Positions 1 through 64,000 of a stretch of DNA of 64,000 bases are shown one piece after another (the stretch's first letter is position 1; each line of letters opens with the position of its first letter). Origin of the DNA: Clostridia bacterium. GTDB lineage: Bacteria; Bacillota; Clostridia; Oscillospirales; UBA644. Both the position numbers and the translations under genes were made by a program. Below the pieces are notes generated by a model. The model ran no database searches, was not told where the DNA came from, and worked only from the letters and a program-made list of their open reading frames with translations. The stretch covers positions 62,001-126,000 of the forward strand of contig JAGBIM010000023.1 in assembly GCA_017934975.1 (NCBI GenBank). The letters are read 5' to 3'.

Positions 1-391
1 CCAAGGAAATATCCCGACAACGCCATCCGAACTCTTCCGATTCCACCGTGCAACGGGAGAAGGCGACGGCCTCACACTCCCGCAGAGCTTTGACCCCCAT
101 CACGGAGCAACGGTCAAACCGCCCGCCCTTGGCGTACCACAAAGGGGCGCGGACCCCTTCCGTCAAGGAACAGTTTTCCACCGAAAATCCTTCCACGTGC
201 CAGAAGGGATAGCGCAGGCAGAAGGCACAGTTGCGTACGGTAATATTGCGGGCCTCTTTCAGGGCAGACTCCCCGTCCGCCGGTCCGTCGAAGGTGCAAT
301 CCTCCACCAACCCGTCCCGCAGGGCGTACAACGCCCGCTCTTCATCCAACGTAAGATTTGCAATCCGTTTCAAAATCTCTTCTCCAGACAT
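1..391 (-). CDS. DUF3737 family protein, N-terminal part (cut by window edge)
   Basis: The first 130 codons of a gene whose 3' end lies beyond the left edge. The translation begins MSGEEILKRIANLTLDEERA and contains the family hallmark DGPADGESALKEARNI, followed by repeated short units of the type 'CSLTEG', 'CSVMGV' and 'CTVESE'. Such repeats fit the right-handed parallel beta-helix expected for DUF3737. The family is widespread in Firmicutes; its function is unknown and no catalytic residues can be pointed to. The ATG at 391 was chosen because translation from it matches the family from its first residues. A clear promoter lies just upstream (406-434). It is divergent from the NERD gene, so the two share one intergenic control region. 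Confidence 0.85.
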   Translation of the reverse strand, partial: MSGEEILKRIANLTLDEERALYALRDGLVEDCTFDGPADGESALKEARNITVRNCAFCLRYPFWHVEGFSVENCSLTEGVRAPLWYAKGGRFDRCSVMGVKALRECEAVAFSRCTVESEEFGWRCRDISL

Positions 392-405
392 ATTGTAATG
401 AAAAC

Positions 406-434
406 AGTATAGCACGATTTACAAAAAATGTCAA
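406..434 (-). promoter_or_regulatory. Sigma-A type promoter of the DUF3737 gene
   Basis: On the minus strand TTGACA (434-429) is separated by 17 bp from TATACT (411-406), preceded by TGC, an extended -10. The start codon of the DUF3737 gene follows 15 bp downstream of the -10, so the leader is very short. Confidence 0.8.
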
Positions 435-474
435 GATATCCTTCAAGAGAAAGCTCAACTGCAATTTTTTACTA

Positions 475-496
475 ATTTGCAAAAACGCTTGCAAAT
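475..496. promoter_or_regulatory. Inverted repeat over the NERD-gene -35 element
   Basis: Perfect 8-bp arms ATTTGCAA and TTGCAAAT separated by 6 bp. The right arm contains the TTGCAA -35 hexamer (489-494) of the NERD gene. A dimeric repressor bound here would block that promoter; this is inference from position only. Confidence 0.45.
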
Positions 497-517
497 TGAA
501 GAAAAAAATGCTACAAT
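489..517 (+). promoter_or_regulatory. Sigma-A type promoter of the NERD gene
   Basis: TTGCAA (489-494), 17-bp spacer, TACAAT (512-517) preceded by TGC. The AAAAGG ribosome binding site (525-530) and the ATG at 539 follow directly. Confidence 0.8.
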
Positions 518-538
518 AAAAGAAAAAAGGTGAATTAT

Positions 539-1384
539 ATGGAGAACCTGAAAGAAATATATAAGAACCTCACGGGTGTTGATATCGAAAAAGAAAAAAT
601 TATTTGGGACAAACGGGGAAAAGGGTATTACGGAGAATTTCTTCTTTTTTCACACTTGTACCAAAATATATACGGGCATACTAAATTCCTTATGAATTTA
701 GAAATCCCTACCGAAAACGGGAAAACGACAGAAATCGATCTTTTAATGGTCAACGAAGCCGGCATATACGTTTTTGAAGTAAAACACTTCAATGGAATCA
801 TCTACGGATCAGACGGAGATGAAACTTGGACACAATGGTTTAAAACTGCACCGAGCCAAAAATTTAAAAGTCCCGTCAAACAAAACGAATACCATATTCA
901 AGCTTTAAAGACAATGTTTCCCGATGCAAAAATCTCTTCCTTTATTGTCTTTTCAAATATTGATTGCAACCTTCATACCGAAGTCAAGACTCCCGGCATT
1001 AACGTCTGCAAAATAGAGGACATTGAAATGCTCCTTGACTACACATTCACATCCAGCGTATTATCTGTCGAAAAAATCGAAGAGATTTTTAACCGCTTAT
1101 CCCCTTACTCAAAAATGCAGGAGCCTGCCACCGTTGAAGGCGAAACTGCCCCATTTTCAGCATGGGTCGAACCTGTCCTCAAGGAATTAAAAAAAGAAAA
1201 AGAAAGCACGAAAACAGAAAAGGACCGCTTGGCAAAAAGACAGACTTTCTACAAGATCGCAACCGCTTGTACCGTCATATTCTGCATTATGTTTGCTGTG
1301 TTAAGCGTAATTTTCACAAATTCAATGACTGAAAAAAACGAAAGAGACTCCAAGAAAAATACAAAGCAGAAGAAAACAAAATAA
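539..1384 (+). CDS. NERD nuclease-domain membrane protein, zero-frame part
   Basis: A NERD (nuclease-related) domain occupies about residues 28-150. The PD-(D/E)XK-like core is visible as Glu33 in YYGEF, Asp67 in TEIDLLM, and Glu80 and Lys82 in FEVKHF, so the nuclease site looks intact. A Lys/Glu-rich stretch is followed by one membrane segment (about residues 238-260, hydrophobic TACTVIFCIMFAVLSVIF). The frame then ends in a poor Lys/Asn-rich tail. The -1 frame from the A tract at 1332-1338 instead continues as a coiled coil plus a further domain (see next two entries), so the intended product is probably about 436 residues. The ATG at 539 was preferred over the GTG at 530, because AAAAGG is 8 nt from the ATG but touches the GTG. 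The gene has its own promoter and terminator. NERD proteins often occur in defence or DNA-processing settings, but nothing nearby supports one here. Confidence 0.75.
   Translation: MENLKEIYKNLTGVDIEKEKIIWDKRGKGYYGEFLLFSHLYQNIYGHTKFLMNLEIPTENGKTTEIDLLMVNEAGIYVFEVKHFNGIIYGSDGDETWTQWFKTAPSQKFKSPVKQNEYHIQALKTMFPDAKISSFIVFSNIDCNLHTEVKTPGINVCKIEDIEMLLDYTFTSSVLSVEKIEEIFNRLSPYSKMQEPATVEGETAPFSAWVEPVLKELKKEKESTKTEKDRLAKRQTFYKIATACTVIFCIMFAVLSVIFTNSMTEKNERDSKKNTKQKKTK
1333..1339 (+). other. Slippery heptamer A AAA AAC / frameshift point
   Basis: In the NERD gene's reading frame the bases divide as A AAA AAC, the classical X XXY YYZ layout for -1 slippage. The A run is 7 long (1332-1338). Shifting to -1 here removes the nearby stop and joins the membrane segment to an uninterrupted 170-codon frame. 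A one-base deletion in the homopolymer, in the genome or the assembly, would look the same. Confidence 0.6.
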
Positions 1385-1848
1385 AAGCCGATTACAATGC
1401 AAAAATTGCAGAATTCAATCAAAAATTTTTGCACGTTGATGAAATCGACAATCCTTATATTGACGCACTCCAATCTTATATTGACGTTTCCGAAGTCTCT
1501 CTGCTTCCCCTGACCGATGACGCAGTTCAATTCACCGCAAAACTTTCTCTGAAAACAAAAGAATACGTTATTAAACTTTCTCAAAACGCGAAATACATTG
1601 TTATGACAAAAGACAGAAAAATCTACGAGTATAATATGTTCAATGCATCAAATCGATATTTTCTAAACAACTCCGAGCTAACTCCCTATCGAACGTCCCT
1701 CCCTCTTGAAGATATTCATTTTTTTGGAATTAACGATATTGCTTCTGTAGAGTATATAAAAATTACAGGACTTTCCGTTTGCAAAACTGATATAAGCAAC
1801 ACCATAATCAAGAAGAATCTTGAACTGGAGTTATATAAAGCAAATTAG
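1333..1848 (+). CDS. C-terminal half of the NERD membrane protein, -1 frame
   Basis: This frame has no good start of its own: the first in-frame initiator is a TTG at 1429 with no ribosome binding site, inside what reads as coiled coil. Read from the slip point it gives a charged helix (KKRKRLQEKYKAEENKIKA and onward to about 1440). A globular domain of about 130 residues follows (IDVSEVSLLPLTDD to ELELYKAN) that I do not recognise. Its codon use and composition match the upstream half, which supports one ancestral gene. It ends 5 bp before a terminator that serves both halves. It is either the product of programmed -1 frameshifting or the 3' half of a recently broken gene. Confidence 0.6.
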   Translation, partial: KKRKRLQEKYKAEENKIKADYNAKIAEFNQKFLHVDEIDNPYIDALQSYIDVSEVSLLPLTDDAVQFTAKLSLKTKEYVIKLSQNAKYIVMTKDRKIYEYNMFNASNRYFLNNSELTPYRTSLPLEDIHFFGINDIASVEYIKITGLSVCKTDISNTIIKKNLELELYKAN

Positions 1849-1852
1849 CACA

Positions 1853-1883
1853 AAAAGTCCCGACCGTTGGTCGGGACTTTTAT
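1853..1883 (+). terminator. Rho-independent terminator of the NERD gene
   Basis: A 13-bp stem, AAAAGTCCCGACC pairing with GGTCGGGACTTTT, around a short loop and ending in T residues, 5 bp after the stop codon at 1848. Confidence 0.85.
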
Positions 1884-1898
1884 TCGTCTTATATTCCC

Positions 1899-1965
1899 CC
1901 GACGGATGGTATCCGTCGGATTCGGCTTTTCTTTGGTACTTTCTTTTCTCCCGAAAAGAAAGTAC
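1899..1965. repeat. Pair of intergenic hairpins after gpmI
   Basis: Two perfect inverted repeats stand side by side between the NERD gene and the 3' end of gpmI. CCGACGGAT/ATCCGTCGG (1899-1919) has a 3-nt loop. GTACTTTCTTTTC/GAAAAGAAAGTAC (1936-1965) has a 13-bp stem and a 4-nt loop. Neither has a proper U tract on the gpmI strand, so they look more like a dispersed intergenic repeat or a 3'-end RNA stabiliser than a standard terminator. Confidence 0.6.
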
Positions 1966-1979
1966 AGAACCCGTTCGCC

Positions 1980-3512
1980 TTACAGAATAATGCTCTCCCC
2001 GTCCATCTCCGCAGGCTGGGGCAGGCCCAGAAGCTTGAGGATGGTGGGAGAAATGTCGCACAGTTTGCCGCCTTCCCGCAGTTCGCAATCCTTACCGATG
2101 ACGGCGAAGGGAACGGGGTTGGTGGTGTGCGCGGTGAAGGGAGAACCGTCTTCGGCTACCATGCAGTCCGCGTTGCCGTGGTCTGCGGTCAGAAGCATCA
2201 CGCCGCCCATGTTCAGAACGGCTTCGGCGGTGCGTCCCACGCAGGTGTCCACCGTTTCCACCGCCTTCACGGCCGCGTCGAAAATACCCGTGTGACCAAC
2301 CATATCGCAGTTGGCGTAGTTGAGAATCACCACGTCGTATTTGCCGCTGTTGATGGCGTCAACCACCTTGTCGCAGACGGGAACGGCGCTCATTTCGGGC
2401 TGAAGATCGTAGGTGGCAACCTTGGGAGAAGCCACGAGGATGCGATCTTCCCCTTCGTATTCCACTTCCACGCCGCCGTTGAAGAAGAAGGTGACGTGAG
2501 CGTATTTTTCGGTTTCGGCAATGCGCAGCTGGGTCATATTCTGCTTGGAGAGATATTCACCCAGCGTATTGGCCAGAGATTGGGGCTTGAAGGCCACCTG
2601 CACGTTGGGCATGGAGGCGTCGTACTGGGTCATGCAAACGTAGAACACGTCCAGTTTGCCGCCCTTACGCTCAAAGCCGTTGAATTCGGGATCCACGAAG
2701 GTACGGGTGATTTCCCGTGCCCGGTCGGGACGGAAGTTGAAGAAGATCACACTGTCCCCGGAAGCGATGCGGTCGGTGCCGTTGATGACGGTGGGAAGGA
2801 CGAATTCATCGGTCAGATTCTTGCCGTCTTCGTCCACAACTTCGTAAGAAGCGCGAACGGCAGCGGCGGCATCGTCGGCCTGAATTCCTTCTCCGTAAAC
2901 GAGAGCGGCGTAAGCCTTGCCCACGCGATCCCAGCGGTTGTCACGGTCCATACCGTAGAAACGGCCCATAACGGTGGCGATTTTGCCTGCGCCGATTTCC
3001 GCAAATTCCTTGTTGGCCGCATCGATGAAGTCCGCCGCGGAAGCGGGAGGAACGTCACGGCCGTCCAGAAGGGCGTGGATGAAGATCTTGGTCAGACCGA
3101 AATCCTTGGCCATGCGGACGAGGGCGTAGAGATGCTCAATGTGAGAGTGAACCCCACCGTCGGACAAAAGGCCCATCAGATGCAGGGCGGAACCCTTGGC
3201 CTTGCAGTTTTCCATGGCGGCAACCAGGGCTTCGTTGGTCTTGAGGGACCCTTCCTTGGCGGCCTTGGAAATGCGGGTCAGCTCCTGATAGACCACGCGG
3301 CCCGCGCCGATGTTGGTGTGGCCAACCTCGGAGTTGCCCATCTGTCCGTCGGGCAGACCCACGTCCATCCCCGACGCACCGATTTGGGTGGTGGGGCAGG
3401 TGGCAAAGATCTTGTCCAGGTTGGGGGTTTTGGCGGCCTCAATGGCGTTCACTTCCTTCACGGAATTGAAGCCGAAGCCATCCATAATGCAGAGAACGAG
3501 AGGTTTTTTCAT
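1980..3512 (-). CDS. gpmI: 2,3-bisphosphoglycerate-independent phosphoglycerate mutase
   Basis: Interconverts 3- and 2-phosphoglycerate in cytosolic glycolysis through a phosphoserine intermediate with two Mn ions. The first metal-site motif is MDGFG with Asp11. The catalytic serine is Ser61 in GNSEVGHTNIGAG. Later metal ligands appear in TADHGNADCM and the histidine of TAHTTNPVPF. At 510 residues it has the usual family length. The ATG at 3512 was chosen: a GGGAG box lies 7 nt upstream, while the TTG at 3518 has none. It is the last gene of pgk-tpiA-gpmI, 12 bp after tpiA. Neither gapA nor eno is in the window. Its 3' side carries the hairpin pair at 1899-1965. Confidence 0.97.
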   Translation of the reverse strand: MKKPLVLCIMDGFGFNSVKEVNAIEAAKTPNLDKIFATCPTTQIGASGMDVGLPDGQMGNSEVGHTNIGAGRVVYQELTRISKAAKEGSLKTNEALVAAMENCKAKGSALHLMGLLSDGGVHSHIEHLYALVRMAKDFGLTKIFIHALLDGRDVPPASAADFIDAANKEFAEIGAGKIATVMGRFYGMDRDNRWDRVGKAYAALVYGEGIQADDAAAAVRASYEVVDEDGKNLTDEFVLPTVINGTDRIASGDSVIFFNFRPDRAREITRTFVDPEFNGFERKGGKLDVFYVCMTQYDASMPNVQVAFKPQSLANTLGEYLSKQNMTQLRIAETEKYAHVTFFFNGGVEVEYEGEDRILVASPKVATYDLQPEMSAVPVCDKVVDAINSGKYDVVILNYANCDMVGHTGIFDAAVKAVETVDTCVGRTAEAVLNMGGVMLLTADHGNADCMVAEDGSPFTAHTTNPVPFAVIGKDCELREGGKLCDISPTILKLLGLPQPAEMDGESIIL

Positions 3513-3524
3513 GATCAATCTCCC

Positions 3525-4292
3525 TTATTTGGAAGCAGATTTTACGATTGCGGTGAAATCGGGAACCTTCAGAGAAGCACCGCCGATCAGTCCGCCGTCC
3601 ACGTTGTATTTGGCCAACAGTTCGTCTGCGTTGCCGGCGTTCATAGATCCGCCGTACTGAACGGTGACGGTTTCGGCCACGTCCTTACCGTACACGTCGG
3701 CAACGGCGGCACGGACGGCACCGTTGGTTTCGTCCGCCTGTTCCGCGGTGGCGGTAAGGCCGGTTCCGATGGCCCAAACGGGTTCGTAAGCGATGATGAC
3801 GTTCTTCAGGTCTTCGGCCTTCACGTTCAGAAGAGCCAGCTTGGTCTGCATGCCGACCACTTCGTTGGTCACGCCGTTGATGCGCTGATCCTTCAGCTCA
3901 CCCACGCAAAGGATGACCTTCAGACCTGCGGCCAGAGCGGCAAGAACCTTCTTGTTGCAGGATTCGTCGGTTTCAGCGTAATACTGACGGCGTTCACTGT
4001 GGCCGATGATAACGTATTCCACGCCCAGGTCCTTCAGCATATCGGCGGCAATTTCGCCGGTGAAAGCGCCCTTGGCTTCAAAATGCATATTCTGTGCACC
4101 GATCTTGATGTTGGTGCCCTTAGCGGCTTCGATGGCGTTCTGCAGGCAAACGTAAGGCACGCAGCAGACCACGTCGCAGGTGGCGTCGGCAACGCAGGGA
4201 GCCAATTCCTTGATGAAGGCGGTGGTTTCGGAAGGAGTTTTGTTCATCTTCCAGTTGCCGGCGATCACGGTTCTTCTCAGTTCGGTATTCAT
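3525..4292 (-). CDS. tpiA: Triosephosphate isomerase
   Basis: Interconverts dihydroxyacetone phosphate and glyceraldehyde 3-phosphate in cytosolic glycolysis. The TIM-barrel active site is complete: Asn13 and Lys15 in AGNWKMNK, the catalytic His98 in IIGHSERR, the catalytic Glu in YEPVWAIGTG, and the phosphate loop YGGSMNAGN near the C-terminus. Length is 255 residues, normal for the family. The start at 4292 has GAGGAG 9 nt upstream; the frame is open further upstream but crosses an intercistronic hairpin (4318-4344). Middle gene of the glycolysis operon, 73 bp after pgk. Confidence 0.97.
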   Translation of the reverse strand: MNTELRRTVIAGNWKMNKTPSETTAFIKELAPCVADATCDVVCCVPYVCLQNAIEAAKGTNIKIGAQNMHFEAKGAFTGEIAADMLKDLGVEYVIIGHSERRQYYAETDESCNKKVLAALAAGLKVILCVGELKDQRINGVTNEVVGMQTKLALLNVKAEDLKNVIIAYEPVWAIGTGLTATAEQADETNGAVRAAVADVYGKDVAETVTVQYGGSMNAGNADELLAKYNVDGGLIGGASLKVPDFTAIVKSASK

Positions 4293-4317
4293 AATTTTCT
4301 TCTCCTCTTCAAAATCC

Positions 4318-4344
4318 TGCACAGAGAGACAAACCCTCTGTGCA
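4318..4344. repeat. Intercistronic hairpin between pgk and tpiA
   Basis: TGCACAGAG and CTCTGTGCA form a 9-bp perfect stem around a 9-nt loop, in the 73-bp gap between pgk and tpiA. There is no U tract on the transcribed strand, so it is more likely an mRNA processing or stability element than a terminator. Confidence 0.6.
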
Positions 4345-4365
4345 GTACGATTCATTTCAGTTCAA

Positions 4366-5565
4366 TTATTTGTCCAAAAGGCAAGCGATACCGGGAAGTT
4401 CACGGCCTTCCAGGAATTCCAGAGACGCACCGCCACCGGTGGAGATGTGGGTGATCTTGGAAGCGAAGCCCAGCTGTTCGCAAGCAGCCGCAGAGTCACC
4501 GCCGCCCACGATGGTGATGGCGTCGGAATCGGCGAGAGCCTGTGCTACGGCGATGGTACCCTTGGCAAGGGTGGGATTCTCAAACACGCCCATGGGTCCG
4601 TTCCAGACCACGGTCTTGGCGGCCTTGACGGCGTCGGCGAAGAGTTCGCGGGTCTTGGGACCGATGTCGAGCCCCATCTTGTCGGCGGGAATCTTGTCGG
4701 AATCCACCACGTCAACGGCGATTTCGCCATCAATGGGATCGGGGAAGGAAGCGGCCACGACGGTGTCGATGGGAAGAAGGAGCTTCACGCCCTTTTCTTC
4801 GGCCTTCTTCAGCATTTCACGGCAGTAATCCAGCTTGGTTTCATCCAGCAGGGAGGTCCCGATGGACTTGCCCTGTGCGGCCAGGAAGGTGTAAGCCATA
4901 CCGCCGCCGATGATGAGGGTGTCAACCTTGGAGAGCAGGTTGTCGATTACGTTCAGCTTATCGGCAACCTTGGCGCCGCCCAGGATGGCAACGAAGGGAC
5001 GTTCGGGATCGGCCAGAGCCTTGCCCATCACGCCGATTTCCTTCTGAATCAGATAACCGCAAACGGCGGGCAGATAGTCGGCAGCACCGGCGGTGGAAGC
5101 GTGAGCGCGGTGTGCGGCACCGAACGCGTCGTTCACGTAAACTTCCGCCATGGAAGCCATTTCTTTGGCAAATTCAGCATCGTTCTTTTCTTCCCGCTTA
5201 TCGAAACGGGTGTTTTCCAGAAGCATCACTTCGCCGTTCTTCAGCGCAGCGGCCTTGGCCTTGGCGTCTTCCCCGATGGTGTCGGCAGCCAGGGGAACGT
5301 TCACGCCCAGAAGCTCGGTCAGACGGGCGGCAACGGGAGCGAGGGAGTATTTGGCAACGACTTCGCCCTTGGGCTTGCCCATGTGAGAGCAGAGGATCAC
5401 CTTGGCTCCCTGACCCATCAGATATTTGATGGTGGGAAGGGCTTCCACGATGCGCTTATCGCTGGTGATGACGCCGTCCTTCAGGGGGACGTTGAAATCG
5501 CAGCGAACCAGGACGGTCTTGCCGGCAACGGCAATGTCTTCGACGTTCTTCTTGTTGTAGTTCAT
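4366..5565 (-). CDS. pgk: Phosphoglycerate kinase
   Basis: Transfers phosphate from 1,3-bisphosphoglycerate to ADP. The N-terminal substrate domain shows VRCDFNVPL and SHMGKPKG with the basic-patch arginine in LENTRF. The hinge and nucleotide domain follow, with [17 protein letters not shown] and the GGGDSAAA glycine loop. Length is 399 residues, typical for bacteria. The start at 5565 has GGAGTG 9 nt upstream. First gene of pgk-tpiA-gpmI, driven by the promoter at 5633-5661. gapA, which usually precedes pgk, is absent here. Confidence 0.97.
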
Positions 5566-5632
5566 TGTATCATTCACTCCTTGATAGAATAAAAAATTTT
5601 CGATCCAAACGGACGAAGTCCGTTCATCGTTC

Positions 5633-5661
5633 ATTGTACCACATTTTTCCGTTTTTTGCAA
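5633..5661 (-). promoter_or_regulatory. Promoter of the pgk-tpiA-gpmI operon
   Basis: On the minus strand TTGCAA (5661-5656), 17-bp spacer, TACAAT (5638-5633) with an extended -10 TGG. The pgk start codon lies about 68 bp downstream. Confidence 0.8.
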
Positions 5662-5677
5662 GGGTTTTAGAAAGGTG

Positions 5678-6202
5678 TTAATCTTTGTTCATATTTTGCC
5701 CGATTCCCGGGAGGTTATAACGTCCCAGAATCCGAAGGGGAATCCAGACAACAACCCCGCACAGGGCGGAGGAAATCCCCGTCAAGGGCAGCACCGACCA
5801 TACGGCAGGCGTCAGCAAAAAGGACGCGGCGCACAACTGCCCGATTCCATGCAAAACCGCCCCCGCCGCACTGACTCCGAGAGAAGAAAAGCAGGAGCAT
5901 TTTTTCAGAAGGGCCATGCCGCACAGAGACAAAACCGTGCCGCAGAGGGAGAAGATCACGCCGCTGAGCCGTCCGAGGAACAATCCGCTCAACAGAGCCC
6001 GAAGAACTCCGAAGCCGAGGGCCTGCGGAAAGGGGTACGCGTACAAAACGAAAAGGGAAACGATATTGGCAAAACCCAATTTTACTCCGGGAACGGGAAT
6101 CTGAAAGGGCAGCACCGATTCCACCCAGGACAGAATCAGCGCCACCGCCAGAAGCGGGGCGAATTGGGTAATGCGGGAGATTCGGGAGGAGTTACCCCAC
6201 AT
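5678..6202 (-). CDS. Gx transporter family membrane protein, EetB-like
   Basis: A 174-residue integral membrane protein with about five hydrophobic segments. The early motif ([20 protein letters not shown] followed by FANIVSLF) is characteristic of the Gx_transp family, often annotated as heptaprenyl diphosphate synthase component I. The family resembles S components of ECF transporters. In the Listeria extracellular electron transfer locus a protein of this family (EetB) is encoded beside EetA and FmnB. Here it follows the NusG-domain-II gene, overlapping it by 11 bp, and ApbE precedes both. The ATG at 6202 has GGAGGT 9 nt upstream. A role in moving a flavin or quinone precursor across the membrane is inference; no prenyltransferase or NDH-2 gene is adjacent. 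Confidence 0.75.
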
Positions 6203-6536
6203 AAGCGTCCACCTCCCCGGAAATGACGATGGAGATGCGATTGGGCAGGCAAAGGATCGTCTGTCCTTCCCTGGAAATCCTGCCCATTTCGTGGCAAAGG
6301 CCGTCGGGGCATTGAGATTCTTCCACCCAAATCGTACCGTCACGGACAACCAGAAGCGTTCCGTCCTCCAGACGAAAGGAGGTATCTTCCGAAAGGGGAA
6401 GACGGGTCACGATCGCTCCGTCCACGCTCACGGTGGCGTAAGCCCCTTCGGAGGAAGGAAACCACAGGGGAACGGTACAGAGGGCAACCAAAGCTATGAT
6501 CAGGACCAAGTCCCAGATACGCACGTTTCGATTCAT
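6192..6536 (-). CDS. NusG domain II protein, EetA-like
   Basis: 114 residues. One N-terminal membrane segment (about residues 7-26, ending PLWFPSS) precedes an extracytoplasmic NusG-domain-II fold. The family signature is visible: a short beta-rich stretch, then QCPDGLCHEMGRIS with its paired cysteines, then GQTILCLPNRISIVI. Despite the name it is not a transcription factor. Proteins of this family pair with Gx transporters and ApbE enzymes, as EetA does in Listeria's flavin-based electron transfer locus. The start at 6536 overlaps the apbE stop (ATGA) and has a GGGAGA box, so translation is coupled. Confidence 0.75.
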   Translation of the reverse strand: MNRNVRIWDLVLIIALVALCTVPLWFPSSEGAYATVSVDGAIVTRLPLSEDTSFRLEDGTLLVVRDGTIWVEESQCPDGLCHEMGRISREGQTILCLPNRISIVISGEVDAYVG

Positions 6537-7543
6537 GGCTTCTCCCAACGATAATTTTGCGACGTCAGAGTAAAGGCATCCTTTAGACCGTCGCTGACCA
6601 GGACTCTGCCGTCCTCACAAAGGAAAATCACGTCAAAAGGACGGAACAGAGGATTTTCGCAAAGGGCCTCGTATAAGGCCAGGCCCTTTTCTTCTCCCAT
6701 CAGCCACAGAGCCGTGGACGCCAGATCCGCCTGGGCACCGTCGGCACAGGCCACCGTCACGGAAAGAAGATCGCTCTGACGGGGGTAGCCCGTTTTGGCG
6801 TCCAGAAGATGATGATAGCGGGTGCCTTCGTAATCAAAAAACCGCTCGTAGCCCCCGGAGGTCACCACGGAGGTATCGGTCAGCCGCAATTCCCCGAAGG
6901 TCTCCCCCGCAGACCCCTTCGGGTCCCGGATTCCCACGCGGAAAGGCTCTCCGTTGACGGAACCGAACAAAGCCACGTTTCCACCAAAGGAAAGAACCCC
7001 GGCCTCGGCTCCCGCCGCTTTCAAGGCAAGAACCGTCTTGTCCGCGCCGTAGCCCTTTCCCACGCTGCCGATATCGATGCCCATTCCCCTTTCGGGGAAG
7101 ATCAACGCCGAATCGGTGCGGATCAATTTGTCCCAGCCCACGCGGGACAAAACCTCGCCGACGGCCTCGGAAGAGGGGGGCTCGGTGGCAGAATTCACGT
7201 CCCACAGATCGGACAGAGGCGCTACGGTCAGATCGAAGACGCCTTCGGTTTTTTCACACAAAACCTCCGCCTGCCGCAAAATCCGCGCAAGATCCTCCGT
7301 CAAAGGCAGGGAATCCCCCGCCTTTTGGGCGTAAAACTGCTTATCCCCCTTCGGGGAAATCAGATTCTGCCCCTCGGCGGCGGCCTCGGAGAACACGGAC
7401 GAGGGATTCGTCCCGCCCCAGACCTTTGCCGTACAAAGGGTATCGTACGCCCACACCTGCAGGGATTGAGCAAACGTGGCGCAGGAGCACAGATAAAGCA
7501 GACAAAAAACGAGGCTTAAAGCAAGAACGAGTCGACGCTTCAT
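6533..7543 (-). CDS. apbE: FAD:protein FMN transferase, ApbE family lipoprotein
   Basis: Attaches FMN covalently to threonine residues of extracytoplasmic proteins, using FAD and Mg. The 336 residues start with a lipoprotein signal (LCSC with Cys21 as lipid site), so it works on the outer face of the membrane. Family motifs are present: WDVNSATEPP region, GIDIGSVGKGYGADK, LSFGGNVALFG, and the metal/flavin motif YHHLLDAKTGYP. The ATG at 7543 overlaps the stop of the small upstream gene (ATGA). No FMN-binding-domain substrate with a recognisable target motif lies in the window, so its acceptor protein is elsewhere or unidentified. Together with the next two genes it resembles FmnB-EetA-EetB. 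Confidence 0.9.
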   Translation of the reverse strand: MKRRLVLALSLVFCLLYLCSCATFAQSLQVWAYDTLCTAKVWGGTNPSSVFSEAAAEGQNLISPKGDKQFYAQKAGDSLPLTEDLARILRQAEVLCEKTEGVFDLTVAPLSDLWDVNSATEPPSSEAVGEVLSRVGWDKLIRTDSALIFPERGMGIDIGSVGKGYGADKTVLALKAAGAEAGVLSFGGNVALFGSVNGEPFRVGIRDPKGSAGETFGELRLTDTSVVTSGGYERFFDYEGTRYHHLLDAKTGYPRQSDLLSVTVACADGAQADLASTALWLMGEEKGLALYEALCENPLFRPFDVIFLCEDGRVLVSDGLKDAFTLTSQNYRWEKP

Positions 7544-7707
7544 TCGACGACGATCGTCCCGTTTTTGATAGAATAAATAATGGCCTCCAGCATGGACATT
7601 TTGCCCATTCCGTCCCAGGCGGGAAGGACGGCCAGCAGAGTCAGTCCCACGGCGAGGCACACGGCAACCCCCAACAGAACCCATCCGATATTTTGTTTGG
7701 AACGCAC
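7540..7707 (-). CDS. Small single-pass membrane protein of the ApbE cluster
   Basis: 55 residues. A basic N-terminus (RSKQNIG) is followed by one membrane helix (about residues 8-29) and a short tail with WDGMGKMSMLEAIIYSIKNG. I do not recognise a family. The GTG at 7707 was chosen because AAGGAGG lies 8 nt upstream, and the frame further upstream lacks a site. It is the first gene of the ApbE/NusG-II/Gx unit, immediately after the promoter at 7738-7766, and its stop overlaps the apbE start. Its position suggests an accessory subunit of the same membrane system. Confidence 0.65.
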   Translation of the reverse strand: MRSKQNIGWVLLGVAVCLAVGLTLLAVLPAWDGMGKMSMLEAIIYSIKNGTIVVE

Positions 7708-7737
7708 GGTTCGTTCCTCCTTTTGTTTGATGCTTTT

Positions 7738-7766
7738 ATTATACCGCAAATTCTCCGAAAAGTCAA
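7738..7766 (-). promoter_or_regulatory. Promoter of the ApbE / EetA-like / EetB-like unit
   Basis: On the minus strand TTGACT (7766-7761), 17 bp, TATAAT (7743-7738). It is divergent from the promoter at 7790-7818; the two -35 boxes are 23 bp apart. Confidence 0.8.
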
Positions 7767-7789
7767 GTGCGGTTTTTTTTCAAACCCTC

Positions 7790-7818
7790 TTGCAATCTGT
7801 AAAAAAAAGTGCTATAAT
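7790..7818 (+). promoter_or_regulatory. Promoter of the beta-lactamase-fold gene and topB
   Basis: TTGCAA (7790-7795), 17 bp, TATAAT (7813-7818) with extended -10 TGC. It probably drives the tightly spaced plus-strand genes from 7852 onward. Confidence 0.8.
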
Positions 7819-7851
7819 AAAGAGTAATATGAGTGATAGGGGATTTCGGCC

Positions 7852-8919
7852 ATGAACTACGAAAAAATTCGAGACGAAAAATACCGTTCCGGTTTAAATA
7901 AAAGCCTTATCAGTATTCTGACCCGCTACGGTTGCCGTGGAATCTCCGCCGCAATTTGCGGGGAGGCGTCGGTGCTTTTGAAATGCGCCGCAGGGGTGCG
8001 AGACGGAGAGTCCTGCGAGCCCATGACGGCGGAAAGCGTTTTCTGGGCAGATCAGCTGGCGGCCCCCGTCCTGGCCTATCTGGCGTGGAAACTTCACGAG
8101 GAAGGAATCCTTGATCTGAACAAGCCCTTGAGTGACTATACGGCAGAGCCTTTCCTTCCCGGAGAACGGAATCTGAATTATATCACCGGTCGGTCGGTTC
8201 TTTCCCACACGTCGGGTCTACCTAAGCGCAAGAGCGAAAACGGCATGCCCACCCACATCGAATTCATGCCCACCACCCTGTTTTCCTACTCCAATTACGG
8301 GCTTTTATATCTGCAGAGAGCCATCGAATCGGCCACGAAGACCGATCTGCAAACTCTGGCGGAAGAAAAGATTTTCAAGCCCTTCCGGATGTATTCCTCC
8401 TCCTTCGTATGGAAGGCGGAGTTTGAAGATCGCTTTGCCCATCCCCACGTAAAGGGTGCTCCCCTTCGCAAGGTACGGGCGGAGAAGCCCAACGCGTCCC
8501 GCTATTTTTATACCACCCCCACGGATTACTGTCTGTTCTTGAATAAAATTTTCACGGTGCAGACCTCGCAGAAATGCCTGGCGCCCCTGACACTGGAAAA
8601 GATGCTCCAGCCCCAGACCGAGTTGTACAACGGACTGAAATGGACCGCAGGCTTCGGTCTTTACGAAACGAAAAACGGAGACCTTCTGTGGCAATTCGGG
8701 GATGCGGAGGGCAGCAAAACCTTAGCCTTCATTGACCGCAAAAACAACACCTGCACCTGCGTTGCCGTCAACGACGCCAACGGATTCCACGCCTGCCAGG
8801 CCTTCCTGCGGGACGCCTTGGGCGAATCTCTGGAGGCCTGGGACAAATTCGACGGCATCTCCTTTGACAAGATCCGCTACGAAGGAAAATTGAAGGCCGC
8901 CCGCAAAAAGTATCAATAA
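7852..8919 (+). CDS. Beta-lactamase-fold protein lacking the catalytic Ser and Lys
   Basis: 355 residues of the serine hydrolase / class C beta-lactamase fold, with no signal peptide. The region that should hold the SxxK motif reads FWADQLAAPVLAY. Against the usual family pattern (F-E-A-A-S-L-S-K-P-V-F-A-Y) the nucleophile Ser is Gln and the general base Lys is Ala. The flanking residues, the following helix and the second motif (YSN in FSYSNYGLLYL) are kept, while the third motif is QFGDAEG instead of HxG. The fold therefore appears intact but hydrolysis impossible; it may bind a peptide or glycan ligand. It lies 9 bp before topB and shares its promoter. It should not be called a resistance gene. 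Confidence 0.8.
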   Translation: MNYEKIRDEKYRSGLNKSLISILTRYGCRGISAAICGEASVLLKCAAGVRDGESCEPMTAESVFWADQLAAPVLAYLAWKLHEEGILDLNKPLSDYTAEPFLPGERNLNYITGRSVLSHTSGLPKRKSENGMPTHIEFMPTTLFSYSNYGLLYLQRAIESATKTDLQTLAEEKIFKPFRMYSSSFVWKAEFEDRFAHPHVKGAPLRKVRAEKPNASRYFYTTPTDYCLFLNKIFTVQTSQKCLAPLTLEKMLQPQTELYNGLKWTAGFGLYETKNGDLLWQFGDAEGSKTLAFIDRKNNTCTCVAVNDANGFHACQAFLRDALGESLEAWDKFDGISFDKIRYEGKLKAARKKYQ

Positions 8920-8928
8920 GAGGAAATC

Positions 8929-11061
8929 ATGCAACTTATTATCGCCGAAAAACCCAGCCTCGGCCGCAACATCGTGGCCTCCATCGAGGAAGGGAACAAG
9001 GACAAACTGTCCAAACGAAACGGATATTACGAAGGCTCGACCTATCTCGTCACCTGGGCCTTCGGGCATTTGTTTGCCCTGGCGGACATTGAAGAATATT
9101 CCCCCCTCCCCGAGGGACAGACCCGCTGGTCCATGGACAATCTCCCCTGCTTTCCCAAGGAATTTCACTATAACCTGAAAACGGGGGCGGACAAAAAACC
9201 CGACGACGGGGTCATCAAGCAGTTTCAAACGATACAAACGCTCTGCAAGCGGGCGGACGTGGACACCATCATCAACGCGGGGGACTCGGATCGGGAAGGG
9301 GAAATCATCGTTCGCACCTGCGTCAGCAAGGCCTTTGACGGGGCAATTTCCAAGGCGTTCAAGCGTCTTTGGCTCCCCGACCAGACCACCCAGACGATTT
9401 TGGCGGCCCTGGACGATCTGCCCGATGAAGGGAATTACGATAATCTGGCACGGGAGGGCTACGCCCGCACCTATATGGACTGGCTTTACGGAGTCAACCT
9501 CACCCGCTACGCCACCCTGAAAACCGGCACCCTCCTGCGGGTGGGACGGGTGATTATCCCCATCGTCAAGGCCATTTACGATCGGGACATGGCCATCAAG
9601 AATTTCGTCCCCGATATTTATTACGCCATCGTCTCCAAGGCGGAGACCAACGGCGAAGTGGTGGAGCTGACCTCCAAGACCAAATTCCCCAAGGAGGAAA
9701 AGACCAAGGCGGAGGCCTTCTGTCAGACGTACAACAGTCTTCCCGCCACGGTTACCGCCGTCAAGAAGAAGAAAACCACCCTCAATCCCGGGAAGCTTTA
9801 TTCCCTTTCCACCCTGCAAAACACCTTAGGCAAGAAGTATAAAATGCCCATGGAGGAATCCCTGGCCATCGTACAGAAGCTGTACGAGGCGGGCTATCTG
9901 ACCTATCCCCGTACCAACTCCGAATATCTGGCCACGGCGGAGCAGGACAAGATCAAAAAGGTGCTGGAGGGAGTCAAAAAAATCGGCTATCCCGTGGAAT
10001 TCAAGTTCAAAAAGACCATTTTTGACGATTCCAAAATCGAATCCCACTCGGCCCTCACCCCCACCTACAAAATCCCCAAAAAGGACGCGCTGTCCGAGAA
10101 GGAATATCAGGTCTATTCCACGGTCATGCGACGCTTCGTTGCGGTCTTCTGCTCCGAGGAATGTCTGGCGGAAAAAACCGAAATCACCATCGACGTGGGG
10201 GGAAAAGAGGAATTCCTGCTGAAGGGCACGGTCATCACCGCCCCCGGCTGGATGAAATACGACGACGGCGGACAGAAGGATAAGGTTCTGCCCAAGCTCA
10301 ACAAGGGGGACGCGGTGAACACCGCCTTTGCCCCCGTGGAAAAGGAAACCTCTCCCCCGAAGCACTACACCATCGAGACGCTGAACAATTATCTGAAAAA
10401 TCCCTTTCGGGAGGAGAAGGCCAACATCGAAACCGAAGACGACGCGGAGGAATACCGTGCCATTTTCGAGGGGCTGGAGCTGGGCACCGAGGCCACCCGT
10501 ACGGGCATCATCGACAACGCCCGCAAGAGCGAATACATTCAATTGAAAAAAGACGTTTATACCATTCTCCCCAAGGGAATCTACCTGATCGAAGCCCTGC
10601 TGCGGATGCAGATCTCCATGGACAAATACAAGACCTCCGAATTGGGCAAGGCCCTCAAGGCGGTCTATCGGGGTGAAATCACGGTAGAGGACAGCGTAGG
10701 GCTGGCGGAAAAGGAAATCGGCGAGGTTTTTGCCTCGGTCAAACGGGAATCCACCCCCGAAACCGACGTTTACGACGGCTTTTTCCGGGACGAAGTGGGC
10801 ACCTGCCCCCTCTGCGGCGGTAAGGTGGTCAAGGGACGCTACGGCTACGGATGTATGAATTACAAAGAGAAAAACTGCAAATTCACCATCTGGAACACCA
10901 TGTGCGGCCGCATCATCCCCCTCTCCGCGGCAAAATCCCTGCTGGAAACGGGAACCACCGCGAAATTGGTGGGATTCGTCTCCCCCCGCACGGGAAAATC
11001 CTTCGACGCAAAACTGAAATGGGACAAAGAAACACAAAAAGTCGGATTTGACTTTGATTGA
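8929..11061 (+). CDS. topB: DNA topoisomerase III (type IA)
   Basis: Breaks and rejoins one DNA strand to decatenate and relax DNA. The 710 residues carry the Toprim domain (LIIAEKPSLG at the N-terminus; acidic triad in NAGDSDREGEI around residues 117-127). The catalytic tyrosine is Tyr326 in TYPRTNSEYL, very close to its place in E. coli Topo III. A C-terminal domain from about residue 620 has a CPLCGG...CMNYKEKNC zinc-ribbon-like module. It starts 9 bp after the pseudo-lactamase gene with GAGGAAATC as ribosome site. No relaxase or conjugation gene is near, so it looks chromosomal rather than part of an integrative element, although topB also occurs on those. Confidence 0.95.
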   Translation: MQLIIAEKPSLGRNIVASIEEGNKDKLSKRNGYYEGSTYLVTWAFGHLFALADIEEYSPLPEGQTRWSMDNLPCFPKEFHYNLKTGADKKPDDGVIKQFQTIQTLCKRADVDTIINAGDSDREGEIIVRTCVSKAFDGAISKAFKRLWLPDQTTQTILAALDDLPDEGNYDNLAREGYARTYMDWLYGVNLTRYATLKTGTLLRVGRVIIPIVKAIYDRDMAIKNFVPDIYYAIVSKAETNGEVVELTSKTKFPKEEKTKAEAFCQTYNSLPATVTAVKKKKTTLNPGKLYSLSTLQNTLGKKYKMPMEESLAIVQKLYEAGYLTYPRTNSEYLATAEQDKIKKVLEGVKKIGYPVEFKFKKTIFDDSKIESHSALTPTYKIPKKDALSEKEYQVYSTVMRRFVAVFCSEECLAEKTEITIDVGGKEEFLLKGTVITAPGWMKYDDGGQKDKVLPKLNKGDAVNTAFAPVEKETSPPKHYTIETLNNYLKNPFREEKANIETEDDAEEYRAIFEGLELGTEATRTGIIDNARKSEYIQLKKDVYTILPKGIYLIEALLRMQISMDKYKTSELGKALKAVYRGEITVEDSVGLAEKEIGEVFASVKRESTPETDVYDGFFRDEVGTCPLCGGKVVKGRYGYGCMNYKEKNCKFTIWNTMCGRIIPLSAAKSLLETGTTAKLVGFVSPRTGKSFDAKLKWDKETQKVGFDFD

Positions 11062-11078
11062 TAGAAAGGACGGTTTTT

Positions 11079-12059
11079 ATGAGTACGAAAATCGGAATTT
11101 ACGGATACGGTAATTTGGGAAAGGGTGTGGAATGTGCCCTGAAAAACGCCCCCGATCTGGAATTGGTGGGGGTCTTCACCCGTCGGGATCCCTCCACGGT
11201 GAAAACCTACGGAGCCCCCGTCTACGCCGCCGACGAACTGATGAATTTCAAGAAGAAGATCCACGTGCTGATCCTCTGCGGAGGCAGTGCCACGGACCTT
11301 CCCAAAATGACCCCCGAACTGGCCAAGCACTTTAACGTCATCGACAGCTTTGACACCCACGCCAAAATTCCCGAGCATTTCAAGGCGGTCCACACCGCCG
11401 CCGTGGAATCGGGCCACATTGCACTGATTTCCGCAGGATGGGATCCTGGCATGTTCTCCCTGAACCGTCTGTTTGCCTCCGCCATTCTTCCCGAGGGGCA
11501 GGACTACACCTTCTGGGGTCGCGGGGTCAGCCAAGGCCATTCCGACGCCATTCGCCGCATTGAAGGGGTGGTAGACGCCCGTCAGTACACCGTCCCCGTG
11601 GAAGAAGCCCTGGAACGGGTACGCAAGGGGGAAAATCCCCAACTGACCACCCGAGAAAAGCACCTGCGGGAATGTTACGTGGTGGCGGAAGAAGGGGCGG
11701 ACTTGAAGCGCATCGAGCATGAAATCAAGACCATGCCCAACTATTTTGCCGACTACGACACCACCGTCACCTTCATCACCAAGGAAGAAATGCAGAAAAA
11801 TCACGGCGCTCTGCCCCACGGCGGAAGCGTTCTGCGTACGGGCACCACGGGCGTCAACGGGGAACACAAGCACGTGATCGAATACAAACTTTCCCTCGAT
11901 TCCAACCCCGAGTTCACCGCTTCGGTGATCGTGGCCTACGCCCGCGCTCTGTACAAGATGCGCAGACGGTGCGAAACGGGCTGCAAGACCGTCTTCGACG
12001 TGCCCCCCGCAGACCTCTCCCCCCTCTCCCCCGAAGAACTGCGGGCAAAAATGCTGTAA
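11079..12059 (+). CDS. ddh: meso-Diaminopimelate D-dehydrogenase
   Basis: NADPH-dependent one-step conversion of tetrahydrodipicolinate and ammonia to meso-diaminopimelate, for lysine and peptidoglycan. At 326 residues it matches the family length. It has an N-terminal Rossmann motif GIYGYGNLGKGVE and the substrate-domain sequences SAGWDPGMFS, FWGRGVSQGHSDAIR and HGGSVLRTGTTG. The ATG at 11079 was chosen: GAAAGGA lies 8 nt upstream and the first residues match the family; the upstream in-frame ATT/ATG region overlaps topB. It implies DAP-type peptidoglycan and a bypass of the succinylase or acetylase routes. Confidence 0.95.
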   Translation: MSTKIGIYGYGNLGKGVECALKNAPDLELVGVFTRRDPSTVKTYGAPVYAADELMNFKKKIHVLILCGGSATDLPKMTPELAKHFNVIDSFDTHAKIPEHFKAVHTAAVESGHIALISAGWDPGMFSLNRLFASAILPEGQDYTFWGRGVSQGHSDAIRRIEGVVDARQYTVPVEEALERVRKGENPQLTTREKHLRECYVVAEEGADLKRIEHEIKTMPNYFADYDTTVTFITKEEMQKNHGALPHGGSVLRTGTTGVNGEHKHVIEYKLSLDSNPEFTASVIVAYARALYKMRRRCETGCKTVFDVPPADLSPLSPEELRAKML

Positions 12060-12086
12060 TTACCCTGAAATCGGAAAGGAACTGCA

Positions 12087-14276
12087 ATGTCCATCAAAAC
12101 GGAAAATCTTATTTTTACCCTGCAAACCAAACATTCTACCTATCAGATGAAAGTGTCCGAGCACGGACATCTTCTGCACCTCTACTACGGACCTTCCGTT
12201 GAAGACGAAGATCTGTCCTACCTCATCCCCCACGTCATCCGCAGTCACGAATCCAACCCCGACGAGGCGGGAGAGGACCGTGTCTATTCCCTCTGCGCCT
12301 ATCCGCAGGAATTTTCCTCCAACGATGCGGGGGACTACCGCATTCCCTCCATTGAATTGGTCAACGGAGACGGAAGCTACTCCTTCGTGGGGAAATACAA
12401 ATCCCATACCCGTTACAAGGGGAAATACGCCTTGAACACCCTCCCCACTCTCTTTGCCGACGGAGACGAGGATGCGGAGACGCTGGAAATCGTGCTGGAA
12501 GATCCCGTCACCCACGTTTCGGTCAAACTGCTTTACGGTGTTTTTGCCGAAAAGGATATCATTACCCGTGCGGCGATCTTGTGCAACGGATCGGATCACC
12601 CCATCCGATTACAACGCTTTCTGTCCGCAAGCCTGGATTTTATGACCTCGGATTTTGATCTGATTGAATTTTTCGGTCACCATTATTACGAACGGCGTAC
12701 CGACCGCCGTCCCCTCTCCCGCGGAATCGACGAAATCGGCTCTTTCCGCGGCGCATCGGGACATTTCCACAACCCCTTCGCCATCCTCTGCGACAAAAAA
12801 ACCGACGAAGAAACGGGCAACGCATACGGCTTCTGCCTGATGTACAGCGGAAACTTCGTTTTCGGTGCGGAGGTAGACGGCTATGCGCAAACACGGGTGG
12901 CCATGGGCATCCATCCCAAACAATTTGAATTCCGCCTGAACCGGGGCGAATGCTTTGAAGCCCCCGAGGTGGTGCTGTGCCACTCCTCGGAAGGACTTTC
13001 CACCCTGAGTCACCGCTTCCACCGCATTTTCCGTGAAAACGCCTGCCGAAGCGAATTCGTAAAGGCAAGCCGCCCCGTGCTGATCAACAGTTGGGAACCC
13101 TTCCGCTTCACCTTCAACACGGAAACGTTGCTGAAAACCGCGGAAGAATCCAAAAAACTGGGAGCGGACCTCTTCGTGCTGGACGACGGCTGGTTCGGCC
13201 AACGCAACGACGAAAAGGCAGGCCTGGGCGACTGGGTCGCAAACGAAGAAAAGATTCCCGGAGGAATCCGTGCCCTTTCGGAACGGATCCACGCTCTGGG
13301 AATGAAATTCGGTCTTTGGTTTGAACCGGAAATGGTCAACGAGAATTCCGACCTCTACCGCACCCATCCCGACTGGTGTCTGCAGGTTCCGGGAAGAGCC
13401 CCCTCCCGCAGCCGCCATCAGCTCTGTCTGGACCTCTCCCGTCCCGAGGTGTGCGACCACCTCATCCAAGCCGTCAACAAGGTTCTGGACGAAGGCGGCA
13501 TCGACTACGTAAAATGGGATTACAACCGCTACGTGTGCGACGTTTACAGCGTCGGACACCCCGCCGACCGCCAGGGAGAAATCTATCACCGTTATATCCT
13601 CGGTCTTTACCGTATTCTGAACGGCATCGTCAAAACTCACCCCCACATTCTCTTTGAGGGATGCAGCGGAGGCGGCGGACGTTTCGACGGGGCTATGCTG
13701 ACCTATTTCCCCCAGATCTGGTGCAGCGATAACACCGACGCTCCCTCCCGCCTCGTCATTCAGCACGGCACCTCCTTTGCCTATCCCATCTCCTCCATGG
13801 GTGCCCACGTGTCGGTCTGCCCCAACAAGAAGACCAAGCGGACCGTTCCCTTCAAGACCCGTGCTCTCACCGCCATGCACGGCACCTTCGGCTACGAGCT
13901 GGACCCCGCAAAAATGACCGAAGCGGAAAAGGCGGAATGCGCAACCTATACCGAACTCTACCGAAAGCATCAGAATCTGATCTTCTCGGGGGATTATTAC
14001 CGTCTGTCCTCCCCCCACGACGACAGCCTTTTCACTGCGTGGGCCTTCGTCTCCCAAGATAAAAACACCGCCCTCGTCTGTGCCGTCCTGCAGGAAATTT
14101 CCATTATGGACGAAAACTGTTACGTAAAGGTCTGCGGTCTGGAGGAAAAAGGAATGTACCGCATTGCCGAAACCGACCAGATCCTGAGCGGAGCGGCGTT
14201 GAAAAACGTCGGAATCCTTTTACCCCACACCACCCCCCAATACTCCTCTTTCCTGTTCCAACTGGAAAAAGTGTAA
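12087..14276 (+). CDS. Alpha-galactosidase, glycoside hydrolase family 36
   Basis: Releases terminal alpha-linked galactose from raffinose-type sugars or galactomannan side chains. The 729 residues have the GH36 layout: N-terminal beta-supersandwich, (beta/alpha)8 barrel, C-terminal beta-sheet. The nucleophile is Asp478 in YVKWDYNRYVCD and the acid/base is Asp548 in CSDNTDAPS; both numbers coincide with those of the Geobacillus enzyme. Substrate residues lie in LDDGWF and FEPEMVNE. No signal peptide is seen, so it acts on imported oligosaccharides. It follows ddh by 27 bp with GGAAAGGA as ribosome site and ends at the terminator at 14314-14345. Confidence 0.95.
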   Translation: MSIKTENLIFTLQTKHSTYQMKVSEHGHLLHLYYGPSVEDEDLSYLIPHVIRSHESNPDEAGEDRVYSLCAYPQEFSSNDAGDYRIPSIELVNGDGSYSFVGKYKSHTRYKGKYALNTLPTLFADGDEDAETLEIVLEDPVTHVSVKLLYGVFAEKDIITRAAILCNGSDHPIRLQRFLSASLDFMTSDFDLIEFFGHHYYERRTDRRPLSRGIDEIGSFRGASGHFHNPFAILCDKKTDEETGNAYGFCLMYSGNFVFGAEVDGYAQTRVAMGIHPKQFEFRLNRGECFEAPEVVLCHSSEGLSTLSHRFHRIFRENACRSEFVKASRPVLINSWEPFRFTFNTETLLKTAEESKKLGADLFVLDDGWFGQRNDEKAGLGDWVANEEKIPGGIRALSERIHALGMKFGLWFEPEMVNENSDLYRTHPDWCLQVPGRAPSRSRHQLCLDLSRPEVCDHLIQAVNKVLDEGGIDYVKWDYNRYVCDVYSVGHPADRQGEIYHRYILGLYRILNGIVKTHPHILFEGCSGGGGRFDGAMLTYFPQIWCSDNTDAPSRLVIQHGTSFAYPISSMGAHVSVCPNKKTKRTVPFKTRALTAMHGTFGYELDPAKMTEAEKAECATYTELYRKHQNLIFSGDYYRLSSPHDDSLFTAWAFVSQDKNTALVCAVLQEISIMDENCYVKVCGLEEKGMYRIAETDQILSGAALKNVGILLPHTTPQYSSFLFQLEKV

Positions 14277-14313
14277 CACCCTATCCCCCAAAATAAGGAA
14301 AACGTTTCCATAC

Positions 14314-14345
14314 AAAAAGGACTCGGCTTTTACCGAGTCCTTTTT
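14314..14345. terminator. Bidirectional terminator between GH36 and the ECF gene
   Basis: AAAAAGGACTCGG pairs with CCGAGTCCTTTTT around a 6-nt loop. It serves the plus-strand alpha-galactosidase and the minus-strand ECF S gene. Confidence 0.9.
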
Positions 14346-14357
14346 ATCGTTGTAATC

Positions 14358-14939
14358 TTATTTCTTTTTACGAATGTTCAAAAGACGAAGAATGACGGGG
14401 CTGAGGATGACGTTGGCCAACAGTTCAAACACGAAGTTCAACCCGACGAAGGCCACCAGCAAATAAGCGGCAACCGAAGTCCCTTCCGCTAAAGCCCCTG
14501 CACTGACCGTATCCATAAAGAACACGAGGCAACCCAACAGGAAGATACCCGTATTCACCACGGGAGCCACCACCGCACTGGCAAACACCGCAAGATAACG
14601 GTTCTTTTTGGCCAGCAGTTGATAAACCAAACCGGCGCAAAGGCCCGAAAGAGCCCCCTTCAAAAGAACGGTGATCACCGTACCGGGGATGCTGAGGCCA
14701 AACCAGAAGGCCGCGTCTGCCGTCATGAAGAACACGGCGCCGGACACCAAGCCCAACCATGCTCCCACCCAAGCCCCCTGCAGGGCGGCGCCCAAAACCA
14801 CGGGGATCAGCGTCAGGGAGATGGAGGCAAGGCCACCGATTTTGATGAACCCGCCGAAATAGGAAAGAATGGCCACCAACGCCGTCAAAAGGGCCGTCAA
14901 GGCGATTTTTTCCGCCTGTCTGTTCGTTTTGTTTTGCAT
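14358..14939 (-). CDS. ECF transporter S component, probably for pantothenate
   Basis: 193 residues with about six membrane helices. The first carries the S-component pattern ALTALLTALVAILSYF, where small residues contact the ECF T subunit, followed by SLTLIPVVLGAALQG. S components bind a vitamin and share an energising module (EcfA, EcfA', EcfT) encoded elsewhere; none of those is in the window. The gene lies 81 bp downstream of coaX on the same strand. That makes pantothenate (PanT-like) the most likely substrate, by context only. The start at 14939 follows AGGAGG by 5 nt. Confidence 0.75.
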   Translation of the reverse strand: MQNKTNRQAEKIALTALLTALVAILSYFGGFIKIGGLASISLTLIPVVLGAALQGAWVGAWLGLVSGAVFFMTADAAFWFGLSIPGTVITVLLKGALSGLCAGLVYQLLAKKNRYLAVFASAVVAPVVNTGIFLLGCLVFFMDTVSAGALAEGTSVAAYLLVAFVGLNFVFELLANVILSPVILRLLNIRKKK

Positions 14940-15020
14940 AATTTCCTCCTTGCTGTCGTCCGCTTTTTGCGGTACAACGCATCAAAATTATTTATATCCA
15001 CTCCCGAAGGAGCAATATAC

Positions 15021-15785
15021 TCACGTATTTTTTTGGTAGAGAAGGTTTAACCCCTTGAGCACCAGGTCTTCGTCCACGGCAATTTCGTGCGTACAGTGAG
15101 GCACGATGAGAGAAGCCATGCTCCCCGTAGCGTATACGGGCAGGTCGGCGCCGCTTTCCGCGCCGATGCGGTCGATCATGCCGTCCACCATGGAAGCGTG
15201 ACCGTAAATCACCCCGGATTTGATGCAATCCGCCGTGTTTTTGGCAATCACGGCAGAAGGGGCTTCGGGGAACACCTCCGGCAACTGGGCCGTCTTTTCC
15301 GTCAACGCGTCCAGCCCCATTTTCACCCCGGGACAGATGGACACGCCGATAAAAGCGCCCTTTTCGTCCAGAACCATCAGATTGGTGGTAGTTCCGAAAT
15401 CCACGATCAAGGCAGGGCTTCCGTAAAACTGTCGGGCGGCCACGCAGGCGCAGATGATGTCGGTGCCCACGGAAGAAGGGATGTCGCAACGGATGTTGAT
15501 CCCCGTTTTGATTCCCGGCCCCACGGTCAGCGGATCGCCCCCGAACAGGCGGGATGCGGCACGGCTGACCACGCCGTTCAGAGACGGCACCACGGAAGAG
15601 AAGATCACCCCCGTTATCCCTTCGGGAGCAATACGGTGCACCGTCAAAGCGCTCAAAATCTTCCCCGCAAGCTCGTCTTCCGTTCCCCGTCGGTCGGTGG
15701 AAAGGCGGGCGGTAAAAACCAACTCGTCCCCTTCAAAGCCACCCAAACGGGTATAGGTGTTTCCTACGTCCATCGTCAGAATCAC
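15021..15785 (-). CDS. coaX: Type III pantothenate kinase
   Basis: Phosphorylates pantothenate, the first step to coenzyme A, with no feedback inhibition by CoA and dependence on a monovalent cation. ASKHA-fold motifs are present: phosphate-1 loop DVGNTYTRLG at the N-terminus, DFGTTTNLMVLDE in the middle and TGSMASLI towards the C-terminus. Length is 254 residues, normal. A GTG at 15785 was chosen because GGGGAGGG lies 6 nt upstream; an in-frame ATG four codons later is possible. The -35 box of its promoter lies in the loop of the preceding gene's terminator. Confidence 0.92.
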   Translation of the reverse strand: MILTMDVGNTYTRLGGFEGDELVFTARLSTDRRGTEDELAGKILSALTVHRIAPEGITGVIFSSVVPSLNGVVSRAASRLFGGDPLTVGPGIKTGINIRCDIPSSVGTDIICACVAARQFYGSPALIVDFGTTTNLMVLDEKGAFIGVSICPGVKMGLDALTEKTAQLPEVFPEAPSAVIAKNTADCIKSGVIYGHASMVDGMIDRIGAESGADLPVYATGSMASLIVPHCTHEIAVDEDLVLKGLNLLYQKNT

Positions 15786-15809
15786 GTCGTTCCCTCCCCT
15801 CGAAGAGTT

Positions 15810-15838
15810 ATTATAACACAAAACCGTGACAAATGCAA
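15810..15838 (-). promoter_or_regulatory. Promoter of coaX and the ECF gene
   Basis: On the minus strand TTGCAT (15838-15833), 17 bp, TATAAT (15815-15810). The -35 hexamer sits in the loop of the hairpin 15824-15850. Confidence 0.75.
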
Positions 15839-15857
15839 GACCTGTCACGGTTTTTTT
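15820..15857. terminator. Terminator overlapping the coaX promoter
   Basis: CCGTGAC (15824-15830) and GTCACGG (15844-15850) form a 7-bp stem flanked by A residues on one side and T residues on the other, so it can act on both strands. It lies 8 bp past the stop of the minus-strand isomerase gene, whose operon it probably ends. Confidence 0.75.
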
Positions 15858-15864
15858 CGTTTTT

Positions 15865-16584
15865 TTATTCCTGGGATTTCAGGTATTCAATGCAGATCTT
15901 CGCTTCGGTGATGCCGTCGGGGGTGCAGGTTTCGCTCTCCACCACCATGGGAATTCCGTGGTCGCGGACCCAACGGTAGACCTCTGCCACGGGAGCGTCG
16001 CCCATACCGAGGGGAGTTCCGTGCCCGTCGGGGGAACCGTCCTTCATGTGGACGAAAATCAGTCGATCCTTGGCCCGTTCCAGGAATGCGATGGGGTTTT
16101 TCATGCCCACGAAAGCCCAATAAGTGTCCACTTCCAGATTCAGATTCGTGCGATACAGAATCAGTTCCATGGCAACGGAGCCGTCCTCGTTGGGGATAAA
16201 CTCCCGATGATGATTATGGAAGGCAAGGGTGATGCCCTCTGCGGCCAGCTTGGGCTGCAGCTCGTTGACGTGGTTTACGAAGGAATCGATTTCCGCCTGA
16301 TTGCTCAGAGGATGGCCGGGGATGATGTAATTCTTGTTGCCGATGGCTTTATGGAAGGCGAGGGTTCCCTCGTAATCCTCCAAAAGGCCCTTCAGACCCG
16401 TGTGGGTACCGCTGAGGCGAAGGCCCGTTTCTTCCATCAGAGCGTTGAACTGCTCTGCGGTACGGTCGAAAAAGCCCGCCGTTTCCACGAATTTGTAGCC
16501 CAAAGCGGCAACCTTGCGCACCGCGTCTTCAAAATTCTCCTTGGTCAGATCCCGTACGCTGTACAGTTGAAGTCCGTATTCCAT
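15865..16584 (-). CDS. Sugar phosphate isomerase/epimerase (xylose isomerase-like TIM barrel)
   Basis: 239 residues of the AP-endonuclease-2 / IolE-IolI-like barrel. Likely metal ligands are in AFHNHHREF (His), LEVDTYW (Asp), FVHMKDG (His) and VVESE (Glu), so the site appears complete. The specific sugar cannot be named; relatives act on inositol, tagatose or hydroxypyruvate derivatives. The start at 16584 has AAGGAG 8 nt upstream. It is the last gene of a unit starting at rsmD, 15 bp after the solute-binding lipoprotein gene. Confidence 0.8.
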   Translation of the reverse strand: MEYGLQLYSVRDLTKENFEDAVRKVAALGYKFVETAGFFDRTAEQFNALMEETGLRLSGTHTGLKGLLEDYEGTLAFHKAIGNKNYIIPGHPLSNQAEIDSFVNHVNELQPKLAAEGITLAFHNHHREFIPNEDGSVAMELILYRTNLNLEVDTYWAFVGMKNPIAFLERAKDRLIFVHMKDGSPDGHGTPLGMGDAPVAEVYRWVRDHGIPMVVESETCTPDGITEAKICIEYLKSQE

Positions 16585-16599
16585 AACACAACTCCTTTT

Positions 16600-18171
16600 T
16601 TACGACTTGGTAAAAGTCCAGTTTTCAATATTCCAATAGAGTTCCGAAACCGACTGTCCGAAATTCCCCTTCACGTCCATTCCCACGGCCAAAGCGTCCA
16701 TGGAATAATAGAGCGGGATCAACGGCAACGCGGTCTGAAATTCACTGACGAAGGCTCGGGCGTCGACGGCACCCGTCAAAACCGAATCCCCGAGGGCATC
16801 CAGTGCTCCGTAGGTGCCCGCAGGCTCTCCCGTATTGCACACGTCGGTACGGTAGAGGGCGGAAAGATCCATGTTTTCGGGAAGGTTCACTTCCCCCAGA
16901 TACAGATCAAAATCCAGATTCTTCACCGCGGCAAGATATTCGTCCCACGCCACCGAAACCACTTCGACGGGGAATCCCGCGTCCCGCAGGGCCTCGGCAA
17001 TCATTTCGGCGCACTTGACCCGGGAAGCATTCTCCCGATTGACCAGCAACCGCAAAGAAACGGGCTTTTTGTTGTAAATACGATCGGCCCCGTCCATCAG
17101 AAGTCCCGCCGCATCAAAGGATTCCGAAGCGGTCAAGGGGGAACGGATATCGGGGTTCAACGCCGCCTCCGCCGTCACGCTCCAGGCAGGATTCAGCGGA
17201 TACCAGACGGGAACGGCAAAGGAACCGCAGGCCTCGGAAACCAGAGCCGAGCGGTCCAGAAGATACGTAATTCCCGCAGAAAAGTTCACGTTTGCCAGTT
17301 CGGGACGGGCTTTGTTGACCGCCAAAAAGGTCAGACGATTGGTGGGGACGGTGACCAGTTCGCAATCGGAACGGTATTCCTCCACACCCAGGGAAAGATC
17401 GGCGCAAACCGCCTGCAACCGCCCGTAATTGAAATTATAGATCAGCGCTTCCCGATCGGCAATGCCCAAAAGAGAAATGCGATGCACGCCGTAAGAGCCC
17501 GACAGGATTCCGCAATCGGTCCGAACCAGACCGAAGGAGGGCTCGGTATAAAAACGATACCGTCCGCAACCCACGGGATATCCGCTTCCGTCCACGGCAG
17601 AGGCCTTCACGATGGGAACCGTAAGCAAATTCAGACGCGAGGGGGAATAGGAGGAAAAGACCACCTTAAAGGTATCCTCGTCCACCCCTTCGTAAGAACG
17701 GACGTCGGATAAATGATCCCGCCAAACGGAATTTTTCTCCTTTGCAAGGGCAAAGGAGGAAGCGCAGTCCGCCGCCGTCACGGGCGTTCCGTCGGAAAAA
17801 CGGACCCCCTCCCGTAGATGGATAAACACCGCGTTCCCTTCCACGTCCCACCGATCGGCAATGACGGGGACGGGATTATAGGAACGGTCCACGGCAAACA
17901 GACCGCTGTAGCAAAGGCGCAAGAGTTCGGAGTTGGTGCGGCTGGAGGCGGTATACGGATTCAACGCCTCTTCGGTATAATAGGACAAGGAAAAGGTCTT
18001 CTCCCCCTCCGTAACCTCTTCGACCGTATCGTCTTCGGGATCGGAGGCTCCGAGAATTTCGGAAAACTCCTGCTCGTTATAAAGCAATTCGCAACCGCAT
18101 AGGCTACATAAAAGTGCCGCCGCAAGCAAAAATGCCAGCGGCGCACGAAATTTCTTCATAAAATCAACCAT
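16600..18171 (-). CDS. Family 5 oligopeptide-type solute-binding lipoprotein, orphan
   Basis: 523 residues. The lipobox LCGC puts the lipidated cysteine at residue 27. A SBP_bac_5 (DppA/OppA-like) fold follows: LNPYTASSR, LREGVRFSDGTPVTAADCASS, VPTNRLTFLAVN. The family normally feeds a Dpp/Opp ABC transporter for peptides, nickel or sugars, but no permease or ATPase gene is nearby. The gene overlaps the coiled-coil gene by 8 bp. The start at 18171 lacks a strong ribosome site, and the ATG at 18159 is an alternative, so coupling is likely. Substrate unknown; a lipoprotein with another partner, or a sensing role, is possible. Confidence 0.8.
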   Translation of the reverse strand: MVDFMKKFRAPLAFLLAAALLCSLCGCELLYNEQEFSEILGASDPEDDTVEEVTEGEKTFSLSYYTEEALNPYTASSRTNSELLRLCYSGLFAVDRSYNPVPVIADRWDVEGNAVFIHLREGVRFSDGTPVTAADCASSFALAKEKNSVWRDHLSDVRSYEGVDEDTFKVVFSSYSPSRLNLLTVPIVKASAVDGSGYPVGCGRYRFYTEPSFGLVRTDCGILSGSYGVHRISLLGIADREALIYNFNYGRLQAVCADLSLGVEEYRSDCELVTVPTNRLTFLAVNKARPELANVNFSAGITYLLDRSALVSEACGSFAVPVWYPLNPAWSVTAEAALNPDIRSPLTASESFDAAGLLMDGADRIYNKKPVSLRLLVNRENASRVKCAEMIAEALRDAGFPVEVVSVAWDEYLAAVKNLDFDLYLGEVNLPENMDLSALYRTDVCNTGEPAGTYGALDALGDSVLTGAVDARAFVSEFQTALPLIPLYYSMDALAVGMDVKGNFGQSVSELYWNIENWTFTKS

Positions 18172-18685
18172 TGTTGTGCAGAGATCCTCTTGCCTGCTCC
18201 AGAGCGTTCATAGACACCTGCAGGGAACGGGCAGACTCGGTCATCGCATTCTCCACGTAATTGATGGTCGCGGTACGCATATTGATGGCGTCGTTGCGCG
18301 CCTGCTCCAGAATGGCGTTTGCACGCTCGTTGGCAACGCGCAAAATCTCCTGCTGATTGACCATTTCTTCTGCCTGCGCTTTAGCACGTTCCAACAGGCT
18401 TTCCGCATTGGCACGCGCGTTGGCGTTGATCAGATCGGCGCTTTTCTTGGCACGTTCCAGCATCTGCTTGGCTTCTTCCTGAGCAGTCTGGATCATGGTG
18501 TCCTTGTTCTGGATCAGTTCACGGGCACGTTTGATTTCACCGGGAAGGCGCAACCGCAGTTCGCTTACGCATTTTCCGATCTTGGCACCGTCCACGATCA
18601 TCTTGTTCTTCAGGAAGGCGACGTTCCAAGCATCCTCCAGAAGGTCTTCCAGTTCCTGCAAACCCTTTTCGAAATCGTTATCCAT
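18164..18685 (-). CDS. Coiled-coil protein of the coaD operon
   Basis: 173 residues, almost entirely helical. After an acidic start (FEKGLQELEDLLEDAWNVAF) comes a long Ala/Glu/Arg-rich coiled coil (about residues 58-155) that resembles ATP synthase subunit b or DivIVA-type sequences. There is no membrane segment. Proteins of this kind commonly sit beside coaD in Clostridia, annotated vaguely as ATPase. Its function is unknown; a scaffolding or division-site role is possible. It begins 18 bp after coaD and overlaps the next gene. Confidence 0.65.
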   Translation of the reverse strand: MDNDFEKGLQELEDLLEDAWNVAFLKNKMIVDGAKIGKCVSELRLRLPGEIKRARELIQNKDTMIQTAQEEAKQMLERAKKSADLINANARANAESLLERAKAQAEEMVNQQEILRVANERANAILEQARNDAINMRTATINYVENAMTESARSLQVSMNALEQARGSLHNNG

Positions 18686-18703
18686 ATATCCTCATCCTTT
18701 CGG

Positions 18704-19168
18704 TCAATTTCCGATATCGTTCAAAATTGCCTCCGGCAACAACGCCGAAGGATCTTTCCCACCCGTGAGAAACGCCCTTGCGTAGGTCGACGAAATCGCC
18801 GCAAATTGGGGACGCGTGGGAAGCAACACCGTCTCAATCTCCGGAGCCAAAAGACGGTTGATCTCCGCAAGATTCTGCTCGTATTCCAGATCCGCGCTTC
18901 CGCGAACACCTTTTACCAAAACCGATGCGCCCACCCGGCGGGCGTAATCCACCACGGGGCCGTCCCAAACGTCCACGGAGACGTTTTTCAGGTCCGCAAA
19001 GGTCTTTTCACAAAAACGGCGACGGGTCTCTTCGGGGAAAAATCCCGTTTTATCGGGATTGCGGGCGATCAACACCACCACTTCTTCAAACAAACGGGAC
19101 GCACGGCGGATCAGATCTTCATGCCCCTTGGTGACGGGATCAAAGCTGCCGCAACAAATGGCCTTCAT
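18704..19168 (-). CDS. coaD: Phosphopantetheine adenylyltransferase
   Basis: Makes dephospho-CoA from ATP and 4'-phosphopantetheine, the penultimate CoA step. The nucleotidyltransferase motif is GSFDPVTKGHEDL with the catalytic His16; VKGVRGSADLEYEQ and ISSTYAR supply the other substrate contacts. At 154 residues it is slightly shorter than usual, without the typical C-terminal tail. The ATG at 19168 directly follows the rsmD stop (TGA then ATG), so translation is coupled. With coaX nearby, the window holds two of the five CoA steps. Confidence 0.95.
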   Translation of the reverse strand: MKAICCGSFDPVTKGHEDLIRRASRLFEEVVVLIARNPDKTGFFPEETRRRFCEKTFADLKNVSVDVWDGPVVDYARRVGASVLVKGVRGSADLEYEQNLAEINRLLAPEIETVLLPTRPQFAAISSTYARAFLTGGKDPSALLPEAILNDIGN

Positions 19169-19723
19169 TCAATCCTCCCTGTCCTTACGGACGTAAATCA
19201 AAACCGAAACCGTTCCGTAATCGTAACGGCGGCGCAGAATCAGATTTCCCTCTTCCTCCGCCTTCGTTTCTTCCCGGGAACATTCCAGAACCACGACGCC
19301 GTCCTTGGCCAGAACCGGATGGCTCCCGATCTGCTTCAACGCCCGATCGGAAAGCCCGATCTGATAAGGCGGATCCACGAAAATGACGTCGTATTCCCCT
19401 TGCGCTTCATACTTCAAAAAGCGCTTATAATCACAAAGCAACAGGCGAGCCGAAGATTCGAATCCCGTCTTCTTGAGATTCTTGCGGACAATGTCCAAAG
19501 ATTGTGGCGCGTTATCGCAAAACACGGCGTGCTTCGCTCCGCGGCTGAGACACTCGATCCCCAACTGGCCCGTACCCGCAAACAGATCCACCACCCGATC
19601 CATTTTTTCGAACTGGATGATGTTGAACATGGATTCCTTGACCCGATCCAGAGTCGGACGAACCTCTTCCCGATCGAAGCCGATCAGCAGGGTGCCGCGC
19701 TTACTTCCGCCCACAACGCGCAT
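19169..19723 (-). CDS. rsmD: 16S rRNA (guanine-966-N2) methyltransferase
   Basis: Uses S-adenosylmethionine to methylate G966 of 16S rRNA. The 184 residues contain the SAM-binding motif VDLFAGTGQLGIE and the catalytic N-methyltransferase motif FVDPPYQ; the family start MRVVGGSKRG is present. The ATG at 19723 has GGAGG 7 nt upstream; an upstream in-frame ATG has none. rsmD-coaD is a conserved pair. It is the first gene of a five-gene unit that ends at 15865. Confidence 0.95.
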   Translation of the reverse strand: MRVVGGSKRGTLLIGFDREEVRPTLDRVKESMFNIIQFEKMDRVVDLFAGTGQLGIECLSRGAKHAVFCDNAPQSLDIVRKNLKKTGFESSARLLLCDYKRFLKYEAQGEYDVIFVDPPYQIGLSDRALKQIGSHPVLAKDGVVVLECSREETKAEEEGNLILRRRYDYGTVSVLIYVRKDRED

Positions 19724-19777
19724 GGAACGCCTCCGCAATAAATATCTTTATAACATTTTACAGTTATATACAATAGC

Positions 19778-19806
19778 ATTGTACCACATATCGCGCAGGA
19801 TTGCAA
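19778..19806 (-). promoter_or_regulatory. Promoter of the rsmD-coaD operon
   Basis: On the minus strand TTGCAA (19806-19801), 17 bp, TACAAT (19783-19778) with extended -10 TGG, about 55 bp upstream of the rsmD start. Confidence 0.8.
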
Positions 19807-19964
19807 TAGTTTTTCGTTTTTTTTACCAGATTTGTAAAATTTAAACCCAATTTGGTATATTCACACCCGATATTTTGGGATTTTGCGCAAAAAGAAAAGA
19901 AGCGTGCAGAACAAAAAGGAAAAGCAAAAAACCAGCCCTTGACAAAGCCCTATCCGGAACTTGG

Positions 19965-20404
19965 ATTTAGCCGAGGAAAATTCGAGTTGGATTTTGTCGC
20001 AGATGCTCCGTAGCGTACCAAGGTACGTGAGGAGCATGGCCGACAAAAAACAAGTTCAACAAAAGTCCCACACAGAACCTGAATTTAGCCGAGGAAAATT
20101 CAAGTTGAATTTTGTCGCAGATGGTCCGCCGCGTACCGAGGTACGCAAGGAACATGGTCGACAAAAAACAATTTCAACAAAAGCCCCACACAGAACCTGA
20201 ATTTAGCCGAGGAAAATTCGAGTTGGATTTTGTCGCAGATGCTCCGTAGCGTACCAAGGTACGTGAGGAGTATGGCCGACAAAAAACAAGTTCAACAAAA
20301 GCCCCACACAGAACCTGAATTTAGCCGAGGAAAATTCGAGTTGGATTTTGTCGCAGATGGTCCGCCGCGTACCAAGGTACGCAAGGAACATGGCCGACAA
20401 AAAA
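19965..20404. repeat. Tandem array of 118-bp structured repeats, alternating A-B-A-B
   Basis: Units begin with ATTTAGCCGAGGAAAATTC at 19965, 20083, 20201 and 20319, exactly 118 bp apart; the fourth stops at about 20404. Each unit holds a long imperfect inverted repeat, from TTTTGTCG to CGACAAAA, centred on GCGTACC-AA-GGTACGC. Units 1 and 3 (type A) carry GCTCCGTAG and GTGAGGAG arms. Units 2 and 4 (type B) carry GGTCCGCCG and GCAAGGAA, so the true period may be 236 bp. The arms change together between types, as expected of a selected secondary structure. There is no coding potential: 118 is not divisible by 3. The array fills most of the 730 bp between rplA and rsmD. Confidence 0.9.
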
Positions 20405-20429
20405 GGACGCAGACTCTCGTCTGCGTCCT
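20399..20429 (-). terminator. Terminator of the rpmG-secE-nusG-rplK-rplA operon
   Basis: A perfect 10-bp stem, AGGACGCAGA with TCTGCGTCCT and a 6-nt loop, followed on the minus strand by six T residues. The U tract coincides with the CGACAAAAAA end of the last 118-bp repeat unit. Confidence 0.85.
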
Positions 20430-20457
20430 GTTCCAACCGAATTTTACCGGCTAAATT
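20430..20457. repeat. Inverted partial copy of the 118-bp repeat boundary at the rplA stop
   Basis: The plus strand reads TCCAACCGAATTTTACCGG then CTAAATTA. Its reverse complement closely matches the start of each repeat unit (AATTTAGCCGAGG, AAAATTCGAGTTGGA), with a few changes. Part of the rplA stop codon lies in this inverted copy, so the array and this copy form a large inverted pair. Confidence 0.55.
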
Positions 20458-21148
20458 ACATGAGTTTGCCGTTGTTGATCTTAATCCCGGGGCCCATGGT
20501 AGAAGCAACGACCACGCTCTTCAGGTACTGACCCTTAGCAGCAGCGGGCTTCGCCTTCACGATAGCACCCATGAGGGCGTTGAAGTTTTCTTCCAGCTTT
20601 TCAGCACCGAAGGAAACCTTGCCGATGGGGCAGTGAATGATGTTGGTCTTATCAAGACGGTATTCAATCTTACCGGCTTTGATTTCCTTAACGGCCTGAC
20701 CGATGTTCATGGACACGGTGCCGGCTTTGGGGTTGGGCATCAAGCCCTTAGGACCGAGGACTTTACCGAGACGGCCGACCAGACCCATCATGTCGGGGCA
20801 GGCAACGACAACGTCGAAATCGAACCAGTTTTCATGCTGGATCTTGGCAACGAGTTCTTCGCCGCCGACGAATTCAGCACCGGCTTCTTCGGCTTCCTTT
20901 ACCTTGTCGCCCTTAGCGAACGCAAGAACACGGACGGACTTACCGGTACCGTGGGGAAGAACGATGGCACCGCGAACCTGCTGGTCAGCATGACGGGAGT
21001 CAACGCCCAGACGAACATGGATTTCAACGGTTTCGTCGAACTTCGCCTTGGAGGTCTGGGTCACGAGGGAAAGAGCCTCGTTGGTATCGTAAAGTTTGGT
21101 TTTGTCAATGAGCTTTGCGCTCTCGATATATTTCTTACCTTTTTTCAT
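20456..21148 (-). CDS. rplA: 50S ribosomal protein L1
   Basis: Builds the L1 stalk that helps deacylated tRNA leave the E site, and in many bacteria represses its own operon. The 230 residues show the two-domain L1 fold, with [35 protein letters not shown] and [14 protein letters not shown]. The start at 21148 follows AGGAGG by 11 nt. It is the last gene of this operon. The terminator 27 bp downstream means that rplJ and rplL, which normally follow, are not co-transcribed here. Confidence 0.97.
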
Positions 21149-21208
21149 TGTTAATAATTCCTCCTAAGTGGTTGTATTGGATAAATCCTCCCACAAATTG
21201 CGGTGGCT

Positions 21209-21634
21209 TTAGTCAGCCACGACAACGCCCATGCTGCGGGCAGTACCGGCGACCATGCTCATAGCGGCTTCGATGCTGTTGGCATTCAGGTCGGGCATCT
21301 TGGTTTCGGCGATCTGACGGACCTGATCCTTGGTGAGGGTAGCAACCTTGTTCTTGTTGGGAACACCGGATCCGGATTCGATTCCGCAGGCCTTCTTGAT
21401 CAGAACGGCAGCCGGAGGAGTCTTGGTGATGAACGAGAAAGAACGGTCAGCGTAAACGGTGATGACCACGGGAATGATCATGCCGGGCTGATCCTTGGTG
21501 CGTTCGTTGAATTCTTTGGTGAACGCCATGATGTTAACGCCGCTCTGACCGAGGGCAGGACCTACAGGGGGAGCGGGAGTTGCCTTGCCTGCAGGGATCT
21601 GAAGTTTGATATAACCGATAATCTTCTGAGCCAT
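21209..21634 (-). CDS. rplK: 50S ribosomal protein L11
   Basis: Binds 23S rRNA at the GTPase-associated centre. The 141 residues have the Gly/Pro-rich N-terminal domain [20 protein letters not shown], the linker TFSF-like region ([12 protein letters not shown]) and the RNA-binding C-terminal domain ending [10 protein letters not shown]. Standard length. It lies 15 bp after nusG and 60 bp before rplA. Confidence 0.97.
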
Positions 21635-21648
21635 TTTTTATGCCTCCA

Positions 21649-22182
21649 TTAGTATTCTAAAAGTTGAATCTGTGCAAGATCCAGTTCCACCGGAGTTTCG
21701 CGGCCGAACATGGACGCCATCACGCGGACCTTGCCCGCAGCCACGTCCACCGTATCCACGGTTCCGACGGAATCTTTGAATGCACCGTCGATGATTTTGA
21801 CGTTGTCGCCCTGATTGAAGGGAAGCGCAACCTCCTGGCGTACGATACCGAGAGAAGCCATTTCTTCTTCGGTAAGGGGAGTAGGTTCGCCCTCGGGGCC
21901 TACAAAGCCGGTCACACCGCGGATGCCTCGGATGAGGATCCAGGTATCATCGTTGACCACCATGTTGATCAGTACGTAACCGGGGAACAGCTTCCGTTCG
22001 ACCTGAACTTCTTCTCCGTTCTTGATCTCGGTAACGGTTTCCATGGGAATCCGTACTTCGCAGATCTTTTCCTGAAGAGAGCGCAGTTCCACAATCGTCT
22101 GAATGCTGTTTGCAACCTTGTTCTCATAGCCGGAATAGGTATGCAGGACATACCATTTTGCGGCGCCGTTCACTTCTGCCAT
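21649..22182 (-). CDS. nusG: Transcription termination/antitermination factor NusG
   Basis: Binds RNA polymerase, and links to Rho or to ribosomal protein S10. The 177 residues have the NGN domain (KWYVLHTYSGYENKVA, FPGYVLINMVVNDDTW) and a KOW domain (FNQGDNVKIIDGAFKDSVGTV). It sits in the universal secE-nusG-rplK order. Confidence 0.97.
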   Translation of the reverse strand: MAEVNGAAKWYVLHTYSGYENKVANSIQTIVELRSLQEKICEVRIPMETVTEIKNGEEVQVERKLFPGYVLINMVVNDDTWILIRGIRGVTGFVGPEGEPTPLTEEEMASLGIVRQEVALPFNQGDNVKIIDGAFKDSVGTVDTVDVAAGKVRVMASMFGRETPVELDLAQIQLLEY

Positions 22183-22224
22183 AATAACCTCCGGATCACA
22201 TACTTACGGAACGATTCTTCATGC

Positions 22225-22488
22225 TCACGCACCGATAAGGAACGCGAAAACTTTGGTAAACAGCAAGTCCACCAAACCGATAAACACACCGGAACCGATC
22301 ACGACCACCAGAACCACCAACGTGTTGTTGACGACCTGACGGAAGGAAGGCCAGGTGACCTTCTTCAGTTCGCTGCGCATACCCTTGAAGAAATTAAAAA
22401 TCCGCTTGAAAACGCCGGGTTTTTTCGCTGCGGGCTTCTTGTCGTTCTTCTCGACCTTTGCCTCGACTGCAGTTTTCTTTTCAGCCAT
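22225..22488 (-). CDS. secE: Preprotein translocase subunit SecE
   Basis: Clamps SecY in the SecYEG channel. The 87 residues have a Lys/Ala-rich leader of about 30 residues, the conserved amphipathic stretch FKGMRSELKKVTWPSF and one membrane helix (about residues 58-83). This single-helix form is usual for Firmicutes. Confidence 0.96.
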   Translation of the reverse strand: MAEKKTAVEAKVEKNDKKPAAKKPGVFKRIFNFFKGMRSELKKVTWPSFRQVVNNTLVVLVVVIGSGVFIGLVDLLFTKVFAFLIGA

Positions 22489-22499
22489 AGCGTTTCTCC

Positions 22500-22652
22500 T
22501 TACTTCGTTTCTCTGTGTTGTGTGTGCTTCCGGCAGAACTTGCAGTACTTCTTCATTTCCAGTCTGTCGGGATCGTTCTTCTTGTTTTTGGTTGTGTTGT
22601 AGTTTCTCTGCTTACATTCGGTGCAAGCCAAAACAACCTTATCTTTTCCCAT
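22500..22652 (-). CDS. rpmG: 50S ribosomal protein L33, zinc-binding form
   Basis: A 50-residue gene that conventional length cut-offs miss. The translation begins [20 protein letters not shown] and ends KHTQHRETK. Cys10/Cys13 (CTEC) and Cys36/Cys39 (CKFC, approximate numbering) form the zinc site of the C+ paralogue. The ATG at 22652 has AAGGAGGTG upstream. First gene of the secE-nusG-rplK-rplA operon, behind a roughly 125-nt structured leader. Confidence 0.95.
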
Positions 22653-22701
22653 TTGCGGCACCTCCTTGATAAATTAGAGCGTTTTTGCTCCTGATTGCCT
22701 C

Positions 22702-22772
22702 CCTTGTATAAGAAGAAACCGGCGCTCCGCACCCGATTTTCGGGCAACAAAAAAAAGCACCTTTATACAAGG
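22702..22772 (-). promoter_or_regulatory. Structured leader of the rpmG-secE-nusG-rplKA operon
   Basis: TTATACAAGG (22763-22772) and CCTTGTATAA (22702-22711) are perfectly complementary over 10 bp. In the RNA they enclose an inner hairpin CCCGA-aaa-TCGGG (near 22732-22744). The 5' arm overlaps the terminator-like hairpin 22749-22775, so the two folds exclude each other. The 3' arm runs into AGGGAGG about 50 nt before the rpmG start. Confidence 0.5.
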
Positions 22773-22775
22773 TGC
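22749..22775 (-). terminator. Terminator-like hairpin at the very 5' end of the rpmG transcript
   Basis: On the minus strand GCACCTT pairs with AAGGTGC around a short loop, followed by eight T residues. It begins only about 6 bp after the -10 box at 22780-22785, so a transcript from that promoter starts almost inside the hairpin. It may instead end read-through from the upstream gene (22857-23537), or act as an attenuator. Confidence 0.6.
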
Positions 22776-22779
22776 ATCT

Positions 22780-22808
22780 ATTATACCACATTTTTTCCCG
22801 AATTGCAA
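22780..22808 (-). promoter_or_regulatory. Promoter of the rpmG-secE-nusG-rplK-rplA operon
   Basis: On the minus strand TTGCAA (22808-22803), 17 bp, TATAAT (22785-22780), with extended -10 TGG. Confidence 0.85.
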
Positions 22809-22856
22809 GAGTTTTTTTTCATTTAATTGTTACATTTTCGTTTCTTTTTTGGTTTT

Positions 22857-23537
22857 TTACTCCTTCCCGATCAAAAAACGGACGTAAAGCCCCCCGTCGG
22901 AAACGGTCGCGGACTGCATTTTATAATGGGAAGGAAGATATTTGGTAAGAAGATCGTTCAGAAAATCCTCCACCGCCGTCAGAACCCCTTCTCCCTGCAA
23001 AAAAGGAGAAATGATATCCGACCCCGCCGTCACCTTTACCACGGTCACCTTCAACCGTCCCTCGGAAACTTCGGGCACACAGTACAAATTACAATCCACC
23101 GTCTTGGGGAGAAACATTACCAGGGCAGAGGGAATCTTCAACAATTCCGAAAGAACGGGAACGTCCGCCCCGCCGGAGAAGATTACCTGCCCGTCGGAAA
23201 ATTCCGCCGTCAGATTCCGAATGGGAACCTCCGCGGAATATTGCTCCAGAAGAACCGCGAAATAATCCTTCGTCAGTGCGAACTCGTAAGTTTTGGGAGC
23301 TGAGCTCTCCTCCGACGGCAAGCTCTCCACGAACACGTCCTGATCCGGCTCCGACCAATCCACCGTGGAATCGTCGTCAAACAACACGTCCTCCGCGGAA
23401 GAGACCCCCGTTCCGTCCGCCTCAAGAGCATTCAGAGTCCTCCGTAAAAAATTCCCGATCATTCCCGTAACCGCCGCCCAAACCAACAACGCCAGAAGCA
23501 CCGCAAAAAAAATTCCCGTCAACATTCGCCGTCCCAT
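22857..23537 (-). CDS. Membrane-anchored protein of unknown function
   Basis: 226 residues. An N-terminal membrane helix (about residues 5-29) is followed by an acidic Ser/Asp-rich linker (about 38-80) and an extracytoplasmic domain of mixed alpha/beta character. That domain has FALTKDYFAVLLEQYSAE, LPKTVDCNLYCVPEVSEG and a C-terminal YVRFLIGKE. It loosely recalls YpmS-type single-pass proteins, but I cannot assign a family. The start at 23537 follows GGAGG by 8 nt. It is monocistronic, between the divergent ylxM promoter and the rpmG operon. Confidence 0.7.
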   Translation of the reverse strand: MGRRMLTGIFFAVLLALLVWAAVTGMIGNFLRRTLNALEADGTGVSSAEDVLFDDDSTVDWSEPDQDVFVESLPSEESSAPKTYEFALTKDYFAVLLEQYSAEVPIRNLTAEFSDGQVIFSGGADVPVLSELLKIPSALVMFLPKTVDCNLYCVPEVSEGRLKVTVVKVTAGSDIISPFLQGEGVLTAVEDFLNDLLTKYLPSHYKMQSATVSDGGLYVRFLIGKE

Positions 23538-23700
23538 GAAAAAACCTCCGAAATTTAATATGCCGTTATTGTTTCCCCGTCAGAGGAAATCTTGCCTTCC
23601 ATTTTTTTCCGAAACCGCGGCTTTCGCCAAAAATCTTCCTTATTATTATATATAAGGCCGCCGTTTTTGCACCGAAATTTTGAACAGTTTGTGAACCCCC

Positions 23701-23728
23701 TTGACATTCCGTGAAATTGTGGTATAAT
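23701..23728 (+). promoter_or_regulatory. Promoter of the ylxM-ffh-rpsP operon
   Basis: TTGACA (23701-23706), 16 bp, TATAAT (23723-23728) with extended -10 TGG, about 45 bp upstream of the ylxM start. Confidence 0.85.
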
Positions 23729-23737
23729 ACGTAAGGA

Positions 23738-23759
23738 TGTAAAGCACTTTTACTTTACA
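23738..23759. promoter_or_regulatory. Inverted repeat at the start of the ylxM transcript
   Basis: TGTAAAG and CTTTACA, 7 bp each, separated by 8 bp, start about 10 bp after the -10 box. It could be an operator or a 5' stem in the mRNA; no U tract follows. Confidence 0.4.
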
Positions 23760-23773
23760 GGAGAGGAGACGGA

Positions 23774-24139
23774 ATGGATAAAAAACTTTTTGACGCCGCC
23801 TCCGAAGCCACCCGCACCGAAATGGCGCTTCTACTGGACTTTTACGGAAACGCCTTGACGGAACGGCAACGCAAAACCGCGGAACTGTATTTTCAGGAAG
23901 ACCTCTCCCTCACCGAAATCGCAGAAATGACGGGAATCACCCGACAGGGCGTGCGGGACGGGCTGAAGAAAGCGGAAAAGGCCTTATTTGAGCTGGAAGA
24001 AAAATTGGGCATCGCCCAACGGTTTCTTGCACAACGCAAGGCCCTGAACCAAGCGTTGCAAATCGCACGGAATCTTCCCGAATCCCCCGAAAAAGAAGCG
24101 CTTCTCTCCGAAATCCGCGTGGCGGCTGAGGAAGCCTGA
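23774..24139 (+). CDS. ylxM: YlxM-type helix-turn-helix protein (UPF0122)
   Basis: 121 residues with a sigma-70 region 4-like helix-turn-helix: LTERQRKTAELYFQEDLSLT, then EIAEMTGITRQGVRDGLKKA. The family is nearly always encoded just before ffh and is thought to tune the signal recognition particle pathway. GGAGAGGAG precedes the ATG. First gene of the operon, 32 bp before ffh. Confidence 0.9.
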   Translation: MDKKLFDAASEATRTEMALLLDFYGNALTERQRKTAELYFQEDLSLTEIAEMTGITRQGVRDGLKKAEKALFELEEKLGIAQRFLAQRKALNQALQIARNLPESPEKEALLSEIRVAAEEA

Positions 24140-24171
24140 TTGATTTTGTTTGATACAGAAAGGAGTTCGCC

Positions 24172-25503
24172 ATGGCCTTTGAAAGTCTTTCCGAAAAACT
24201 GGGCAGCGTATTTCGCAAGTTGCGCAGTCGGGGCAAACTGACCGAAACGGATATCAAATCCGTCATGCGGGAAATTCGCCTGGCCCTCCTGTCTGCCGAC
24301 GTCAACTACGGCGTTGCAAAAGATTTTACCGCAAAAGTCAGCGAACGTGCCTTGGGTGCCGACGTACTGGAAAGCCTCACCCCCGCCCAGCAGGTCATTA
24401 AAATCGTCAACGAAGAACTGACCGCGCTGATGGGCGAGAAGAACGACCGCATCCGCTTTGCCAACAAGGGTCCCACGGTGGTCATGCTCTGCGGTCTGCA
24501 GGGTGCCGGTAAAACCACCCATTGTACCAAACTGGCTCTTTACTTTAAAAATATGGGCAAACGACCCTTGCTGGTCGCCTGCGATATTTACCGCCCTGCC
24601 GCCATCCTGCAGCTGCAGGTCATGGGCGAAAAGGCGGGCATCCCCGTGTTTACCATGCCGGAAGGCACGCCCCCTCCGGAAATCGCCAAGGCAGCCCTTG
24701 CCCACGCGAAGGAACACGGCAACGACATGGTCTTTCTCGATACGGCAGGCCGTCTGCACATCGACGAAAAGCTCATGGACGAGTTGCGCGAAATCAAGCG
24801 CATCGTGGAACCCAACGAAATTCTTCTGACCATTGACGCCATGACCGGTCAGGACGCCGTCAACGTAGCGAAGGCTTTCGACGAACAGTTGGAAATCGAC
24901 GGGACGATTCTGACGAAGACCGACGGGGACACCCGCGGCGGTGCGGCCCTCTCGGTTAAATACGTGACGGGCAAGCCCATCAAATTCATGGGCACCGGGG
25001 AAAAGATCGGCGATCTGGAGCCCTTCCACCCCGAACGCATGGCCTCCCGTATTCTGGGCATGGGAGACGTTCTGACCCTCATCGAAAAGGCGGAAAAGGC
25101 CTTCGACGAAAAGAAAGCCGCCGAGCTGGAAGAAAAATTCCGCGAAAACAGCTTTGATTTCAACGATTTTCTGGATTCCATGGAACAGATGAAAAACATG
25201 GGACCCATCGGAGATCTGGTCAAGATGATCCCCGGCATGAAGCTGCCCAAAAACGCGGACGTGAACGTGGACGAAAAGCAGATCGGCCGCACGGAAGCGC
25301 TGATCCTCTCCATGACCCCCAAGGAACGGGAGAATCCCGACCTGATCAATCCCTCCCGCAAACGGCGTATCGCCGCAGGGGCAGGCATGAAAGTGGAAGA
25401 CGTGAACCGCCTGCTGAACAGCTTCACGCAGATGAAGCAGATGATGAAAAAATACGGCGGCGGACACAAATCCTTTACGAAGAAAAAACGGAAACACAAA
25501 TAA
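24172..25503 (+). CDS. ffh: Signal recognition particle protein Ffh
   Basis: GTPase that binds signal peptides with 4.5S/6S RNA and docks to FtsY for membrane insertion. The 443 residues show the N domain, then the G domain: GLQGAGKTTHCTKLA (G1), DTAGRLHID (G3), TKTDGDTRGGAAL (G4 region). A methionine-rich M domain follows (FLDSMEQMKNMGPIGD, then QMKQMMKK) with the RNA-binding SRKRRIAAGAG-like segment. The C-terminal tail is short and ends KKKRKHK. The SRP RNA gene is not visible in this window. Confidence 0.97.
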   Translation: MAFESLSEKLGSVFRKLRSRGKLTETDIKSVMREIRLALLSADVNYGVAKDFTAKVSERALGADVLESLTPAQQVIKIVNEELTALMGEKNDRIRFANKGPTVVMLCGLQGAGKTTHCTKLALYFKNMGKRPLLVACDIYRPAAILQLQVMGEKAGIPVFTMPEGTPPPEIAKAALAHAKEHGNDMVFLDTAGRLHIDEKLMDELREIKRIVEPNEILLTIDAMTGQDAVNVAKAFDEQLEIDGTILTKTDGDTRGGAALSVKYVTGKPIKFMGTGEKIGDLEPFHPERMASRILGMGDVLTLIEKAEKAFDEKKAAELEEKFRENSFDFNDFLDSMEQMKNMGPIGDLVKMIPGMKLPKNADVNVDEKQIGRTEALILSMTPKERENPDLINPSRKRRIAAGAGMKVEDVNRLLNSFTQMKQMMKKYGGGHKSFTKKKRKHK

Positions 25504-25574
25504 AAGATCTACGCAGACCTCTGCGGATCCCATAAAACGAAACGAATTTTATCGCTTGAAAGGAGTGATTTTCA

Positions 25575-25814
25575 ATGGTTAAGATCAGATTGAGAAGAAT
25601 GGGTGCGAAGAAGGCTCCCTACTACCGTATCATCGTTGCCGACGCACGTTATCCCCGTGACGGCCGTGCCATCGATGAAATCGGCACCTACAATCCCATG
25701 GCAGAACCCACCGTCGTCACCATCGATGCGGACAAGGCCGCTACTTGGCTGAAGAACGGTGCACAGCCCACCGATACGGTCAAGGCGATCTTCAAGAAGA
25801 ACGGCATTCTTTGA
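25575..25814 (+). CDS. rpsP: 30S ribosomal protein S16
   Basis: 79 residues with the family start [20 protein letters not shown] and the motif GTYNPMAEP. Assembles early into the 30S body. It follows ffh by 71 bp, with GAAAGGAGTG as ribosome site. Confidence 0.97.
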
Positions 25815-25831
25815 TCGTGAGGTAAACAGTA

Positions 25832-26062
25832 ATGGAAGATTTGATCCTCTACATTGTCAAGGCGCTGGTCAAGAATCCCGATCAGGTCTCCGTCACCGAA
25901 GGTGCGGAACAGGACGGGGTTATCACCTACAATCTGACCGTCGCAGAAGAAGACAAGGGATACGTCATCGGCAAGCAGGGCAAGGTGGCAAAAGCCATTC
26001 GCGCCATTGTAAAGACCGCAGCCATCAAGGAAAACAAGAAGGTTCGCGTCTATATTGTCTGA
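25832..26062 (+). CDS. khpA: KH-domain RNA-binding protein KhpA
   Basis: 76 residues: a single KH domain with the GxxG loop in VIGKQGKVAKAIRAI. It binds RNA with its partner KhpB (Jag) and affects cell division and small-RNA biology in Firmicutes. The rpsP-khpA-rimM-trmD order is conserved. A terminator hairpin follows 8 bp after the stop. Confidence 0.93.
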   Translation: MEDLILYIVKALVKNPDQVSVTEGAEQDGVITYNLTVAEEDKGYVIGKQGKVAKAIRAIVKTAAIKENKKVRVYIV

Positions 26063-26070
26063 CAAATCTG

Positions 26071-26113
26071 AGACGGCAGATGTCTTTACGTCTGCCGTCT
26101 GTTTCTTTTTTTT
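26071..26113 (+). terminator. Intra-operon terminator between khpA and rimM
   Basis: AGACGGCAGA (26071-26080) pairs perfectly with TCTGCCGTCT (26091-26100), followed by GTTTC and eight T residues. The T tract runs directly into the rimM ribosome binding site (GAAGGAG), leaving no room for a new promoter. rimM-trmD therefore depend on read-through. Confidence 0.8.
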
Positions 26114-26125
26114 GAAGGAGTTTTT

Positions 26126-26620
26126 ATGGAACTGATCGAAACGGGAAAGATCGTCAACACCCACGGCGTGCGGGGAGAACTGAAAGTAGTCCCCTGGAAT
26201 GACGATCCCACGGTTTTTTCCGATTTCACCACCGTAACCATCGACCATATCCCCTACCCCGTCCGCTCCGTCCGCTTTCAGGGACAAAACGTCCTGCTGA
26301 AGCTGGAAGGCGTCAACGATATGACGGCGGCGGAAGGGTTAAAGAATAAAATTATTTACGCCAACCGTTCGGACTTTGAGCTGGACGAAGGCGTCTATTT
26401 CGTAGCGGATCTGCTGGGACTGACCGTGGTGGAGGACGAGACCGACAAGGAATTGGGCACCCTCACCGACGTTCTGTCCACGGGGGCAAACGACGTCTAT
26501 GAAATCACCGATTCCAAAGAAAAAAAATATTACGTTCCCGCCATCAAAGACTGTGTGAAGGACACTGACCCGGAAGCGGGCATCATGCGGATTCACGTCA
26601 TGGAGGGGTTGTTTGAATGA
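26126..26620 (+). CDS. rimM: Ribosome maturation factor RimM
   Basis: Assists 30S head assembly around S19. The 164 residues have an N-terminal beta-barrel ([20 protein letters not shown]) and a C-terminal PRC-barrel domain ([25 protein letters not shown]). GAAGGAG lies 7 nt before the ATG. It overlaps trmD by 4 bp (ATGA). Confidence 0.95.
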
Positions 26621-27429
26621 GATTTGATATCATGACCCTCTTCGATCGGGAGGTGTCGGATTTTCTGCACACGTCCATTCTGGGACGGGCTCTGAAAAAC
26701 GGACTGCTGGAGGTAAAGTGCCACAACATCCGCGACTATACCGAAGATAAACAGAAGCGGGTAGACGACGCACCCTACGGCGGAGGCATGGGCATGGTCA
26801 TGCAGGCGGCCCCCATCCGCAACTGCTTCAACCATATTCTGTCGGAGATTCCCGACAAAACGCCCCACGTCATCTACCTCTCCCCCAAAGGGAAGCGCTT
26901 CACCCAAAACCGTGCGAAAAAACTGCTGAAGCACGAAAACATCGTTCTGCTCTGCGGACACTACGAAGGAGTGGATCAACGGATCCTCGACGCCATCGTA
27001 GACGAAGAAATCTCCGTGGGCGACTACGTTCTGACGGGCGGGGAATTGCCCGCCATGATCGTGGTGGACGCGGTGGCACGGATGGTGGAAGGGGTTTTGA
27101 GTGATCCCTCCTGCTACGAGGACGAAAGCATCTACAGCGGCCTTCTGGAATATCCCCAATATTCCCGCCCCGAGGTTTTCGAAGGAGTGAAGGTTCCCGA
27201 AATTCTCCTTTCGGGGCACCACGCCAATATTGAGGCATGGAGAAAAGAGCAGTCCCTCGCCCTGACGAAGGAACGCAGACCCGACCTGTATCGGGCGTAT
27301 TGCAAAAAACAGGAACGGAAAGAAGCCAAGATCAAGGCGGAAAAGCTGCGGATTCAACGGGAAAAATTTTGGATCCGCCAGGCAAAACGCAAGGCCGCTG
27401 CGGAAGAGGCAAAAAAACAAGAGAGTTGA
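26617..27429 (+). CDS. trmD: tRNA (guanine-37-N1) methyltransferase
   Basis: Methylates G37 next to the anticodon and prevents +1 slippage. The 270 residues contain the SPOUT trefoil-knot motifs [35 protein letters not shown] and [14 protein letters not shown]. The C-terminal part adds a Lys/Arg/Glu-rich tail of about 30 residues beyond the usual end. The rplS gene that normally follows trmD is absent. Its stop codon lies in a 36-nt inverted repeat. Confidence 0.95.
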
Positions 27430-27456
27430 TTTGTCCATATGGACAAATCAATTCTC
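27421..27456. repeat. Palindrome spanning the trmD stop codon
   Basis: TTGATTTGTCCAT and ATGGACAAATCAA form a perfect 26-bp palindrome (27426-27451) centred on CATATG, extended by GAGA/TCTC on the outside. The TGA stop of trmD is inside it. No U tract follows directly (T6 begins 13 bp later), so it is either a weak terminator or a protein-binding site just ahead of the next promoter. Confidence 0.7.
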
Positions 27457-27458
27457 CG

Positions 27459-27487
27459 TTGCATTTTTTCAAAAGTTGTTGTATAAT
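27459..27487 (+). promoter_or_regulatory. Promoter of the phosphohexomutase gene
   Basis: TTGCAT (27459-27464), 17 bp, TATAAT (27482-27487), 38 bp before the start codon at 27526. Confidence 0.7.
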
Positions 27488-27525
27488 AAATTTACAGACA
27501 AGCATTTTTGAAAGGGGAATTCCTT

Positions 27526-28944
27526 ATGATCCGTTTCGGAACCGGCGGCTGGAGAGCCGAAATCGCCCGTGATTTTACCGAAGAAAACATTCGCCTCGTG
27601 GCCCAGGGATTGGCCCAATACGCCATTCGGGAAGGAAAAGCAGACAAGCCCATCGTGGTTGGTCGGGACCGTCGCTTTCTGTCGGACAAAGCGGCCCTTT
27701 GGATCAGCGAGACCTTGGCGGCAAACGGCCTGAAGGTTTTGTACATCGCCCGTTCCGCCCCCACGCCTCTGGTCATGCACACGGTCATGAAGCAGGAACT
27801 GCACTTCGGCATTGAAGTGACCGCCAGCCACAACCCCTCGGAATACAACGGCATCAAGGTCATCGTGGACGAAGGACGGGACGCTCCTCTGGAGGTAACC
27901 GACGAGCTGGAAAAGATCATTTCCACCTGCACCCCCAAATACATGTCCTTCCGCGCCGCCAAGGACGAAGGACTTATCGAAGAGTTCGTCAATCCCTTTA
28001 ACGATTTCGTGGACGATATTCTTTCGGTTCTGGACACGGACGTGATCCGCAAGAGGGGTCCCCGTATTCTCTTCGACTCCATGCACGGATCCTCCACCTA
28101 TCCCCTTCTGACTATTTTCTACACCACCCGCTGCACCCCCGACTCGGTCCATGGCAACCGTGACACGCTGTTCGGCGGCATGATGCCCGCCCCCACGGAA
28201 AAGACCCTGCTGGACCTGAGCCTTGACGTAGTGAAAAACGGCTACGATCTGGGCATCGGCATCGACGGAGACGGCGACCGACTGGGTATTATCGATCGGG
28301 ACGGCCGTTACATCAGCGCCAACGAAATCCTCGTTCTGCTCTATTATTATCTCCATGAATACAAAGGCTGGAAGGGCCCCGTGGTCCGCAATCTGGCCAC
28401 CACTCACATGCTGGACCGTATTGCGGCGGATTTGGGCGAAACCTGCTACGAAGTCCCCGTGGGATTCAAGTGGATTTCCTCCAAGATCGACGAAGTGGAC
28501 GCCATTCTGGGAGGCGAATCCTCCGGCGGGCTGACCGTCCGCGGCCACATCCACGGCAAAGACTCCATCTACGCCGCCTCCCTTTTCGTGGAAATGATCT
28601 GCGCCACAGGCAAAACTCCCGGGGAAATGATCGACGAGCTGTATCGGAAATACGGCACCTTCTGCCTGGAAGAATGCAACCTGCGTTATCCCGCCCCCGC
28701 ACGGGCCGCCATTGACGAAAAGATCATGGTCAAAAAGCTTCTCCCCGACTTCGGCGCCCCCATCCGCAAGGTCAGCTACGAAGACGGCTGCAAGGTTTAT
28801 TTTGAAGACGATTCCTTCATCATCTGCCGCTTCTCCGGCACGGAGCCCATCCTGCGTATCTTCTCCGAAGCCGCCGACAGCAAGACCGCTCTGGGCTACA
28901 TCGACGCCTTCCATTCCTTCCTCGCCGACGAGCTGGCGGAATAA
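27526..28944 (+). CDS. Alpha-D-phosphohexomutase (phosphoglucomutase/phosphomannomutase)
   Basis: Moves phosphate between C1 and C6 of a hexose phosphate. The 472 residues carry the four family sites: phosphoserine loop TASHNPSEYNGIKV, Mg loop DGDGDRLGII, sugar loop GGESSGGLTV and phosphate loop RFSGTEPILRIF. Glucose or mannose specificity cannot be decided by eye; it is not GlmM-like. The ATG at 27526 follows AAAGGGGA by 7 nt. Monocistronic, with its own promoter and terminator. Confidence 0.92.
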   Translation: MIRFGTGGWRAEIARDFTEENIRLVAQGLAQYAIREGKADKPIVVGRDRRFLSDKAALWISETLAANGLKVLYIARSAPTPLVMHTVMKQELHFGIEVTASHNPSEYNGIKVIVDEGRDAPLEVTDELEKIISTCTPKYMSFRAAKDEGLIEEFVNPFNDFVDDILSVLDTDVIRKRGPRILFDSMHGSSTYPLLTIFYTTRCTPDSVHGNRDTLFGGMMPAPTEKTLLDLSLDVVKNGYDLGIGIDGDGDRLGIIDRDGRYISANEILVLLYYYLHEYKGWKGPVVRNLATTHMLDRIAADLGETCYEVPVGFKWISSKIDEVDAILGGESSGGLTVRGHIHGKDSIYAASLFVEMICATGKTPGEMIDELYRKYGTFCLEECNLRYPAPARAAIDEKIMVKKLLPDFGAPIRKVSYEDGCKVYFEDDSFIICRFSGTEPILRIFSEAADSKTALGYIDAFHSFLADELAE

Positions 28945-28973
28945 AACCAAAACGCAAAAAGAATATGATAAAT

Positions 28974-29003
28974 GCCCTGCACCAAAAAGGTGCAGGGCTT
29001 TCT
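28974..29003 (+). terminator. Terminator of the phosphohexomutase gene
   Basis: GCCCTGCACC and GGTGCAGGGC form a perfect 10-bp stem with an AAAAA loop, followed by TTTC. Confidence 0.85.
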
Positions 29004-29085
29004 TACGCCACATATTGCAATAAGCCTTTTTCTTTCATTTTGTTTTGCTCGTTCATTGTATTTGTTCCAAACTTACCCCAAGCAT

Positions 29086-29121
29086 AAAGGGCGATGGCGG
29101 AATTACCCGTCACCGCCCTTT
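29086..29121 (-). terminator. Probable terminator of the NPSTG surface protein gene
   Basis: AAAGGGCGATGGCGG and CCCGTCACCGCCCTTT form an imperfect 15-bp stem 18 bp past the stop codon on the minus strand. The T tract is short, so strength is uncertain. Nothing else is seen between 29004 and 29138. Confidence 0.55.
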
Positions 29122-29138
29122 CACTTTAAGGTGTGGTT

Positions 29139-30698
29139 TTATTTTGCAGAAGATTTCTTCTTGCCGATTACGGTAGTTGCCACAACACCGAAGCCGCTGA
29201 CGAACAACAGAGCAACCCAAAGCCACATCATACTGTTATCGCCGGTGGACGGATTATCGTTAGGCTTATCACCACCGGGAGGGGTAGGAATGGTTTCCCA
29301 AACTGCGGTTACGGTAGTGTCAGCAGTAACGGTAATCTTTTCGTGGGCCGCCTTTTCAACGCCGCCAACGCTCCAAGCTTTGAACTGCTTGCCGGAAGGA
29401 GCAGTAAAGGTGCAAGCGGGAAGCTCGTATTCACCGGAAACGCCGGTTGCATCAGCCATTGTACCTGTGCCGCCGTTAGCTGCAAAAGATACGGTGTAAG
29501 TGGTAGCGGGAATATCCTCATAGGTTGCTCCAATGCGTACAGCTTCACCGGGCATGATGAATTTTGCGGTGGAGTCGGTAATCGTACTTTCGGTGAAGTT
29601 CAGAACTTTGCCGTCACCTACAACCCATGTCTTGAACTGCTTGCCGGCTTCGGGAGCATCGGCAACGATGGTGACAGTTGCACCTGTCTCATACATACCG
29701 GTTCCGCTGCCGCCCGAAACAGAAACATAATACTCTGCAGGTCCTGTCACAGCTGTGACGGTGACATCGTGCGCGGGCATGGTGAAGGTTGCGGCCTGGC
29801 TGTTCTTATCACCGGAGGTGAAGGTCAGGCCCTCGGTGCCCTGCCATTCCTTGAACTTCCGACCACCCGACACAAAGGCGCTGATGGTAACCTCTTCACC
29901 GGCAACGTATTTGCCATTGCCGGTACCACCGTTGACGGTGACGTTGTATTCCTTTGCCACGGTGATGGCCTGCGTGGTCGTTTTGGTCACGCCGCCCTCG
30001 GTATAGCTGATGGTGACGGAGGTCTTGCCTGCCGCCATGGCGGTGCCGTCAGTCACGGTATAAAGAACGACGGGAGCGGTGGTGCTGTCGGTATAAGTAG
30101 CGGTAACCACCATACCGGTGCTGCTGAAGTCTTCACCCTCGCGGTAAACCGTCTTGGTGGGAGGTGTTGTAACGGCAATGCTGTCAAGCGTCTTTCCGCC
30201 CAGCGTGAATTCGGGGCTGACAAAGAAACGATATCCGTAACCGTCGGAGGCATAATAGTCTCTGAACGGTTCCTCGCTATTCCACTGAACGCCGTTTACG
30301 GTGAATGTGGTAGCATCGGACATTGCGTAATACTCTTTAGCGTCGTTGCTTTTCGAGCGCAGCTGAACCGACAGACGGTAGATGCCTTCTTCAAAAGTGT
30401 CTACTCCGTTGGAGCACTGCGTCCATCCGTAGATACTGGAGGCATCCTTCTTATACCAGGATGTACCCGAGATTATTACGCCCTTGGCTGCGGCATCGGC
30501 GGGATCCGTGATTGTAACGGAAGTATATGTAGTTGCGCCGAGGACAGGGGGAAGGACCGCAGTGGCTTCCACTGCAGAGATATCGCCCTTCTTGGTGTAT
30601 TCGGTATCTGCCGCCAGCGCCGTTGTGGGCAGCAAGCAAACCAACATCACGAAGCACAGCAGAAGGCTGAGCATTCGCATTTTCATTTTCGTGTTCAT
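29139..30698 (-). CDS. Sortase-anchored surface protein with InlB-type beta repeats
   Basis: 519 residues. Order: signal peptide (about 1-30, ending TTALAA), an N-terminal domain of about 140 residues, and a bacterial Ig-like domain (SIAVTTPPTKTVYREGEDF to about residue 255). Three or four InlB B-repeat-like units follow, typified by VTVNGGTGNGKYVAGEEVTI, SVSGGSGTGMYETGATVTIV and FAANGGTGTMADATG. The end is NPSTGDNS, a membrane helix and GKKKSSAK, i.e. a sorting signal of the NPxTG kind. It is probably displayed on the cell wall as an adhesin. The ATG at 30698 (AAAGGAG upstream) gives the best signal peptide; MATKKSEKENEF 36 nt earlier is an alternative. Codon choice looks less CCC/GGA-biased than the neighbours, hinting at transfer. 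The window's sortase B (63034-64000) is a candidate partner. Confidence 0.8.
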   Translation of the reverse strand: MNTKMKMRMLSLLLCFVMLVCLLPTTALAADTEYTKKGDISAVEATAVLPPVLGATTYTSVTITDPADAAAKGVIISGTSWYKKDASSIYGWTQCSNGVDTFEEGIYRLSVQLRSKSNDAKEYYAMSDATTFTVNGVQWNSEEPFRDYYASDGYGYRFFVSPEFTLGGKTLDSIAVTTPPTKTVYREGEDFSSTGMVVTATYTDSTTAPVVLYTVTDGTAMAAGKTSVTISYTEGGVTKTTTQAITVAKEYNVTVNGGTGNGKYVAGEEVTISAFVSGGRKFKEWQGTEGLTFTSGDKNSQAATFTMPAHDVTVTAVTGPAEYYVSVSGGSGTGMYETGATVTIVADAPEAGKQFKTWVVGDGKVLNFTESTITDSTAKFIMPGEAVRIGATYEDIPATTYTVSFAANGGTGTMADATGVSGEYELPACTFTAPSGKQFKAWSVGGVEKAAHEKITVTADTTVTAVWETIPTPPGGDKPNDNPSTGDNSMMWLWVALLFVSGFGVVATTVIGKKKSSAK

Positions 30699-30816
30699 AA
30701 ATTCGTTCTCCTTTTCGGATTTTTTGGTTGCCATACACGATTCCTTTCCCAAACTCCCGATGTATGGCATCCGGGAGGATGATGTGTACTTTTCGTTCTG
30801 CCGAAAAGCGTGTGGT

Positions 30817-30891
30817 TCAAAACGCCAATATCAACCACCGCCTTCTCATTGCCCGCCGCTTTTCGCAATTAACAAAATTATTGTTAGCCAT
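30817..30891 (-). CDS. Possible 24-codon leader peptide
   Basis: An ATG at 30891 follows GAGGAGG closely, and the frame encodes MANNNFVNCEKRRAMRRRWL plus ILAF before a stop. It lies in the 263-bp gap upstream of the surface protein gene, just after a TATAAT-like box (near 30919-30924). It may be a leader peptide or the debris of an imported 5' region. Apart from it and a CTCCCG/CGGGAG hairpin (about 30753-30777), the gap holds nothing I recognise. Confidence 0.3.
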   Translation of the reverse strand: MANNNFVNCEKRRAMRRRWLILAF

Positions 30892-30961
30892 TTTTTAAGC
30901 CTCCTCTTTTTTGATTTATTATATAATCAACTACGCACCAAATTCGGTGCTCCTCGTTTTT

Positions 30962-32041
30962 TTATTTTTCTGTGGGGAAATATTCCACGCGGATGTTTTC
31001 GTATTCGTAGGTGGTGGTTTGGGGATCTTCCCCCTTCGTCCATTCGGTGTATTCCACTTCCAGCTCGTATTCGTTGTAAACGGTTTTTTGCTCGGTCTCG
31101 GTGCCGTCTGCACCCACGTAATGAACCTTCTCCTCCGCCATCAAGCCGTTTTCGTGGTAGGCTCTGGTGAGGGTTTCCGTGCCCTGTTCGGAAGTGCTGA
31201 CCTTTTCGATCGTTTTTCCCGCAGAATTATAAGCGTAGGTGGTATTGGTCACGTCGCCGTCGTAGTTCACGTAACGGGAGCTGACCCTCTTTCCGTCCGC
31301 GCCGTAAGTATGTTCCGTCACACTCTCCTGGCCGTTATAGCTCTGAATGTTTTTAATGACTCTTCCCTCGGCGTCATAGGTGTTTTCCCACAAATCCCGA
31401 TTTCCCATCCGATCGACGTAGGTATATTTGGCCTGCTTTCCGTCTGCGGTGTAGGAAAATTCCTCCGTATGGGAAAACCCTTCCCGAGTGAAACATACGA
31501 CTTTGATCAGATTTCCGTCGGCATCGTAAGTATATTCTCTTCTGGTGTAAACCTCGTTTTGAATCACCGATTCCTCGTAGATCGCTCTGCCTTCGGAATT
31601 GTACTCATAGCGGTATTCTTCCTCGTGCGGATCCGTTCCCGTGGAATCGAAACGGAACCGAACGATATCGCCGTAATCATTATAAACGTATTCAAAAACG
31701 GTTTCCTCTCCGTCGGCGGTACGCTCTTCCTGTTTGGTCCGGCGCCCCTTTTCGTCGTAGACGTACCGCTCCCGGCTTCCGTCCGAAGCCGTTCTTGCAT
31801 CGTAAAGGATTTCAAACTCCTGCTGCAACTTTTTGCTGTCCTTGTAGTCTCCGAGATCCAGAAGGGCAAAGTACGCCTCCTCGTATTTCCCATCCTCCAC
31901 AAGAGAAAGGGCCTGACGATAGCGGATCAGCGGCATCAAAAACGTGACGGCCAATACGCCGATCAAAACGAGAGCCACAAGGGGAATCACGATAAGCGCA
32001 ATCTTCTTCCCCGTTTTCTTTTTTGCCTGCAGTTGTTCCAT
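30962..32041 (-). CDS. Membrane-anchored YD-repeat (RHS-like) protein, copy 1
   Basis: 359 residues. A short basic cytoplasmic start is followed by a membrane helix (about 13-36), one TPR-like unit (YEEAYFALLDLGDYKDS), and about ten YD repeats of the form EYTYDADGNLIKV, YNSEGRAIYEES, TYDAEGRVIKNI. YD repeats normally wrap as a beta strand spiral in RHS/teneurin shells. This protein is far too short for a toxin cage and has no C-terminal toxin domain. It is a paralogue of the next gene upstream (36 bp away), nearly identical in the first 45 residues. GAAAGGAG precedes the ATG. Function unknown; an extracellular binding or envelope role is inferred from topology. Confidence 0.75.
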   Translation of the reverse strand: MEQLQAKKKTGKKIALIVIPLVALVLIGVLAVTFLMPLIRYRQALSLVEDGKYEEAYFALLDLGDYKDSKKLQQEFEILYDARTASDGSRERYVYDEKGRRTKQEERTADGEETVFEYVYNDYGDIVRFRFDSTGTDPHEEEYRYEYNSEGRAIYEESVIQNEVYTRREYTYDADGNLIKVVCFTREGFSHTEEFSYTADGKQAKYTYVDRMGNRDLWENTYDAEGRVIKNIQSYNGQESVTEHTYGADGKRVSSRYVNYDGDVTNTTYAYNSAGKTIEKVSTSEQGTETLTRAYHENGLMAEEKVHYVGADGTETEQKTVYNEYELEVEYTEWTKGEDPQTTTYEYENIRVEYFPTEK

Positions 32042-32077
32042 AAAAAGTCTCCTTTCCGAGAATCAAGATATTATCAC

Positions 32078-33256
32078 TTATTCTTCACTGTAAACTATGC
32101 GGATGTTTTCGTATTCGTAGGTAGTGGTCTCTTTTTCTTTGTTGTCCAGCCATTGAGTCCGCAGGCCGTATTCGTTGTAGGTAATGATATACTCGTACCA
32201 CTCCCCGTCGGTTCCGGTATAGTGAATCGCTTCCTCGGCCAACGCGCCGTTTTCGTGATACCGCGCAGACACCTCTTCCGTCCCGTGAATATAAGTGATT
32301 ACGCGTTTCGTTTCTTTTCCGCGGGCATCGTAGGTGTAACGCGTATCGGTGGCGTTGCCCTGGGAATCCACGGCACGGTCGGAGAGCAGAAGGCCCTTTT
32401 CATCGTACGTACGGTCGATCACGTCCAACGCCTCACCGTCGGCACTGTAAACGTATTTGATCTCGTTTCCGTGGGCGTCGTAGGTATATTCCCGCACCTG
32501 CTCGTGTCCGTTTTGGCCCACGTAGCGGTCCTTCAGCATTCTTCCGGCATCATCGTAGGTGAATTCCTGCGTGCTGAGAACCTCCGTAGCACCGGACGTA
32601 ACGATTTTCGTTTGGTTTCCTTGCGCATCGTAGGTGTATTCCAACAGGGTGATCCCCCCGTTTTGATCCGCCAATTCCATGCGGATCACCTTTCCGTGAG
32701 AATCGTATTCATACCGATAATCAATCACGTTTTTCACCGATCCGGAATATTCGGAGGTCTTTTGAATGACCTCGCCCTGATCGTTGTACACGTATGCAAG
32801 ATAGCCTTCCGTTCCGTCGTGATAACGAAATTCGTCCTTGAGCAGATTTTGATTCTCATCGTAGGTATATTTCAACCAAGACCCGTCGGACCCCCGTTGT
32901 TCGTCAAAATAAATCTTGAATTTTTGAGCCCGCTCCTGACAGTCCTCGTAATTGCCCAAGGCGAGAAAAGCAAAATAGGCCTCTTCGTAATTCTTTGCCG
33001 CAAACAGAGCGAGGGCCTGCTGATAACGGCAACGGAGCAGGTATTCTTCACTGTCCTTGTAGTCTCCCAGATCGAGGAATGCGGTGTAAGCCTCTTCGTA
33101 CTTCTGCTCCTCAAACAGAGAAACCGCCTCGTTGTAGCGCATCAGAGGCATCAAAACCGTAACGGTCAACACTCCGATCAAAACGAGCGCGACCAGGGGA
33201 ATTACGATAAGCGCAATTCTCTTCCCCGTTTTCTTTTTCGTTTGCATTTGTTCCAT
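32078..33256 (-). CDS. Membrane-anchored YD-repeat (RHS-like) protein, copy 2
   Basis: 392 residues, same design as its neighbour: membrane helix (about 13-36) and then two TPR-like units (YEEAYTAFLDLGDYKDSEEY and YEEAYFAFLALGNYEDCQ) instead of one. About ten YD repeats follow (YTYDENQNLLKDE, YEYDSHGKVIRME, YTYDAHGNEIKYV), and the shared C-terminal motif is TTTYEYENIRIVYSEE. It is first in a two-gene unit with its own promoter (33286-33314). The duplication of the whole gene plus loss or gain of one TPR unit suggests evolution by tandem duplication. Confidence 0.75.
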   Translation of the reverse strand: MEQMQTKKKTGKRIALIVIPLVALVLIGVLTVTVLMPLMRYNEAVSLFEEQKYEEAYTAFLDLGDYKDSEEYLLRCRYQQALALFAAKNYEEAYFAFLALGNYEDCQERAQKFKIYFDEQRGSDGSWLKYTYDENQNLLKDEFRYHDGTEGYLAYVYNDQGEVIQKTSEYSGSVKNVIDYRYEYDSHGKVIRMELADQNGGITLLEYTYDAQGNQTKIVTSGATEVLSTQEFTYDDAGRMLKDRYVGQNGHEQVREYTYDAHGNEIKYVYSADGEALDVIDRTYDEKGLLLSDRAVDSQGNATDTRYTYDARGKETKRVITYIHGTEEVSARYHENGALAEEAIHYTGTDGEWYEYIITYNEYGLRTQWLDNKEKETTTYEYENIRIVYSEE

Positions 33257-33285
33257 AAAAAAGTCTCCTTTCCTCTGATAAGCAT

Positions 33286-33314
33286 ATTATATCACATCAA
33301 AAGCCCCTTGTCAA
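33286..33314 (-). promoter_or_regulatory. Promoter of the YD-repeat gene pair
   Basis: On the minus strand TTGACA (33314-33309), 17 bp, TATAAT (33291-33286), with TGA before the -10. Confidence 0.8.
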
Positions 33315-33337
33315 GAAAAAATCTCATGGAAAAACCC

Positions 33338-33366
33338 TTGCAATCTGCGCGGAAATATGGTATACT
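33338..33366 (+). promoter_or_regulatory. Promoter of the pepD-pepT unit
   Basis: TTGCAA (33338-33343), 17 bp, TATACT (33361-33366) with extended -10 TGG. It is divergent from the YD-gene promoter; the -35 boxes are 23 bp apart. Confidence 0.8.
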
Positions 33367-33397
33367 ACGGTATATAGGAAAAATCGGGAGGCTTTTT

Positions 33398-34810
33398 ATG
33401 AACAAACTTGCAGGACGCAAGCCCGAACGGGTTTTGTATTATTTTGAACAACTCTGCGCCATTCCCCACGGGTCGGGGAACTGCGGTGCCGTCAGCGCCT
33501 ATTGCGAACAGGTGGCCAAGGATCTGGGGCTGGCCGTGCGGCGGGACAAATGGGACAACGTAGTGATCAAAAAGCCTGCCTCGGCGGGATACGAAAATCA
33601 CCCCGCGGTGATCTTGCAGGGGCATCTGGATATGGTCTGCGAAAAAGACGCGGACTGCCCCATTGACTTCGAAAAAGAAGGCCTGGACCTTTTCGTGGAC
33701 GGAGATTGGATTGGCGCAAAGGGCACCACCCTGGGAGGCGACGACGGCATCGCCGTGGCTATGGCCCTTGCCATTCTGGAGGACGATACCCTCCCCCGTC
33801 CCCCGCTGGAGGCGGTGTTCACCACCGACGAGGAAACGGGAATGTTCGGCGCGGAAGGGCTGGACGTGACCGACCTTACGGGCAAAATCCTGCTGAACGC
33901 CGACTCGGAATGCGAAGGGGTCTTAACCGTCTCCTGCGCAGGAGGCGCGCGGGTACAGATCACCCTGCCCCTCACGGAAGAAGCCAATCGAACACCCTGC
34001 AAAAAAATTCTTTTCAAGGGCCTGAAGGGCGGCCACAGCGGCGTGGAAATCGACAAGGGCCGCATCAACGCGGACATTCTGATGGGGGAATTTCTCTCCA
34101 AAATCCCCGACGGCTTCCGCATCGTCTCCCTCTTCGGAGGCACGAAGGACAACGCCATCCCCGCCGCCGCGGAATGCGTGCTGGCAACGGACGCGGATCT
34201 GTCGGAATTTGCAAAATCCTTTGAAGCATCCCACCGTCCCGACAGCGACGGAGGACTTGTAATTGAAATTCAAAACGCCGCATCCGACACTTGTCTGAGC
34301 GACGAAAGCACCCGCCGCGTCATCGGATTTCTGACCACCGCCCCCAACGGAATTCAGGCTATGAGCAAGAATATCGAAGGCTTGGTGGAGACCTCCCTGA
34401 ATCTGGGCCAACTGAAGGCCGACGGAGAGAATCTGACCGCCACCTTCGCCGTGAGGAGCTCCGTCAATCGGGACAAACTGATCCTCATCGAGAGGCTGGA
34501 AGCGATCTGCAAGCAATTCGGCGGCATCTTCAACTCCCACGGGTACTACCCCGCCTGGGAATACAAGGAAGACTCCCGTCTGCGGGAAACCATGGTTCGC
34601 GTTTATGAAAAACAGTACGGGAAGTCCCCCGTGGTGGAGGCCATTCACGCAGGGTTGGAATGCGGATTTTTCTGCGACAAGATTCCCGGTCTGGACGCGG
34701 TCTCCTTCGGCCCCGATATGCGGGACATTCACACCCCTCGGGAGCGGCTCTCGATCTCTTCCACCCAACGCACCTACGAATATCTTTGCGAAATTCTGAA
34801 AGAACTGTGA
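33398..34810 (+). CDS. pepD: Aminoacyl-histidine dipeptidase PepD (M20C)
   Basis: Cytosolic zinc dipeptidase with broad specificity (Xaa-His and others). The 470 residues have the M20 metal motifs: ILQGHLDMVCEKD (His and Asp), LGGDDGIAVAMA (bridging Asp), TTDEETGMFGA (Glu-Glu), the LNADSE aspartate, and HAGLECGFF near the C-terminus. The frame stays open far upstream, antisense to the YD genes. The start at 33398 was chosen on its CGGGAGG box and on the family start. It is followed by pepT after 9 bp. Confidence 0.95.
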   Translation: MNKLAGRKPERVLYYFEQLCAIPHGSGNCGAVSAYCEQVAKDLGLAVRRDKWDNVVIKKPASAGYENHPAVILQGHLDMVCEKDADCPIDFEKEGLDLFVDGDWIGAKGTTLGGDDGIAVAMALAILEDDTLPRPPLEAVFTTDEETGMFGAEGLDVTDLTGKILLNADSECEGVLTVSCAGGARVQITLPLTEEANRTPCKKILFKGLKGGHSGVEIDKGRINADILMGEFLSKIPDGFRIVSLFGGTKDNAIPAAAECVLATDADLSEFAKSFEASHRPDSDGGLVIEIQNAASDTCLSDESTRRVIGFLTTAPNGIQAMSKNIEGLVETSLNLGQLKADGENLTATFAVRSSVNRDKLILIERLEAICKQFGGIFNSHGYYPAWEYKEDSRLRETMVRVYEKQYGKSPVVEAIHAGLECGFFCDKIPGLDAVSFGPDMRDIHTPRERLSISSTQRTYEYLCEILKEL

Positions 34811-34819
34811 GGAATACCC

Positions 34820-36025
34820 ATGAACGTAATCGACCGTTTTTTGAAATACGTCACCTTTGACACCACCTCCGACGAAGCATCCGAGACCGTCCCCTCCACG
34901 GCAAAACAAAAGATTTTAGGAGAATATCTGGTTCGGGAATTGAAAGAAGCAGGCTGTACCGACGCCCGCATGGACGAATTCGGCTACGTATACGGAACCC
35001 TGCCTGCCTCGAAGGGATGCGAAAATCTCCCCGCCCTGGGGCTGATTGCCCACATGGACACCTCTCCCTCCGCATCGGGCACCGACGTGAAGCCCCGTAT
35101 CGTCCGCTTTGACGGAACCCCCATCCGTCTGAACGAATCGACCCTCCTCTCCCCCGAGGAATTCCCCGAGCTGAATCGCTATTTGGGGCAGGATCTGATC
35201 GTCACCGACGGCACCACCCTTCTGGGTGCGGACGACAAGGCAGGAGTTGCGGAAATCATCGCCGCTTGTGCGAAAATGACCGAAAATCCCAAAATTTCCC
35301 ACCGGCAGGTGGCGGTCTGCTTCACCCCCGACGAGGAAATCGGACGGGGGGCAGACAAGTTTGATTTCTCCGCCTTTCCCGCAAAGGTTGCCTACACCGT
35401 AGACGGGGGCGCTCTGGGCGAAATTGAATACGAAAACTTCAACGGTGCCTCTGCCCTCATCGAAATCAAGGGCGTGAACATTCACCCCGGCTCCGGCAAG
35501 GGCAAGATGAAAAACGCTTCTCTTCTGGCGGCGGAATTCATCACCCGTATGCCTCCTGCCGAAACCCCCGCTCACACGGAGGGCTACGAGGGATTCTATC
35601 ACCTCTGCGACATGCAGGGGGACGAAAGCACTGCACGGTTGTATTATATCATCCGCGATCACGATCGGGCCAAATTCGAAGCCCGCAAGGTTTTCGTGGA
35701 AAACCTGGCCGCCTATCTGAACACGGTCTACGGCGAAGGCACCTTCACCGCCACCGTCACCGACAGTTATTATAACATGAAGGAAAAACTGGTGGATCAT
35801 ATGGATCTGATCGAAGACGCAAAGTCCGCCATGCTTTCCGCAGGAGTTGAACCCAAAATCGTAGCCATCCGCGGAGGCACCGACGGGGCACGCCTGTCCT
35901 ACGAAGGACTTCCCTGCCCCAATCTTTCCACGGGCGGCGAAAACTTCCACGGCGTCCACGAATTTATTCCCGTAGATTCCCTGAACAAAATGGTGGAAGT
36001 TCTTTTGGAACTGACCGAGGCGTAA
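34820..36025 (+). CDS. pepT: Peptidase T, tripeptide aminopeptidase (M20B)
   Basis: Removes the N-terminal residue of tripeptides in the cytosol. The 401 residues have the family start VIDRFLKYVTFDTTSDE and the zinc ligands in GLIAHMDTSP (His), LLGADDKAGVAE (Asp), FTPDEEIGRG (Glu) and TVDGG. The C-terminal IRGGTDGARLS and NLSTGGENFHG complete the site. It forms a peptide-utilisation pair with pepD. Confidence 0.96.
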   Translation: MNVIDRFLKYVTFDTTSDEASETVPSTAKQKILGEYLVRELKEAGCTDARMDEFGYVYGTLPASKGCENLPALGLIAHMDTSPSASGTDVKPRIVRFDGTPIRLNESTLLSPEEFPELNRYLGQDLIVTDGTTLLGADDKAGVAEIIAACAKMTENPKISHRQVAVCFTPDEEIGRGADKFDFSAFPAKVAYTVDGGALGEIEYENFNGASALIEIKGVNIHPGSGKGKMKNASLLAAEFITRMPPAETPAHTEGYEGFYHLCDMQGDESTARLYYIIRDHDRAKFEARKVFVENLAAYLNTVYGEGTFTATVTDSYYNMKEKLVDHMDLIEDAKSAMLSAGVEPKIVAIRGGTDGARLSYEGLPCPNLSTGGENFHGVHEFIPVDSLNKMVEVLLELTEA

Positions 36026-36029
36026 AACC

Positions 36030-36446
36030 ATGAAGATCTATCTTGCAAGCCCCTTCTTTCGGGAAGAGGAATTGAGTATCGTTGAAGAAGCCGAAACGAT
36101 TCTGCGAAACCGCGGCTTTGAGCTGTTCAGTCCTCGGGAACACGAGGTGCGGGGCGTGCCCTTCACCCCCCAATGGTCCAAGGATACCTTTGAAAACGAC
36201 CGTAAATTCATCGACCGGGCCGACGCAGTGGTGATGCTCTATCACGGGGCTTACAGCGACAGCGGCACCGCCTGGGAATGCGGCTACGCCTACGCAAAGG
36301 GCAAACCCGTGGTGGTGGTTCAGCTTTCCGAAAAATCCAATCTGATGGTCCACGAGGGTTGCCGCGCCAACGTCTCCCTTGACGAACTTGCAACCTACGA
36401 TTTCGACACCCTCCCACCCAAAGGCTGGACGGGGGAAATGACGTAA
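36030..36446 (+). CDS. Nucleoside 2-deoxyribosyltransferase family protein
   Basis: 138 residues with the family start KIYLASPFF, DRADAVVMLYHGAYSDSGT and the catalytic glutamate in WECGYAYAKGKPVV. Members move deoxyribose between bases, or cleave modified nucleotides. It follows pepT by 4 bp and ends at a strong terminator. Its placement after two peptidases gives no clear functional link beyond general salvage. Confidence 0.88.
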   Translation: MKIYLASPFFREEELSIVEEAETILRNRGFELFSPREHEVRGVPFTPQWSKDTFENDRKFIDRADAVVMLYHGAYSDSGTAWECGYAYAKGKPVVVVQLSEKSNLMVHEGCRANVSLDELATYDFDTLPPKGWTGEMT

Positions 36447-36455
36447 AAAAACAGA

Positions 36456-36483
36456 ACACCCCGCACAGTTGTGCGGGGTGTTT
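36456..36483. terminator. Bidirectional terminator between convergent genes
   Basis: ACACCCCGCAC pairs with GTGCGGGGTGT around AGTT, followed by TTT and preceded by a run of seven A residues. Serves the deoxyribosyltransferase (plus) and the unknown membrane protein (minus). Confidence 0.9.
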
Positions 36484-36495
36484 GTATGAATTCGA

Positions 36496-37863
36496 TTAAT
36501 CCAAACGATAATAATGATAAACGTTTCCGTCCGATTCGTTACGCAGAAGAATTGCAAAGCCGTTGGGATATTCCACGGAGGTATAGGCCTCCCACGGTTC
36601 CGGTCCTGCGGAGCCTTCGTGTGAGAAGTTCGTAATCTTCTCCGCAGGAGTCAGAGTCTCGTCGTGCCCCGGAAGCTTGGCATAGCGAACCATCCGCCCC
36701 TCCATCGTCACGTAGAAATAGATATCCTCAAAATACGCCAGCTGCATTCCCACGTAGTCGGAGAACGAATCCTTCTCTCCGAGGATCGGGAGGGCGGCGC
36801 CTTGCACGGGGGAAGCCTCGGGCAGGGTTCCCGTCAAAAGCTCCGTGGGAATCTCCGTTCCCAACTCGGTACGCATACATTGCCACCACCAGAAGTTTCC
36901 ATCCTCATCGGCGCGGAACGTTACGCGATAAACGGGCAGGTATTCGTCAAAATATCCTGCGTGCAAGCGGTTAAACACGCTGTTTTCTTTATCTTGGTAG
37001 TCTTTCCCGTCGCGGCCGCGAGCCAAAATGGTCCGACGGTCGTCCCAGTTAATCACCCATCCGCCCTGTTCACCGTAAATGGAATATTCTCCCGCCTCGG
37101 TGTCATAGCAAGCGAAGCGAACGTAGGCATAAATTTCCTCTTTCTCTCGCTCTACCGACACCAACCGCGCGTAGAAATGGTCACCCGCCGAATCGGGAGT
37201 GCGGGAAAAGGGGTAATTTTGAAAGACGTAACTGTTGGTACTTTCCTCATATACAAGTTTTGCACGGCGATCGTAGAGAAAACGGTCGATCACGTCCGCG
37301 TCCGGATTGAAATCCTCATAACGGCTCATGAAAAAAGGTCCCCAAATTTCGCGGAACAAATTTTCCACCGTCTCGTATGGAATGCGGGGATGCGAAGGAT
37401 GAAACGCGTCGGATTTATTTCCCATTACGTCGGGATCAACCAAGCCAAGTTCAAAAATCCGATCAATCACCCGGGAAACCGTATCCATGCCGTAGCAATG
37501 TTTCCACGTCCACCCTTCCTCTCCCATCCAGGCCCTTCGGGGAATGGTGCGGAACAAGGCAATCAAACTCTCTTCGCTCATAAAAGACGAACTTTGCGGA
37601 AGAACGCCTTCGGCCCAATAATCAGGAACGTCCACCGTCTCGGAATCTTCCGATTTCACCGTTTCCGACGAAAGATCCAACACAACGTCGGTCTGTTCCC
37701 CTGCGCCTCCGTCAAGGAGCAGTTTCGTGGGTTCGCCCTCGGGTTCTCTTCCGGGCAGGAAGAGCAAAAGGGTGCCGATCAGCAAAAGCAGCACTCCGAG
37801 GGTGAAAGCCAAAAGCAAAATCCATTTAGACGTTCTTCGTCCATCGTTCTTGGGGTTCATCAT
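36496..37863 (-). CDS. Single-pass membrane protein of unknown function, Trp/Tyr-rich
   Basis: 455 residues. One membrane helix (about 13-36) precedes an acidic linker (about 40-80) and a large extracytoplasmic domain. Visible stretches include RRAWMGEEGWTWKHCYG, LVDPDVMGNKSDAFHPSHPR and NFWWWQCMRTELGTEIPTE; its end (NESDGNVYHYYRLD) looks beta-rich. I do not recognise a family. AAAGGAGG lies 7 nt before the ATG at 37863. It probably has its own weak promoter (37880-37907) and is downstream of, and co-directional with, the SDR gene. Confidence 0.65.
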   Translation of the reverse strand: MMNPKNDGRRTSKWILLLAFTLGVLLLLIGTLLLFLPGREPEGEPTKLLLDGGAGEQTDVVLDLSSETVKSEDSETVDVPDYWAEGVLPQSSSFMSEESLIALFRTIPRRAWMGEEGWTWKHCYGMDTVSRVIDRIFELGLVDPDVMGNKSDAFHPSHPRIPYETVENLFREIWGPFFMSRYEDFNPDADVIDRFLYDRRAKLVYEESTNSYVFQNYPFSRTPDSAGDHFYARLVSVEREKEEIYAYVRFACYDTEAGEYSIYGEQGGWVINWDDRRTILARGRDGKDYQDKENSVFNRLHAGYFDEYLPVYRVTFRADEDGNFWWWQCMRTELGTEIPTELLTGTLPEASPVQGAALPILGEKDSFSDYVGMQLAYFEDIYFYVTMEGRMVRYAKLPGHDETLTPAEKITNFSHEGSAGPEPWEAYTSVEYPNGFAILLRNESDGNVYHYYRLD

Positions 37864-37879
37864 AAATACTCCTCCTTTT

Positions 37880-37907
37880 ATTGTATTTCTTTATTCATTC
37901 CGTTCAA
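37880..37907 (-). promoter_or_regulatory. Possible promoter of the unknown membrane protein gene
   Basis: On the minus strand TTGAAC (37907-37902), 16 bp, TACAAT (37885-37880). The -35 overlaps the SDR stop codon. Confidence 0.5.
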
Positions 37908-38611
37908 ATCACAAATCCGCCGTTGGGGGCGATGACCTGCCCCGTCACGAAGGAGGCTTGATCCGAAGCCAGCCAGAAGACCGTCGCGGCAACCTCTTCC
38001 GCTCTGCCGATGCGGCCCAAGGGGGTTTCCTCCGCCAGTTCCGCCATGGTTTCGGCCGAAAGCAGAGCGTTCATTTCGGTCTGAACGACCCCGGGGGCCA
38101 CGCAGTTGACGCGGATGCCCGAGGGCCCCACCTCCTTGGCCAGAGCCTTGGTCAGACCGATGATCCCCGCCTTTGCGGCGGAATAAGCCACCTCGCAGGA
38201 GGCACCCACCTGCCCCCACATGGAGGAAAGGTTGATCACGCAACCCGATCCGCGAGCAATCATTTTGGGCAACGCCGCCTTGGTGCAGCGGAACACGCCT
38301 CCCAGATTCACGTCCAAAATCCGTTGCCAATCTTCTTCGGACAGATCCTGAAAGAGGGAAAAGCCCGCCAGGCCCGCGTTGTTGACCAATACGTCCACCC
38401 CGTCAAGGAAGTTCCGAAAGGCCTCCTTTACGGCGGCAGGGTCGGTCACGTCGCAGCAGATACCCACCGCCCCCGTTTCTTCCTCCAGGGCTTTTGCGTT
38501 GGCGTGAGAGGAGCGGTAAAGGAAATAGACCTTATCCCCTGCTTCGGCAAATTTTCGTACGCAGGAAGCACCGATTCCACGGCTGCCTCCCGTAATCAAA
38601 ACGATTCTCAT
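37904..38611 (-). CDS. Short-chain dehydrogenase/reductase, FabG-like
   Basis: NAD(P)-dependent oxidoreductase of 235 residues. The cofactor motif TGGSRGIG (residues 7-14), NNAG (77-80) and the catalytic Ser130, Tyr143 and Lys147 (YSAAK) are all present. It resembles 3-oxoacyl-ACP reductase, but no other fatty acid gene is near, so the substrate is open. It starts 1 bp after the HAD gene's stop, so translation is coupled. Confidence 0.9.
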   Translation of the reverse strand: MRIVLITGGSRGIGASCVRKFAEAGDKVYFLYRSSHANAKALEEETGAVGICCDVTDPAAVKEAFRNFLDGVDVLVNNAGLAGFSLFQDLSEEDWQRILDVNLGGVFRCTKAALPKMIARGSGCVINLSSMWGQVGASCEVAYSAAKAGIIGLTKALAKEVGPSGIRVNCVAPGVVQTEMNALLSAETMAELAEETPLGRIGRAEEVAATVFWLASDQASFVTGQVIAPNGGFVI

Positions 38612-38612
38612 C

Positions 38613-39383
38613 TCAAAGTTCCTTTTCCAGTTTCGTGATATCGTCCAGTTCCAGATCAATCTTCAGATTCGCAGGGCGAGTTTCTCCCGTACGGTTGATC
38701 CAACAGGTGTGAATTCCCGCACCGATGCCCCCCGCAATATCCCCCGAAAGGGAATCCCCCACGATCATGGTCTGCGTCCGCTTCAATTTGGGATGGTCGG
38801 CAAAGACCCGATCAAAAAAGCGCGGATCGGGCTTGGCGTAGCCCACGTCCTCGGAGATATAAATTTCCTTGAAACAGGGCGTAATGCCCGAAGCCGCCAG
38901 ACGCTTGGTCTGCACCGTCTTCGTGCCGTTGGTCACAAGATACAGCGCGTATTTTTTGCTCAATCTCTTGCAGGCTTCCGCGGCGCCGTCGAAAACGAAC
39001 CCGCATTCGCTCAAAAATCCTTCGTAAACGGGCCAGATTTTCTCCGCGTCCCCCTCCGTTCCAAGGACGGAAAACAACTCCTCAAAACGCAGGGTCTTCA
39101 GCCGCGCACGGGTAATCTCCCCCTTCTCCAACCGCTTCCAGCAGGCCAGATTGATGCGGTGATATTCCTCCAACGTCCGCGCGGAAAAGGGATATCCAAA
39201 ATGAGAAAAGGCCTTTTCCAGCGCCGTTTGCTCCGCCCGATCAAAGTCCAGAAGCGTTCCGTCCGCGTCCAGCAGAAGGGCGGTGATCTTCGGCTTGACC
39301 ACGGCAAATTTCAAGGCAAGGATCATACCCGCAATCACACCGCAAAGCAGACCGAGAATAAGCAGATAATCGGATACCGTCAT
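38613..39383 (-). CDS. YjjG-type HAD phosphatase with an N-terminal membrane helix
   Basis: 256 residues. The C-terminal 225 form a YjjG/YfnB-like nucleotide phosphatase: the nucleophile motif is LLLDADGTLLDFD, motif II is LVTNGTKTVQ, the motif III lysine is in YAKPDPRFF, and motif IV is IVGDSLSGDI. The first 30 residues (SDYLLILGLLCGVIAGMILALKFA) form a membrane helix that soluble relatives lack. The start at 39383 has AGGAG 6 nt upstream; an internal start after the helix has no ribosome site, so the anchor appears real. A terminator lies right before the gene and no promoter is visible. Confidence 0.8.
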   Translation of the reverse strand: MTVSDYLLILGLLCGVIAGMILALKFAVVKPKITALLLDADGTLLDFDRAEQTALEKAFSHFGYPFSARTLEEYHRINLACWKRLEKGEITRARLKTLRFEELFSVLGTEGDAEKIWPVYEGFLSECGFVFDGAAEACKRLSKKYALYLVTNGTKTVQTKRLAASGITPCFKEIYISEDVGYAKPDPRFFDRVFADHPKLKRTQTMIVGDSLSGDIAGGIGAGIHTCWINRTGETRPANLKIDLELDDITKLEKEL

Positions 39384-39395
39384 AAAATCTCCTAT

Positions 39396-39426
39396 AAAAA
39401 ACGGGAGCAGGAAACACCTGCCCCCG
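39396..39426 (-). terminator. Terminator between mrp and the HAD gene
   Basis: On the minus strand CGGGGGCAGG and CCTGCTCCCG pair (one G-U) around TGTTT, followed by six T residues. The next gene's AGGAG begins directly after. HAD and SDR expression therefore seems to need read-through from mrp. Confidence 0.85.
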
Positions 39427-39432
39427 AAGGAA

Positions 39433-40245
39433 TCACAGTTTTTCAATCAGATCGGAAGCGAGGTCAAGAGAATCGCCTTCAAAAAGCTCCACCAGGCCGC
39501 TGTCGCACTGACGGGCAAAGGTGGGATCCAGAGGGATCTTCGCCAAAACGGGCAGGGCGAAGTCCGTGCTGACCTTTTCGATATGGCTTTCGCCGAAGAG
39601 CTCGATGCGCTTTCCGCAATCGGGGCATTCCAGATAACTGTAGTTTTCGATCAGACCGAGGATGGGAATATTCATCTTGTTGGCCATATTGACCGCCTTG
39701 CTGACGATCATGGAAACCAGGTCTTGCGGAGAGGTGACGATGACGATTCCGTCCACGGGGAGGGACTGGAAGACCGTCAGAGGCACGTCGCCCGTTCCCG
39801 GGGGCATGTCCACGAACATATAGTCCACCTCGGACCAGATGGTATCGGTCCAGAACTGAGTGACCATATTGGCAATCATAGCACCGCGCCAGATGACGGG
39901 AGCGGTTTCGTCGGGGAGAAGCAGGTTGGTGGACATAACGGAAATGCCCGTCTTGGTCTTCACGGGGTACATGCCCATTTCGTCTCCCGTAACCGCTTCC
40001 TTCAAACCGAACAGCTTGGGAATGGAGGGACCGGTGATGTCCGCATCCAATACGGCGGTTTTATATCCCTTGCGATTCATCAGCACCGAGAGCATGGCGC
40101 AAACGGAAGATTTTCCTACGCCACCCTTTCCGCTGACCACCGCAATGACTTTTTTAACGTGGCTCAATTCGTGGGCCTTTGCTTTCAGACTTTCGGCACC
40201 GCCGCAATTCTGTCCGCAGGTTTTACAATCGTGTGTGCAACCCAT
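39433..40245 (-). CDS. Mrp/NBP35 family iron-sulfur carrier ATPase
   Basis: P-loop ATPase (270 residues) that carries and delivers Fe-S clusters. A Cys-rich N-terminus (CTHDCKTCGQNC) is followed by the deviant Walker A GKGGVGKSS, Switch I DADITGPSIPKL and the Walker B-like DMPPGTGDVPL. The C-terminal CPDCG supplies the conserved CxxC for a bridging cluster. Monocistronic apart from possible read-through, with its own promoter at 40281-40309. Confidence 0.92.
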   Translation of the reverse strand: MGCTHDCKTCGQNCGGAESLKAKAHELSHVKKVIAVVSGKGGVGKSSVCAMLSVLMNRKGYKTAVLDADITGPSIPKLFGLKEAVTGDEMGMYPVKTKTGISVMSTNLLLPDETAPVIWRGAMIANMVTQFWTDTIWSEVDYMFVDMPPGTGDVPLTVFQSLPVDGIVIVTSPQDLVSMIVSKAVNMANKMNIPILGLIENYSYLECPDCGKRIELFGESHIEKVSTDFALPVLAKIPLDPTFARQCDSGLVELFEGDSLDLASDLIEKL

Positions 40246-40280
40246 TTCTTTGACCTCCTGTGGGTATTCTGTCTCTTCTT

Positions 40281-40309
40281 ATGATACCACAGGAAAAGGA
40301 AAAAGTCAA
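40281..40309 (-). promoter_or_regulatory. Promoter of mrp
   Basis: On the minus strand TTGACT (40309-40304), 17 bp, TATCAT (40286-40281) with extended -10 TGG. Confidence 0.7.
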
Positions 40310-40361
40310 CGGATTTTTGAAAAAAACATAAAAAGTCATAAAAACGCCGACAAAACCGCCC

Positions 40362-40390
40362 TTGACAGAGGCAAAAAAAGATGATACAAT
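40362..40390 (+). promoter_or_regulatory. Promoter of the SLOG-family gene
   Basis: TTGACA (40362-40367), 17 bp, TACAAT (40385-40390), then AAAAAGGAGGGATC before the start at 40414. Confidence 0.8.
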
Positions 40391-40413
40391 AAAAGGAAAA
40401 AGGAGGGATCGGC

Positions 40414-41004
40414 ATGGAAAAGAATATTCTTTGGGAAGCGGAAGGCAAGGTCTGCGCCTTTACGGGATACCGCCCCGCAAAAATGCCCTTTCCCTCCGAA
40501 AAGGATCCCCTTTGCATCGCCCTGAAGCAACGGCTGAAGGACGAAATCTATACCGCCGTATCCGAAGGCTGTACGGATTTCCTCTGCGGCATGGCTTTGG
40601 GCACCGACACCTGGGCGGCAGAGTTGGTTTTAGAGATTCAAAAAACCCTTTCGGGCATCAAACCCGTCCATCTCCACGCATACCTTCCCTTTGCGGGGCA
40701 GGACGCGCGGTGGAGCGCCCAAGGGCGCAAGCGGTACCGCGCCATTCTGGATCGGTGCGATTCGATCACCGTCCTTGCCGACCGCTACACCCCCTCCTGC
40801 ATGGAGGCCCGCAACGAGGCCATGATCCGACGGGCAGACCGCCTTATCGCCGTATACGACGGCAAAAAGGGCGGCACCGCAAACACCATCCGTCTGGCCC
40901 ACGAAAAGGGCATTGCCCTGCGGATTCTCTCCCCCGTCCCGCCCCAATGGCCCGTGACGGGAACGGAAAATCCGAAAGAAGACGATGAGATTAAACTTTT
41001 TTAA
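40414..41004 (+). CDS. SLOG-family protein (YpsA/DUF1273-like)
   Basis: 196 residues with a Rossmann-like SLOG fold: CAFTGYRPAKMPF at the N-terminus, then FLCGMALGTDTWAAELVLEI and CDSITVLADRYTPSCMEARN, ending RLIAVYDGKKGGTANTIRLA. SLOG proteins bind nucleotides or their derivatives; relatives act in cell division (YpsA) and in nucleotide signalling defence systems. Here no effector gene adjoins, and the next gene (22 bp downstream) is a glycan-related DUF4091 protein, so a housekeeping role is more likely. Confidence 0.85.
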   Translation: MEKNILWEAEGKVCAFTGYRPAKMPFPSEKDPLCIALKQRLKDEIYTAVSEGCTDFLCGMALGTDTWAAELVLEIQKTLSGIKPVHLHAYLPFAGQDARWSAQGRKRYRAILDRCDSITVLADRYTPSCMEARNEAMIRRADRLIAVYDGKKGGTANTIRLAHEKGIALRILSPVPPQWPVTGTENPKEDDEIKLF

Positions 41005-41025
41005 CACGAAAGGAAGGGTCTTCCC

Positions 41026-42600
41026 ATGAACGCTTCTCTCTTCAGTCAAAACCGATGGCTTTTCCCCGACACGGCGTTGGAGGAGGGGGCACCCTCTGCT
41101 TCGCTGACACTTCTGAAAGGACAGACGGGAGGCGTACAGATTCTCGTAACGGGCCTTCCCGTGGGACAACCCGTAGCGTGGAGCCTCCGGGGCGCAGAAG
41201 GACTTTCCGTAACCTTTTATCGGGAGATGGAGGTCTGCGTGAACCGCAACACCAATTCTTTGCACAATGGGAAACTGACCACCGACGATTGGGAGGAGGT
41301 CCGTGCCCATCGGGTGCGCCGCGCCCCCTACCGCACCTACGATCCGCTGCTTCCGACAGAAGGACTGCGGGCAGAAAAGGATCGGGAGGTCTATTACTGC
41401 TCGGTCATCCCCCGGGCCGACGCCACGGCCGGGGAGAAAAAAGTAGATCTCTGTCTGACCTGCGGCGGAGATTCGGTCAAAATCCCCCTTTCCGTAACGG
41501 TTGGCGCAAAATCCCTGCCCAACCGAACCCTCAACATGACCAACTGGGCAAGCATTTCCAACATGGCGCGGGCCCACGGGCTGGAATACGGCTCCGATGC
41601 TCATAAGGATATGGTTCGTTCCTATGTGACACTGATGCGGGAGTGCCACGGAAATATTTTCTGGATTACCATGGAAGATCTGAAAGCAGAACGGGTTGAC
41701 GGTAAGCTGAAGTTTGATTTCTCCGACGTGGAGCGCTGGGCACAACTGGTTCTGGATTGCGGCATTGAGACGCTGGAATGGTCTCCCTTCATTTTCCGCC
41801 CCTGCTGGGAGGATCCGCCCTTTCAGATTGCCGACATCACCGACGGAGGAAAGAAGCTGGAGTGTCTCTCCGTCCCCGGGCGAAAATATCTGACGGCGTT
41901 TTTAACGCAATTCAACGATTTTCTCACCCAAAAGGGGTGGAGAGAAATCTCCATCGTCCACGTCAGCGACGAGCCGAAGGAGCGTTGTGCTGCAGATTTT
42001 CGCATTCTTGCGGGGATTTTCCGCAAATATCTTCCCGGGATCAAGCTGATCGACGCCATCGAAATCTGGTTTCTGGAGGATGCCTTGGATATTTACGTTC
42101 CCAAAAACCATTATTTCCAGCTCAACCGCAACGATTTTGAAAATCTTCGGGACGACCGCAACGAGCTTTGGTTCTATACCTGCAACATGCCCGGCGGAAA
42201 ATTCCTGAACCGCTTTCTGGACTCTCCGCTGCTCCATCCCCGCCTTCTGCATTGGGGCAATTACCGCTACAATCTGACGGGATACCTCCACTGGGGATTC
42301 AATCACGTCCGGGACGGACAGGACCCCTTCGAGGAGACTTCCGCCTCCCCCTGGTTGCCCGCAGGGGACACCCACATCGTTTATCCCTACAAGGATCAAC
42401 CCCTTCGCTCCCTTCGCTTCCTGCAAATGAAGTGCGGTGCCGAGGAATATGAGATCCTCCATGCCCTTGCCGAAACCGAAAAAGCTGCCGCCGACGGCAT
42501 TTGCCGCAGGGTTCTGCGCACCTTTGACGATTATATCACCGACGTGGCGGAATTTGACGCAATCAGCACCGAACTGGTAAAACGGTTCGACGACCAATGA
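41026..42600 (+). CDS. DUF4091 domain protein, putative glycoside hydrolase
   Basis: 524 residues without a signal peptide. A beta-sandwich-like N-terminal part (to about 165) precedes a TIM-barrel-like region (WASISNMARAHG, FWITMEDLKAE, ISIVHVSDEPKE with a candidate acidic residue). The C-terminal DUF4091 signature is ELWFYTCNMPGGKFLNRFLD, RLLHWGNYRYNLTGYLHWGF. Such proteins cluster with glycan genes, but their activity is mostly undetermined. It lies 22 bp after the SLOG gene and ends at the terminator 42619-42644. Confidence 0.8.
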   Translation: MNASLFSQNRWLFPDTALEEGAPSASLTLLKGQTGGVQILVTGLPVGQPVAWSLRGAEGLSVTFYREMEVCVNRNTNSLHNGKLTTDDWEEVRAHRVRRAPYRTYDPLLPTEGLRAEKDREVYYCSVIPRADATAGEKKVDLCLTCGGDSVKIPLSVTVGAKSLPNRTLNMTNWASISNMARAHGLEYGSDAHKDMVRSYVTLMRECHGNIFWITMEDLKAERVDGKLKFDFSDVERWAQLVLDCGIETLEWSPFIFRPCWEDPPFQIADITDGGKKLECLSVPGRKYLTAFLTQFNDFLTQKGWREISIVHVSDEPKERCAADFRILAGIFRKYLPGIKLIDAIEIWFLEDALDIYVPKNHYFQLNRNDFENLRDDRNELWFYTCNMPGGKFLNRFLDSPLLHPRLLHWGNYRYNLTGYLHWGFNHVRDGQDPFEETSASPWLPAGDTHIVYPYKDQPLRSLRFLQMKCGAEEYEILHALAETEKAAADGICRRVLRTFDDYITDVAEFDAISTELVKRFDDQ

Positions 42601-42618
42601 AGAGATCCGAAAAAGTCA

Positions 42619-42644
42619 CCCCGACGGATTTCCGTCGGGGTTTT
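42619..42644. terminator. Terminator between DUF4091 and the AraC regulator
   Basis: CCCCGACGG and CCGTCGGGG, 9 bp, loop ATTT, followed by TTTT. Lies between convergent genes. Confidence 0.85.
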
Positions 42645-42653
42645 GTTCTTCCG

Positions 42654-43415
42654 TTATTCCGAAATTTTCCGCATTTCGCCGGGGGAAAGACCGAAACGGT
42701 GCCGGAAGCGGCGCAGGAAGTTCGGATAATCGTCAAAGCCGCTTTCAAAGCAAATGCGGGAGGCGGGCAAGGAAGAATGCTCCACCAGTTTTTTCGCATA
42801 ATCAAAGCGCAACCGATCCCGATACTGCTGAAAAGTTTCCCCCGTGCCTTCCCGAAAAAGCTGGGAAAAATACGTCGGCGTATAGCCCACCTGCTCGGCA
42901 ACCTGCGTCAACGACGGCTTTTCCCGAAAATGGTTCAACAAATACAGCACCCCTCGGGTGACCGGATCCGAATAGCGGGAGGGAGGAACGGATTGGGACA
43001 CCTTCCCCAGAATGGCGTTGAACAAATGGGAAACCAGCGTGCCGTCCGCAGGCAAGGGCGTCAGCGCCCCAAAAAGAGCGTCGTAAAAGGGAATCTCCGC
43101 CGTCTGGAATGCACTTCCCGCCCCGATCATGCGGGAAAGAAACGAAGGCTCGCAGAGTTCTTCCGAAAACATGGCGTTGTACACGGTGCAATTTCTGGCG
43201 TTGACGCTGTGGAAGTTGCAGGGCGTCATAAAAAAAAGCATTCCGGGACGAATGGGGTAACAAACGCCGTCAATGACGTAATCCCCCTCGCCCGAGAGAA
43301 TGTATTCGATTTCGTAAAAAGCGTGCCAATGGGTAAGATGCTCCTCGTTTAATTGCTTTTTCGAAACGGAAATCCCATATTCATGAATCGCTTTGCTTCG
43401 CATGATCCGCTTCAT
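42654..43415 (-). CDS. AraC-family transcriptional regulator
   Basis: 253 residues. An N-terminal cupin sensing domain (HWHAFYEIEYILSGEGDYVI, RPGMLFFMTPCNFH) is followed by two C-terminal helix-turn-helix units (SLTQVAEQVGYTPTYFSQLF and SRICFESGFDDYPNFLRRFR). It probably senses a sugar or glycan fragment. Divergent from the mannosidase operon, so control of GH38-ROK-SIS is the natural inference. A 23-bp palindrome covers its own -10 box. Confidence 0.92.
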   Translation of the reverse strand: MKRIMRSKAIHEYGISVSKKQLNEEHLTHWHAFYEIEYILSGEGDYVIDGVCYPIRPGMLFFMTPCNFHSVNARNCTVYNAMFSEELCEPSFLSRMIGAGSAFQTAEIPFYDALFGALTPLPADGTLVSHLFNAILGKVSQSVPPSRYSDPVTRGVLYLLNHFREKPSLTQVAEQVGYTPTYFSQLFREGTGETFQQYRDRLRFDYAKKLVEHSSLPASRICFESGFDDYPNFLRRFRHRFGLSPGEMRKISE

Positions 43416-43434
43416 AAAAAACGACTCCTTTTTC

Positions 43435-43457
43435 GTATTATAATTCTATTATAATAC
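43435..43457. promoter_or_regulatory. Palindrome over the AraC-gene -10 box
   Basis: GTATTATAAT and ATTATAATAC, perfect 10-bp arms around TCT, overlapping the -10 (43448-43453). A likely operator, for autoregulation or joint control of the divergent mannosidase promoter about 40 bp away. Confidence 0.5.
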
Positions 43458-43476
43458 AAATCATAAGAAAAAGCAA
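43448..43476 (-). promoter_or_regulatory. Promoter of the AraC-family regulator
   Basis: On the minus strand TTGCTT (43476-43471), 17 bp, TATAAT (43453-43448). Confidence 0.65.
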
Positions 43477-43496
43477 TACTTTCCCGCAAAAAAATA

Positions 43497-43526
43497 TTGT
43501 AAAGAAGAAAACATTCGTGCTATAAT
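43497..43526 (+). promoter_or_regulatory. Promoter of the GH38-ROK-SIS operon
   Basis: TTGTAA (43497-43502), 18 bp, TATAAT (43521-43526) with extended -10 TGC. The non-consensus -35 suits an activator-dependent promoter. Confidence 0.7.
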
Positions 43527-43549
43527 AAAAGAAAAAGGAGTTTTTTGGC

Positions 43550-45922
43550 ATGGGCAAGATTCATTTTATCGGGAATGCACATATTGATCCCGTGTGGCTT
43601 TGGCGCTGGCAAGACGGATATTCGGAAGTTCTGGCAAGCTGGCGAAGCGCACTGGACCGCATGAAGGAATTTGACGACTTTACCTTTACCGCAGCTTGTG
43701 CCGCTTATTATCACTGGGTCGAGCAGACCGATCCCGAAATGTTTCGGGAAATTCAGCAGCGCGTGGCAGAAGGCCGCTGGAACGTGGTGGGCGGATGGGC
43801 CATTCAGCCCGACTGCAACCTGCCCTGCGGAGAAGCCTTTGCCCGTCAGGCGCTGATCTCCCAGCGTTATTTCCAAAAGGTTTTCGGGAAGAGTGCACGG
43901 TGCGGGTATAACGTGGACTCCTTCGGGCACAACGCATCTCTGCCCAAGATTCTGCGCAACTGCGGAATGGACCGCTACGTCTTTATGCGGCCCGACCCCA
44001 ACGAGAAGGATCTGCCCGACCTGTTCCAATGGACGAGCGACGATCAGAGTTCCGTCACCACGTATCGGATTCCGACTCACTATAACGTGACGGAGGACAA
44101 GCAGGAGCAGATCGACGGTCTGACCGAATCGGTAAAGAAGGACGGCGTTCCCCGCATGCTCTTCGTGGGCATCGGAAACCACGGCGGCGGACCTTCTTCC
44201 AACCTGATCCGTCATTTGAAGGCGCTTGATCTGCCGCAGAGCTTCTTCTCCACCGCAGACGGGTATTTCGACCAGGTTCAAGGGCTGGAGATTCCCGAAA
44301 TCAAAGAGGAGCTTCAGCATCACGCAAGAGGCTGTTACAGCGTTATGAGCCGCGTGAAGGCTCAGAACCGAAAATGCGAAGGGAATCTTCTGGCGGCGGA
44401 GCGGTTCTGTCTGCTGGCCAACCGCTTGGTGGGAAGTGAATATCCCCAACAGGAGCTTCAGCGCGGCTGGAAAAATCTTCTGTTCAATCAGTTCCACGAT
44501 ATTCTGGCAGGCTGTGCCATTGAAAGCGTATTCACCGACGCAGACTATCTGTTCGGGGAAACCATGAGCATTACGGAGCGGGAGATCAACAAGGCCCTGC
44601 AGGGAATCTGCCGCAAGATCGACACGGGTGCCGCCTCCCATACGGCTTTCAAGGTTCGCCACGAAGGACGCTTGGTATGGCATCACGAAATCCTCGGCAC
44701 CCCCATCGTGGTTTTCAACCCCCATCCCTTTGCCGTGGAGGACGCCGTTATTTTGCGCGTCAATGCCGCCCGTATGACCGACGAAACCGGCAAGGAGGTT
44801 CCCTTCCAATACGTCCGTGGGGAACAGACCAACGGGGAGGGAGATATGAACGTCATTTCCCTGAAGGTTCAGATCCCGCCTCTGGGCTATCGGGTCTACC
44901 GTGCCTTCGGCCGCGGAGAACAAACGGAGACGTTCCCCTCCGTGCAGGTTACGGAAACGTCCCTGGAAAATGATCTGATCCGTGTGGACTTCGACCGCAC
45001 CACGGGTGAAATTGCCCGCATTACCGACAAAAAGAACGGAAAAATTCTGGCAGACGGGGGCTTTGGCACCGTACTGACCGACGAAACGAACTGCGACACC
45101 TGGGCCCACAATCAGTTCGATCTGGGCGAGGTCTGCGGAACCTTCGGCAATCCGAAATTCAAGATTCTGGAACAGGGCTGCGTACGGGGTGCGTTGCAGG
45201 TTCAGACAACCTTCGGGGATTCTGTCCTGACGCGGGAATACCGTTTGTACGCCCACGCAGACGAGGTAAAGGTGAAGGTCTGCGTGGATTACCACGAGCA
45301 TCACAAAGCCTTGAAGTTCTGCTTCCCCGCAAAAGAAAAGGTCACCTGCGAGATTCCCTTCGGCACGATCACGCGGAATCTGAAAAACGGAGAAGATCCC
45401 TTCGGAAAATGGTTTGCCTCTGCGGGAATCGCCGTTGCCAACGACGGAAAATACGGCTACGATTCCACGGAAGACCAGATTCGCATGACCGTGCTTCGGG
45501 GTGCTATCTTTGCCGACCATTACGGGGTACGGGACGACCGTTGCCGCTTTACCGATCAGGGCGAAAGCCGCTTTACTTACACGGTGTTCCCCTTCCGCTC
45601 GGTGAGCGACGCCCAGCGGCGTGCGGAAATTCTGAATCTGCCCCTGCGTGCCGTCACCGACACCTTCCATTTCGGGCCTTTGCCCCAGATCAGCGAAAAC
45701 TTCTCGAATCCCGAAGAAAACGTGATCATCACCGCACTGAAAAAGGCGGAGGATTCGGACGGAATCGTGCTTCGCTGCTATGAAGGGGAAGGAAAAGAGA
45801 CCGACGCACAGGTTCAGGCCTTCGGTCAAAGCATCCCCGTGCATTTGAAGCCCCACGCCATCGAAACGGTGGACGGAGAGGGCAAAAAGCTGAACTTCAT
45901 GGAATGGGAGGACGTGCTTTGA
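43550..45922 (+). CDS. Alpha-mannosidase, glycoside hydrolase family 38
   Basis: Retaining exo-alpha-mannosidase with a zinc site. The 790 residues show AHIDPVWLWRW with zinc ligands His11 and Asp13, the nucleophile Asp123 in YNVDSFGHN, and the fourth ligand in NQFHDILAG. The C-terminal half carries the GH38 beta domains (NDLIRVDFDRTTGEI). No signal peptide, so it acts on imported manno-oligosaccharides, such as N-glycan fragments. First gene of GH38-ROK-SIS. It overlaps the kinase gene by 4 bp. Confidence 0.95.
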   Translation: MGKIHFIGNAHIDPVWLWRWQDGYSEVLASWRSALDRMKEFDDFTFTAACAAYYHWVEQTDPEMFREIQQRVAEGRWNVVGGWAIQPDCNLPCGEAFARQALISQRYFQKVFGKSARCGYNVDSFGHNASLPKILRNCGMDRYVFMRPDPNEKDLPDLFQWTSDDQSSVTTYRIPTHYNVTEDKQEQIDGLTESVKKDGVPRMLFVGIGNHGGGPSSNLIRHLKALDLPQSFFSTADGYFDQVQGLEIPEIKEELQHHARGCYSVMSRVKAQNRKCEGNLLAAERFCLLANRLVGSEYPQQELQRGWKNLLFNQFHDILAGCAIESVFTDADYLFGETMSITEREINKALQGICRKIDTGAASHTAFKVRHEGRLVWHHEILGTPIVVFNPHPFAVEDAVILRVNAARMTDETGKEVPFQYVRGEQTNGEGDMNVISLKVQIPPLGYRVYRAFGRGEQTETFPSVQVTETSLENDLIRVDFDRTTGEIARITDKKNGKILADGGFGTVLTDETNCDTWAHNQFDLGEVCGTFGNPKFKILEQGCVRGALQVQTTFGDSVLTREYRLYAHADEVKVKVCVDYHEHHKALKFCFPAKEKVTCEIPFGTITRNLKNGEDPFGKWFASAGIAVANDGKYGYDSTEDQIRMTVLRGAIFADHYGVRDDRCRFTDQGESRFTYTVFPFRSVSDAQRRAEILNLPLRAVTDTFHFGPLPQISENFSNPEENVIITALKKAEDSDGIVLRCYEGEGKETDAQVQAFGQSIPVHLKPHAIETVDGEGKKLNFMEWEDVL

Positions 45923-46866
45923 AGCATTATATCGGCGTCGACGTCGGCGGAACGAAAATTGCCCTGATCAAAGGGGACGAAGAAGGAAACATTCTTCAGA
46001 AGGTCCGCTTTGAAAACGATATGGACTGCAAAACCGCCCTAAATCGCATTGTGGAAGAAGCGAAAAAACTGGGGCCCGCAGAATCCATCGGCGTCAGCTG
46101 CGGAGGCCCTCTGGATTCCAAAAAGGGTCTGGTCCAATCCCCGCCGAATCTGCCGGGATGGGACGATATCCCCATTACGGAGATTTTGCAGCAAGCCACC
46201 GGAATTCCCGCATATCTTCAGAACGATGCAAACGCCTGCGCCCTGGCGGAATGGAAATTCGGTGCAGGAAAGGGAACGGAAAATATGATTTTCCTGACCT
46301 TCGGAACGGGTCTGGGTGCGGGACTGATTCTGAACGGCGCTCTTTACGAGGGGACCAACGGCAACGCAGGCGAAGCGGGACATATCCCTCTTGCGGAAAG
46401 GGGTCCCGTGGGATACGGAAAAGCAGGCTCCTTCGAGGGCTTTTGCTCGGGGGGCGGCATCCAACGGATGGCTCAGGCCTGTGCAGAAGAGGCCTTCCGC
46501 AACAACCGCACTCCCTCCTTCTGTGCATCCCCCGCACAAATTAACGGGATCACAGCAAAAAGCGTAGCGGAAAAGGCGGATGAGGGCAAGGAAGACGCGC
46601 TGGAAATTTATCGCCGTTGCGGAAGTATGCTGGGGCGGGGGTTGAGCATTCTGATCGACCTTTTCAATCCCGAAGCCATCGTACTCGGAAGTATTTACAC
46701 CCGAGTCCCCCACTTGCTGATTCCTTCCATGGAAGAAGAACTGACCCGGCAATGCCTGCCCCAATCCCGTAAGGTATGCCGAATTTTGCCCGCCCTTTTG
46801 GGAGAATCCCTGGGAGACGTGGCCGCATTGACCGTTGCCATCAACGGAAACAGGAGGAAATTATGA
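45919..46866 (+). CDS. ROK-family sugar kinase lacking the zinc cysteines
   Basis: 315 residues of the ROK family: phosphate motif IGVDVGGTKIALIKGD, the catalytic-base region LQNDANACALAEW and LTFGTGLGAGLILNG. The usual zinc motif CxCGxxGCxE reads VGYGKAGSFE here, so all three cysteines are replaced. That is seen in some ROK subgroups and affects structure rather than the active site. It likely phosphorylates the sugar released by the mannosidase, or an amino sugar. The TTG at 45919, overlapping the mannosidase stop, has GGGAGG 8 nt upstream; the ATG at 45904 is the alternative. Confidence 0.85.
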   Translation: MKHYIGVDVGGTKIALIKGDEEGNILQKVRFENDMDCKTALNRIVEEAKKLGPAESIGVSCGGPLDSKKGLVQSPPNLPGWDDIPITEILQQATGIPAYLQNDANACALAEWKFGAGKGTENMIFLTFGTGLGAGLILNGALYEGTNGNAGEAGHIPLAERGPVGYGKAGSFEGFCSGGGIQRMAQACAEEAFRNNRTPSFCASPAQINGITAKSVAEKADEGKEDALEIYRRCGSMLGRGLSILIDLFNPEAIVLGSIYTRVPHLLIPSMEEELTRQCLPQSRKVCRILPALLGESLGDVAALTVAINGNRRKL

Positions 46867-47453
46867 TTCACGAACTGATCTTGCGTTATCCCCAACTGAA
46901 GGTCTGCGAAGCGGACGTTGTGGGGGCAAAGAATGCGATGGTAAAAACCTATCGGCAGGGCGGAAAAATTCTGCTCTGCGGAAACGGGGGCAGCGCCGCG
47001 GACTGCGACCATATTGCGGGAGAATTGCTGAAGGGCTTCCGTTCTCTGCGTCCCGTAACCGATGAGACGATTCCCGAAGACCTGCGGGCGAAGCTTCAGG
47101 GCTCCCTTCCCGCCGTTTCTCTGCACAGCGCCAGCGCCGCCATGACCGCAAGCCTCAACGATCTGGACCCGAACATGGTCTACGCCCAGATGCTCCACGG
47201 GTTGGGAGAAAAAGGAGATCTTCTGATCGCCCTGTCCACCTCGGGAAATGCGCAGAACGTCTGCAACGCAGCCCGTCTGGCACGGGCGAAGGGACTTACG
47301 GTGATTGGACTGACGGGCGAAAAGGGCGGAAAGCTGAAGGAGCTTTCGGATCTTTGCATCTGCGTGCCCGAAACCGAAACCTATAAGGTGCAGGAGCTGC
47401 ACCTGCCCGTCTATCATTATCTTTGTGCACAAACGGAACAAGAGCTTTTTTAA
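46863..47453 (+). CDS. SIS-domain phosphosugar isomerase, GmhA-like
   Basis: 196 residues with the SIS fold typical of sedoheptulose-7-phosphate isomerase: LLCGNGGSAADCDHIAGEL, LIALSTSGNAQNV, GLTGEKGGKL and a late HLPVYHYLC. Heptose synthesis genes are absent, and the gene sits in a mannosidase/kinase unit. Another phosphosugar substrate is therefore plausible. AGGAGG lies upstream and the start overlaps the kinase stop (ATGA). Confidence 0.88.
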   Translation: MIHELILRYPQLKVCEADVVGAKNAMVKTYRQGGKILLCGNGGSAADCDHIAGELLKGFRSLRPVTDETIPEDLRAKLQGSLPAVSLHSASAAMTASLNDLDPNMVYAQMLHGLGEKGDLLIALSTSGNAQNVCNAARLARAKGLTVIGLTGEKGGKLKELSDLCICVPETETYKVQELHLPVYHYLCAQTEQELF

Positions 47454-47501
47454 GAAGATACGATCGCATCCCCGGACCGATCAAACCATTCCAAAAAATC
47501 A

Positions 47502-47523
47502 CCCCGACGATGATTCGTCGGGG
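47502..47523. terminator. Terminator between the SIS and GH95-like genes
   Basis: CCCCGACGA and TCGTCGGGG, 9 bp, loop TGAT, then TTTGCTTTTT. Lies between convergent genes. Confidence 0.8.
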
Positions 47524-47535
47524 TTTGCTTTTTCG

Positions 47536-49698
47536 TTATTCCGTAATTTTCCGCGTTTCGCCCTTCTTCATCAGGAAGGTTTCGATTTGATCGGTTATGG
47601 GATTGAGGATCTTCACGGTGCCCTCCTTGCGAGCAAAAAGCTCCACGGAGACCACCTTTCCGCCCTTGGCGACGGCGGAAACCTTCACGTTTCCGAAGGC
47701 CAGAAGCCCTTCGAAGGAGCAATCCTGCATCCACCCTTGGGGAACGGCGGGGAACAGACGAATCACTCCGTCGTAGCATTGCATCAACATTTCCTGCAAA
47801 GCCTCCGCCATCATCATGTTGGATTCCAGGGTGAAGGGGCGGTAGGTATGCTTGGTCAGTCCCGTTCTGCGATAGTCCCCGTTGAGATGGAACCCGTTGA
47901 CCGAATAGAGACAGTCGGTCAGTTGGCGCAGGTGCAGAGCGGCACTTTCTCCATCCCCGAGGCGAGCCTCTAAGTCGGCAATCCACGCAAAGGAGAAGCC
48001 CACCCACCAGTCGGAGCCCAAATTCAAGATATGGTTCACGCTGTCCTGCAGGATCTTACGGTTTTTCGGGTCGGACAGATCCACCAGATTCAGGGGGAAA
48101 ACCTGCATCATGTGGGACAGATGGCGGTGGGATTCCGCCAAGGGATATCCCTCGTAGAGCTGATACCCGGTTTCGTCCACGGGATATTCGGGCAGGCGAC
48201 CGTAGATTTGACGGTATTCCGCAGAATCGGCGTATCGGATCAAAGTCTCATACAAAAAGCGCACCAGAGCCAAATCGTAGGTACTGATTTTGGGGAGCCA
48301 GGCGGAGATTTCGTTATCGTTGATTTCGGGAGAGGAAGACAGAGGCAAAACCAGTTTGCCGTCTTCCCGTTTCTCCAGCCAGCGGCGCACGACGGTCTCG
48401 CATTCCTTCAGTTGCGGCAAAAGGGTTTCCTGCAGGAAGGATTCGTCACCGGTATATTGATAATACTGATAAAAAACGTGCAACTCCCAGATCTGGTTGG
48501 TGATATTGGTGGCGTACATGGGCCAGCCCCCGAGAGAGGTGCCGTCGAAGGCAAAGACGGAGGGCAGGCAGGCACCGCCGGGAGCATCAAAGAAGGTGCG
48601 GGCAAAATCCCGTCCCGCGGTGCGGTTGCGCGCCGTGAAGAAATCGGTAAAGCATTCAAATTCTTCCAAGTGATCCGCCTTCAAGGGGGCGTAATAGGAG
48701 AATTGCAGATTCAAGTCCCCGTGATAATCGCCCTTCCAGGGAGGCAGATGTCCGTTGTCCGCCGTCCAGACGCCCTGCAAGGGCATGGGATAGAACCCTT
48801 TGCGGGAGCAGGAGCCGAGATAATAATGGGTCAAATACCAGTTCTTTTCCAGAACCTTATCGGGCAGGGTCACGGCGCTCTTCCGCCAGAAGCCTTCCCA
48901 CCAGGTCAGATGGTGGGTCAACGCCGCGTCATATCCCGTTTCCAGTGCTTTTTGCAACGCGGCGGCGGCCTTCTCCAGCCATCCGTCTCCCTCTCGGGAG
49001 GATGCGATATAATAAACCGCCTCTACCCCTTCTGTCGTCACCTTTTCCGCGTACAACAGAGCAAATCCCCCGTCGGGAATGAACTGAACCCGTCCACGCA
49101 CCGAACCAAAGAAGACCTCTTCTGCAGGGGCGTATTTCAATTTCCGCGCGCTGTTTGCGTTGAGGGAATACTTCCCCTCCGTGGGAGGCGCCGTAAAATC
49201 ATGGGTAAACAATTCCACGCGGGGCGTTGATCCCGTAATTTTCAAATAGCCGAACCGATCTTTTGCAGACAAAAAGGCTCGGATTTGGGTCTCCCCTTCT
49301 GCGGTTTCGACCGAAATCTCCGCCTCCGCCCGCTGCAGAGAAAGGTGGCTGCGGACGTTCGTGGGAGCATCAAAAAACAACTGCAGATTCCCGGCAGGAA
49401 GCTTCGTAGGATAGGGATAGTTACAATAAAACACGTCAAACCGATCGAGAATTTCCTGCTGCTTTCCTTCCCGCACCAGACGGACCAAATCTTCGTAGGT
49501 ATAATCTACATCCAAAACCTCCGGGGCAGGGCGACAATCCCACAAATCTCCCCGATCGAGAGAAAGCTTCAGCGGCGCGCCGTCACCGTAAATCAAGCAA
49601 CCCGTAAGGCCGCTGCCCAAGGGGATCGCTTCGTCCCAAAGGGAAATGGGAGACGAAAAATCAAGATCGCAATAAGTGGGAACGGTATTTTTCTTCAT
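47536..49698 (-). CDS. GH95-like alpha-L-fucosidase family protein
   Basis: 720 residues. The N-terminal beta domain is LWDEAIPLGSGLTGCLIYGD and LSLDRGDLWDCRP. An (alpha/alpha)6 barrel follows with PLQGVWTADNGHLPPWKGDY, HGDLNLQFSYYAPL, SSSPEIND (candidate acid) and SHRHLSHMMQVFPL. GH95 enzymes invert alpha-1,2-fucosides and some cleave alpha-galactosides. The Asn-rich base motif is less conserved here, so specificity is uncertain. No signal peptide. The start at 49698 has GGAGGAAC upstream. Monocistronic, with its own promoter. Confidence 0.82.
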   Translation of the reverse strand: MKKNTVPTYCDLDFSSPISLWDEAIPLGSGLTGCLIYGDGAPLKLSLDRGDLWDCRPAPEVLDVDYTYEDLVRLVREGKQQEILDRFDVFYCNYPYPTKLPAGNLQLFFDAPTNVRSHLSLQRAEAEISVETAEGETQIRAFLSAKDRFGYLKITGSTPRVELFTHDFTAPPTEGKYSLNANSARKLKYAPAEEVFFGSVRGRVQFIPDGGFALLYAEKVTTEGVEAVYYIASSREGDGWLEKAAAALQKALETGYDAALTHHLTWWEGFWRKSAVTLPDKVLEKNWYLTHYYLGSCSRKGFYPMPLQGVWTADNGHLPPWKGDYHGDLNLQFSYYAPLKADHLEEFECFTDFFTARNRTAGRDFARTFFDAPGGACLPSVFAFDGTSLGGWPMYATNITNQIWELHVFYQYYQYTGDESFLQETLLPQLKECETVVRRWLEKREDGKLVLPLSSSPEINDNEISAWLPKISTYDLALVRFLYETLIRYADSAEYRQIYGRLPEYPVDETGYQLYEGYPLAESHRHLSHMMQVFPLNLVDLSDPKNRKILQDSVNHILNLGSDWWVGFSFAWIADLEARLGDGESAALHLRQLTDCLYSVNGFHLNGDYRRTGLTKHTYRPFTLESNMMMAEALQEMLMQCYDGVIRLFPAVPQGWMQDCSFEGLLAFGNVKVSAVAKGGKVVSVELFARKEGTVKILNPITDQIETFLMKKGETRKITE

Positions 49699-49726
49699 AT
49701 CTGTTCCTCCACGTGGTTTTTCTTTC

Positions 49727-49755
49727 ATTATACACGATATTCGTCCCGTTGTCCA
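49727..49755 (-). promoter_or_regulatory. Promoter of the GH95-like gene
   Basis: On the minus strand TGGACA (49755-49750), 17 bp, TATAAT (49732-49727) with TG one base off the extended -10 position. Confidence 0.65.
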
Positions 49756-49792
49756 GTATTTTTTACGGATTTGCTATAATTTTTTTCATAAG

Positions 49793-49822
49793 AAAAAGGA
49801 GAGTCTTGTGACTCTCCTTTTT
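49793..49822. terminator. Terminator of the eight-gene ABC operon
   Basis: AAAAAGGAGAGT and ACTCTCCTTTTT, 12 bp, 6-nt loop. Lies 13 bp past the stop of the last permease gene. Confidence 0.9.
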
Positions 49823-49835
49823 GAATTGCGTAAGA

Positions 49836-50843
49836 TTATTCCACCAGACCGGAACGCTCAATACTTTGGATAAAGTACCGTTGTGCAAACAGGAAGACGA
49901 TCAGCAAGGGGAAGATGATCAACAGACACGCCGTATCGTTGATAGCGGCGATCTGCGCTTCGTCGGTGATGGAAGAAGCAACGATCTTAGCCTTGATGGA
50001 AAGAATTTCCATGTTGCGCAAAAGCATACTGTTGTAGGTGGTATCCGTCCACTGCCAGGTGAAGGCAAAGAGGAAGACGGTGATCATCATGTTGGCCGCG
50101 TTGGGCAGCATGATGGAGAAGAAGGTGCGGAAGAATCCTGCGCCGTCGATGTAAGCGGAGTTTTCCAATTCCTTCGGGAGTCCGCGGAAGAACTGACGCA
50201 TCAGATAGATGTACAAACCACTCTTCAAGCCGAGACCCGTTGCGGAAAGGATAACCACAGGCCACATTTCCCCAACCAGATTGATATCCGATCCGAGGAA
50301 GTGAGAGAAGCGGATGGAAAGGGGCAACTGAATGGTCTGTGCGGGGATCATCAGCGTCAACAGAACGATGACGAACAACAAGTCCTTACCCTTAAACTTA
50401 AAGCGGGCAAATCCGTAACCGGACACCGCCGCCACGAACAACTGGAAGATGGCAACCATCAGAGACATCCCGGCGGTTTTCCAGAATGCGGTCCAATAGT
50501 TCATGTTGAGCATGGCGCGCTCGATGAAGTAGGTAGATCCTTGTCGGGGAACGTACATAACCGTGTTATCCACGATATCTTCCGTACTGGAAAGAGCAAC
50601 GACCAGTTTGACGAAGAAGGGGTAGAGGATCATGTAGGAAATACCGACGATGATCACGAAACGGAGCAGAATCCAGATCCCTTTTCCGAGACCGTTCAGA
50701 TTCAGATTGCGGCGCTTCCAGGTAGCCCAGTTGAATTTCTCCCGCTGGACCTTATTCCCGGAACGCATTTCCGCCATGAAGCTCTTCTTGCGCTTTTTGC
50801 CAAGGAAGGGAATCTTACTCAAGAAAGACGTTTTTTCACTCAT
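49836..50843 (-). CDS. Carbohydrate ABC permease, MalG type (second pair)
   Basis: 335 residues. A basic cytoplasmic extension of about 55 residues precedes six membrane helices. The EAA loop, which docks the ATPase, reads ELENSAYIDGAGFFRTFF. A long loop (EDIVDNTVMYVPRQGSTYF) follows the first helix, as in MalG/LplC-type permeases. It forms a pair with the gene 13 bp upstream. Last gene of the operon. The ATPase must be a shared MsmX/MsmK-like protein encoded elsewhere. Confidence 0.88.
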   Translation of the reverse strand: MSEKTSFLSKIPFLGKKRKKSFMAEMRSGNKVQREKFNWATWKRRNLNLNGLGKGIWILLRFVIIVGISYMILYPFFVKLVVALSSTEDIVDNTVMYVPRQGSTYFIERAMLNMNYWTAFWKTAGMSLMVAIFQLFVAAVSGYGFARFKFKGKDLLFVIVLLTLMIPAQTIQLPLSIRFSHFLGSDINLVGEMWPVVILSATGLGLKSGLYIYLMRQFFRGLPKELENSAYIDGAGFFRTFFSIMLPNAANMMITVFLFAFTWQWTDTTYNSMLLRNMEILSIKAKIVASSITDEAQIAAINDTACLLIIFPLLIVFLFAQRYFIQSIERSGLVE

Positions 50844-50856
50844 TTCAATCCCCTCC

Positions 50857-51819
50857 TTAATCCTGATAGACGATTAACTTCTTCACCAACAGGAAGACCA
50901 CGCCGACGAAGAGCAGCAACAATAGCGTGTACATCCACGAGAAGGCCGATGCAACGGTATAGGTCGCGCTGTTTTCGTAATATTTCCCGATATAGGAAAT
51001 GGTCTGGTTATCCACGCTGGTAAACAGGTCAATAACGGTGTAAAGCAGGTTTACGAGAATCAGGGGAGAGATCATGGGGAAGGAAATCTTCCAGAACACT
51101 TCCCAGCCCGTAGCACCTTCCACCTTTGCAGCTTCGTACATGTTGATGGAAATGGACTGAAGACCGGAAAGGAAGATCAGCATCTGCACCCCGGAAGAGG
51201 TAATCACGGTGTAAAGACCGCTGATGGCCGAAGAGATGATCTCCGCCAATCCCGAGTTTCCTAAGGTGGAAAGAAGCATCGCTTGAATTTCTTCGAAGTT
51301 GAAGGCACTGGTTTCGGTACCTACGTTCAGCTTTTCGCCGGAGGAATAGGTATCGGTCATGGTAGCCTGATTATCGAAGAAGGTAACGATACCGGTGGAC
51401 ATAACCACGGGGATGAAGAAGATTACGCGGGCGATGGCGCGGCCGTGGAAGTTCTGATTCAGAATGTTTGCCATAAAGAAGGCAAAGATCAGAATGATGA
51501 AAATCTGCGGCAAGAGCGCAATGGTGGAGGAATAGACGGTTTTCAGGAAGTCCTTTTCCACCGTCAAGGCGCGATCGTAGTTCTGCCAGCCAACGTAGGA
51601 AAGCTCTTCCCCGTATTTTCCTACGCTCTGTGCGAAGGAGAACTGGATGGACTGAATCAGCGCGGGAATGTAAATGGCAATCAAGCCGAGGATGATGGGA
51701 GAGACGAACACGTAGCCGAACAAGCTCTTTTTGCGCTCCAAGGACATGATAGGCTTTCTCGGCGCCTTGGTTTTCATCGGTGCAACGGTTACGTCTGCAA
51801 CTGCTTTTACTTCAGCCAT
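50857..51819 (-). CDS. Carbohydrate ABC permease, MalF type (second pair)
   Basis: 320 residues, six helices after a cytoplasmic start (KAPRKPIMSLERKKS). The EAA loop reads MYEAAKVEGATGWEVFW. The extracellular loop between helices is unusually long (about residues 135-195, including QATMTDTYSSGEKLNVG). It starts 3 bp after the DUF5696 gene, so translation is coupled. Confidence 0.88.
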   Translation of the reverse strand: MAEVKAVADVTVAPMKTKAPRKPIMSLERKKSLFGYVFVSPIILGLIAIYIPALIQSIQFSFAQSVGKYGEELSYVGWQNYDRALTVEKDFLKTVYSSTIALLPQIFIILIFAFFMANILNQNFHGRAIARVIFFIPVVMSTGIVTFFDNQATMTDTYSSGEKLNVGTETSAFNFEEIQAMLLSTLGNSGLAEIISSAISGLYTVITSSGVQMLIFLSGLQSISINMYEAAKVEGATGWEVFWKISFPMISPLILVNLLYTVIDLFTSVDNQTISYIGKYYENSATYTVASAFSWMYTLLLLLFVGVVFLLVKKLIVYQD

Positions 51820-51822
51820 TGT

Positions 51823-54800
51823 TTAACCCTCCTGTCCTGCATCTTCGCCGATCTGCTGAATTTCGGGACGAGTTTCGTATGCAGCATCGGTCTTTTGGAT
51901 TGCTTCATATTCTTCCAAGGTATAAACCTCGTAAGACAGAGCCTTGACGACCCGACGGTCGTTGAGTTCTACGTCGAAGGGATTGTAGTTCACCACAACC
52001 ACCTTCTTGTCGCCGTAAACGGTAGCGAACACCCCGCCCTTGCTGGAGATGCGTTCTACGGCAGGGGTAATGATGATGTTGCCTTCCTTATCGGTGACGT
52101 ACTTCCCGGTCTTGGGATCGATCTCGGGATCGTTCCAACCGATCAAACCTTCGTGATCCAGAACGAAGAACGCATCCAGTTCCTTATGTTCGGTAATGGG
52201 ATCGTTCACCACGTCGTTCAGAACGGCAGCTGCCTCCTTATAAAGAGCAACGGCGCGATCGAAGGTGGACTTGTAGTTCAGCGAGAAGTAGTTATAATAG
52301 GGAGTGTAGTCAAAGATGGAATCTTCTGCACCCATCCAACGGAAGGAGGGCGCGGAACCAGTTTCCAGAGTAAGCAAGAGTGCCGTCTTATAGTCGCCGG
52401 TCTGGTTCACGGGTTCCATCGAATAGTTTACGTAACCGTGAAGAATCATCTGCGTGAAGGGAATTGCGGAATCCTGCGTCAGATATTCGGTAGAACCGGA
52501 AGGCAGACCGAAGATATGGGACGCATACTTCCAGGTGTAGAAGTTACCGGTCGAAACGGCAATTTCATATCCGTCGTTGGCGTAGGTTGCCAAGATCTTG
52601 GAGTGATCCAATTCCGCCAGGCCACGGGAAACCCCTTCATTGGTCTTATAGTTGGAGTGAAGACCCTGACCAAGGGACCCAAGGGCAATGCTCTTCTTAT
52701 CGGTGGAGAAAACTTCTTCGAAGGAAGTCTTATAGCTTTCAGCAATTTCCACGGAAACTTTGGAGGAAAGAAGGGTCTTTTCTTCCAGATCCTCGCGCAG
52801 GGAGCCGATGGCATTCATGCGTTCCACGATGGTGGCCATAGAACGGTTCATGCGGCGGGCAGCATCCTGAGAGGCACTGAAGCCGTTCCCGGTAGAAGTG
52901 ACGTAAAGCAATTCCACGGAGGGGAAGAAGCCGACGCCGTTGGTTTCACAGAAGCTTACCAGCGATTTCAGTTCGTCTTCCGAGCCCATGCAATCGACCA
53001 GAACGAGATCTTCCGCAAAGGTATTGTTTTCCCCGCCGTTTGCCCAGTAAGAGTACCGGGTAACCACGTTATTGACTTCGGCGGCTTTCAGATCAGACAG
53101 AATGGTCTGTGCCTGCGAATAGGAGGTCAGGGCCGTTTCGGTCTGCATGGGAATTCCGAAGAAGGTCTGGCTCAGGTCTACGCAACCGAGAAGATCCACG
53201 TAGAAGGGAAGGGCCGATTCCTTCAGAGTTTCCTTGGGGAAGAGATCCTTCTGCATAAAGTACTCACGCAGGAAGGCAGCGTATTCGGAATAAGTCAAGC
53301 CGCCTTCGGTGAAGAGGTACTGAATCTTGTAATTCCCCGTCACGTCATCCTTGGAGAGCAACAAACCGGAACCGGTTTGGCTATCGTCGGAGAGCATATT
53401 CCCCGAGAAGGAGGTGCTGTAGGTACGGTAGTCCCGTTCGGAGTAAACGATTTCATAGTTGATGGTGGCAACGGGAGAAGCGGTTCCGTTGACGGGACGA
53501 GCCACGACGCTCGCCTGTCCGGCCCCTTCTTCCAGAATGGCAACCACACCGCCTCCGTTCATACGGGCGGAGTTTTCGGGCAATGCACCACGGTCAAAAA
53601 TCATGTAAGGAGCCAGAATTTGCTCCGAATAGTCCACGCTGTATTCCTTATCAAAGGAACCGTCGGGACCGTAAACGCGGCCTTTATAAACGTCCTTGGC
53701 AAGATTTCCGTCCACCTTGATCACAGCGCCGGAGCCGTCGGGAACGATCATGTAACCCTGGCTGATGCTGGTAACGGGATCAAGAACGCCGGAGGTACCG
53801 CCGAAGCCGCGGTATACGTTGATGGTGTTCAGTCTCTGCTTGGTAGGTCCGAGAATCATCGAAGAGTCGATATTGACGCACAAACCGTTTTCGTTCAGAG
53901 ACAAGTCAACGGGAATGGTGTAAAGAACGGAACGTTCCGGACCTTGATAGTCGGCCTTTTCCATTTCCGCCTTTACTTCCTGTGCCGTAAAGCCGATCTG
54001 CTCCATCAGGACCTTAATATCCTTCTTCTGTCTGGAGGTGGTACCGGCGTAGGAAACGTAGAGGGTCATAACGTCGATGGTGGGGAAGGTCTCGCGGAAG
54101 CGTTCCCGGTCATCGATGGTAACGGCTCTGGGCTTGACGTAAGGATAGATATTCTTTTCGAAATTCTCTTTTTCCTCGTCGTCCAGCTCCTTGGGCGTCA
54201 TGTAGGTGTAACAAGCCTTCAGGAGTTTGCCGTAATCGTCATATTGCTTCTGGGTAATTTCCTGATTGGCAAGAAGTTCGTCCAGAGACTTGATGATACG
54301 GTTGTTCCAAGTGTCCTCGGTAATAACCGGGGGGAACAGATCTTTATCGGGGTCGTTTCCGATGGTGTAAATCAAACGGATGGTATCGTCGTTCTTCACC
54401 ACGTAGAAAGCTCCGGAGCCGTTATCCCAACAGTTATTGTAGAAGTTAAAGGAATACCGTTTCCCGGAAGCGTCGTAGGCTTCTACCGACAAAGGAGAAC
54501 CAATGATCTTGGCCGCATTCGCGTTGGTTTTCTTATCGGGGTCACGGGAGGGGTTAGAGTGATACGCCTGGCGGGTTTCCTTATCCAACACGGCAATATC
54601 CGTAGTTTTGAAGTCAATGTACAGTTCGTATCTTTCATTGGCCAAAACCTTGGACATATCGGTCAGACCGGTCATAGCACCTTCGCCTTTGCTGACCAAG
54701 GTGTAACCGTCGGGCTGTTTGAAGTAGGGATTCTCCCCTTCTTCATCCTCAATCTGAGGAGCGTACAGAATCTGCGCGTCTTCCGCATACAGCATCTGAT

Positions 54801-54933
54801 TGATAAATTCCTGACGGGCAGCGTCGGAAACTTCGTTGGATTCCGACGAGTCAAGACCGCAGGAAGACAGGATCATTGCCAGAAGCAAGACCCCCGTAAT
54901 CAAAACGAGTAATTTCTTTGTCATCGATTTCAT
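51823..54933 (-). CDS. DUF5696 lipoprotein, giant putative glycan-processing protein
   Basis: 1036 residues. The lipobox LSSC puts the lipid on Cys25. A beta-rich N-terminal half (YELYIDFKTTDIAVLDKETR, YRGFGGTSGVLDPV, MIVPDGSGAVIKVDG) is followed by what reads like a TIM barrel from about residue 560. Barrel strands are LPFYVDLLG, VNNVVTRYSYW, VGFFPSVELLYV, LATYANDGYEIAV, and FTQMILHGYVNYSMEPVN. That pattern is seen in several glycoside hydrolase clans. Acidic residues at strand ends (Asp, Glu of PSVELL) are candidates but unproven. AAGGAGG lies 9 nt before the ATG at 54933. It sits between the Yip1 gene and the second permease pair. Confidence 0.75.
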   Translation of the reverse strand: MKSMTKKLLVLITGVLLLAMILSSCGLDSSESNEVSDAARQEFINQMLYAEDAQILYAPQIEDEEGENPYFKQPDGYTLVSKGEGAMTGLTDMSKVLANERYELYIDFKTTDIAVLDKETRQAYHSNPSRDPDKKTNANAAKIIGSPLSVEAYDASGKRYSFNFYNNCWDNGSGAFYVVKNDDTIRLIYTIGNDPDKDLFPPVITEDTWNNRIIKSLDELLANQEITQKQYDDYGKLLKACYTYMTPKELDDEEKENFEKNIYPYVKPRAVTIDDRERFRETFPTIDVMTLYVSYAGTTSRQKKDIKVLMEQIGFTAQEVKAEMEKADYQGPERSVLYTIPVDLSLNENGLCVNIDSSMILGPTKQRLNTINVYRGFGGTSGVLDPVTSISQGYMIVPDGSGAVIKVDGNLAKDVYKGRVYGPDGSFDKEYSVDYSEQILAPYMIFDRGALPENSARMNGGGVVAILEEGAGQASVVARPVNGTASPVATINYEIVYSERDYRTYSTSFSGNMLSDDSQTGSGLLLSKDDVTGNYKIQYLFTEGGLTYSEYAAFLREYFMQKDLFPKETLKESALPFYVDLLGCVDLSQTFFGIPMQTETALTSYSQAQTILSDLKAAEVNNVVTRYSYWANGGENNTFAEDLVLVDCMGSEDELKSLVSFCETNGVGFFPSVELLYVTSTGNGFSASQDAARRMNRSMATIVERMNAIGSLREDLEEKTLLSSKVSVEIAESYKTSFEEVFSTDKKSIALGSLGQGLHSNYKTNEGVSRGLAELDHSKILATYANDGYEIAVSTGNFYTWKYASHIFGLPSGSTEYLTQDSAIPFTQMILHGYVNYSMEPVNQTGDYKTALLLTLETGSAPSFRWMGAEDSIFDYTPYYNYFSLNYKSTFDRAVALYKEAAAVLNDVVNDPITEHKELDAFFVLDHEGLIGWNDPEIDPKTGKYVTDKEGNIIITPAVERISSKGGVFATVYGDKKVVVVNYNPFDVELNDRRVVKALSYEVYTLEEYEAIQKTDAAYETRPEIQQIGEDAGQEG

Positions 54934-54947
54934 AGTCCTCAACCTCC

Positions 54948-55685
54948 TTACTCGTTCAGTCGGAATACAACTTCCGTCCAAATCTCCATGCCGAAGCTGG
55001 TGACCTGTTGGAGAAGGAAGAAGATCAGAATCGCAACGAATGCAATCACCGCCATACCGACGATGGTGAGAATCGTAGTTCCCAAGCCCTTCGCAACGGA
55101 ATACTGGTGAACGATGATCATTGCAAGGAAAATATACAGGTAGCCCCAAACCATACCCAAGGAGCCGATGAAGGTGAAGATGCTGCCTTCCGCAGAGGAA
55201 AGGAAGTGGCTCAAGGGGATCTGGATCAGGTTACAGAGGGTCATGGGAAGGGTTGCAAAAGCGGTGGTCATCAGAACGTCGGAAAGCTTTCCGTCGCCGT
55301 CCATCAAGGAAGAGAAGCACCAGTTTGCAACGGCCCACATGATGTAGGGAAGCACGGAGGTAATCAGATAAACGGGAACGTTCAATTCCAGCTGTGCTCC
55401 CCGATCGGCAAACAGATAGCCGAGAGACTGGAAGCGGATCAGCGCAACCAGCGCGTAAACAACCAGCCACATCACGCCGGCGGAAACCGAACGGCGCTTG
55501 GGATCGTTCTTCAGATCGAAGAATCCGTCAAAGGGATGGAACAGAATGTAAAAGGCGTAGCCCATGCGCTTGAAGGTGGTCTTGGTTCCCTGCCATAATT
55601 TAGGAAGGAAAGCCCGAATCCACGCCCCAAAATCGCCCATCATGGTACCGAAGGAGAAGCCGGATTTCTTTTCAGTTTTTTCCAT
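54948..55685 (-). CDS. Yip1-family membrane protein
   Basis: 245 residues with five or six membrane helices and a conserved cytoplasmic lead-in (FYILFHPFDGFFDLKNDPKR). Bacterial Yip1 proteins have no settled role. This family member is embedded between the propeller protein and the DUF5696 lipoprotein. The start overlaps the propeller gene stop by 1 bp. It may serve as the membrane platform of the complex. Confidence 0.8.
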   Translation of the reverse strand: MEKTEKKSGFSFGTMMGDFGAWIRAFLPKLWQGTKTTFKRMGYAFYILFHPFDGFFDLKNDPKRRSVSAGVMWLVVYALVALIRFQSLGYLFADRGAQLELNVPVYLITSVLPYIMWAVANWCFSSLMDGDGKLSDVLMTTAFATLPMTLCNLIQIPLSHFLSSAEGSIFTFIGSLGMVWGYLYIFLAMIIVHQYSVAKGLGTTILTIVGMAVIAFVAILIFFLLQQVTSFGMEIWTEVVFRLNE

Positions 55686-57478
55686 TATTCTGCATCTCCT
55701 TTCTTGGCACGGTTAATCATGGGACCTTGATCCACACGTTTTTTCATGGCTTTGGCAGCCTTTTTCTTCTTCTGTGCACGCACGATTTTCAATACGATCA
55801 GACCGACGATCAAAACGCCGATGACGCCGAAGATCAAACCGAAATACTTTTCCAACTCATTGCCGCGCAGTGCGGTGTAAGCCACGGAATAGTTATCCTT
55901 TTCGCTGGCACGGTCGAAGTAAAAAATTGCCTTCTCGTAGTGATCCAACGCATTCATACCGTTGGCGTCTCGCTGATCGTCAATCAGCGCCATCGCCAGG
56001 CGCATTTCTGCTTTGCCCAAACCGATGTTGGCAATAAACATGTTGGAGTTGTAGGAAAGGACTTCCTGCCACAAAGGAATGGAAGTTTCCCACAAGCCGT
56101 TGGCAGAAGCCTGCGCAGCCTCGTTAATAGCCTTTACGTAATCGGTGGCGCGGAATACGGTGATGGTCTTTGCGGTGGTGTCGGAAATATAAACGTAATC
56201 GCCCTGCGTTTCCAAAGCCGCAGGCATCTGGAAGGTACCTTGAGAGGTTCCCTTGCCACCGGCCAGATACAACAGGTTCCCGTCCGCATCGTAGGTAAAG
56301 AATCGTCCGGTCTGCTGATCGAGAATCGTATAGCGGCCGCTGTCGCTCTGTACGGAAATATCAATAATCTTGGGAGAGACTTCCTTGGAGGGGGCCCAAA
56401 CCAAGTCGCCCATGGGATTTGCCAAGCCTTTACGGCGAAGCATATCGGTTCCGTCGGCAGAAAGCTTCTTGACGGGAGAATGGGAGGGGCTGATAGAAAG
56501 GGCACGCAACCCCTTGACCGCAGCGTCATCCAGAGCGGAAATGGTGGGATAAATAAAGCCGCGCTTGTCGATGGTCAAGCTGCTGTACTCGGTGGGAGTA
56601 AAGGTAACCATCTGAGCCAGCTGCTCTTCCGTGGCGAAGTTGCGCCACAGACGTTCCCACGCGCTGATCAAAACGTCGGGAGCACCGAAGAAGGCACGGA
56701 ATTCTCCGTCACTGTTGATCTGCATAATTCCGCGGTTGATACCGGAACAAATAACCTGAAGGTCGCCGGTATTATCAACCACCAGACGGGTGGGCTTGAA
56801 GGAATAAAGATCACCGAGAACAGAAACCTTGATCTGCTGATAAACCTGGGAGACCTGCCCCTTCAGGTTGCAAACCACGATGCGCTGATTATCCGTATCG
56901 GAGATGTAGATCACGGGATCCTTTTTTCCGTCGCCGTCTTCATCCACGTCGCCGGTTACCACGAAGATTCCCATGGGGCCCTGCAACTCGAACTTGTTAC
57001 CGCCGGTCATAACCACGGGTCCGGTGGGAGCCTCTGCATCGGCTTCGGGGCTTCCTGCGTCCAGGTCGGGAACCTCTTCCCCGTCCTCGGTTTCGGAAGA
57101 ACCATCCTGAACCACGTAGATATCGGGAATATTGTCGCCGGAGAGACGACTGATGGTGGTCACGAGCTTATACTCGTCGTCCAGCACGTAAACGCAACGG
57201 TTCTTCGCGTCAAGGACGTAAAGATAGCCGTCGTGATAGTGAAGGTCAACGGGCTCAAAGGGTTGTTTTACCGTTCCGTTGGGAACGATGTCGGGATAAG
57301 AAATTACCCGATCGACGGTGAAGGCAAGGGGGGCCGAAGCGTCATTGCCGTTCACGTCGTAAAAATAAGAGTTCGAAACATTGTTAATGGGCAACGCAAA
57401 TGCGGAAACCGCAAATCCCAGAGAAAGAGCGAGGACGAGCACCGTAACAATGAGAGCTTTTACAAAAGATTGTTTCAT
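55685..57478 (-). CDS. NHL-like beta-propeller and TPR membrane protein
   Basis: 597 residues. Signal peptide or first helix (about 1-29). A beta-propeller with NHL-style blades runs from about 35 to 430 (PVDLHYHDGYLYVLDAKNRC, DPVIYISDTDNQRIVVCN, GDYVYISDTTAKTITVFRA). It is interrupted by an acidic loop near 125-155. A TPR-like helical stretch (about 430-540) and a C-terminal membrane helix (about 545-567) with a Lys-rich tail follow. The propeller is outside, tethered by the helix. Family members carry protein-protein or glycan contacts rather than catalysis. It starts 20 bp after the first permease pair. Confidence 0.78.
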   Translation of the reverse strand: MKQSFVKALIVTVLVLALSLGFAVSAFALPINNVSNSYFYDVNGNDASAPLAFTVDRVISYPDIVPNGTVKQPFEPVDLHYHDGYLYVLDAKNRCVYVLDDEYKLVTTISRLSGDNIPDIYVVQDGSSETEDGEEVPDLDAGSPEADAEAPTGPVVMTGGNKFELQGPMGIFVVTGDVDEDGDGKKDPVIYISDTDNQRIVVCNLKGQVSQVYQQIKVSVLGDLYSFKPTRLVVDNTGDLQVICSGINRGIMQINSDGEFRAFFGAPDVLISAWERLWRNFATEEQLAQMVTFTPTEYSSLTIDKRGFIYPTISALDDAAVKGLRALSISPSHSPVKKLSADGTDMLRRKGLANPMGDLVWAPSKEVSPKIIDISVQSDSGRYTILDQQTGRFFTYDADGNLLYLAGGKGTSQGTFQMPAALETQGDYVYISDTTAKTITVFRATDYVKAINEAAQASANGLWETSIPLWQEVLSYNSNMFIANIGLGKAEMRLAMALIDDQRDANGMNALDHYEKAIFYFDRASEKDNYSVAYTALRGNELEKYFGLIFGVIGVLIVGLIVLKIVRAQKKKKAAKAMKKRVDQGPMINRAKKGDAE

Positions 57479-57497
57479 TCCAGATACTCTCCTTTCC

Positions 57498-58460
57498 TCA
57501 GTCTTTCATACCGGAGGTAGCCATGGTTTCAATAATGTTACTCTGGGTGATCAGGAAGGTCAGAACGGGAACGATCATCATGATAACGTTAATAGCCATG
57601 GAAACGCCGGCACGGGCAACGCCTTCTGCAGCGATCTGCCCCATTGCGTAGTTCAGAGTCTTCAACTCTTCGCGGTAGATGTAAATGGTAGCACCCTGGT
57701 TCCAATAGTCCTTAACCGAGAAGACGATCAAGGTCATCCAGGCGGGCTTCATGTTGGGCATCAGGATATTCCAGAAAATACGGAATTCCCCTGCGCCGTC
57801 GATGCGGGCCGCTTCCAGAACCGAGTCGGGGAACTGGTCCACGAAGCCGCGGATCAGATACAGAGAGAAGGAAGAGCCGAGGGCGGGGATCAGCAAGCAC
57901 AGCCAGGTGTCGATCCACCCGAAGCTTGCCATGATCAGATAGTTTGCCAACGCTGCAGCGGGAGCCGCAAACATCAGGGTCATGGTGATGAGCTTGTTGA
58001 TGGTCTTGCGCCCCTTGAAGTTGGTCTTGGAAAGGGGGTACGCCGCCATGGAAGCGGAGATAACGCGCAAGAAGGTAGCGCCGATGGTAATGAACAGGGT
58101 GTTAAACAGATAGCGGGTAAAGGGAACCGTGGAGTTGGACAGGATCGTAAACATGTCCCGATAGTTCGCCCCGGTGGGGTTCTTCACGATCAGGTTCGGG
58201 GGGAACAACCACAATTCGTGCAAGGGCTTGAAGGAGTTGGAGATGGCGTAGATCATGGGGAAAGCCATGAACACACCGGCAATCAGCAGGAAGAGCACCA
58301 TTGCGATATCGCCGCCGACGGAACGGTTTACGCGACTCTTAATGAGCTTTTTCTTCTTGTAATAGATCCGGTTGCCTTCTTCGTCGTACTTGGGACGCTT
58401 GCGGAAGATCCCAACCGTTTCCTGCTTATTCTTCGGAAGTTTAATTTCTTCTGTATTCAT
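57498..58460 (-). CDS. Carbohydrate ABC permease, MalG type (first pair)
   Basis: 320 residues. A charged cytoplasmic start (FRKRPKYDEEGNRIYYKKKK) precedes six helices. The EAA loop is VLEAARIDGAGEFRIFW. The loop after helix 1 (LHELWLFPPNLIVKNPTG) is typical of MalG/YtcP permeases. It lies 14 bp after its MalF-type partner. Confidence 0.9.
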   Translation of the reverse strand: MNTEEIKLPKNKQETVGIFRKRPKYDEEGNRIYYKKKKLIKSRVNRSVGGDIAMVLFLLIAGVFMAFPMIYAISNSFKPLHELWLFPPNLIVKNPTGANYRDMFTILSNSTVPFTRYLFNTLFITIGATFLRVISASMAAYPLSKTNFKGRKTINKLITMTLMFAAPAAALANYLIMASFGWIDTWLCLLIPALGSSFSLYLIRGFVDQFPDSVLEAARIDGAGEFRIFWNILMPNMKPAWMTLIVFSVKDYWNQGATIYIYREELKTLNYAMGQIAAEGVARAGVSMAINVIMMIVPVLTFLITQSNIIETMATSGMKD

Positions 58461-58474
58461 TTCATTAAACCTCC

Positions 58475-59389
58475 TTATTTACCGATTCGGTCAAGCACGA
58501 ACTGAACGACCTTGTTTGCCAGGATAGAGATCAGGAAGAGCAGGGCCGCAATGGCACAGGCGTAACCCATCTCGTAGCGGACGTTCCCGTAGTCGTGCAA
58601 GTGGTGCATGATGGTGTGTAGCTTGTATTCCTGGGTGGGGAAGCCGAAGACTGCGGTGATAATCCCGTCCACGCCGAAGGAGCCGGTGATGGCCAGAATT
58701 GCACCGAACATCAGCTGTCCGCGCATCTGGGGCAGAGTGATGTAGTACAGTTCCTGCCAGCGGTTCTTGATTCCGTCCACGGCGCCCGCCTCGTAGAGGG
58801 AGCGGTCGACGGTCTGAAGACCTGCGATAAAGGTCAGGAAGGTGGTACCCAGAGACTGCCACAGAATGATGATAATACAAACGGTGAACATATAATCGGT
58901 ATCAACGGTCCAACGGATGGGTTCCGAAATGATATCGAATTCCTGGAGCCAGGCGTTGATGTAACCGTAGGAGTCGTTACTGAAGAGCAACGCCCAAACG
59001 GCGCTCATACCGCCGGACAGGGAGGGCGCGAAGAACAACAGGGTCATGAACGCACGGGGCTTGGGGGGAATTTCGTTGACCAGCCACGCGAAGGCGAAGC
59101 AGAGCAAGTACCCGACGGGGCCCGTGATACACGCGATAATCAAGGTGTTCTGAATCGCGGTAGAGAAAACGCTGTCGTTCAGGAAGAGCTTTGCGTAGTT
59201 GTCAAGGCCGACGAAGTCGGGCAATTCCAACATGTTGAAGTTGGTCAAGCTGATGAAGATAGAAACCAGAACCGGAAGAATCGTGAACAGGAAGAAGGTC
59301 ACGAGGAAGGGCCCGAGGAAGACCACGAGGCTCAACCGCCGATTGCGGTTCGCACGCTTCAAGCTTGCGGATTTAACAGTATTTTTCAT
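58475..59389 (-). CDS. Carbohydrate ABC permease, MalF type (first pair)
   Basis: 304 residues, six helices, with an EAA loop LYEAGAVDGIKNRWQELYYI, spaced slightly differently from the canonical motif. It follows the binding protein gene by 18 bp, the usual order for CUT1 sugar importers. Confidence 0.9.
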   Translation of the reverse strand: MKNTVKSASLKRANRNRRLSLVVFLGPFLVTFFLFTILPVLVSIFISLTNFNMLELPDFVGLDNYAKLFLNDSVFSTAIQNTLIIACITGPVGYLLCFAFAWLVNEIPPKPRAFMTLLFFAPSLSGGMSAVWALLFSNDSYGYINAWLQEFDIISEPIRWTVDTDYMFTVCIIIILWQSLGTTFLTFIAGLQTVDRSLYEAGAVDGIKNRWQELYYITLPQMRGQLMFGAILAITGSFGVDGIITAVFGFPTQEYKLHTIMHHLHDYGNVRYEMGYACAIAALLFLISILANKVVQFVLDRIGK

Positions 59390-59407
59390 TTCCTATCCTC
59401 CCCCGCA

Positions 59408-62400
59408 TCAATTCGCAGCATCGGACTGGGAAGCGCCGGAGTAAGAATCACTATAAGGAAGATTCAGCTGTTCTCTCTTATACTTGATTTCTTTGTTGAT
59501 TTCCTGAACGTAGTTCAGAAGCGTTTCTCTGGCATCCGTGTAGTCGTCAAGCACTTCGTTGAATGCAAATGAATAGTAACGAGAGTAGTAGTAACCACCG
59601 ACCTGTTCTTCGTAGCCAACGGTGTTTTCCCACTGATCCATGATAGACTTCAGTTCTTTGGTGGTCCAGGGCAGCCGCTGTGCGGCTTCCAGGTTTGCGG
59701 TGTTATAGCGGGCGGCAATACCGAGGGATGCTTCCAGTTCGATACCGTATTCGTACTGGGCATCCGCACCGGCCCACCAGGTCATCCAAGCCCAGCAAGC
59801 CTTGCCGTGTTCTTCCCCCTTATTCACGCCCTGGTTCAGGAGGGCGATGGAGGAAACGGAGGTGGTGGTCTTGTAGTTGATTACCTGATTGCCGTCTGCA
59901 TCCAGCTTGGGCGTTCCGTCTTCGTTATAAACTTCCGTACCGGGAACGGTGGTAAAGGTCCAGCTTCCGCGGATTTCGGGAGCGGCAACACACAGGGTGT
60001 TGTAGAAGGACAGAGGCTGCATTCCGACAGGCATTTCGCCGAAACGGAAGCGGTTCTGGAAGTTAAAGGACTTGGGACAGTTATAGGTAATGTAATAGTC
60101 GGTAACGGCGATGAAGGACTGGATGGCGGTTTCGCTGTCCAGATTGATCTGGTAGCCGTTGTTCTTATACAGGGTTTCGTCGCGCTGATAGAGCAGGGTG
60201 AGGAAATCCGGGGGTGCAAAGTCCATGTACCGCTTCTTCAAAACGGCGATCATGTCGTAAACCTCGGTCCAGGTCTTGGGAATTTCCACACCCAGGTCAG
60301 CCATCACGTCTTCCCGGTAGAAAAGAAGGTCGAAGGACTGCTTTTCGGGAAGACCGTAGGTGTTCATCTGGGTACCCAGATCGCGGTTGTTGGGATCCTT
60401 GAACATTTCCAGGGTGATGGAGGTAAAGGCGGTATCGGAGAACCAGGTCTTTACTTCGTCAAACCCGGGAACCTTTTCATATCCCGCCTGCGCACCGTCC
60501 AGCGTAAAGCCTTCGAAGGTGTTCAAGGGAACGAGGGCGTTACGGGAGGCGTAGTTAATAATATCGGTAGAGCCGAGACCCATAACGATATCGGGGCCCT
60601 TGCCAGCAAAGACGGAGGGCAACAACGCACCGCCGGGAACCAGCTTGATATCCACGCCTATATTATATTGGTTGATAAAGGCGCGTTCAATCAGTCTCTG
60701 TTTGATCTCCGCACGTTCCTTACCGGTGGTAGCCCAGATGGAAACGGTAGTATCAAAGGTCTTGTCGGTGGTGGCACCGATGGCGTTGGAGTCGGTGGTG
60801 AAGGAAGCGGCGAACATGACGATGTTGTGCCACAGATCTTCGAAGAAGTTGGATTCCGCATCACCGGGAACGTAATCGGGTTCGGCAACCAGAATGTAGT
60901 CGATTTCCAGGGGCTGGTTGCGCATGGTGCTCAGCCAGGAACCCAGGTTGGTAATCTGGTTCTTGAAGTTATCAAAATAGGAAGGTATTTCGTCGGGATC
61001 GTCGGCCATATCGTACAGAACGGAAATAACGTTGTAAACGATAGCGGTCTGCTGACCTTCGCCTCCGAGGATTTCGATGAGGTTGTTGTAAATGCTCATC
61101 AGAATATCGCCCTGAGCCTTCAGGTCGGAAATCACGTCGGGAATTTCTTCGTCCAGCTTGTAATCACGGAATTCATCGGGGTCGGATCCGGTGATCTGCA
61201 TGATCTTACGGTAGTCGTTGTTCAGCTTGCTGACGACCGTATCCACGGCGTTGATATAATCACTCAATTCGCCGGTGGTAGCGGTGATACGGACGATATT
61301 CTCCCCTTCGTTGAACTTGAACAGCAATTCCTTACCGTAGTCGTCTACGGGGGTGGACATAATCCAAGAACTGTCGTAGGGGAAGCGGATCCGGGTCGCC
61401 TCGGCAACGGGAGTTTCTCCGTTCACCGTAATCTGACGGCTGGAGAAGGTACCGGACACGAGGTTCTGACGTGCCCGAAGAACGATCTTGTAAAGACCGG
61501 TTTGAGGCACGTTGACCTTATATTCCACCCATTGACCGGAGGTGTTCCAGTTGTCGCCGCCCAGTACGTTGTACTTCAGACGGGCGGAAGACTGGGGCTG
61601 GGTAGCCGCAGAGGAACGGTCGTAACCGGAGTACACGGAGGTGGAGGACTTGGCGTAAGGATATTCCGCCTGGATCTTTGCCACCAGCTGGTCACCGGAA
61701 ATGACGTACTTGCTGTTCTCTGCCAGATACTCCGTGTAGGAAGAGGATTCCTGAACCCCGTACAGATACAGGGAGGAGAGCGCCAGAGGCTCGCGGCTGG
61801 TGGAGAGACGGATGGTGCGGACACCCTTTTCCAAATAGAACTGGAGAGCTCCGTCGTAAGAACCGGTGGAATCCTTGAAGTAAGAATTGTCGATCCACTG
61901 ATGCTTCTCCACGGAAGAGGGACGGATCTGGTTTCCGTTAATATCTTCCACGAAGTAACCATCCATAATGCCGTCGGCATCGGGTTCGGTTACCCGGTCG
62001 GGGAACACGAGGGAGTCCACGTATACGCGGTCCAAGGCCGCGGTACGGGCTTCGGTATAGGGAGATTCGCCGTCGATGGTGATGCTCCGTTCGATGGCAA
62101 CGCCCTTCCCGGGGACCGTGTAATAAGAGCAGCCGAGACCGTACAGACCGGTCGCGTTGATTTCCACCTGGAACTCAACGTATCCGTCTTCGTTGTCGGT
62201 GGTCACAAGAACATTCTTGCGACCCTCATACTCACTCTTCAGCTCGACGTCGTCGCTGGCGGAAGAATACTTGGTTAGGTCGATCTGAATCACTTCTTCC
62301 GATGCGGCGGCACGGGCGTAGGCCTGCAGATATTCGCCGTAAGAACCTGCCTTGTAGATCGCGACGAAGGGCACGGAGGAATCAAGTTCCGTGATCGACT

Positions 62401-62479
62401 TCGCGAAGGAGGCGACGGTCAACATCTGGACTGCCATCACGACGACCAGAATCGCCGCGATAACTTTGCTTTTGCGCAC
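59408..62479 (-). CDS. Giant two-part extracellular sugar-binding protein
   Basis: 1023 residues, more than twice the family norm. An N-terminal signal or anchor (about 1-27) leads into two beta-sandwich, carbohydrate-binding-module-like regions. One is near residues 60-260 with YVEFQVEINATGLYGLGCSY; the other near 300-420 with WVEYKVNVPQTGLYKIVLRA. A helical linker follows, then from about residue 575 a family 1 solute-binding fold (VSIWATTGKERAEIKQRL, KGPDIVMGLGSTDIINYASR, LLFYREDVMADLGVEIPKTW). GTG at 62479 was chosen: AGGAAGG lies 9 nt upstream and the hydrophobic leader follows at once. No lipobox is seen, so it is probably anchored by the uncleaved leader. First gene of the operon. Confidence 0.82.
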   Translation of the reverse strand: MRKSKVIAAILVVVMAVQMLTVASFAKSITELDSSVPFVAIYKAGSYGEYLQAYARAAASEEVIQIDLTKYSSASDDVELKSEYEGRKNVLVTTDNEDGYVEFQVEINATGLYGLGCSYYTVPGKGVAIERSITIDGESPYTEARTAALDRVYVDSLVFPDRVTEPDADGIMDGYFVEDINGNQIRPSSVEKHQWIDNSYFKDSTGSYDGALQFYLEKGVRTIRLSTSREPLALSSLYLYGVQESSSYTEYLAENSKYVISGDQLVAKIQAEYPYAKSSTSVYSGYDRSSAATQPQSSARLKYNVLGGDNWNTSGQWVEYKVNVPQTGLYKIVLRARQNLVSGTFSSRQITVNGETPVAEATRIRFPYDSSWIMSTPVDDYGKELLFKFNEGENIVRITATTGELSDYINAVDTVVSKLNNDYRKIMQITGSDPDEFRDYKLDEEIPDVISDLKAQGDILMSIYNNLIEILGGEGQQTAIVYNVISVLYDMADDPDEIPSYFDNFKNQITNLGSWLSTMRNQPLEIDYILVAEPDYVPGDAESNFFEDLWHNIVMFAASFTTDSNAIGATTDKTFDTTVSIWATTGKERAEIKQRLIERAFINQYNIGVDIKLVPGGALLPSVFAGKGPDIVMGLGSTDIINYASRNALVPLNTFEGFTLDGAQAGYEKVPGFDEVKTWFSDTAFTSITLEMFKDPNNRDLGTQMNTYGLPEKQSFDLLFYREDVMADLGVEIPKTWTEVYDMIAVLKKRYMDFAPPDFLTLLYQRDETLYKNNGYQINLDSETAIQSFIAVTDYYITYNCPKSFNFQNRFRFGEMPVGMQPLSFYNTLCVAAPEIRGSWTFTTVPGTEVYNEDGTPKLDADGNQVINYKTTTSVSSIALLNQGVNKGEEHGKACWAWMTWWAGADAQYEYGIELEASLGIAARYNTANLEAAQRLPWTTKELKSIMDQWENTVGYEEQVGGYYYSRYYSFAFNEVLDDYTDARETLLNYVQEINKEIKYKREQLNLPYSDSYSGASQSDAAN

Positions 62480-62522
62480 TGCAAAACACCTTCCTTTGGT
62501 TTCGAAATATTGCCGTGGAAAA

Positions 62523-62551
62523 GGGCGAAAAACCGACGATTCCCTCGTCGG
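62523..62551 (-). terminator. Attenuator-like terminator in the ABC operon leader
   Basis: On the minus strand CCGACGA and TCGTCGG (62551-62533) form a 7-bp stem with a 5-nt loop, followed by TTTTTCGCCCTTTT. It lies about 45 bp after the transcription start and 54 bp before the first start codon. A second small hairpin (TTGGGG/CCCCAA, 62574-62591) precedes it. Confidence 0.65.
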
Positions 62552-62601
62552 TCTCACATCTCTTCCGTTGTTCTTGGGGGCGCAACCCCAATTACTTGTA
62601 T

Positions 62602-62630
62602 ATTATAATATATTTCGCCCTCTTTGTCAA
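62602..62630 (-). promoter_or_regulatory. Promoter of the eight-gene ABC / DUF5696 operon
   Basis: On the minus strand TTGACA (62630-62625), 17 bp, TATAAT (62607-62602). Near-consensus, which suggests control by the leader terminator or an upstream-bound protein. Confidence 0.85.
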
Positions 62631-62639
62631 GACGTTTTT

Positions 62640-62973
62640 CATTTATTTCAAACCTCAACACAGATATATTTATGCACCCTTCACAACCTTTTTCCAGAAA
62701 TACAACCGTACTTTGGTCAATTTTGCGCCCGTTTTTCACCTGTTGTCATGCATGCATTACAACTAAAACACAATATATAGAAATAATAAGAACTAAAACG
62801 GTTTATTTTAATCAATATATAGTAATCCCTTTTCTGTCGCAAAAACACGAACTGTGCATCTTGCACAAAAAATTCAGAGCAAAAAAAGATTCAAAAAAAC
62901 GATACAAAGGTTTCACAGACAGTTGACAAACGGAAAAAAACCGACGGAATTTCTCCTTTTCGGCCGTAAAAAA
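62640..62973. other. AT-rich intergenic region upstream of the ABC operon
   Basis: About 330 bp without a convincing gene, much more AT-rich than its surroundings. The only clear element is the palindrome at 62742-62763. Small hairpins (such as TGCATCTTGCA near 62855) are present. It may be a control region or the scar of a lost gene. Confidence 0.5.
62742..62763. promoter_or_regulatory. Near-perfect 22-bp palindrome, candidate operator
   Basis: GTTGTCATGCATGCATTACAAC pairs with itself at 10 of 11 positions. It lies about 110 bp upstream of the ABC operon -35 box, consistent with a dimeric regulator such as a LacI-family protein. No such regulator is encoded nearby. Confidence 0.45.
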
Positions 62974-63001
62974 GTGCTCGGCGCAGATCTGCGCCGAGCA
63001 C
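62974..63001 (-). terminator. Terminator of the sortase gene
   Basis: A perfect 28-bp palindrome, GTGCTCGGCGCAGA and TCTGCGCCGAGCAC, followed on the minus strand by six T residues. Confidence 0.9.
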
Positions 63002-63033
63002 GTGGTTTCAAGCAAAAAATACGGAAAATTTCC

Positions 63034-64000
63034 TCAACCGTTCGAAGCTTCGTCCCCTTGCGGGAGGTCGGAAGTCTCCGTTTCGGCAGCCGCTCCCGTA
63101 TCGGAAGGAGTCCCTCCGTCGGTCACTCCCCCATCGGGAGCATCCGAAGCTGTTCCGGAAGTTTCGGAGGAAGCCGTATCGGGGGGCGTTCCACCGTCCG
63201 AAGACTCGTCCCCGGGCCGGTCGGTCACGGAAGGAGCGGAAGACCCCGAAGCAGGGGTACTTACGCCTCCGCTGTCGGGAGGAACATCCGAGGAAACGGG
63301 AGGAGTATCGGTCACCGTAACAGGGGGTATTCCCGTCTCCGTGGCGGGGACATCCGTCACCGTGGGAGGCACCTGCGTACCCGTGTCGGTCACGGTCCCA
63401 GAATCGGGCACGTCGTTGGGGTCCGAAGGAAGATCCGTCGAAGGCGCGTCCGTCGTGGGCTCGTTGGGCAATCCGTCCGTTGCAGGGGGATTTTCCACGT
63501 TCAAAGCCTCGTGACGCACCAATACCGCGTGGACGGCAACCCGTACGTTTTCATCTGACCCCTTGCAGGTAGACAGGGTGAGAATGCGATCCGAAGCGGT
63601 AAAGTTAAACTCCTTGAAAACGGGAAGCTGATTCTTTTCCTGCAGGGTACGCAGAAAATCCACGTATTCGGAATCACTGTCGAAAGACGTACTGATGTAA
63701 TTGAAATCCACCGTCGTCTCGTACCAGGAAAAAATCTGCCAGACCGTCCGTTCCGTAGGCGTATTTACGTAGAGGAACTGATTATACCCATCCTGCTGCC
63801 AGCGGGTCTGCCGGTCAAGATACTTCAACCCACCGAAAATCAGATAGCTGCGGGCGTGCCCGTAAATAATCAGATTCCGATTGGCCCGAAGATCCGCAAG
63901 ATTGTTGCGAAAATCCGCGTAAACCCAACCGTTGTCGCTGGGCGTCCCGTCGAAGGATCGGGTGAGATAATACTCGTTGTCCGAACTCTGCACCACGGGC
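63034..64000 (-). CDS. Class B sortase with a long Pro/Ser/Thr-rich C-terminal tail (cut by window edge)
   Basis: The frame is open to the right edge, so the N-terminus is missing. The visible part starts PVVQSSDNEYYLTRSFDG, the class B sortase lead-in. It shows the catalytic histidine in NLIIYGHARSYLIFG, the cysteine in ILTLSTCKG and the arginine in ENVRVAVHAVL. After the domain comes a tail of about 155 residues, almost only Pro, Ser, Thr, Asp, Gly and Val (repeats like TDTPPVSSDVPPDSGG, SSAPSVTDRPGDESSD). That is unusual for a sortase. It probably anchors NPxTG-type substrates such as the protein at 29139-30698. A clean terminator follows. Confidence 0.88.
   Translation of the reverse strand, partial: PVVQSSDNEYYLTRSFDGTPSDNGWVYADFRNNLADLRANRNLIIYGHARSYLIFGGLKYLDRQTRWQQDGYNQFLYVNTPTERTVWQIFSWYETTVDFNYISTSFDSDSEYVDFLRTLQEKNQLPVFKEFNFTASDRILTLSTCKGSDENVRVAVHAVLVRHEALNVENPPATDGLPNEPTTDAPSTDLPSDPNDVPDSGTVTDTGTQVPPTVTDVPATETGIPPVTVTDTPPVSSDVPPDSGGVSTPASGSSAPSVTDRPGDESSDGGTPPDTASSETSGTASDAPDGGVTDGGTPSDTGAAAETETSDLPQGDEASNG

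Follow-up and report, generated by a model that had tools for sequence, protein, structure and literature searches.

The four 118-bp repeats found behind rplA, in the 64,000-nucleotide stretch of Clostridia DNA considered here (the window), probably derive from an old and divergent copy of a dispersed, non-autonomous mobile element, whose 3' half was amplified locally in tandem. The amplified half would consist of a capped hairpin (P3), the right arm that follows it and a linker. If this is correct, the repeat of the window is the trace of an element directed to its targets by their structure. The argument comes from relatives of the same order, where elements sharing the hairpin are flanked by duplicated hairpins, and from the genus itself, where divergent copies occupy the ends of several genes.

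The array and the fold at the end of rplA

Tandem Repeats Finder reads positions 19957-20404 as a tandem array of period 118 (3.8 copies, score 749) or, alternatively, of period 236 (1.9 copies, 96% matches, score 840). Four units of 118 bp follow one another in the order A-B-A-B, as the earlier note on this DNA had described; comparison in the 118-bp register and of the unit cores confirms that description. The units stand head-to-tail, in a single orientation. Units and neighbouring genes are placed as follows.

20287..20404, minus strand: unit 1, type B (118-bp register comparison)
20169..20286, minus strand: unit 2, type A (118-bp register comparison)
20051..20168, minus strand: unit 3, type B (118-bp register comparison)
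19933..20050, minus strand: unit 4, type A, in which the core (19957-20050) is retained and the linker (19933-19956) has diverged
20456..21148, minus strand: rplA (ribosomal protein L1), the host gene, an open reading frame with stop codon 20458-20456
19169..19738, minus strand: rsmD-like gene downstream of the array, an open reading frame named from its sequence
19778..19806, minus strand: promoter-like site of the next gene, TTGCAA-17-TACAAT, preceded by TG

Linkers are alike in units 1-3, and unit 4, the farthest from rplA, retains the 94-nt core alone. Over this core, units of the same type agree at 90/94 and 91/94 positions and units of unlike type at 82 to 87/94, with strict A/B alternation in six of the 13 variable columns (17, 22, 23, 39, 40, 45). 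The same-type identity, together with the 96% match at period 236, supports the duplication of a 236-bp dimer that had been proposed. The period of 118 cannot be divided by 3, so that the units do not share a reading frame, and the description of the array as non-coding stands. So does the statement that it is not a CRISPR, a candidate that we rejected on the same grounds: the repeats are contiguous, they have no unique spacers and their linkers are alike. The location given for it, between a ribosomal-protein operon and rsmD, agrees with the reading frames of rplA and of the rsmD-like gene, both on the minus strand.

Two readings can be weighed at this point. The genome is a 71%-complete draft in 34 contigs, which might suggest an assembly artefact; we regard this as practically negligible, as the units differ by defined letters, the array lies within a contig of 181,756 bases, and in congeners the corresponding site holds arrays of a different make-up. 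The array is also intergenic, palindromic and next to a highly expressed operon, as would suit a BIME/REP-type array kept for the binding of gyrase or IHF. The earlier note had considered a BIME-like element, but all four units point in one orientation where alternation would be expected, and we find this reading extremely unlikely.

Each unit folds on itself. Folding was computed for every unit on the plus strand and for two of the four also on the minus strand, and each of these six folds is more stable than all of 200 dinucleotide shuffles, with z from -3.6 to -6.4. The stem arms quoted previously do exist: type A is fully paired in one unit and has one wobble in the other, and type B has one mismatch, so that the remark that pairing was largely kept was fair. 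The stem extends beyond these arms, by TTTTGTCG...CGACAAAA outside and CGTACC/GGTACG inside. A covariance model of the hairpin made from 12 sequences (R2) gives the four units 70-75 bits on the minus strand, against 19-24 on the plus strand. Rfam has no match at gathering score in the window or in eight loci of relatives; at relaxed thresholds there are weak matches only, all under the gathering scores.

What the earlier note overlooked is that this structure also takes in the terminator beside the array and the stop codon of rplA. Read in the sense of rplA, unit 1 and the stretch beginning within that stop codon are predicted to fold into a Y-shaped three-way junction of helices P1, P2 and P3.

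20432..20457, minus strand: 5' arm of P1, beginning within the rplA stop codon and pairing with 20318-20345
20404..20429, minus strand: P2, the intrinsic terminator hairpin of rplA, then its T-run (terminator scan and fold)
20346..20402, minus strand: P3 of unit 1, a hairpin capped by CGTAC-NNNN-GTACG (fold; 72.3 bits with R2)
20318..20345, minus strand: 3' arm of P1 in unit 1 (fold and covariation)

Unit 1 adjoins the terminator (20429-20404) and begins with the T-run of the latter. P1, with 25 bp, encloses both the terminator and the unit hairpin; its duplex reaches -30.7 kcal/mol, against -17.5 for the best of 200 shuffled 3' arms, and its 5' arm could form a duplex with any of the four right arms (-25.6 to -30.7 kcal/mol). 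Of the other four species in the genus, two, G002 and G003, have an equivalent fold in different letters after rplA. Over the three species, the Y fold has 57 pairs with 96.5% of cells paired, and 19 pairs have changed on both sides (shuffled mean 6.8; 0 of 500 shuffles reach 19), these figures coming from three sequences and from a structure that RNAalifold drew from the same alignment. Sliding the structure by 1-3 columns leaves 0 or 1 such changes, and P2 taken separately has them in 6 of its 11 pairs. The fold at rplA has been kept through compensating changes in three species. It may act as a strong 3' end beside a highly expressed operon, a part of it being seen only on readthrough; the number of units probably matters little. 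The array may be a source of structured RNA, as had been suggested.

The compensating changes, present in all helices, would fit a reading where the Y structure has a function as RNA at 3' ends in this genus, in mRNA stability, terminator control or protein binding, with the array supplying extra folding or binding units and the mobile relatives sharing, or having captured, its hairpin. However, transcription of rplA should end at P2, ahead of P3 and of the right arm, and the lack of an Rfam family at gathering score also speaks against it. We consider it unlikely as an account of the array, and come back to it below with the evidence from other loci.

The gene itself has relatives in 18 further genomes of the family, at identities of 79-97%. 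Y-shaped lookalikes were sought 3' of rplA at 99 loci, 98 of them long enough and folded; those that ranked level with the three copies of the genus and that we inspected, such as L098, L121, L116, L117 and L122, share neither sequence nor layout with the array and were rejected. Other short hairpin repeats are seen after rplA in other Clostridia, at L117 and L045 (GCTAAATT.../AATTTAGC; GGTTGAATCC).

Copies within the genus

After rplA, the genome of the window (G000) has four units, G003 has three, two of them degraded, and G002 has one and a remnant. Their right (3') arms are alike within each species. In the diagnostic columns, the units of G003 read A, B, A and the remnant of G002 is A-like; A/B alternation may therefore predate G000, a weak argument as the columns are few. 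In G003 (L012), as in G001 (L013), rplA is followed by a lipoprotein-like reading frame and not by rsmD. The element of G003 has thus stayed with rplA in spite of another gene downstream.

Compared with its own genome by nucleotide BLAST, the array gives chance-length matches only beyond the locus. This single-locus picture is overturned by covariance models: R1, built on the three-species fold, detects divergent copies elsewhere in G000, G002 and G003, and R2 confirms them, those of G000 outside the array lying on contigs C21, C24 and C14. In G000 they lie after asd, after trpB and on C14. The earlier note had recommended a search of the genome and its relatives, and held that a single occurrence with no relatives would count against its views; copies are found in G000, in the genus and across the order. 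The genes upstream of the copies in the genus, which we take from their protein sequences to be asd, trpB, argF and tyrS, are joined by other positions away from any recognised gene end (C14 of G000, C110 of G003 and a ctsR-like leader of G003). Further tandem copies are present in this leader and, in part, at asd and trpB. In G003, contigs C6 and C30 (L160 and L164) show tandem copies between a repeated AGTCAAA motif and a ctsR-like start, an arrangement present at two contig ends; the motif resembles a CtsR box.

In three species of the genus, divergent copies stand at the same two positions, behind rplA and behind asd. At asd, the element is present in three of the five species, its position being taken by a plain terminator in G001 and G004. 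These two have no copy at rplA or asd and no R2 match at E<=0.1 genome-wide; R1 still matches the rplA locus of G004 weakly, with E 0.006. An unrooted tree of rplA and asd places G000 with G003 and G002 with G004 (support 74), which, combined with the absences, calls for two losses or two gains at both rplA and asd and speaks against the preferred reading. At rplA, asd, argF and trpB, a P1-type 5' arm passes through the stop codon. The duplex made with the arm of its own locus is stronger than the mean of the mismatched-locus duplexes at 10 of 12 loci, the exceptions being asd and tyrS of G002, but it beats every mismatched partner at only five (the three rplA loci, trpB and C110). In favour of a functional RNA, copies in sense orientation overlap four stop codons, those of rplA, asd, argF and trpB, and every copy is absent from G001 and G004, as though a partner had been lost; the copy in the ctsR-like leader, by contrast, is not at a 3' end. 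As no obvious direct repeat of a hairpin was seen around the copies of the genus, their ends being read by eye, insertion is argued there from the homology of P3 and the ends.

Elements with P3 in relatives and the hairpins that flank them

The P3 core is found with R2 (E<=0.01) in 24 of 394 genomes of the order; as 13 candidates per genome were scored in this search, copy numbers are lower bounds. Outside the genus, at least five copies are present in G075, G103, G140, G152 and G183 (family f18), in G034 (family f16) and in G028 (family f10). In several relatives, the core lies inside multi-copy elements of about 230-290 bp. Those of f18 have 266-288 bp and ends CAG(AC/CG)TGTCAAA...TTTGACACGCTG, and L210 and L212, the two copies of f16 with both ends found by pattern, have 234 bp. 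Short, non-coding, multi-copy and bounded by terminal inverted repeats, these elements have the make-up of MITEs, of which the copy in the window would be a degenerate relative.

In an alignment of 41 P3 matches fitted to the model, seeds included and with four rows that are antisense readings of the palindrome, 13 of 18 pairs have changed on both sides, and the CGTAC/GTACG stem of the cap is nearly invariant. A cap so constant, above a stem that covaries, suggests that the cap is what is recognised. The internal loops of P3 are kept mismatched, and simple repair of a palindrome would erase them, again a point in favour of a functional RNA. The persistence of these loops also weighs against a purely local origin of the repeat, in which the hairpin would stem from snap-back copying of the 3' end of rplA beyond the terminator, template switching keeping the arms alike and slippage the units. 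To be sure, the 3' arm of P1 is an inverted copy of sequence near the stop codon, and 3' arms are alike within each species, as such an origin would predict. Yet homologues of P3 that share its cap are scattered over many unrelated positions in those 24 genomes, which largely refutes it, and we deem it very unlikely.

Several variants deserve mention. In L255 and L256 (G075) and in L262 and L263 (G140), a long branched P3 replaces the short cap, with roughly 110-130 nt between CTCTACCGT and ACGCCGACGAG; this form has no Rfam match near gathering score. In G034 (L214), whole elements stand in tandem with a terminator between them. At five loci of G009, from another genus of the same family (L151, L157, L165, L168, L174), the ends have a tRNA-like look, with GGGGCTGGCTCATTTAG and, reversed, GGGGTAGCTCAGTTAGATGC, and there is no obvious hairpin repeat. 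Of two patterns searched in viral contigs, one led to a single contig with a P3 core, L271 (positions 625-684, CTCTACCGTACCAATGTACGCCGACGAG), the sole IMG/VR contig with that pattern. Neither the array nor the f18 element has a match among the plasmids and phages searched.

Evidence for mobility comes from the flanks. Sixty regions were chosen, meant as one copy each; 11 lacked the simple core pattern and four were too near a contig end, leaving 45 testable copies. Direct repeats of 22-40 bp flank the element in 29 of these (threshold 18; best score among 900 shuffles 15). All 29 repeats differ in sequence and each is a complete hairpin, with 8-18 pairs against a mean of 5.7 and a maximum of 12 in 145 random pieces of equal length; an A-run before or a T-run after, as marks a terminator, accompanies 22 of them. 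The distance from repeat to P3 is nearly fixed within a genome. The hairpin repeat is absent from the other 16 copies, among them all three of G028. A target site duplication, as MITEs have, is thus seen in relatives and not in the genus of the window, and the target is a hairpin, as for elements of the IS1182/IS1272 type. With hairpin repeats that differ from site to site at that many copies, the family looks mobile, aimed at terminators and duplicating their hairpin. The non-autonomous mobile element proposed in the earlier note is supported as the origin of the family.

An enzyme with matching ends, which that note had also recommended looking for, was not found. The DDE transposase domain of the IS1182 type (PF13751) exceeds its cut-off in one of 14 genomes, in a match that has two stops, and no intact copy was seen in the 14. 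End motifs revealed no longer, autonomous element in 20 regions, mostly around end-only matches. As a whole, then, the earlier interpretation is partly supported.

A possible route and its place among known systems

The preferred reading, amplification of part of an old mobile element, can be given a history. A transposase would recognise the terminator extruded as a cruciform; the element would be joined to both feet of the stem-loop, the hairpin then being copied by gap repair. A copy at rplA would have been fixed and later doubled to an A-B dimer through unequal exchange or slippage, the dimer being doubled again in the lineage of the window as the most recent step. Such elements would be tolerated because insertion leaves a terminator hairpin on both sides. 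More tentatively, the whole set may represent a new family of structure-guided mobile elements of the Clostridia, inserting at the foot of intrinsic terminators and copying the whole hairpin so that the stop is preserved on both sides. It would carry a capped RNA/DNA hairpin in short and long branched forms, have been fixed in one genus as 3' folds that overlap stop codons, and have grown in tandem into the array. No description of this family was met in the literature on terminator-targeting elements and MITEs, as covered by titles and the beginnings of abstracts, subscription journals being largely outside. If hairpins are truly duplicated at 29 different sites, structure-directed transposition becomes directly testable.

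Group IIC introns also insert beside terminator hairpins. They are not known to duplicate the hairpin; P3 elements are far shorter, and the tested loci have no Rfam match at gathering score. With BIME and REP sequences the array shares an intergenic, palindromic character, but the REPs of BIMEs alternate in orientation, and the units of the array do not. Bacterial MITEs (PMC10969869) are likewise short, non-coding, dispersed and foldable, with inverted ends; the P3 family differs by conserving an internal capped hairpin across families, and not only its ends, and by a duplicated target that is a hairpin of 22-40 bp. A close parallel is with IS1272 and TnSha1, of the IS1182 family in Staphylococcus, which insert at hairpins, several of them terminators, chosen by shape without sequence consensus (PMC5678879; PMC4923244). 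There the hairpin is deleted or replaced and no duplication results, whereas P3 elements have a hairpin on both sides. Duplication of the whole stem-loop, through joining at its 5' feet, is drawn as a mere possibility in the discussion of the IS1272 work (PMC5678879), and it is the geometry of this route that P3 elements display, the transposase step being the part that we would supply by conjecture.

Follow-up and report, generated by a model that had tools for sequence, protein, structure and literature searches.

The window analysed here, a stretch of 64,000 nucleotides from a Clostridia MAG with a completeness of 71%, carries eight closely packed genes that combine two permease pairs and one giant solute-binding protein (SBP) with a beta-propeller protein, a Yip1-family protein and a DUF5696 lipoprotein. 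The question raised by this locus is whether such a combination constitutes a genuine unit and, if so, what its parts may do together.

Layout and conservation of the operon

All eight genes lie on the minus strand, as do all the features whose coordinates are given below. They are separated by intergenic gaps of -1 to 19 nt and each is preceded by a good ribosome-binding site. The gene order is giant SBP, first permease pair (PA and PB), NHL-propeller/TPR protein, Yip1, DUF5696 and second permease pair (PC and PD). A sigma-70-type promoter, TTGACA-17-TATAAT (62602..62630), agrees with the consensus at 12 of 12 positions and is the only such match in the region. The intrinsic terminator (49793..49822) was read directly from the letters as AAAAAGGAGAGTC-ACAA-GACTCTCCTTTTT followed by CTT. 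At the sequence level, the eight-gene operon proposed in a first-pass annotation of this DNA is borne out, and the lengths given there for the SBP (1023 aa) and the DUF5696 protein (1036 aa) are correct. The adjoining GH95 glycosidase gene (47536..49698; PF22124, 157 bits) is a separate transcription unit with its own promoter, TGGACA-17-TATAAT (49727..49755), which matches the consensus at 11 of 12 positions.

In a survey of the class, the giant SBP and the long form of DUF5696 were found in an identical set of 61 of the 292 genomes sampled (about one fifth), and the propeller/Yip1 protein was present in 59 of those 61 and in no other genome among the 292. Chance co-location was rejected on the basis of this survey. 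Some carrier genomes contain more than one copy. The same gene order was observed in 61 of 74 cassette loci in the class sample and in 58 of 74 in a second scan, two collections that may share some genomes, and most loci without the full order appear to be cut by contig ends. The pattern employed for genome scanning was derived from the Yip1 alignment, those of DUF5696 and of the propeller being too little conserved. The order is also held in Paenibacillus, Cohnella and two Treponema MAGs; cultured carriers include Butyrivibrio fibrisolvens D1, in which the cassette spans WAA20_RS20545-20510 with a GH43 gene upstream, several Paenibacillus (among them P. xylanexedens) and Cohnella thermotolerans. 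Conservation of the middle genes beside the permeases, on which the first-pass annotation had made its reading depend, was thus found in related genomes. The eight-gene operon is a real, widely conserved cassette, and its gene set seems to be undescribed so far.

Importers and their binding protein

Pair 1 consists of PA (58475..59389; PF00528, 46 bits; EAA loop EAGAVDG) and PB (57498..58460; PF00528, 46.5 bits; EAA loop EAARIDGAG), and pair 2 of PC (50857..51819; loop EAAKVEGATGWEVFWKISFP) and PD (49836..50843; PF00528, 55 bits; loop NSAYIDGAG). PA and PC are of the MalF/UgpA type, PB and PD of the MalG/UgpE type. The BPD_transp_1 (PF00528) score of PC, 22.4 bits, is just below the Pfam cut-off of 26.4, and the same protein matches the NCBIfam UgpA model at 1.8e-8. 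MalF/MalG-type subunits with EAA-like loops in all four proteins confirm the two CUT1-type permease pairs initially proposed. The absence of a linked ATPase gene, also proposed at first, is supported; an OB_MalK search of the same genome placed a MalK-type ATPase on another contig. A TOBE_2 match in this genome was considered as a sugar ATPase and rejected, being PotA of a polyamine importer. In P. cellulosilyticus (Paenibacillus), ugpC lies directly upstream of the cassette. Sharing of an ATPase is known for importers of such type, as described in PMC7658222 and PMC5730181, the latter offering the pectin-oligosaccharide importers of B. subtilis as an example of CUT1 importers with a common MsmX-type ATPase.

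The giant SBP (59408..62479, GTG start) has a signal peptide that lacks a lipobox; two CBM35/golvesin-like domains lie in its N-terminal part and a type-1 SBP domain in its C-terminal part. Lipobox and transmembrane (TM) calls, here and below, were made by simple pattern and hydropathy scans. Searched by itself against Pfam, the window protein gave no match at E 0.001. Its family profile, compared to the PDB, retrieved the SBP structure 5ysb (E 3.6e-28, profile positions 566-870) and the CBM35-type domain 5x7g (positions 298-401). SBP_bac_1 is matched by 39 of the 46 members of the family alignment, Golvesin_C by 12 and CBM_35 by 8. It is through this profile and these aligned members that an SBP_bac_1-type binding protein of CUT1 importers was recognized.

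That both permease pairs share this one SBP, as first suggested, holds for the window operon, from which a second SBP after pair 2 is absent. Among about 90 relatives in which the following gene could be read, however, at least 48 carry a second, ordinary SBP behind pair 2. Since, in addition, the giant SBP correlates mainly with pair 1 (see below), the one-SBP arrangement is probably lineage-specific.

The three middle proteins

The DUF5696 protein (51823..54933; PF18952, 408 bits) is a lipoprotein with lipobox ILSSC. Its AlphaFold model (pLDDT 83.8, pTM 0.83) was assigned to the GH129 fold using Foldseek and VIA, with VIA Z scores of 27.9 to 5opq (the GH129-like DagB) and 25.8 to 5wzn (NagBb). 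The alignments extend over about 580-590 residues at 12-13% identity, the fold being shared over the whole length, and the sequence match is weak but real. A search of the literature library used here retrieved no paper on DUF5696. The initial statement that none of the three middle proteins has a known function in this setting stands as regards function, but DUF5696 has now acquired a fold family.

In the window protein, Ser752 (model numbering; codon 52675..52677) occupies the position of the NagBb nucleophile Asp435, and Ser793 (codon 52552..52554) that of its acid/base Glu, E478. Among 148 cassette copies of DUF5696, the nucleophile column holds an acid in 44, Thr being the commonest residue and no acid being conserved, and the acid/base column holds Glu in 24. 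Asp and Glu are both kept in only 10, most of them from Paenibacillus. Six stand-alone relatives all keep the two residues, with the 43-residue spacing seen in NagBb. The window protein was accordingly rejected as a GH129 enzyme, and the earlier proposal that it processes the glycan is not supported. Given that Ser replaces both catalytic residues here and that they are missing from most cassette relatives, the protein is probably a glycan-binding pseudo-enzyme.

The propeller/TPR protein (55685..57478) combines a signal peptide, an NHL beta-propeller, TPR helices and one TM helix (residues 548-566) near the C-terminus, in agreement with the membrane-tethered propeller described at first. Pfam NHL gave no match for the window copy alone. 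Relatives match NHL at E 1e-16, and the family profile matched NHL propellers and TPRs in the PDB. A natural propeller-Yip1 fusion from a relative (L164) was also modelled, and Foldseek matched it to the NHL propellers of TRIM71 and Thin. The Yip1-family membrane protein (54948..55685), whose gene overlaps that of the propeller by 1 bp, scores 50 bits against PF04893 (cut-off 28.6), a family that the fused copies match too. Both proteins are encoded as one fused protein in 64 of 148 related loci (about 44%), and the SBP tree shows at least 10 switches between the fused and the split form, of which 7 are forced by supported branches. The fusion in relatives therefore suggests that the two act as one membrane-anchored unit. 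Proteins with NHL/TPR repeats and Yip1 proteins are often scaffolds or adaptors. Literature searches found no work that links NHL repeats to SBPs and permeases, and nothing on Yip1 in such an importer setting.

Proposed uptake mechanism and neighbouring genes

CAZymes and LacI/AraC regulators adjoin many cassette copies in related genomes; at the locus in the window, no regulator was recognized. Where the role of a neighbour is known, it is mostly that of a glycosidase acting on plant or animal glycans (GH43, GH53, GH30, GH26, GH5, GH10, GH9 and GH16), and the Paenibacillus and Treponema copies too adjoin enzymes for many glycans. The set of enzymes changes from one genome to another, so the substrate may vary as well. 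In the window, the nearby GH95, GH123 and GH38 hint at fucose-, GalNAc- and mannose-containing glycans of host or plant glycoproteins. Other neighbours were also recorded: LLM flavin oxidoreductases lie on the flanks of the P. cellulosilyticus copy, the window and its nearest relative carry a sortase B-like gene ahead of the cassette, and other relatives have Mur-ligase genes there.

The reading to which we give somewhat better than even credence is a conserved glycan-uptake cassette with two importers, a giant SBP, a pseudo-glycosidase, a propeller-Yip1 scaffold and a shared ATPase. The giant SBP would capture an oligo- or polysaccharide via its two CBM-like domains and feed PA/PB, while the DUF5696 pseudo-glycosidase would bind glycan at the membrane and serve PC/PD, joined in many relatives by the second, ordinary SBP. 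The propeller/TPR-Yip1 unit would be a membrane-anchored scaffold holding these receptors above both importers, which would be powered by a common, unlinked ATPase of the MalK/MsmX type; the substrate would be set by the neighbouring glycosidases. The glycan-directed surface machine envisaged in the first-pass annotation is supported by the CBM35/golvesin-like domains, the GH129-fold lipoprotein and the CAZymes beside many copies. The pair of CBM-like domains and the pseudo-enzyme make a large glycan a plausible ligand.

Other readings were weighed against the uptake cassette. DUF5696 could be catalytically active through a displaced active site, in which case the cassette would cut glycan at the membrane and import the products. 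The GH129 fold is an enzyme fold, the residues GN.Y, E.G and P-F are nearly invariant among cassette copies, and an acid persists at the nucleophile column in the minority counted above. Moreover, the ten copies keeping Asp and Glu may include enzymes. DagB shares only the Asp with NagBb and needs other acids (PMC5698469), which leaves room for activity via another site even in the window protein. The two Ser residues and the prevalence of Thr without any conserved acid nevertheless make this reading unlikely. It is still less probable that an ordinary CUT1 importer pair is accompanied, in a stable operon, by a propeller, a Yip1 protein and a DUF5696 protein devoted to sensing or quality control, for instance of flux or envelope state. 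The permeases and SBP are indeed recognisable CUT1 parts, propeller and Yip1 divergence are not specially coupled, and the scaffold or adaptor habit of both families would fit such a role. However, the middle genes co-occur all-or-none with the giant SBP, DUF5696 has the fold of a glycan enzyme and is predicted to face outside, and none of the three proteins showed a signalling domain. Import of other cargo, whether sulfonated or lipid-linked sugars or the cell's own wall fragments, was given very little credence: the flavin oxidoreductases, sortase B-like and Mur-ligase genes mentioned above could be taken in its favour, but the predominance of plant- and animal-glycan glycosidases and the CBM-like domains on the SBP argue against it.

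The uptake cassette can be compared to several known systems. Like Gram-positive CUT1 importers using MsmX/UgpC, it has MalF/MalG pairs, EAA loops, a type-1-fold SBP and an ATPase encoded elsewhere; unlike them, it unites two permease pairs in one operon, an SBP of 1000 aa that bears two CBM-like domains but lacks a lipobox, and obligatory propeller-Yip1 and GH129-fold partners. The window DUF5696 protein differs from GH129 enzymes not only by the Ser residues but also by being a lipoprotein in an importer operon. As in gpPUL, transporters adjoin glycosidases and many relatives have LacI/AraC or two-component regulators, whereas the eight-gene core remains invariant while enzymes and regulators change, and the nearest glycosidase in the window has a promoter of its own. 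The Sphingomonas alginate system, AlgM1M2SS with AlgQ, is an ABC importer with a large SBP proposed to take up long polysaccharide; it is Gram-negative, has one permease pair and lacks DUF5696, propeller and Yip1. Should the cassette serve as a dedicated platform for uptake, gut, rumen and soil bacteria would have in it a major, unnamed route for feeding on glycans. It gives DUF5696 and bacterial Yip1 a concrete setting and a testable role, and the cultured carriers make it directly testable.

A tighter assembly was also considered, in which the propeller-TPR-Yip1 unit would gather both importers, the giant SBP and the pseudo-glycosidase receptor into one supercomplex, Yip1 bridging the two MalG-type subunits. 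We regard this as tentative, and somewhat doubtful. If true, Firmicutes and some Treponema would possess a modular machine for glycan uptake whose role can be compared to that of SusCD, and bacterial Yip1 and DUF5696 would have received a first role. For the pairings assumed in the main uptake reading, partial correlations between the protein distance matrices were 0.49 for PA-PB and 0.39 for PC-PD; 0.35 and 0.26 for the giant SBP with PB and PA; 0.36 and 0.46 for DUF5696 with PC and the NHL protein; and 0.30 and 0.25 for Yip1 with PB and PD. These values provide weak evidence that the giant SBP goes with pair 1, and that DUF5696 goes with the propeller and pair 2. Gene linkage alone does not account for them, since three adjacent pairs (PB-NHL, NHL-Yip1 and Yip1-DUF5696) score near zero. 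The method also misses real links, as the propeller-Yip1 value is only 0.08 for two proteins fused in nearly half of the loci. The correlation of the giant SBP with DUF5696 (0.19) runs across the two groups.

Structure and spread of the cassette

The cassette is real and occurs widely; it is a variant, apparently undescribed, of the ABC glycan importer of Gram-positive bacteria. Its eight genes encode a giant solute-binding protein (SBP), a first pair of CUT1-like permeases (PA, PB), an NHL/TPR propeller protein, a Yip1 protein, a DUF5696 protein and a second permease pair (PC, PD). They lie on the minus strand of the window from 62479 to 49836, are spaced -1 to 19 nt apart, and have strong ribosome-binding sites. 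The boundaries proposed in the first-pass annotation, one promoter and one terminator around the eight genes, are correct: a perfect sigma-70 promoter was located upstream (62630-62602) and an intrinsic terminator after the last permease (49822-49793), and these limits hold because the next gene, GH95, possesses its own promoter (49755-49727). Pfam searches confirmed Yip1 and DUF5696 and placed three permeases above the cut-off and one just below it. Both in the window (63034-63996) and in its nearest relative (L115:1258-2724), a sortase B-like gene lies ahead of the cassette. Elsewhere in the window, the minus strand encodes an InlB-type repeat protein (29142-30770) and an RHS-repeat protein (32081-33256).

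Among 292 genomes of the class, the Pfam search detected DUF5696 above the cut-off in 73, and 61 contain the long, cassette-type form. The giant SBP profile matches the identical 61 genomes; the propeller-Yip1 profile matches 59 of them and none outside, the DUF5696 genes of the two exceptions lying on short or cut contigs. Gene order was compared in 80 fetched regions and in 80 further loci from a Yip1-based scan of named genomes; a few genomes may occur in both samples. The order SBP-permease-permease-propeller-Yip1-DUF5696-permease-permease was found in 61/74 and 58/74 loci, respectively, and most remaining loci are apparently cut by contig ends. Genuine departures are few: the second permease, PB, is relocated downstream in two loci and the last permease is absent in one genome. 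In L060 and L061, PB has left its usual place and lies downstream of the second SBP. A surface-type protein of 1600-1860 aa replaces the last permease in L096 (5368-10200) and L100 (2383-7974), the latter copy displaying a CBM_4_9 domain and prealbumin-like repeats. Another protein, of 1370-1460 aa, directly follows the cassette in L116 (16060-20283; this copy is without Pfam match) and in the related loci L117, L119 and L121.

The scan covers Paenibacillus, Cohnella and two Treponema MAGs. The Treponema copies adjoin those of Lachnospiraceae on the SBP tree, which suggests transfer. Cultured, annotated carriers include Butyrivibrio fibrisolvens D1 (plasmid pNP243) and Paenibacillus cellulosilyticus; their records, of 243 kb and 509 kb (L196 and L197), show that a megaplasmid can carry the cassette.

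Possible partnerships between the cassette proteins

The propeller and Yip1 form a single protein in 64 of 148 loci. On the SBP tree (FastTree, some long branches), there were at least 10 switches between the fused and the split state, 7 of them forced by well-supported branches. Such recurrent fusion or fission is strong evidence that the two proteins work as a unit. A natural fusion (L164) modelled with AlphaFold (pLDDT 88) displays a signal helix, propeller, TPR helices, transmembrane helix and Yip1 helices; the propeller resembles NHL propellers by profile and structure comparison.

The giant SBP consists of two CBM35/golvesin-like domains, a helical spacer and the SBP domain, and lacks a lipobox in 126/132 cases; the ordinary downstream SBPs of relatives carry one in 19/23. 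In about 90 relatives the gene after the second permease pair could be read, and in at least 48 of these it encodes an ordinary SBP, which is absent from the window and its nearest relatives. The arrangement of one SBP for two importers is therefore probably specific to this lineage.

Partial correlations of distance matrices were calculated over 118 complete loci. One group comprises PA-PB (0.49), SBP-PB (0.35) and SBP-PA (0.26), on the side of the first pair; the side of the second comprises PC-PD (0.39), DUF5696-PC (0.36) and propeller-DUF5696 (0.46). Yip1 correlates with PB (0.30) and PD (0.25). Values for the adjacent PB-propeller, propeller-Yip1 and Yip1-DUF5696 were close to zero, which shows that the correlations do not stem from the genes being neighbours; since propeller and Yip1 can be fused, the method also misses genuine contacts. 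These pairings are leads rather than proof. For the cassette as a whole, the gene content, order and co-occurrence are established, and a scaffold role and a complex of two importers are inferred.

DUF5696 as a relative of GH129

Profile searches with DUF5696 retrieved GH129 structures. Stand-alone proteins of 570 aa that are encoded outside the cassette (L105-L110) form a subfamily that matches the GH129 glycosidase NagBb with an E-value of 1.7e-31 and has retained both the nucleophile Asp and the acid/base Glu at the same 43-residue spacing. These proteins, intact at both positions in L105:6790-8502, L106:1087-2787, L108:8934-10616, L109:8492-10198 and L110:8519-10222, are probably GH129-like enzymes filed under a DUF.

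A GH129 fold is confidently predicted for the window protein: the best matches of its AlphaFold model (pLDDT 83.8, pTM 0.83) are GH129 structures, with Z-scores of 25.4-27.9 over 564-592 aligned residues, far ahead of the next matches at 18.6. The catalytic Asp is common to NagBb and the GH129-like DagB (PMC5698469); the catalytic positions of the window protein are occupied by Ser752 and Ser793, which strongly suggests loss of catalysis. The nucleophile column holds an acid in 44/148 cassette members, and Asp and Glu are both present in only 10/148, mostly Paenibacillus. A minority of the cassette relatives may thus be enzymes, and the window protein most likely binds glycan without catalysis. 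In L175 and L185, DUF5696 proteins reach about 2000 aa, double the normal length.

Possible energy source and substrate

The MAG encodes a MalK-type ATPase on a different contig, and in P. cellulosilyticus ugpC lies immediately upstream of the cassette. Genes adjoining the cassettes code for GH43, GH53, GH30, GH26, GH5, GH10, GH9, GH16 and GH3 enzymes and sulfatases, and for LacI, AraC and two-component regulators. In the window, a plus-strand cluster (41026-47453) beside GH95 and convergent with it encodes GH123, a 251-aa protein, a GH38 alpha-mannosidase, a ROK kinase and a SIS-domain isomerase, and looks like a glycoprotein-glycan degradation set. Together with GH95, its GH123, GH38, kinase and isomerase genes hint at fucosylated, mannose- and GalNAc-containing glycans as the substrate. 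On the P. cellulosilyticus plasmid (L197, 12629-30493), the genes flanking the cassette are ugpC, three for LLM flavin-dependent oxidoreductases and others for additional SBPs, suggesting an unusual, perhaps sulfonated, substrate.
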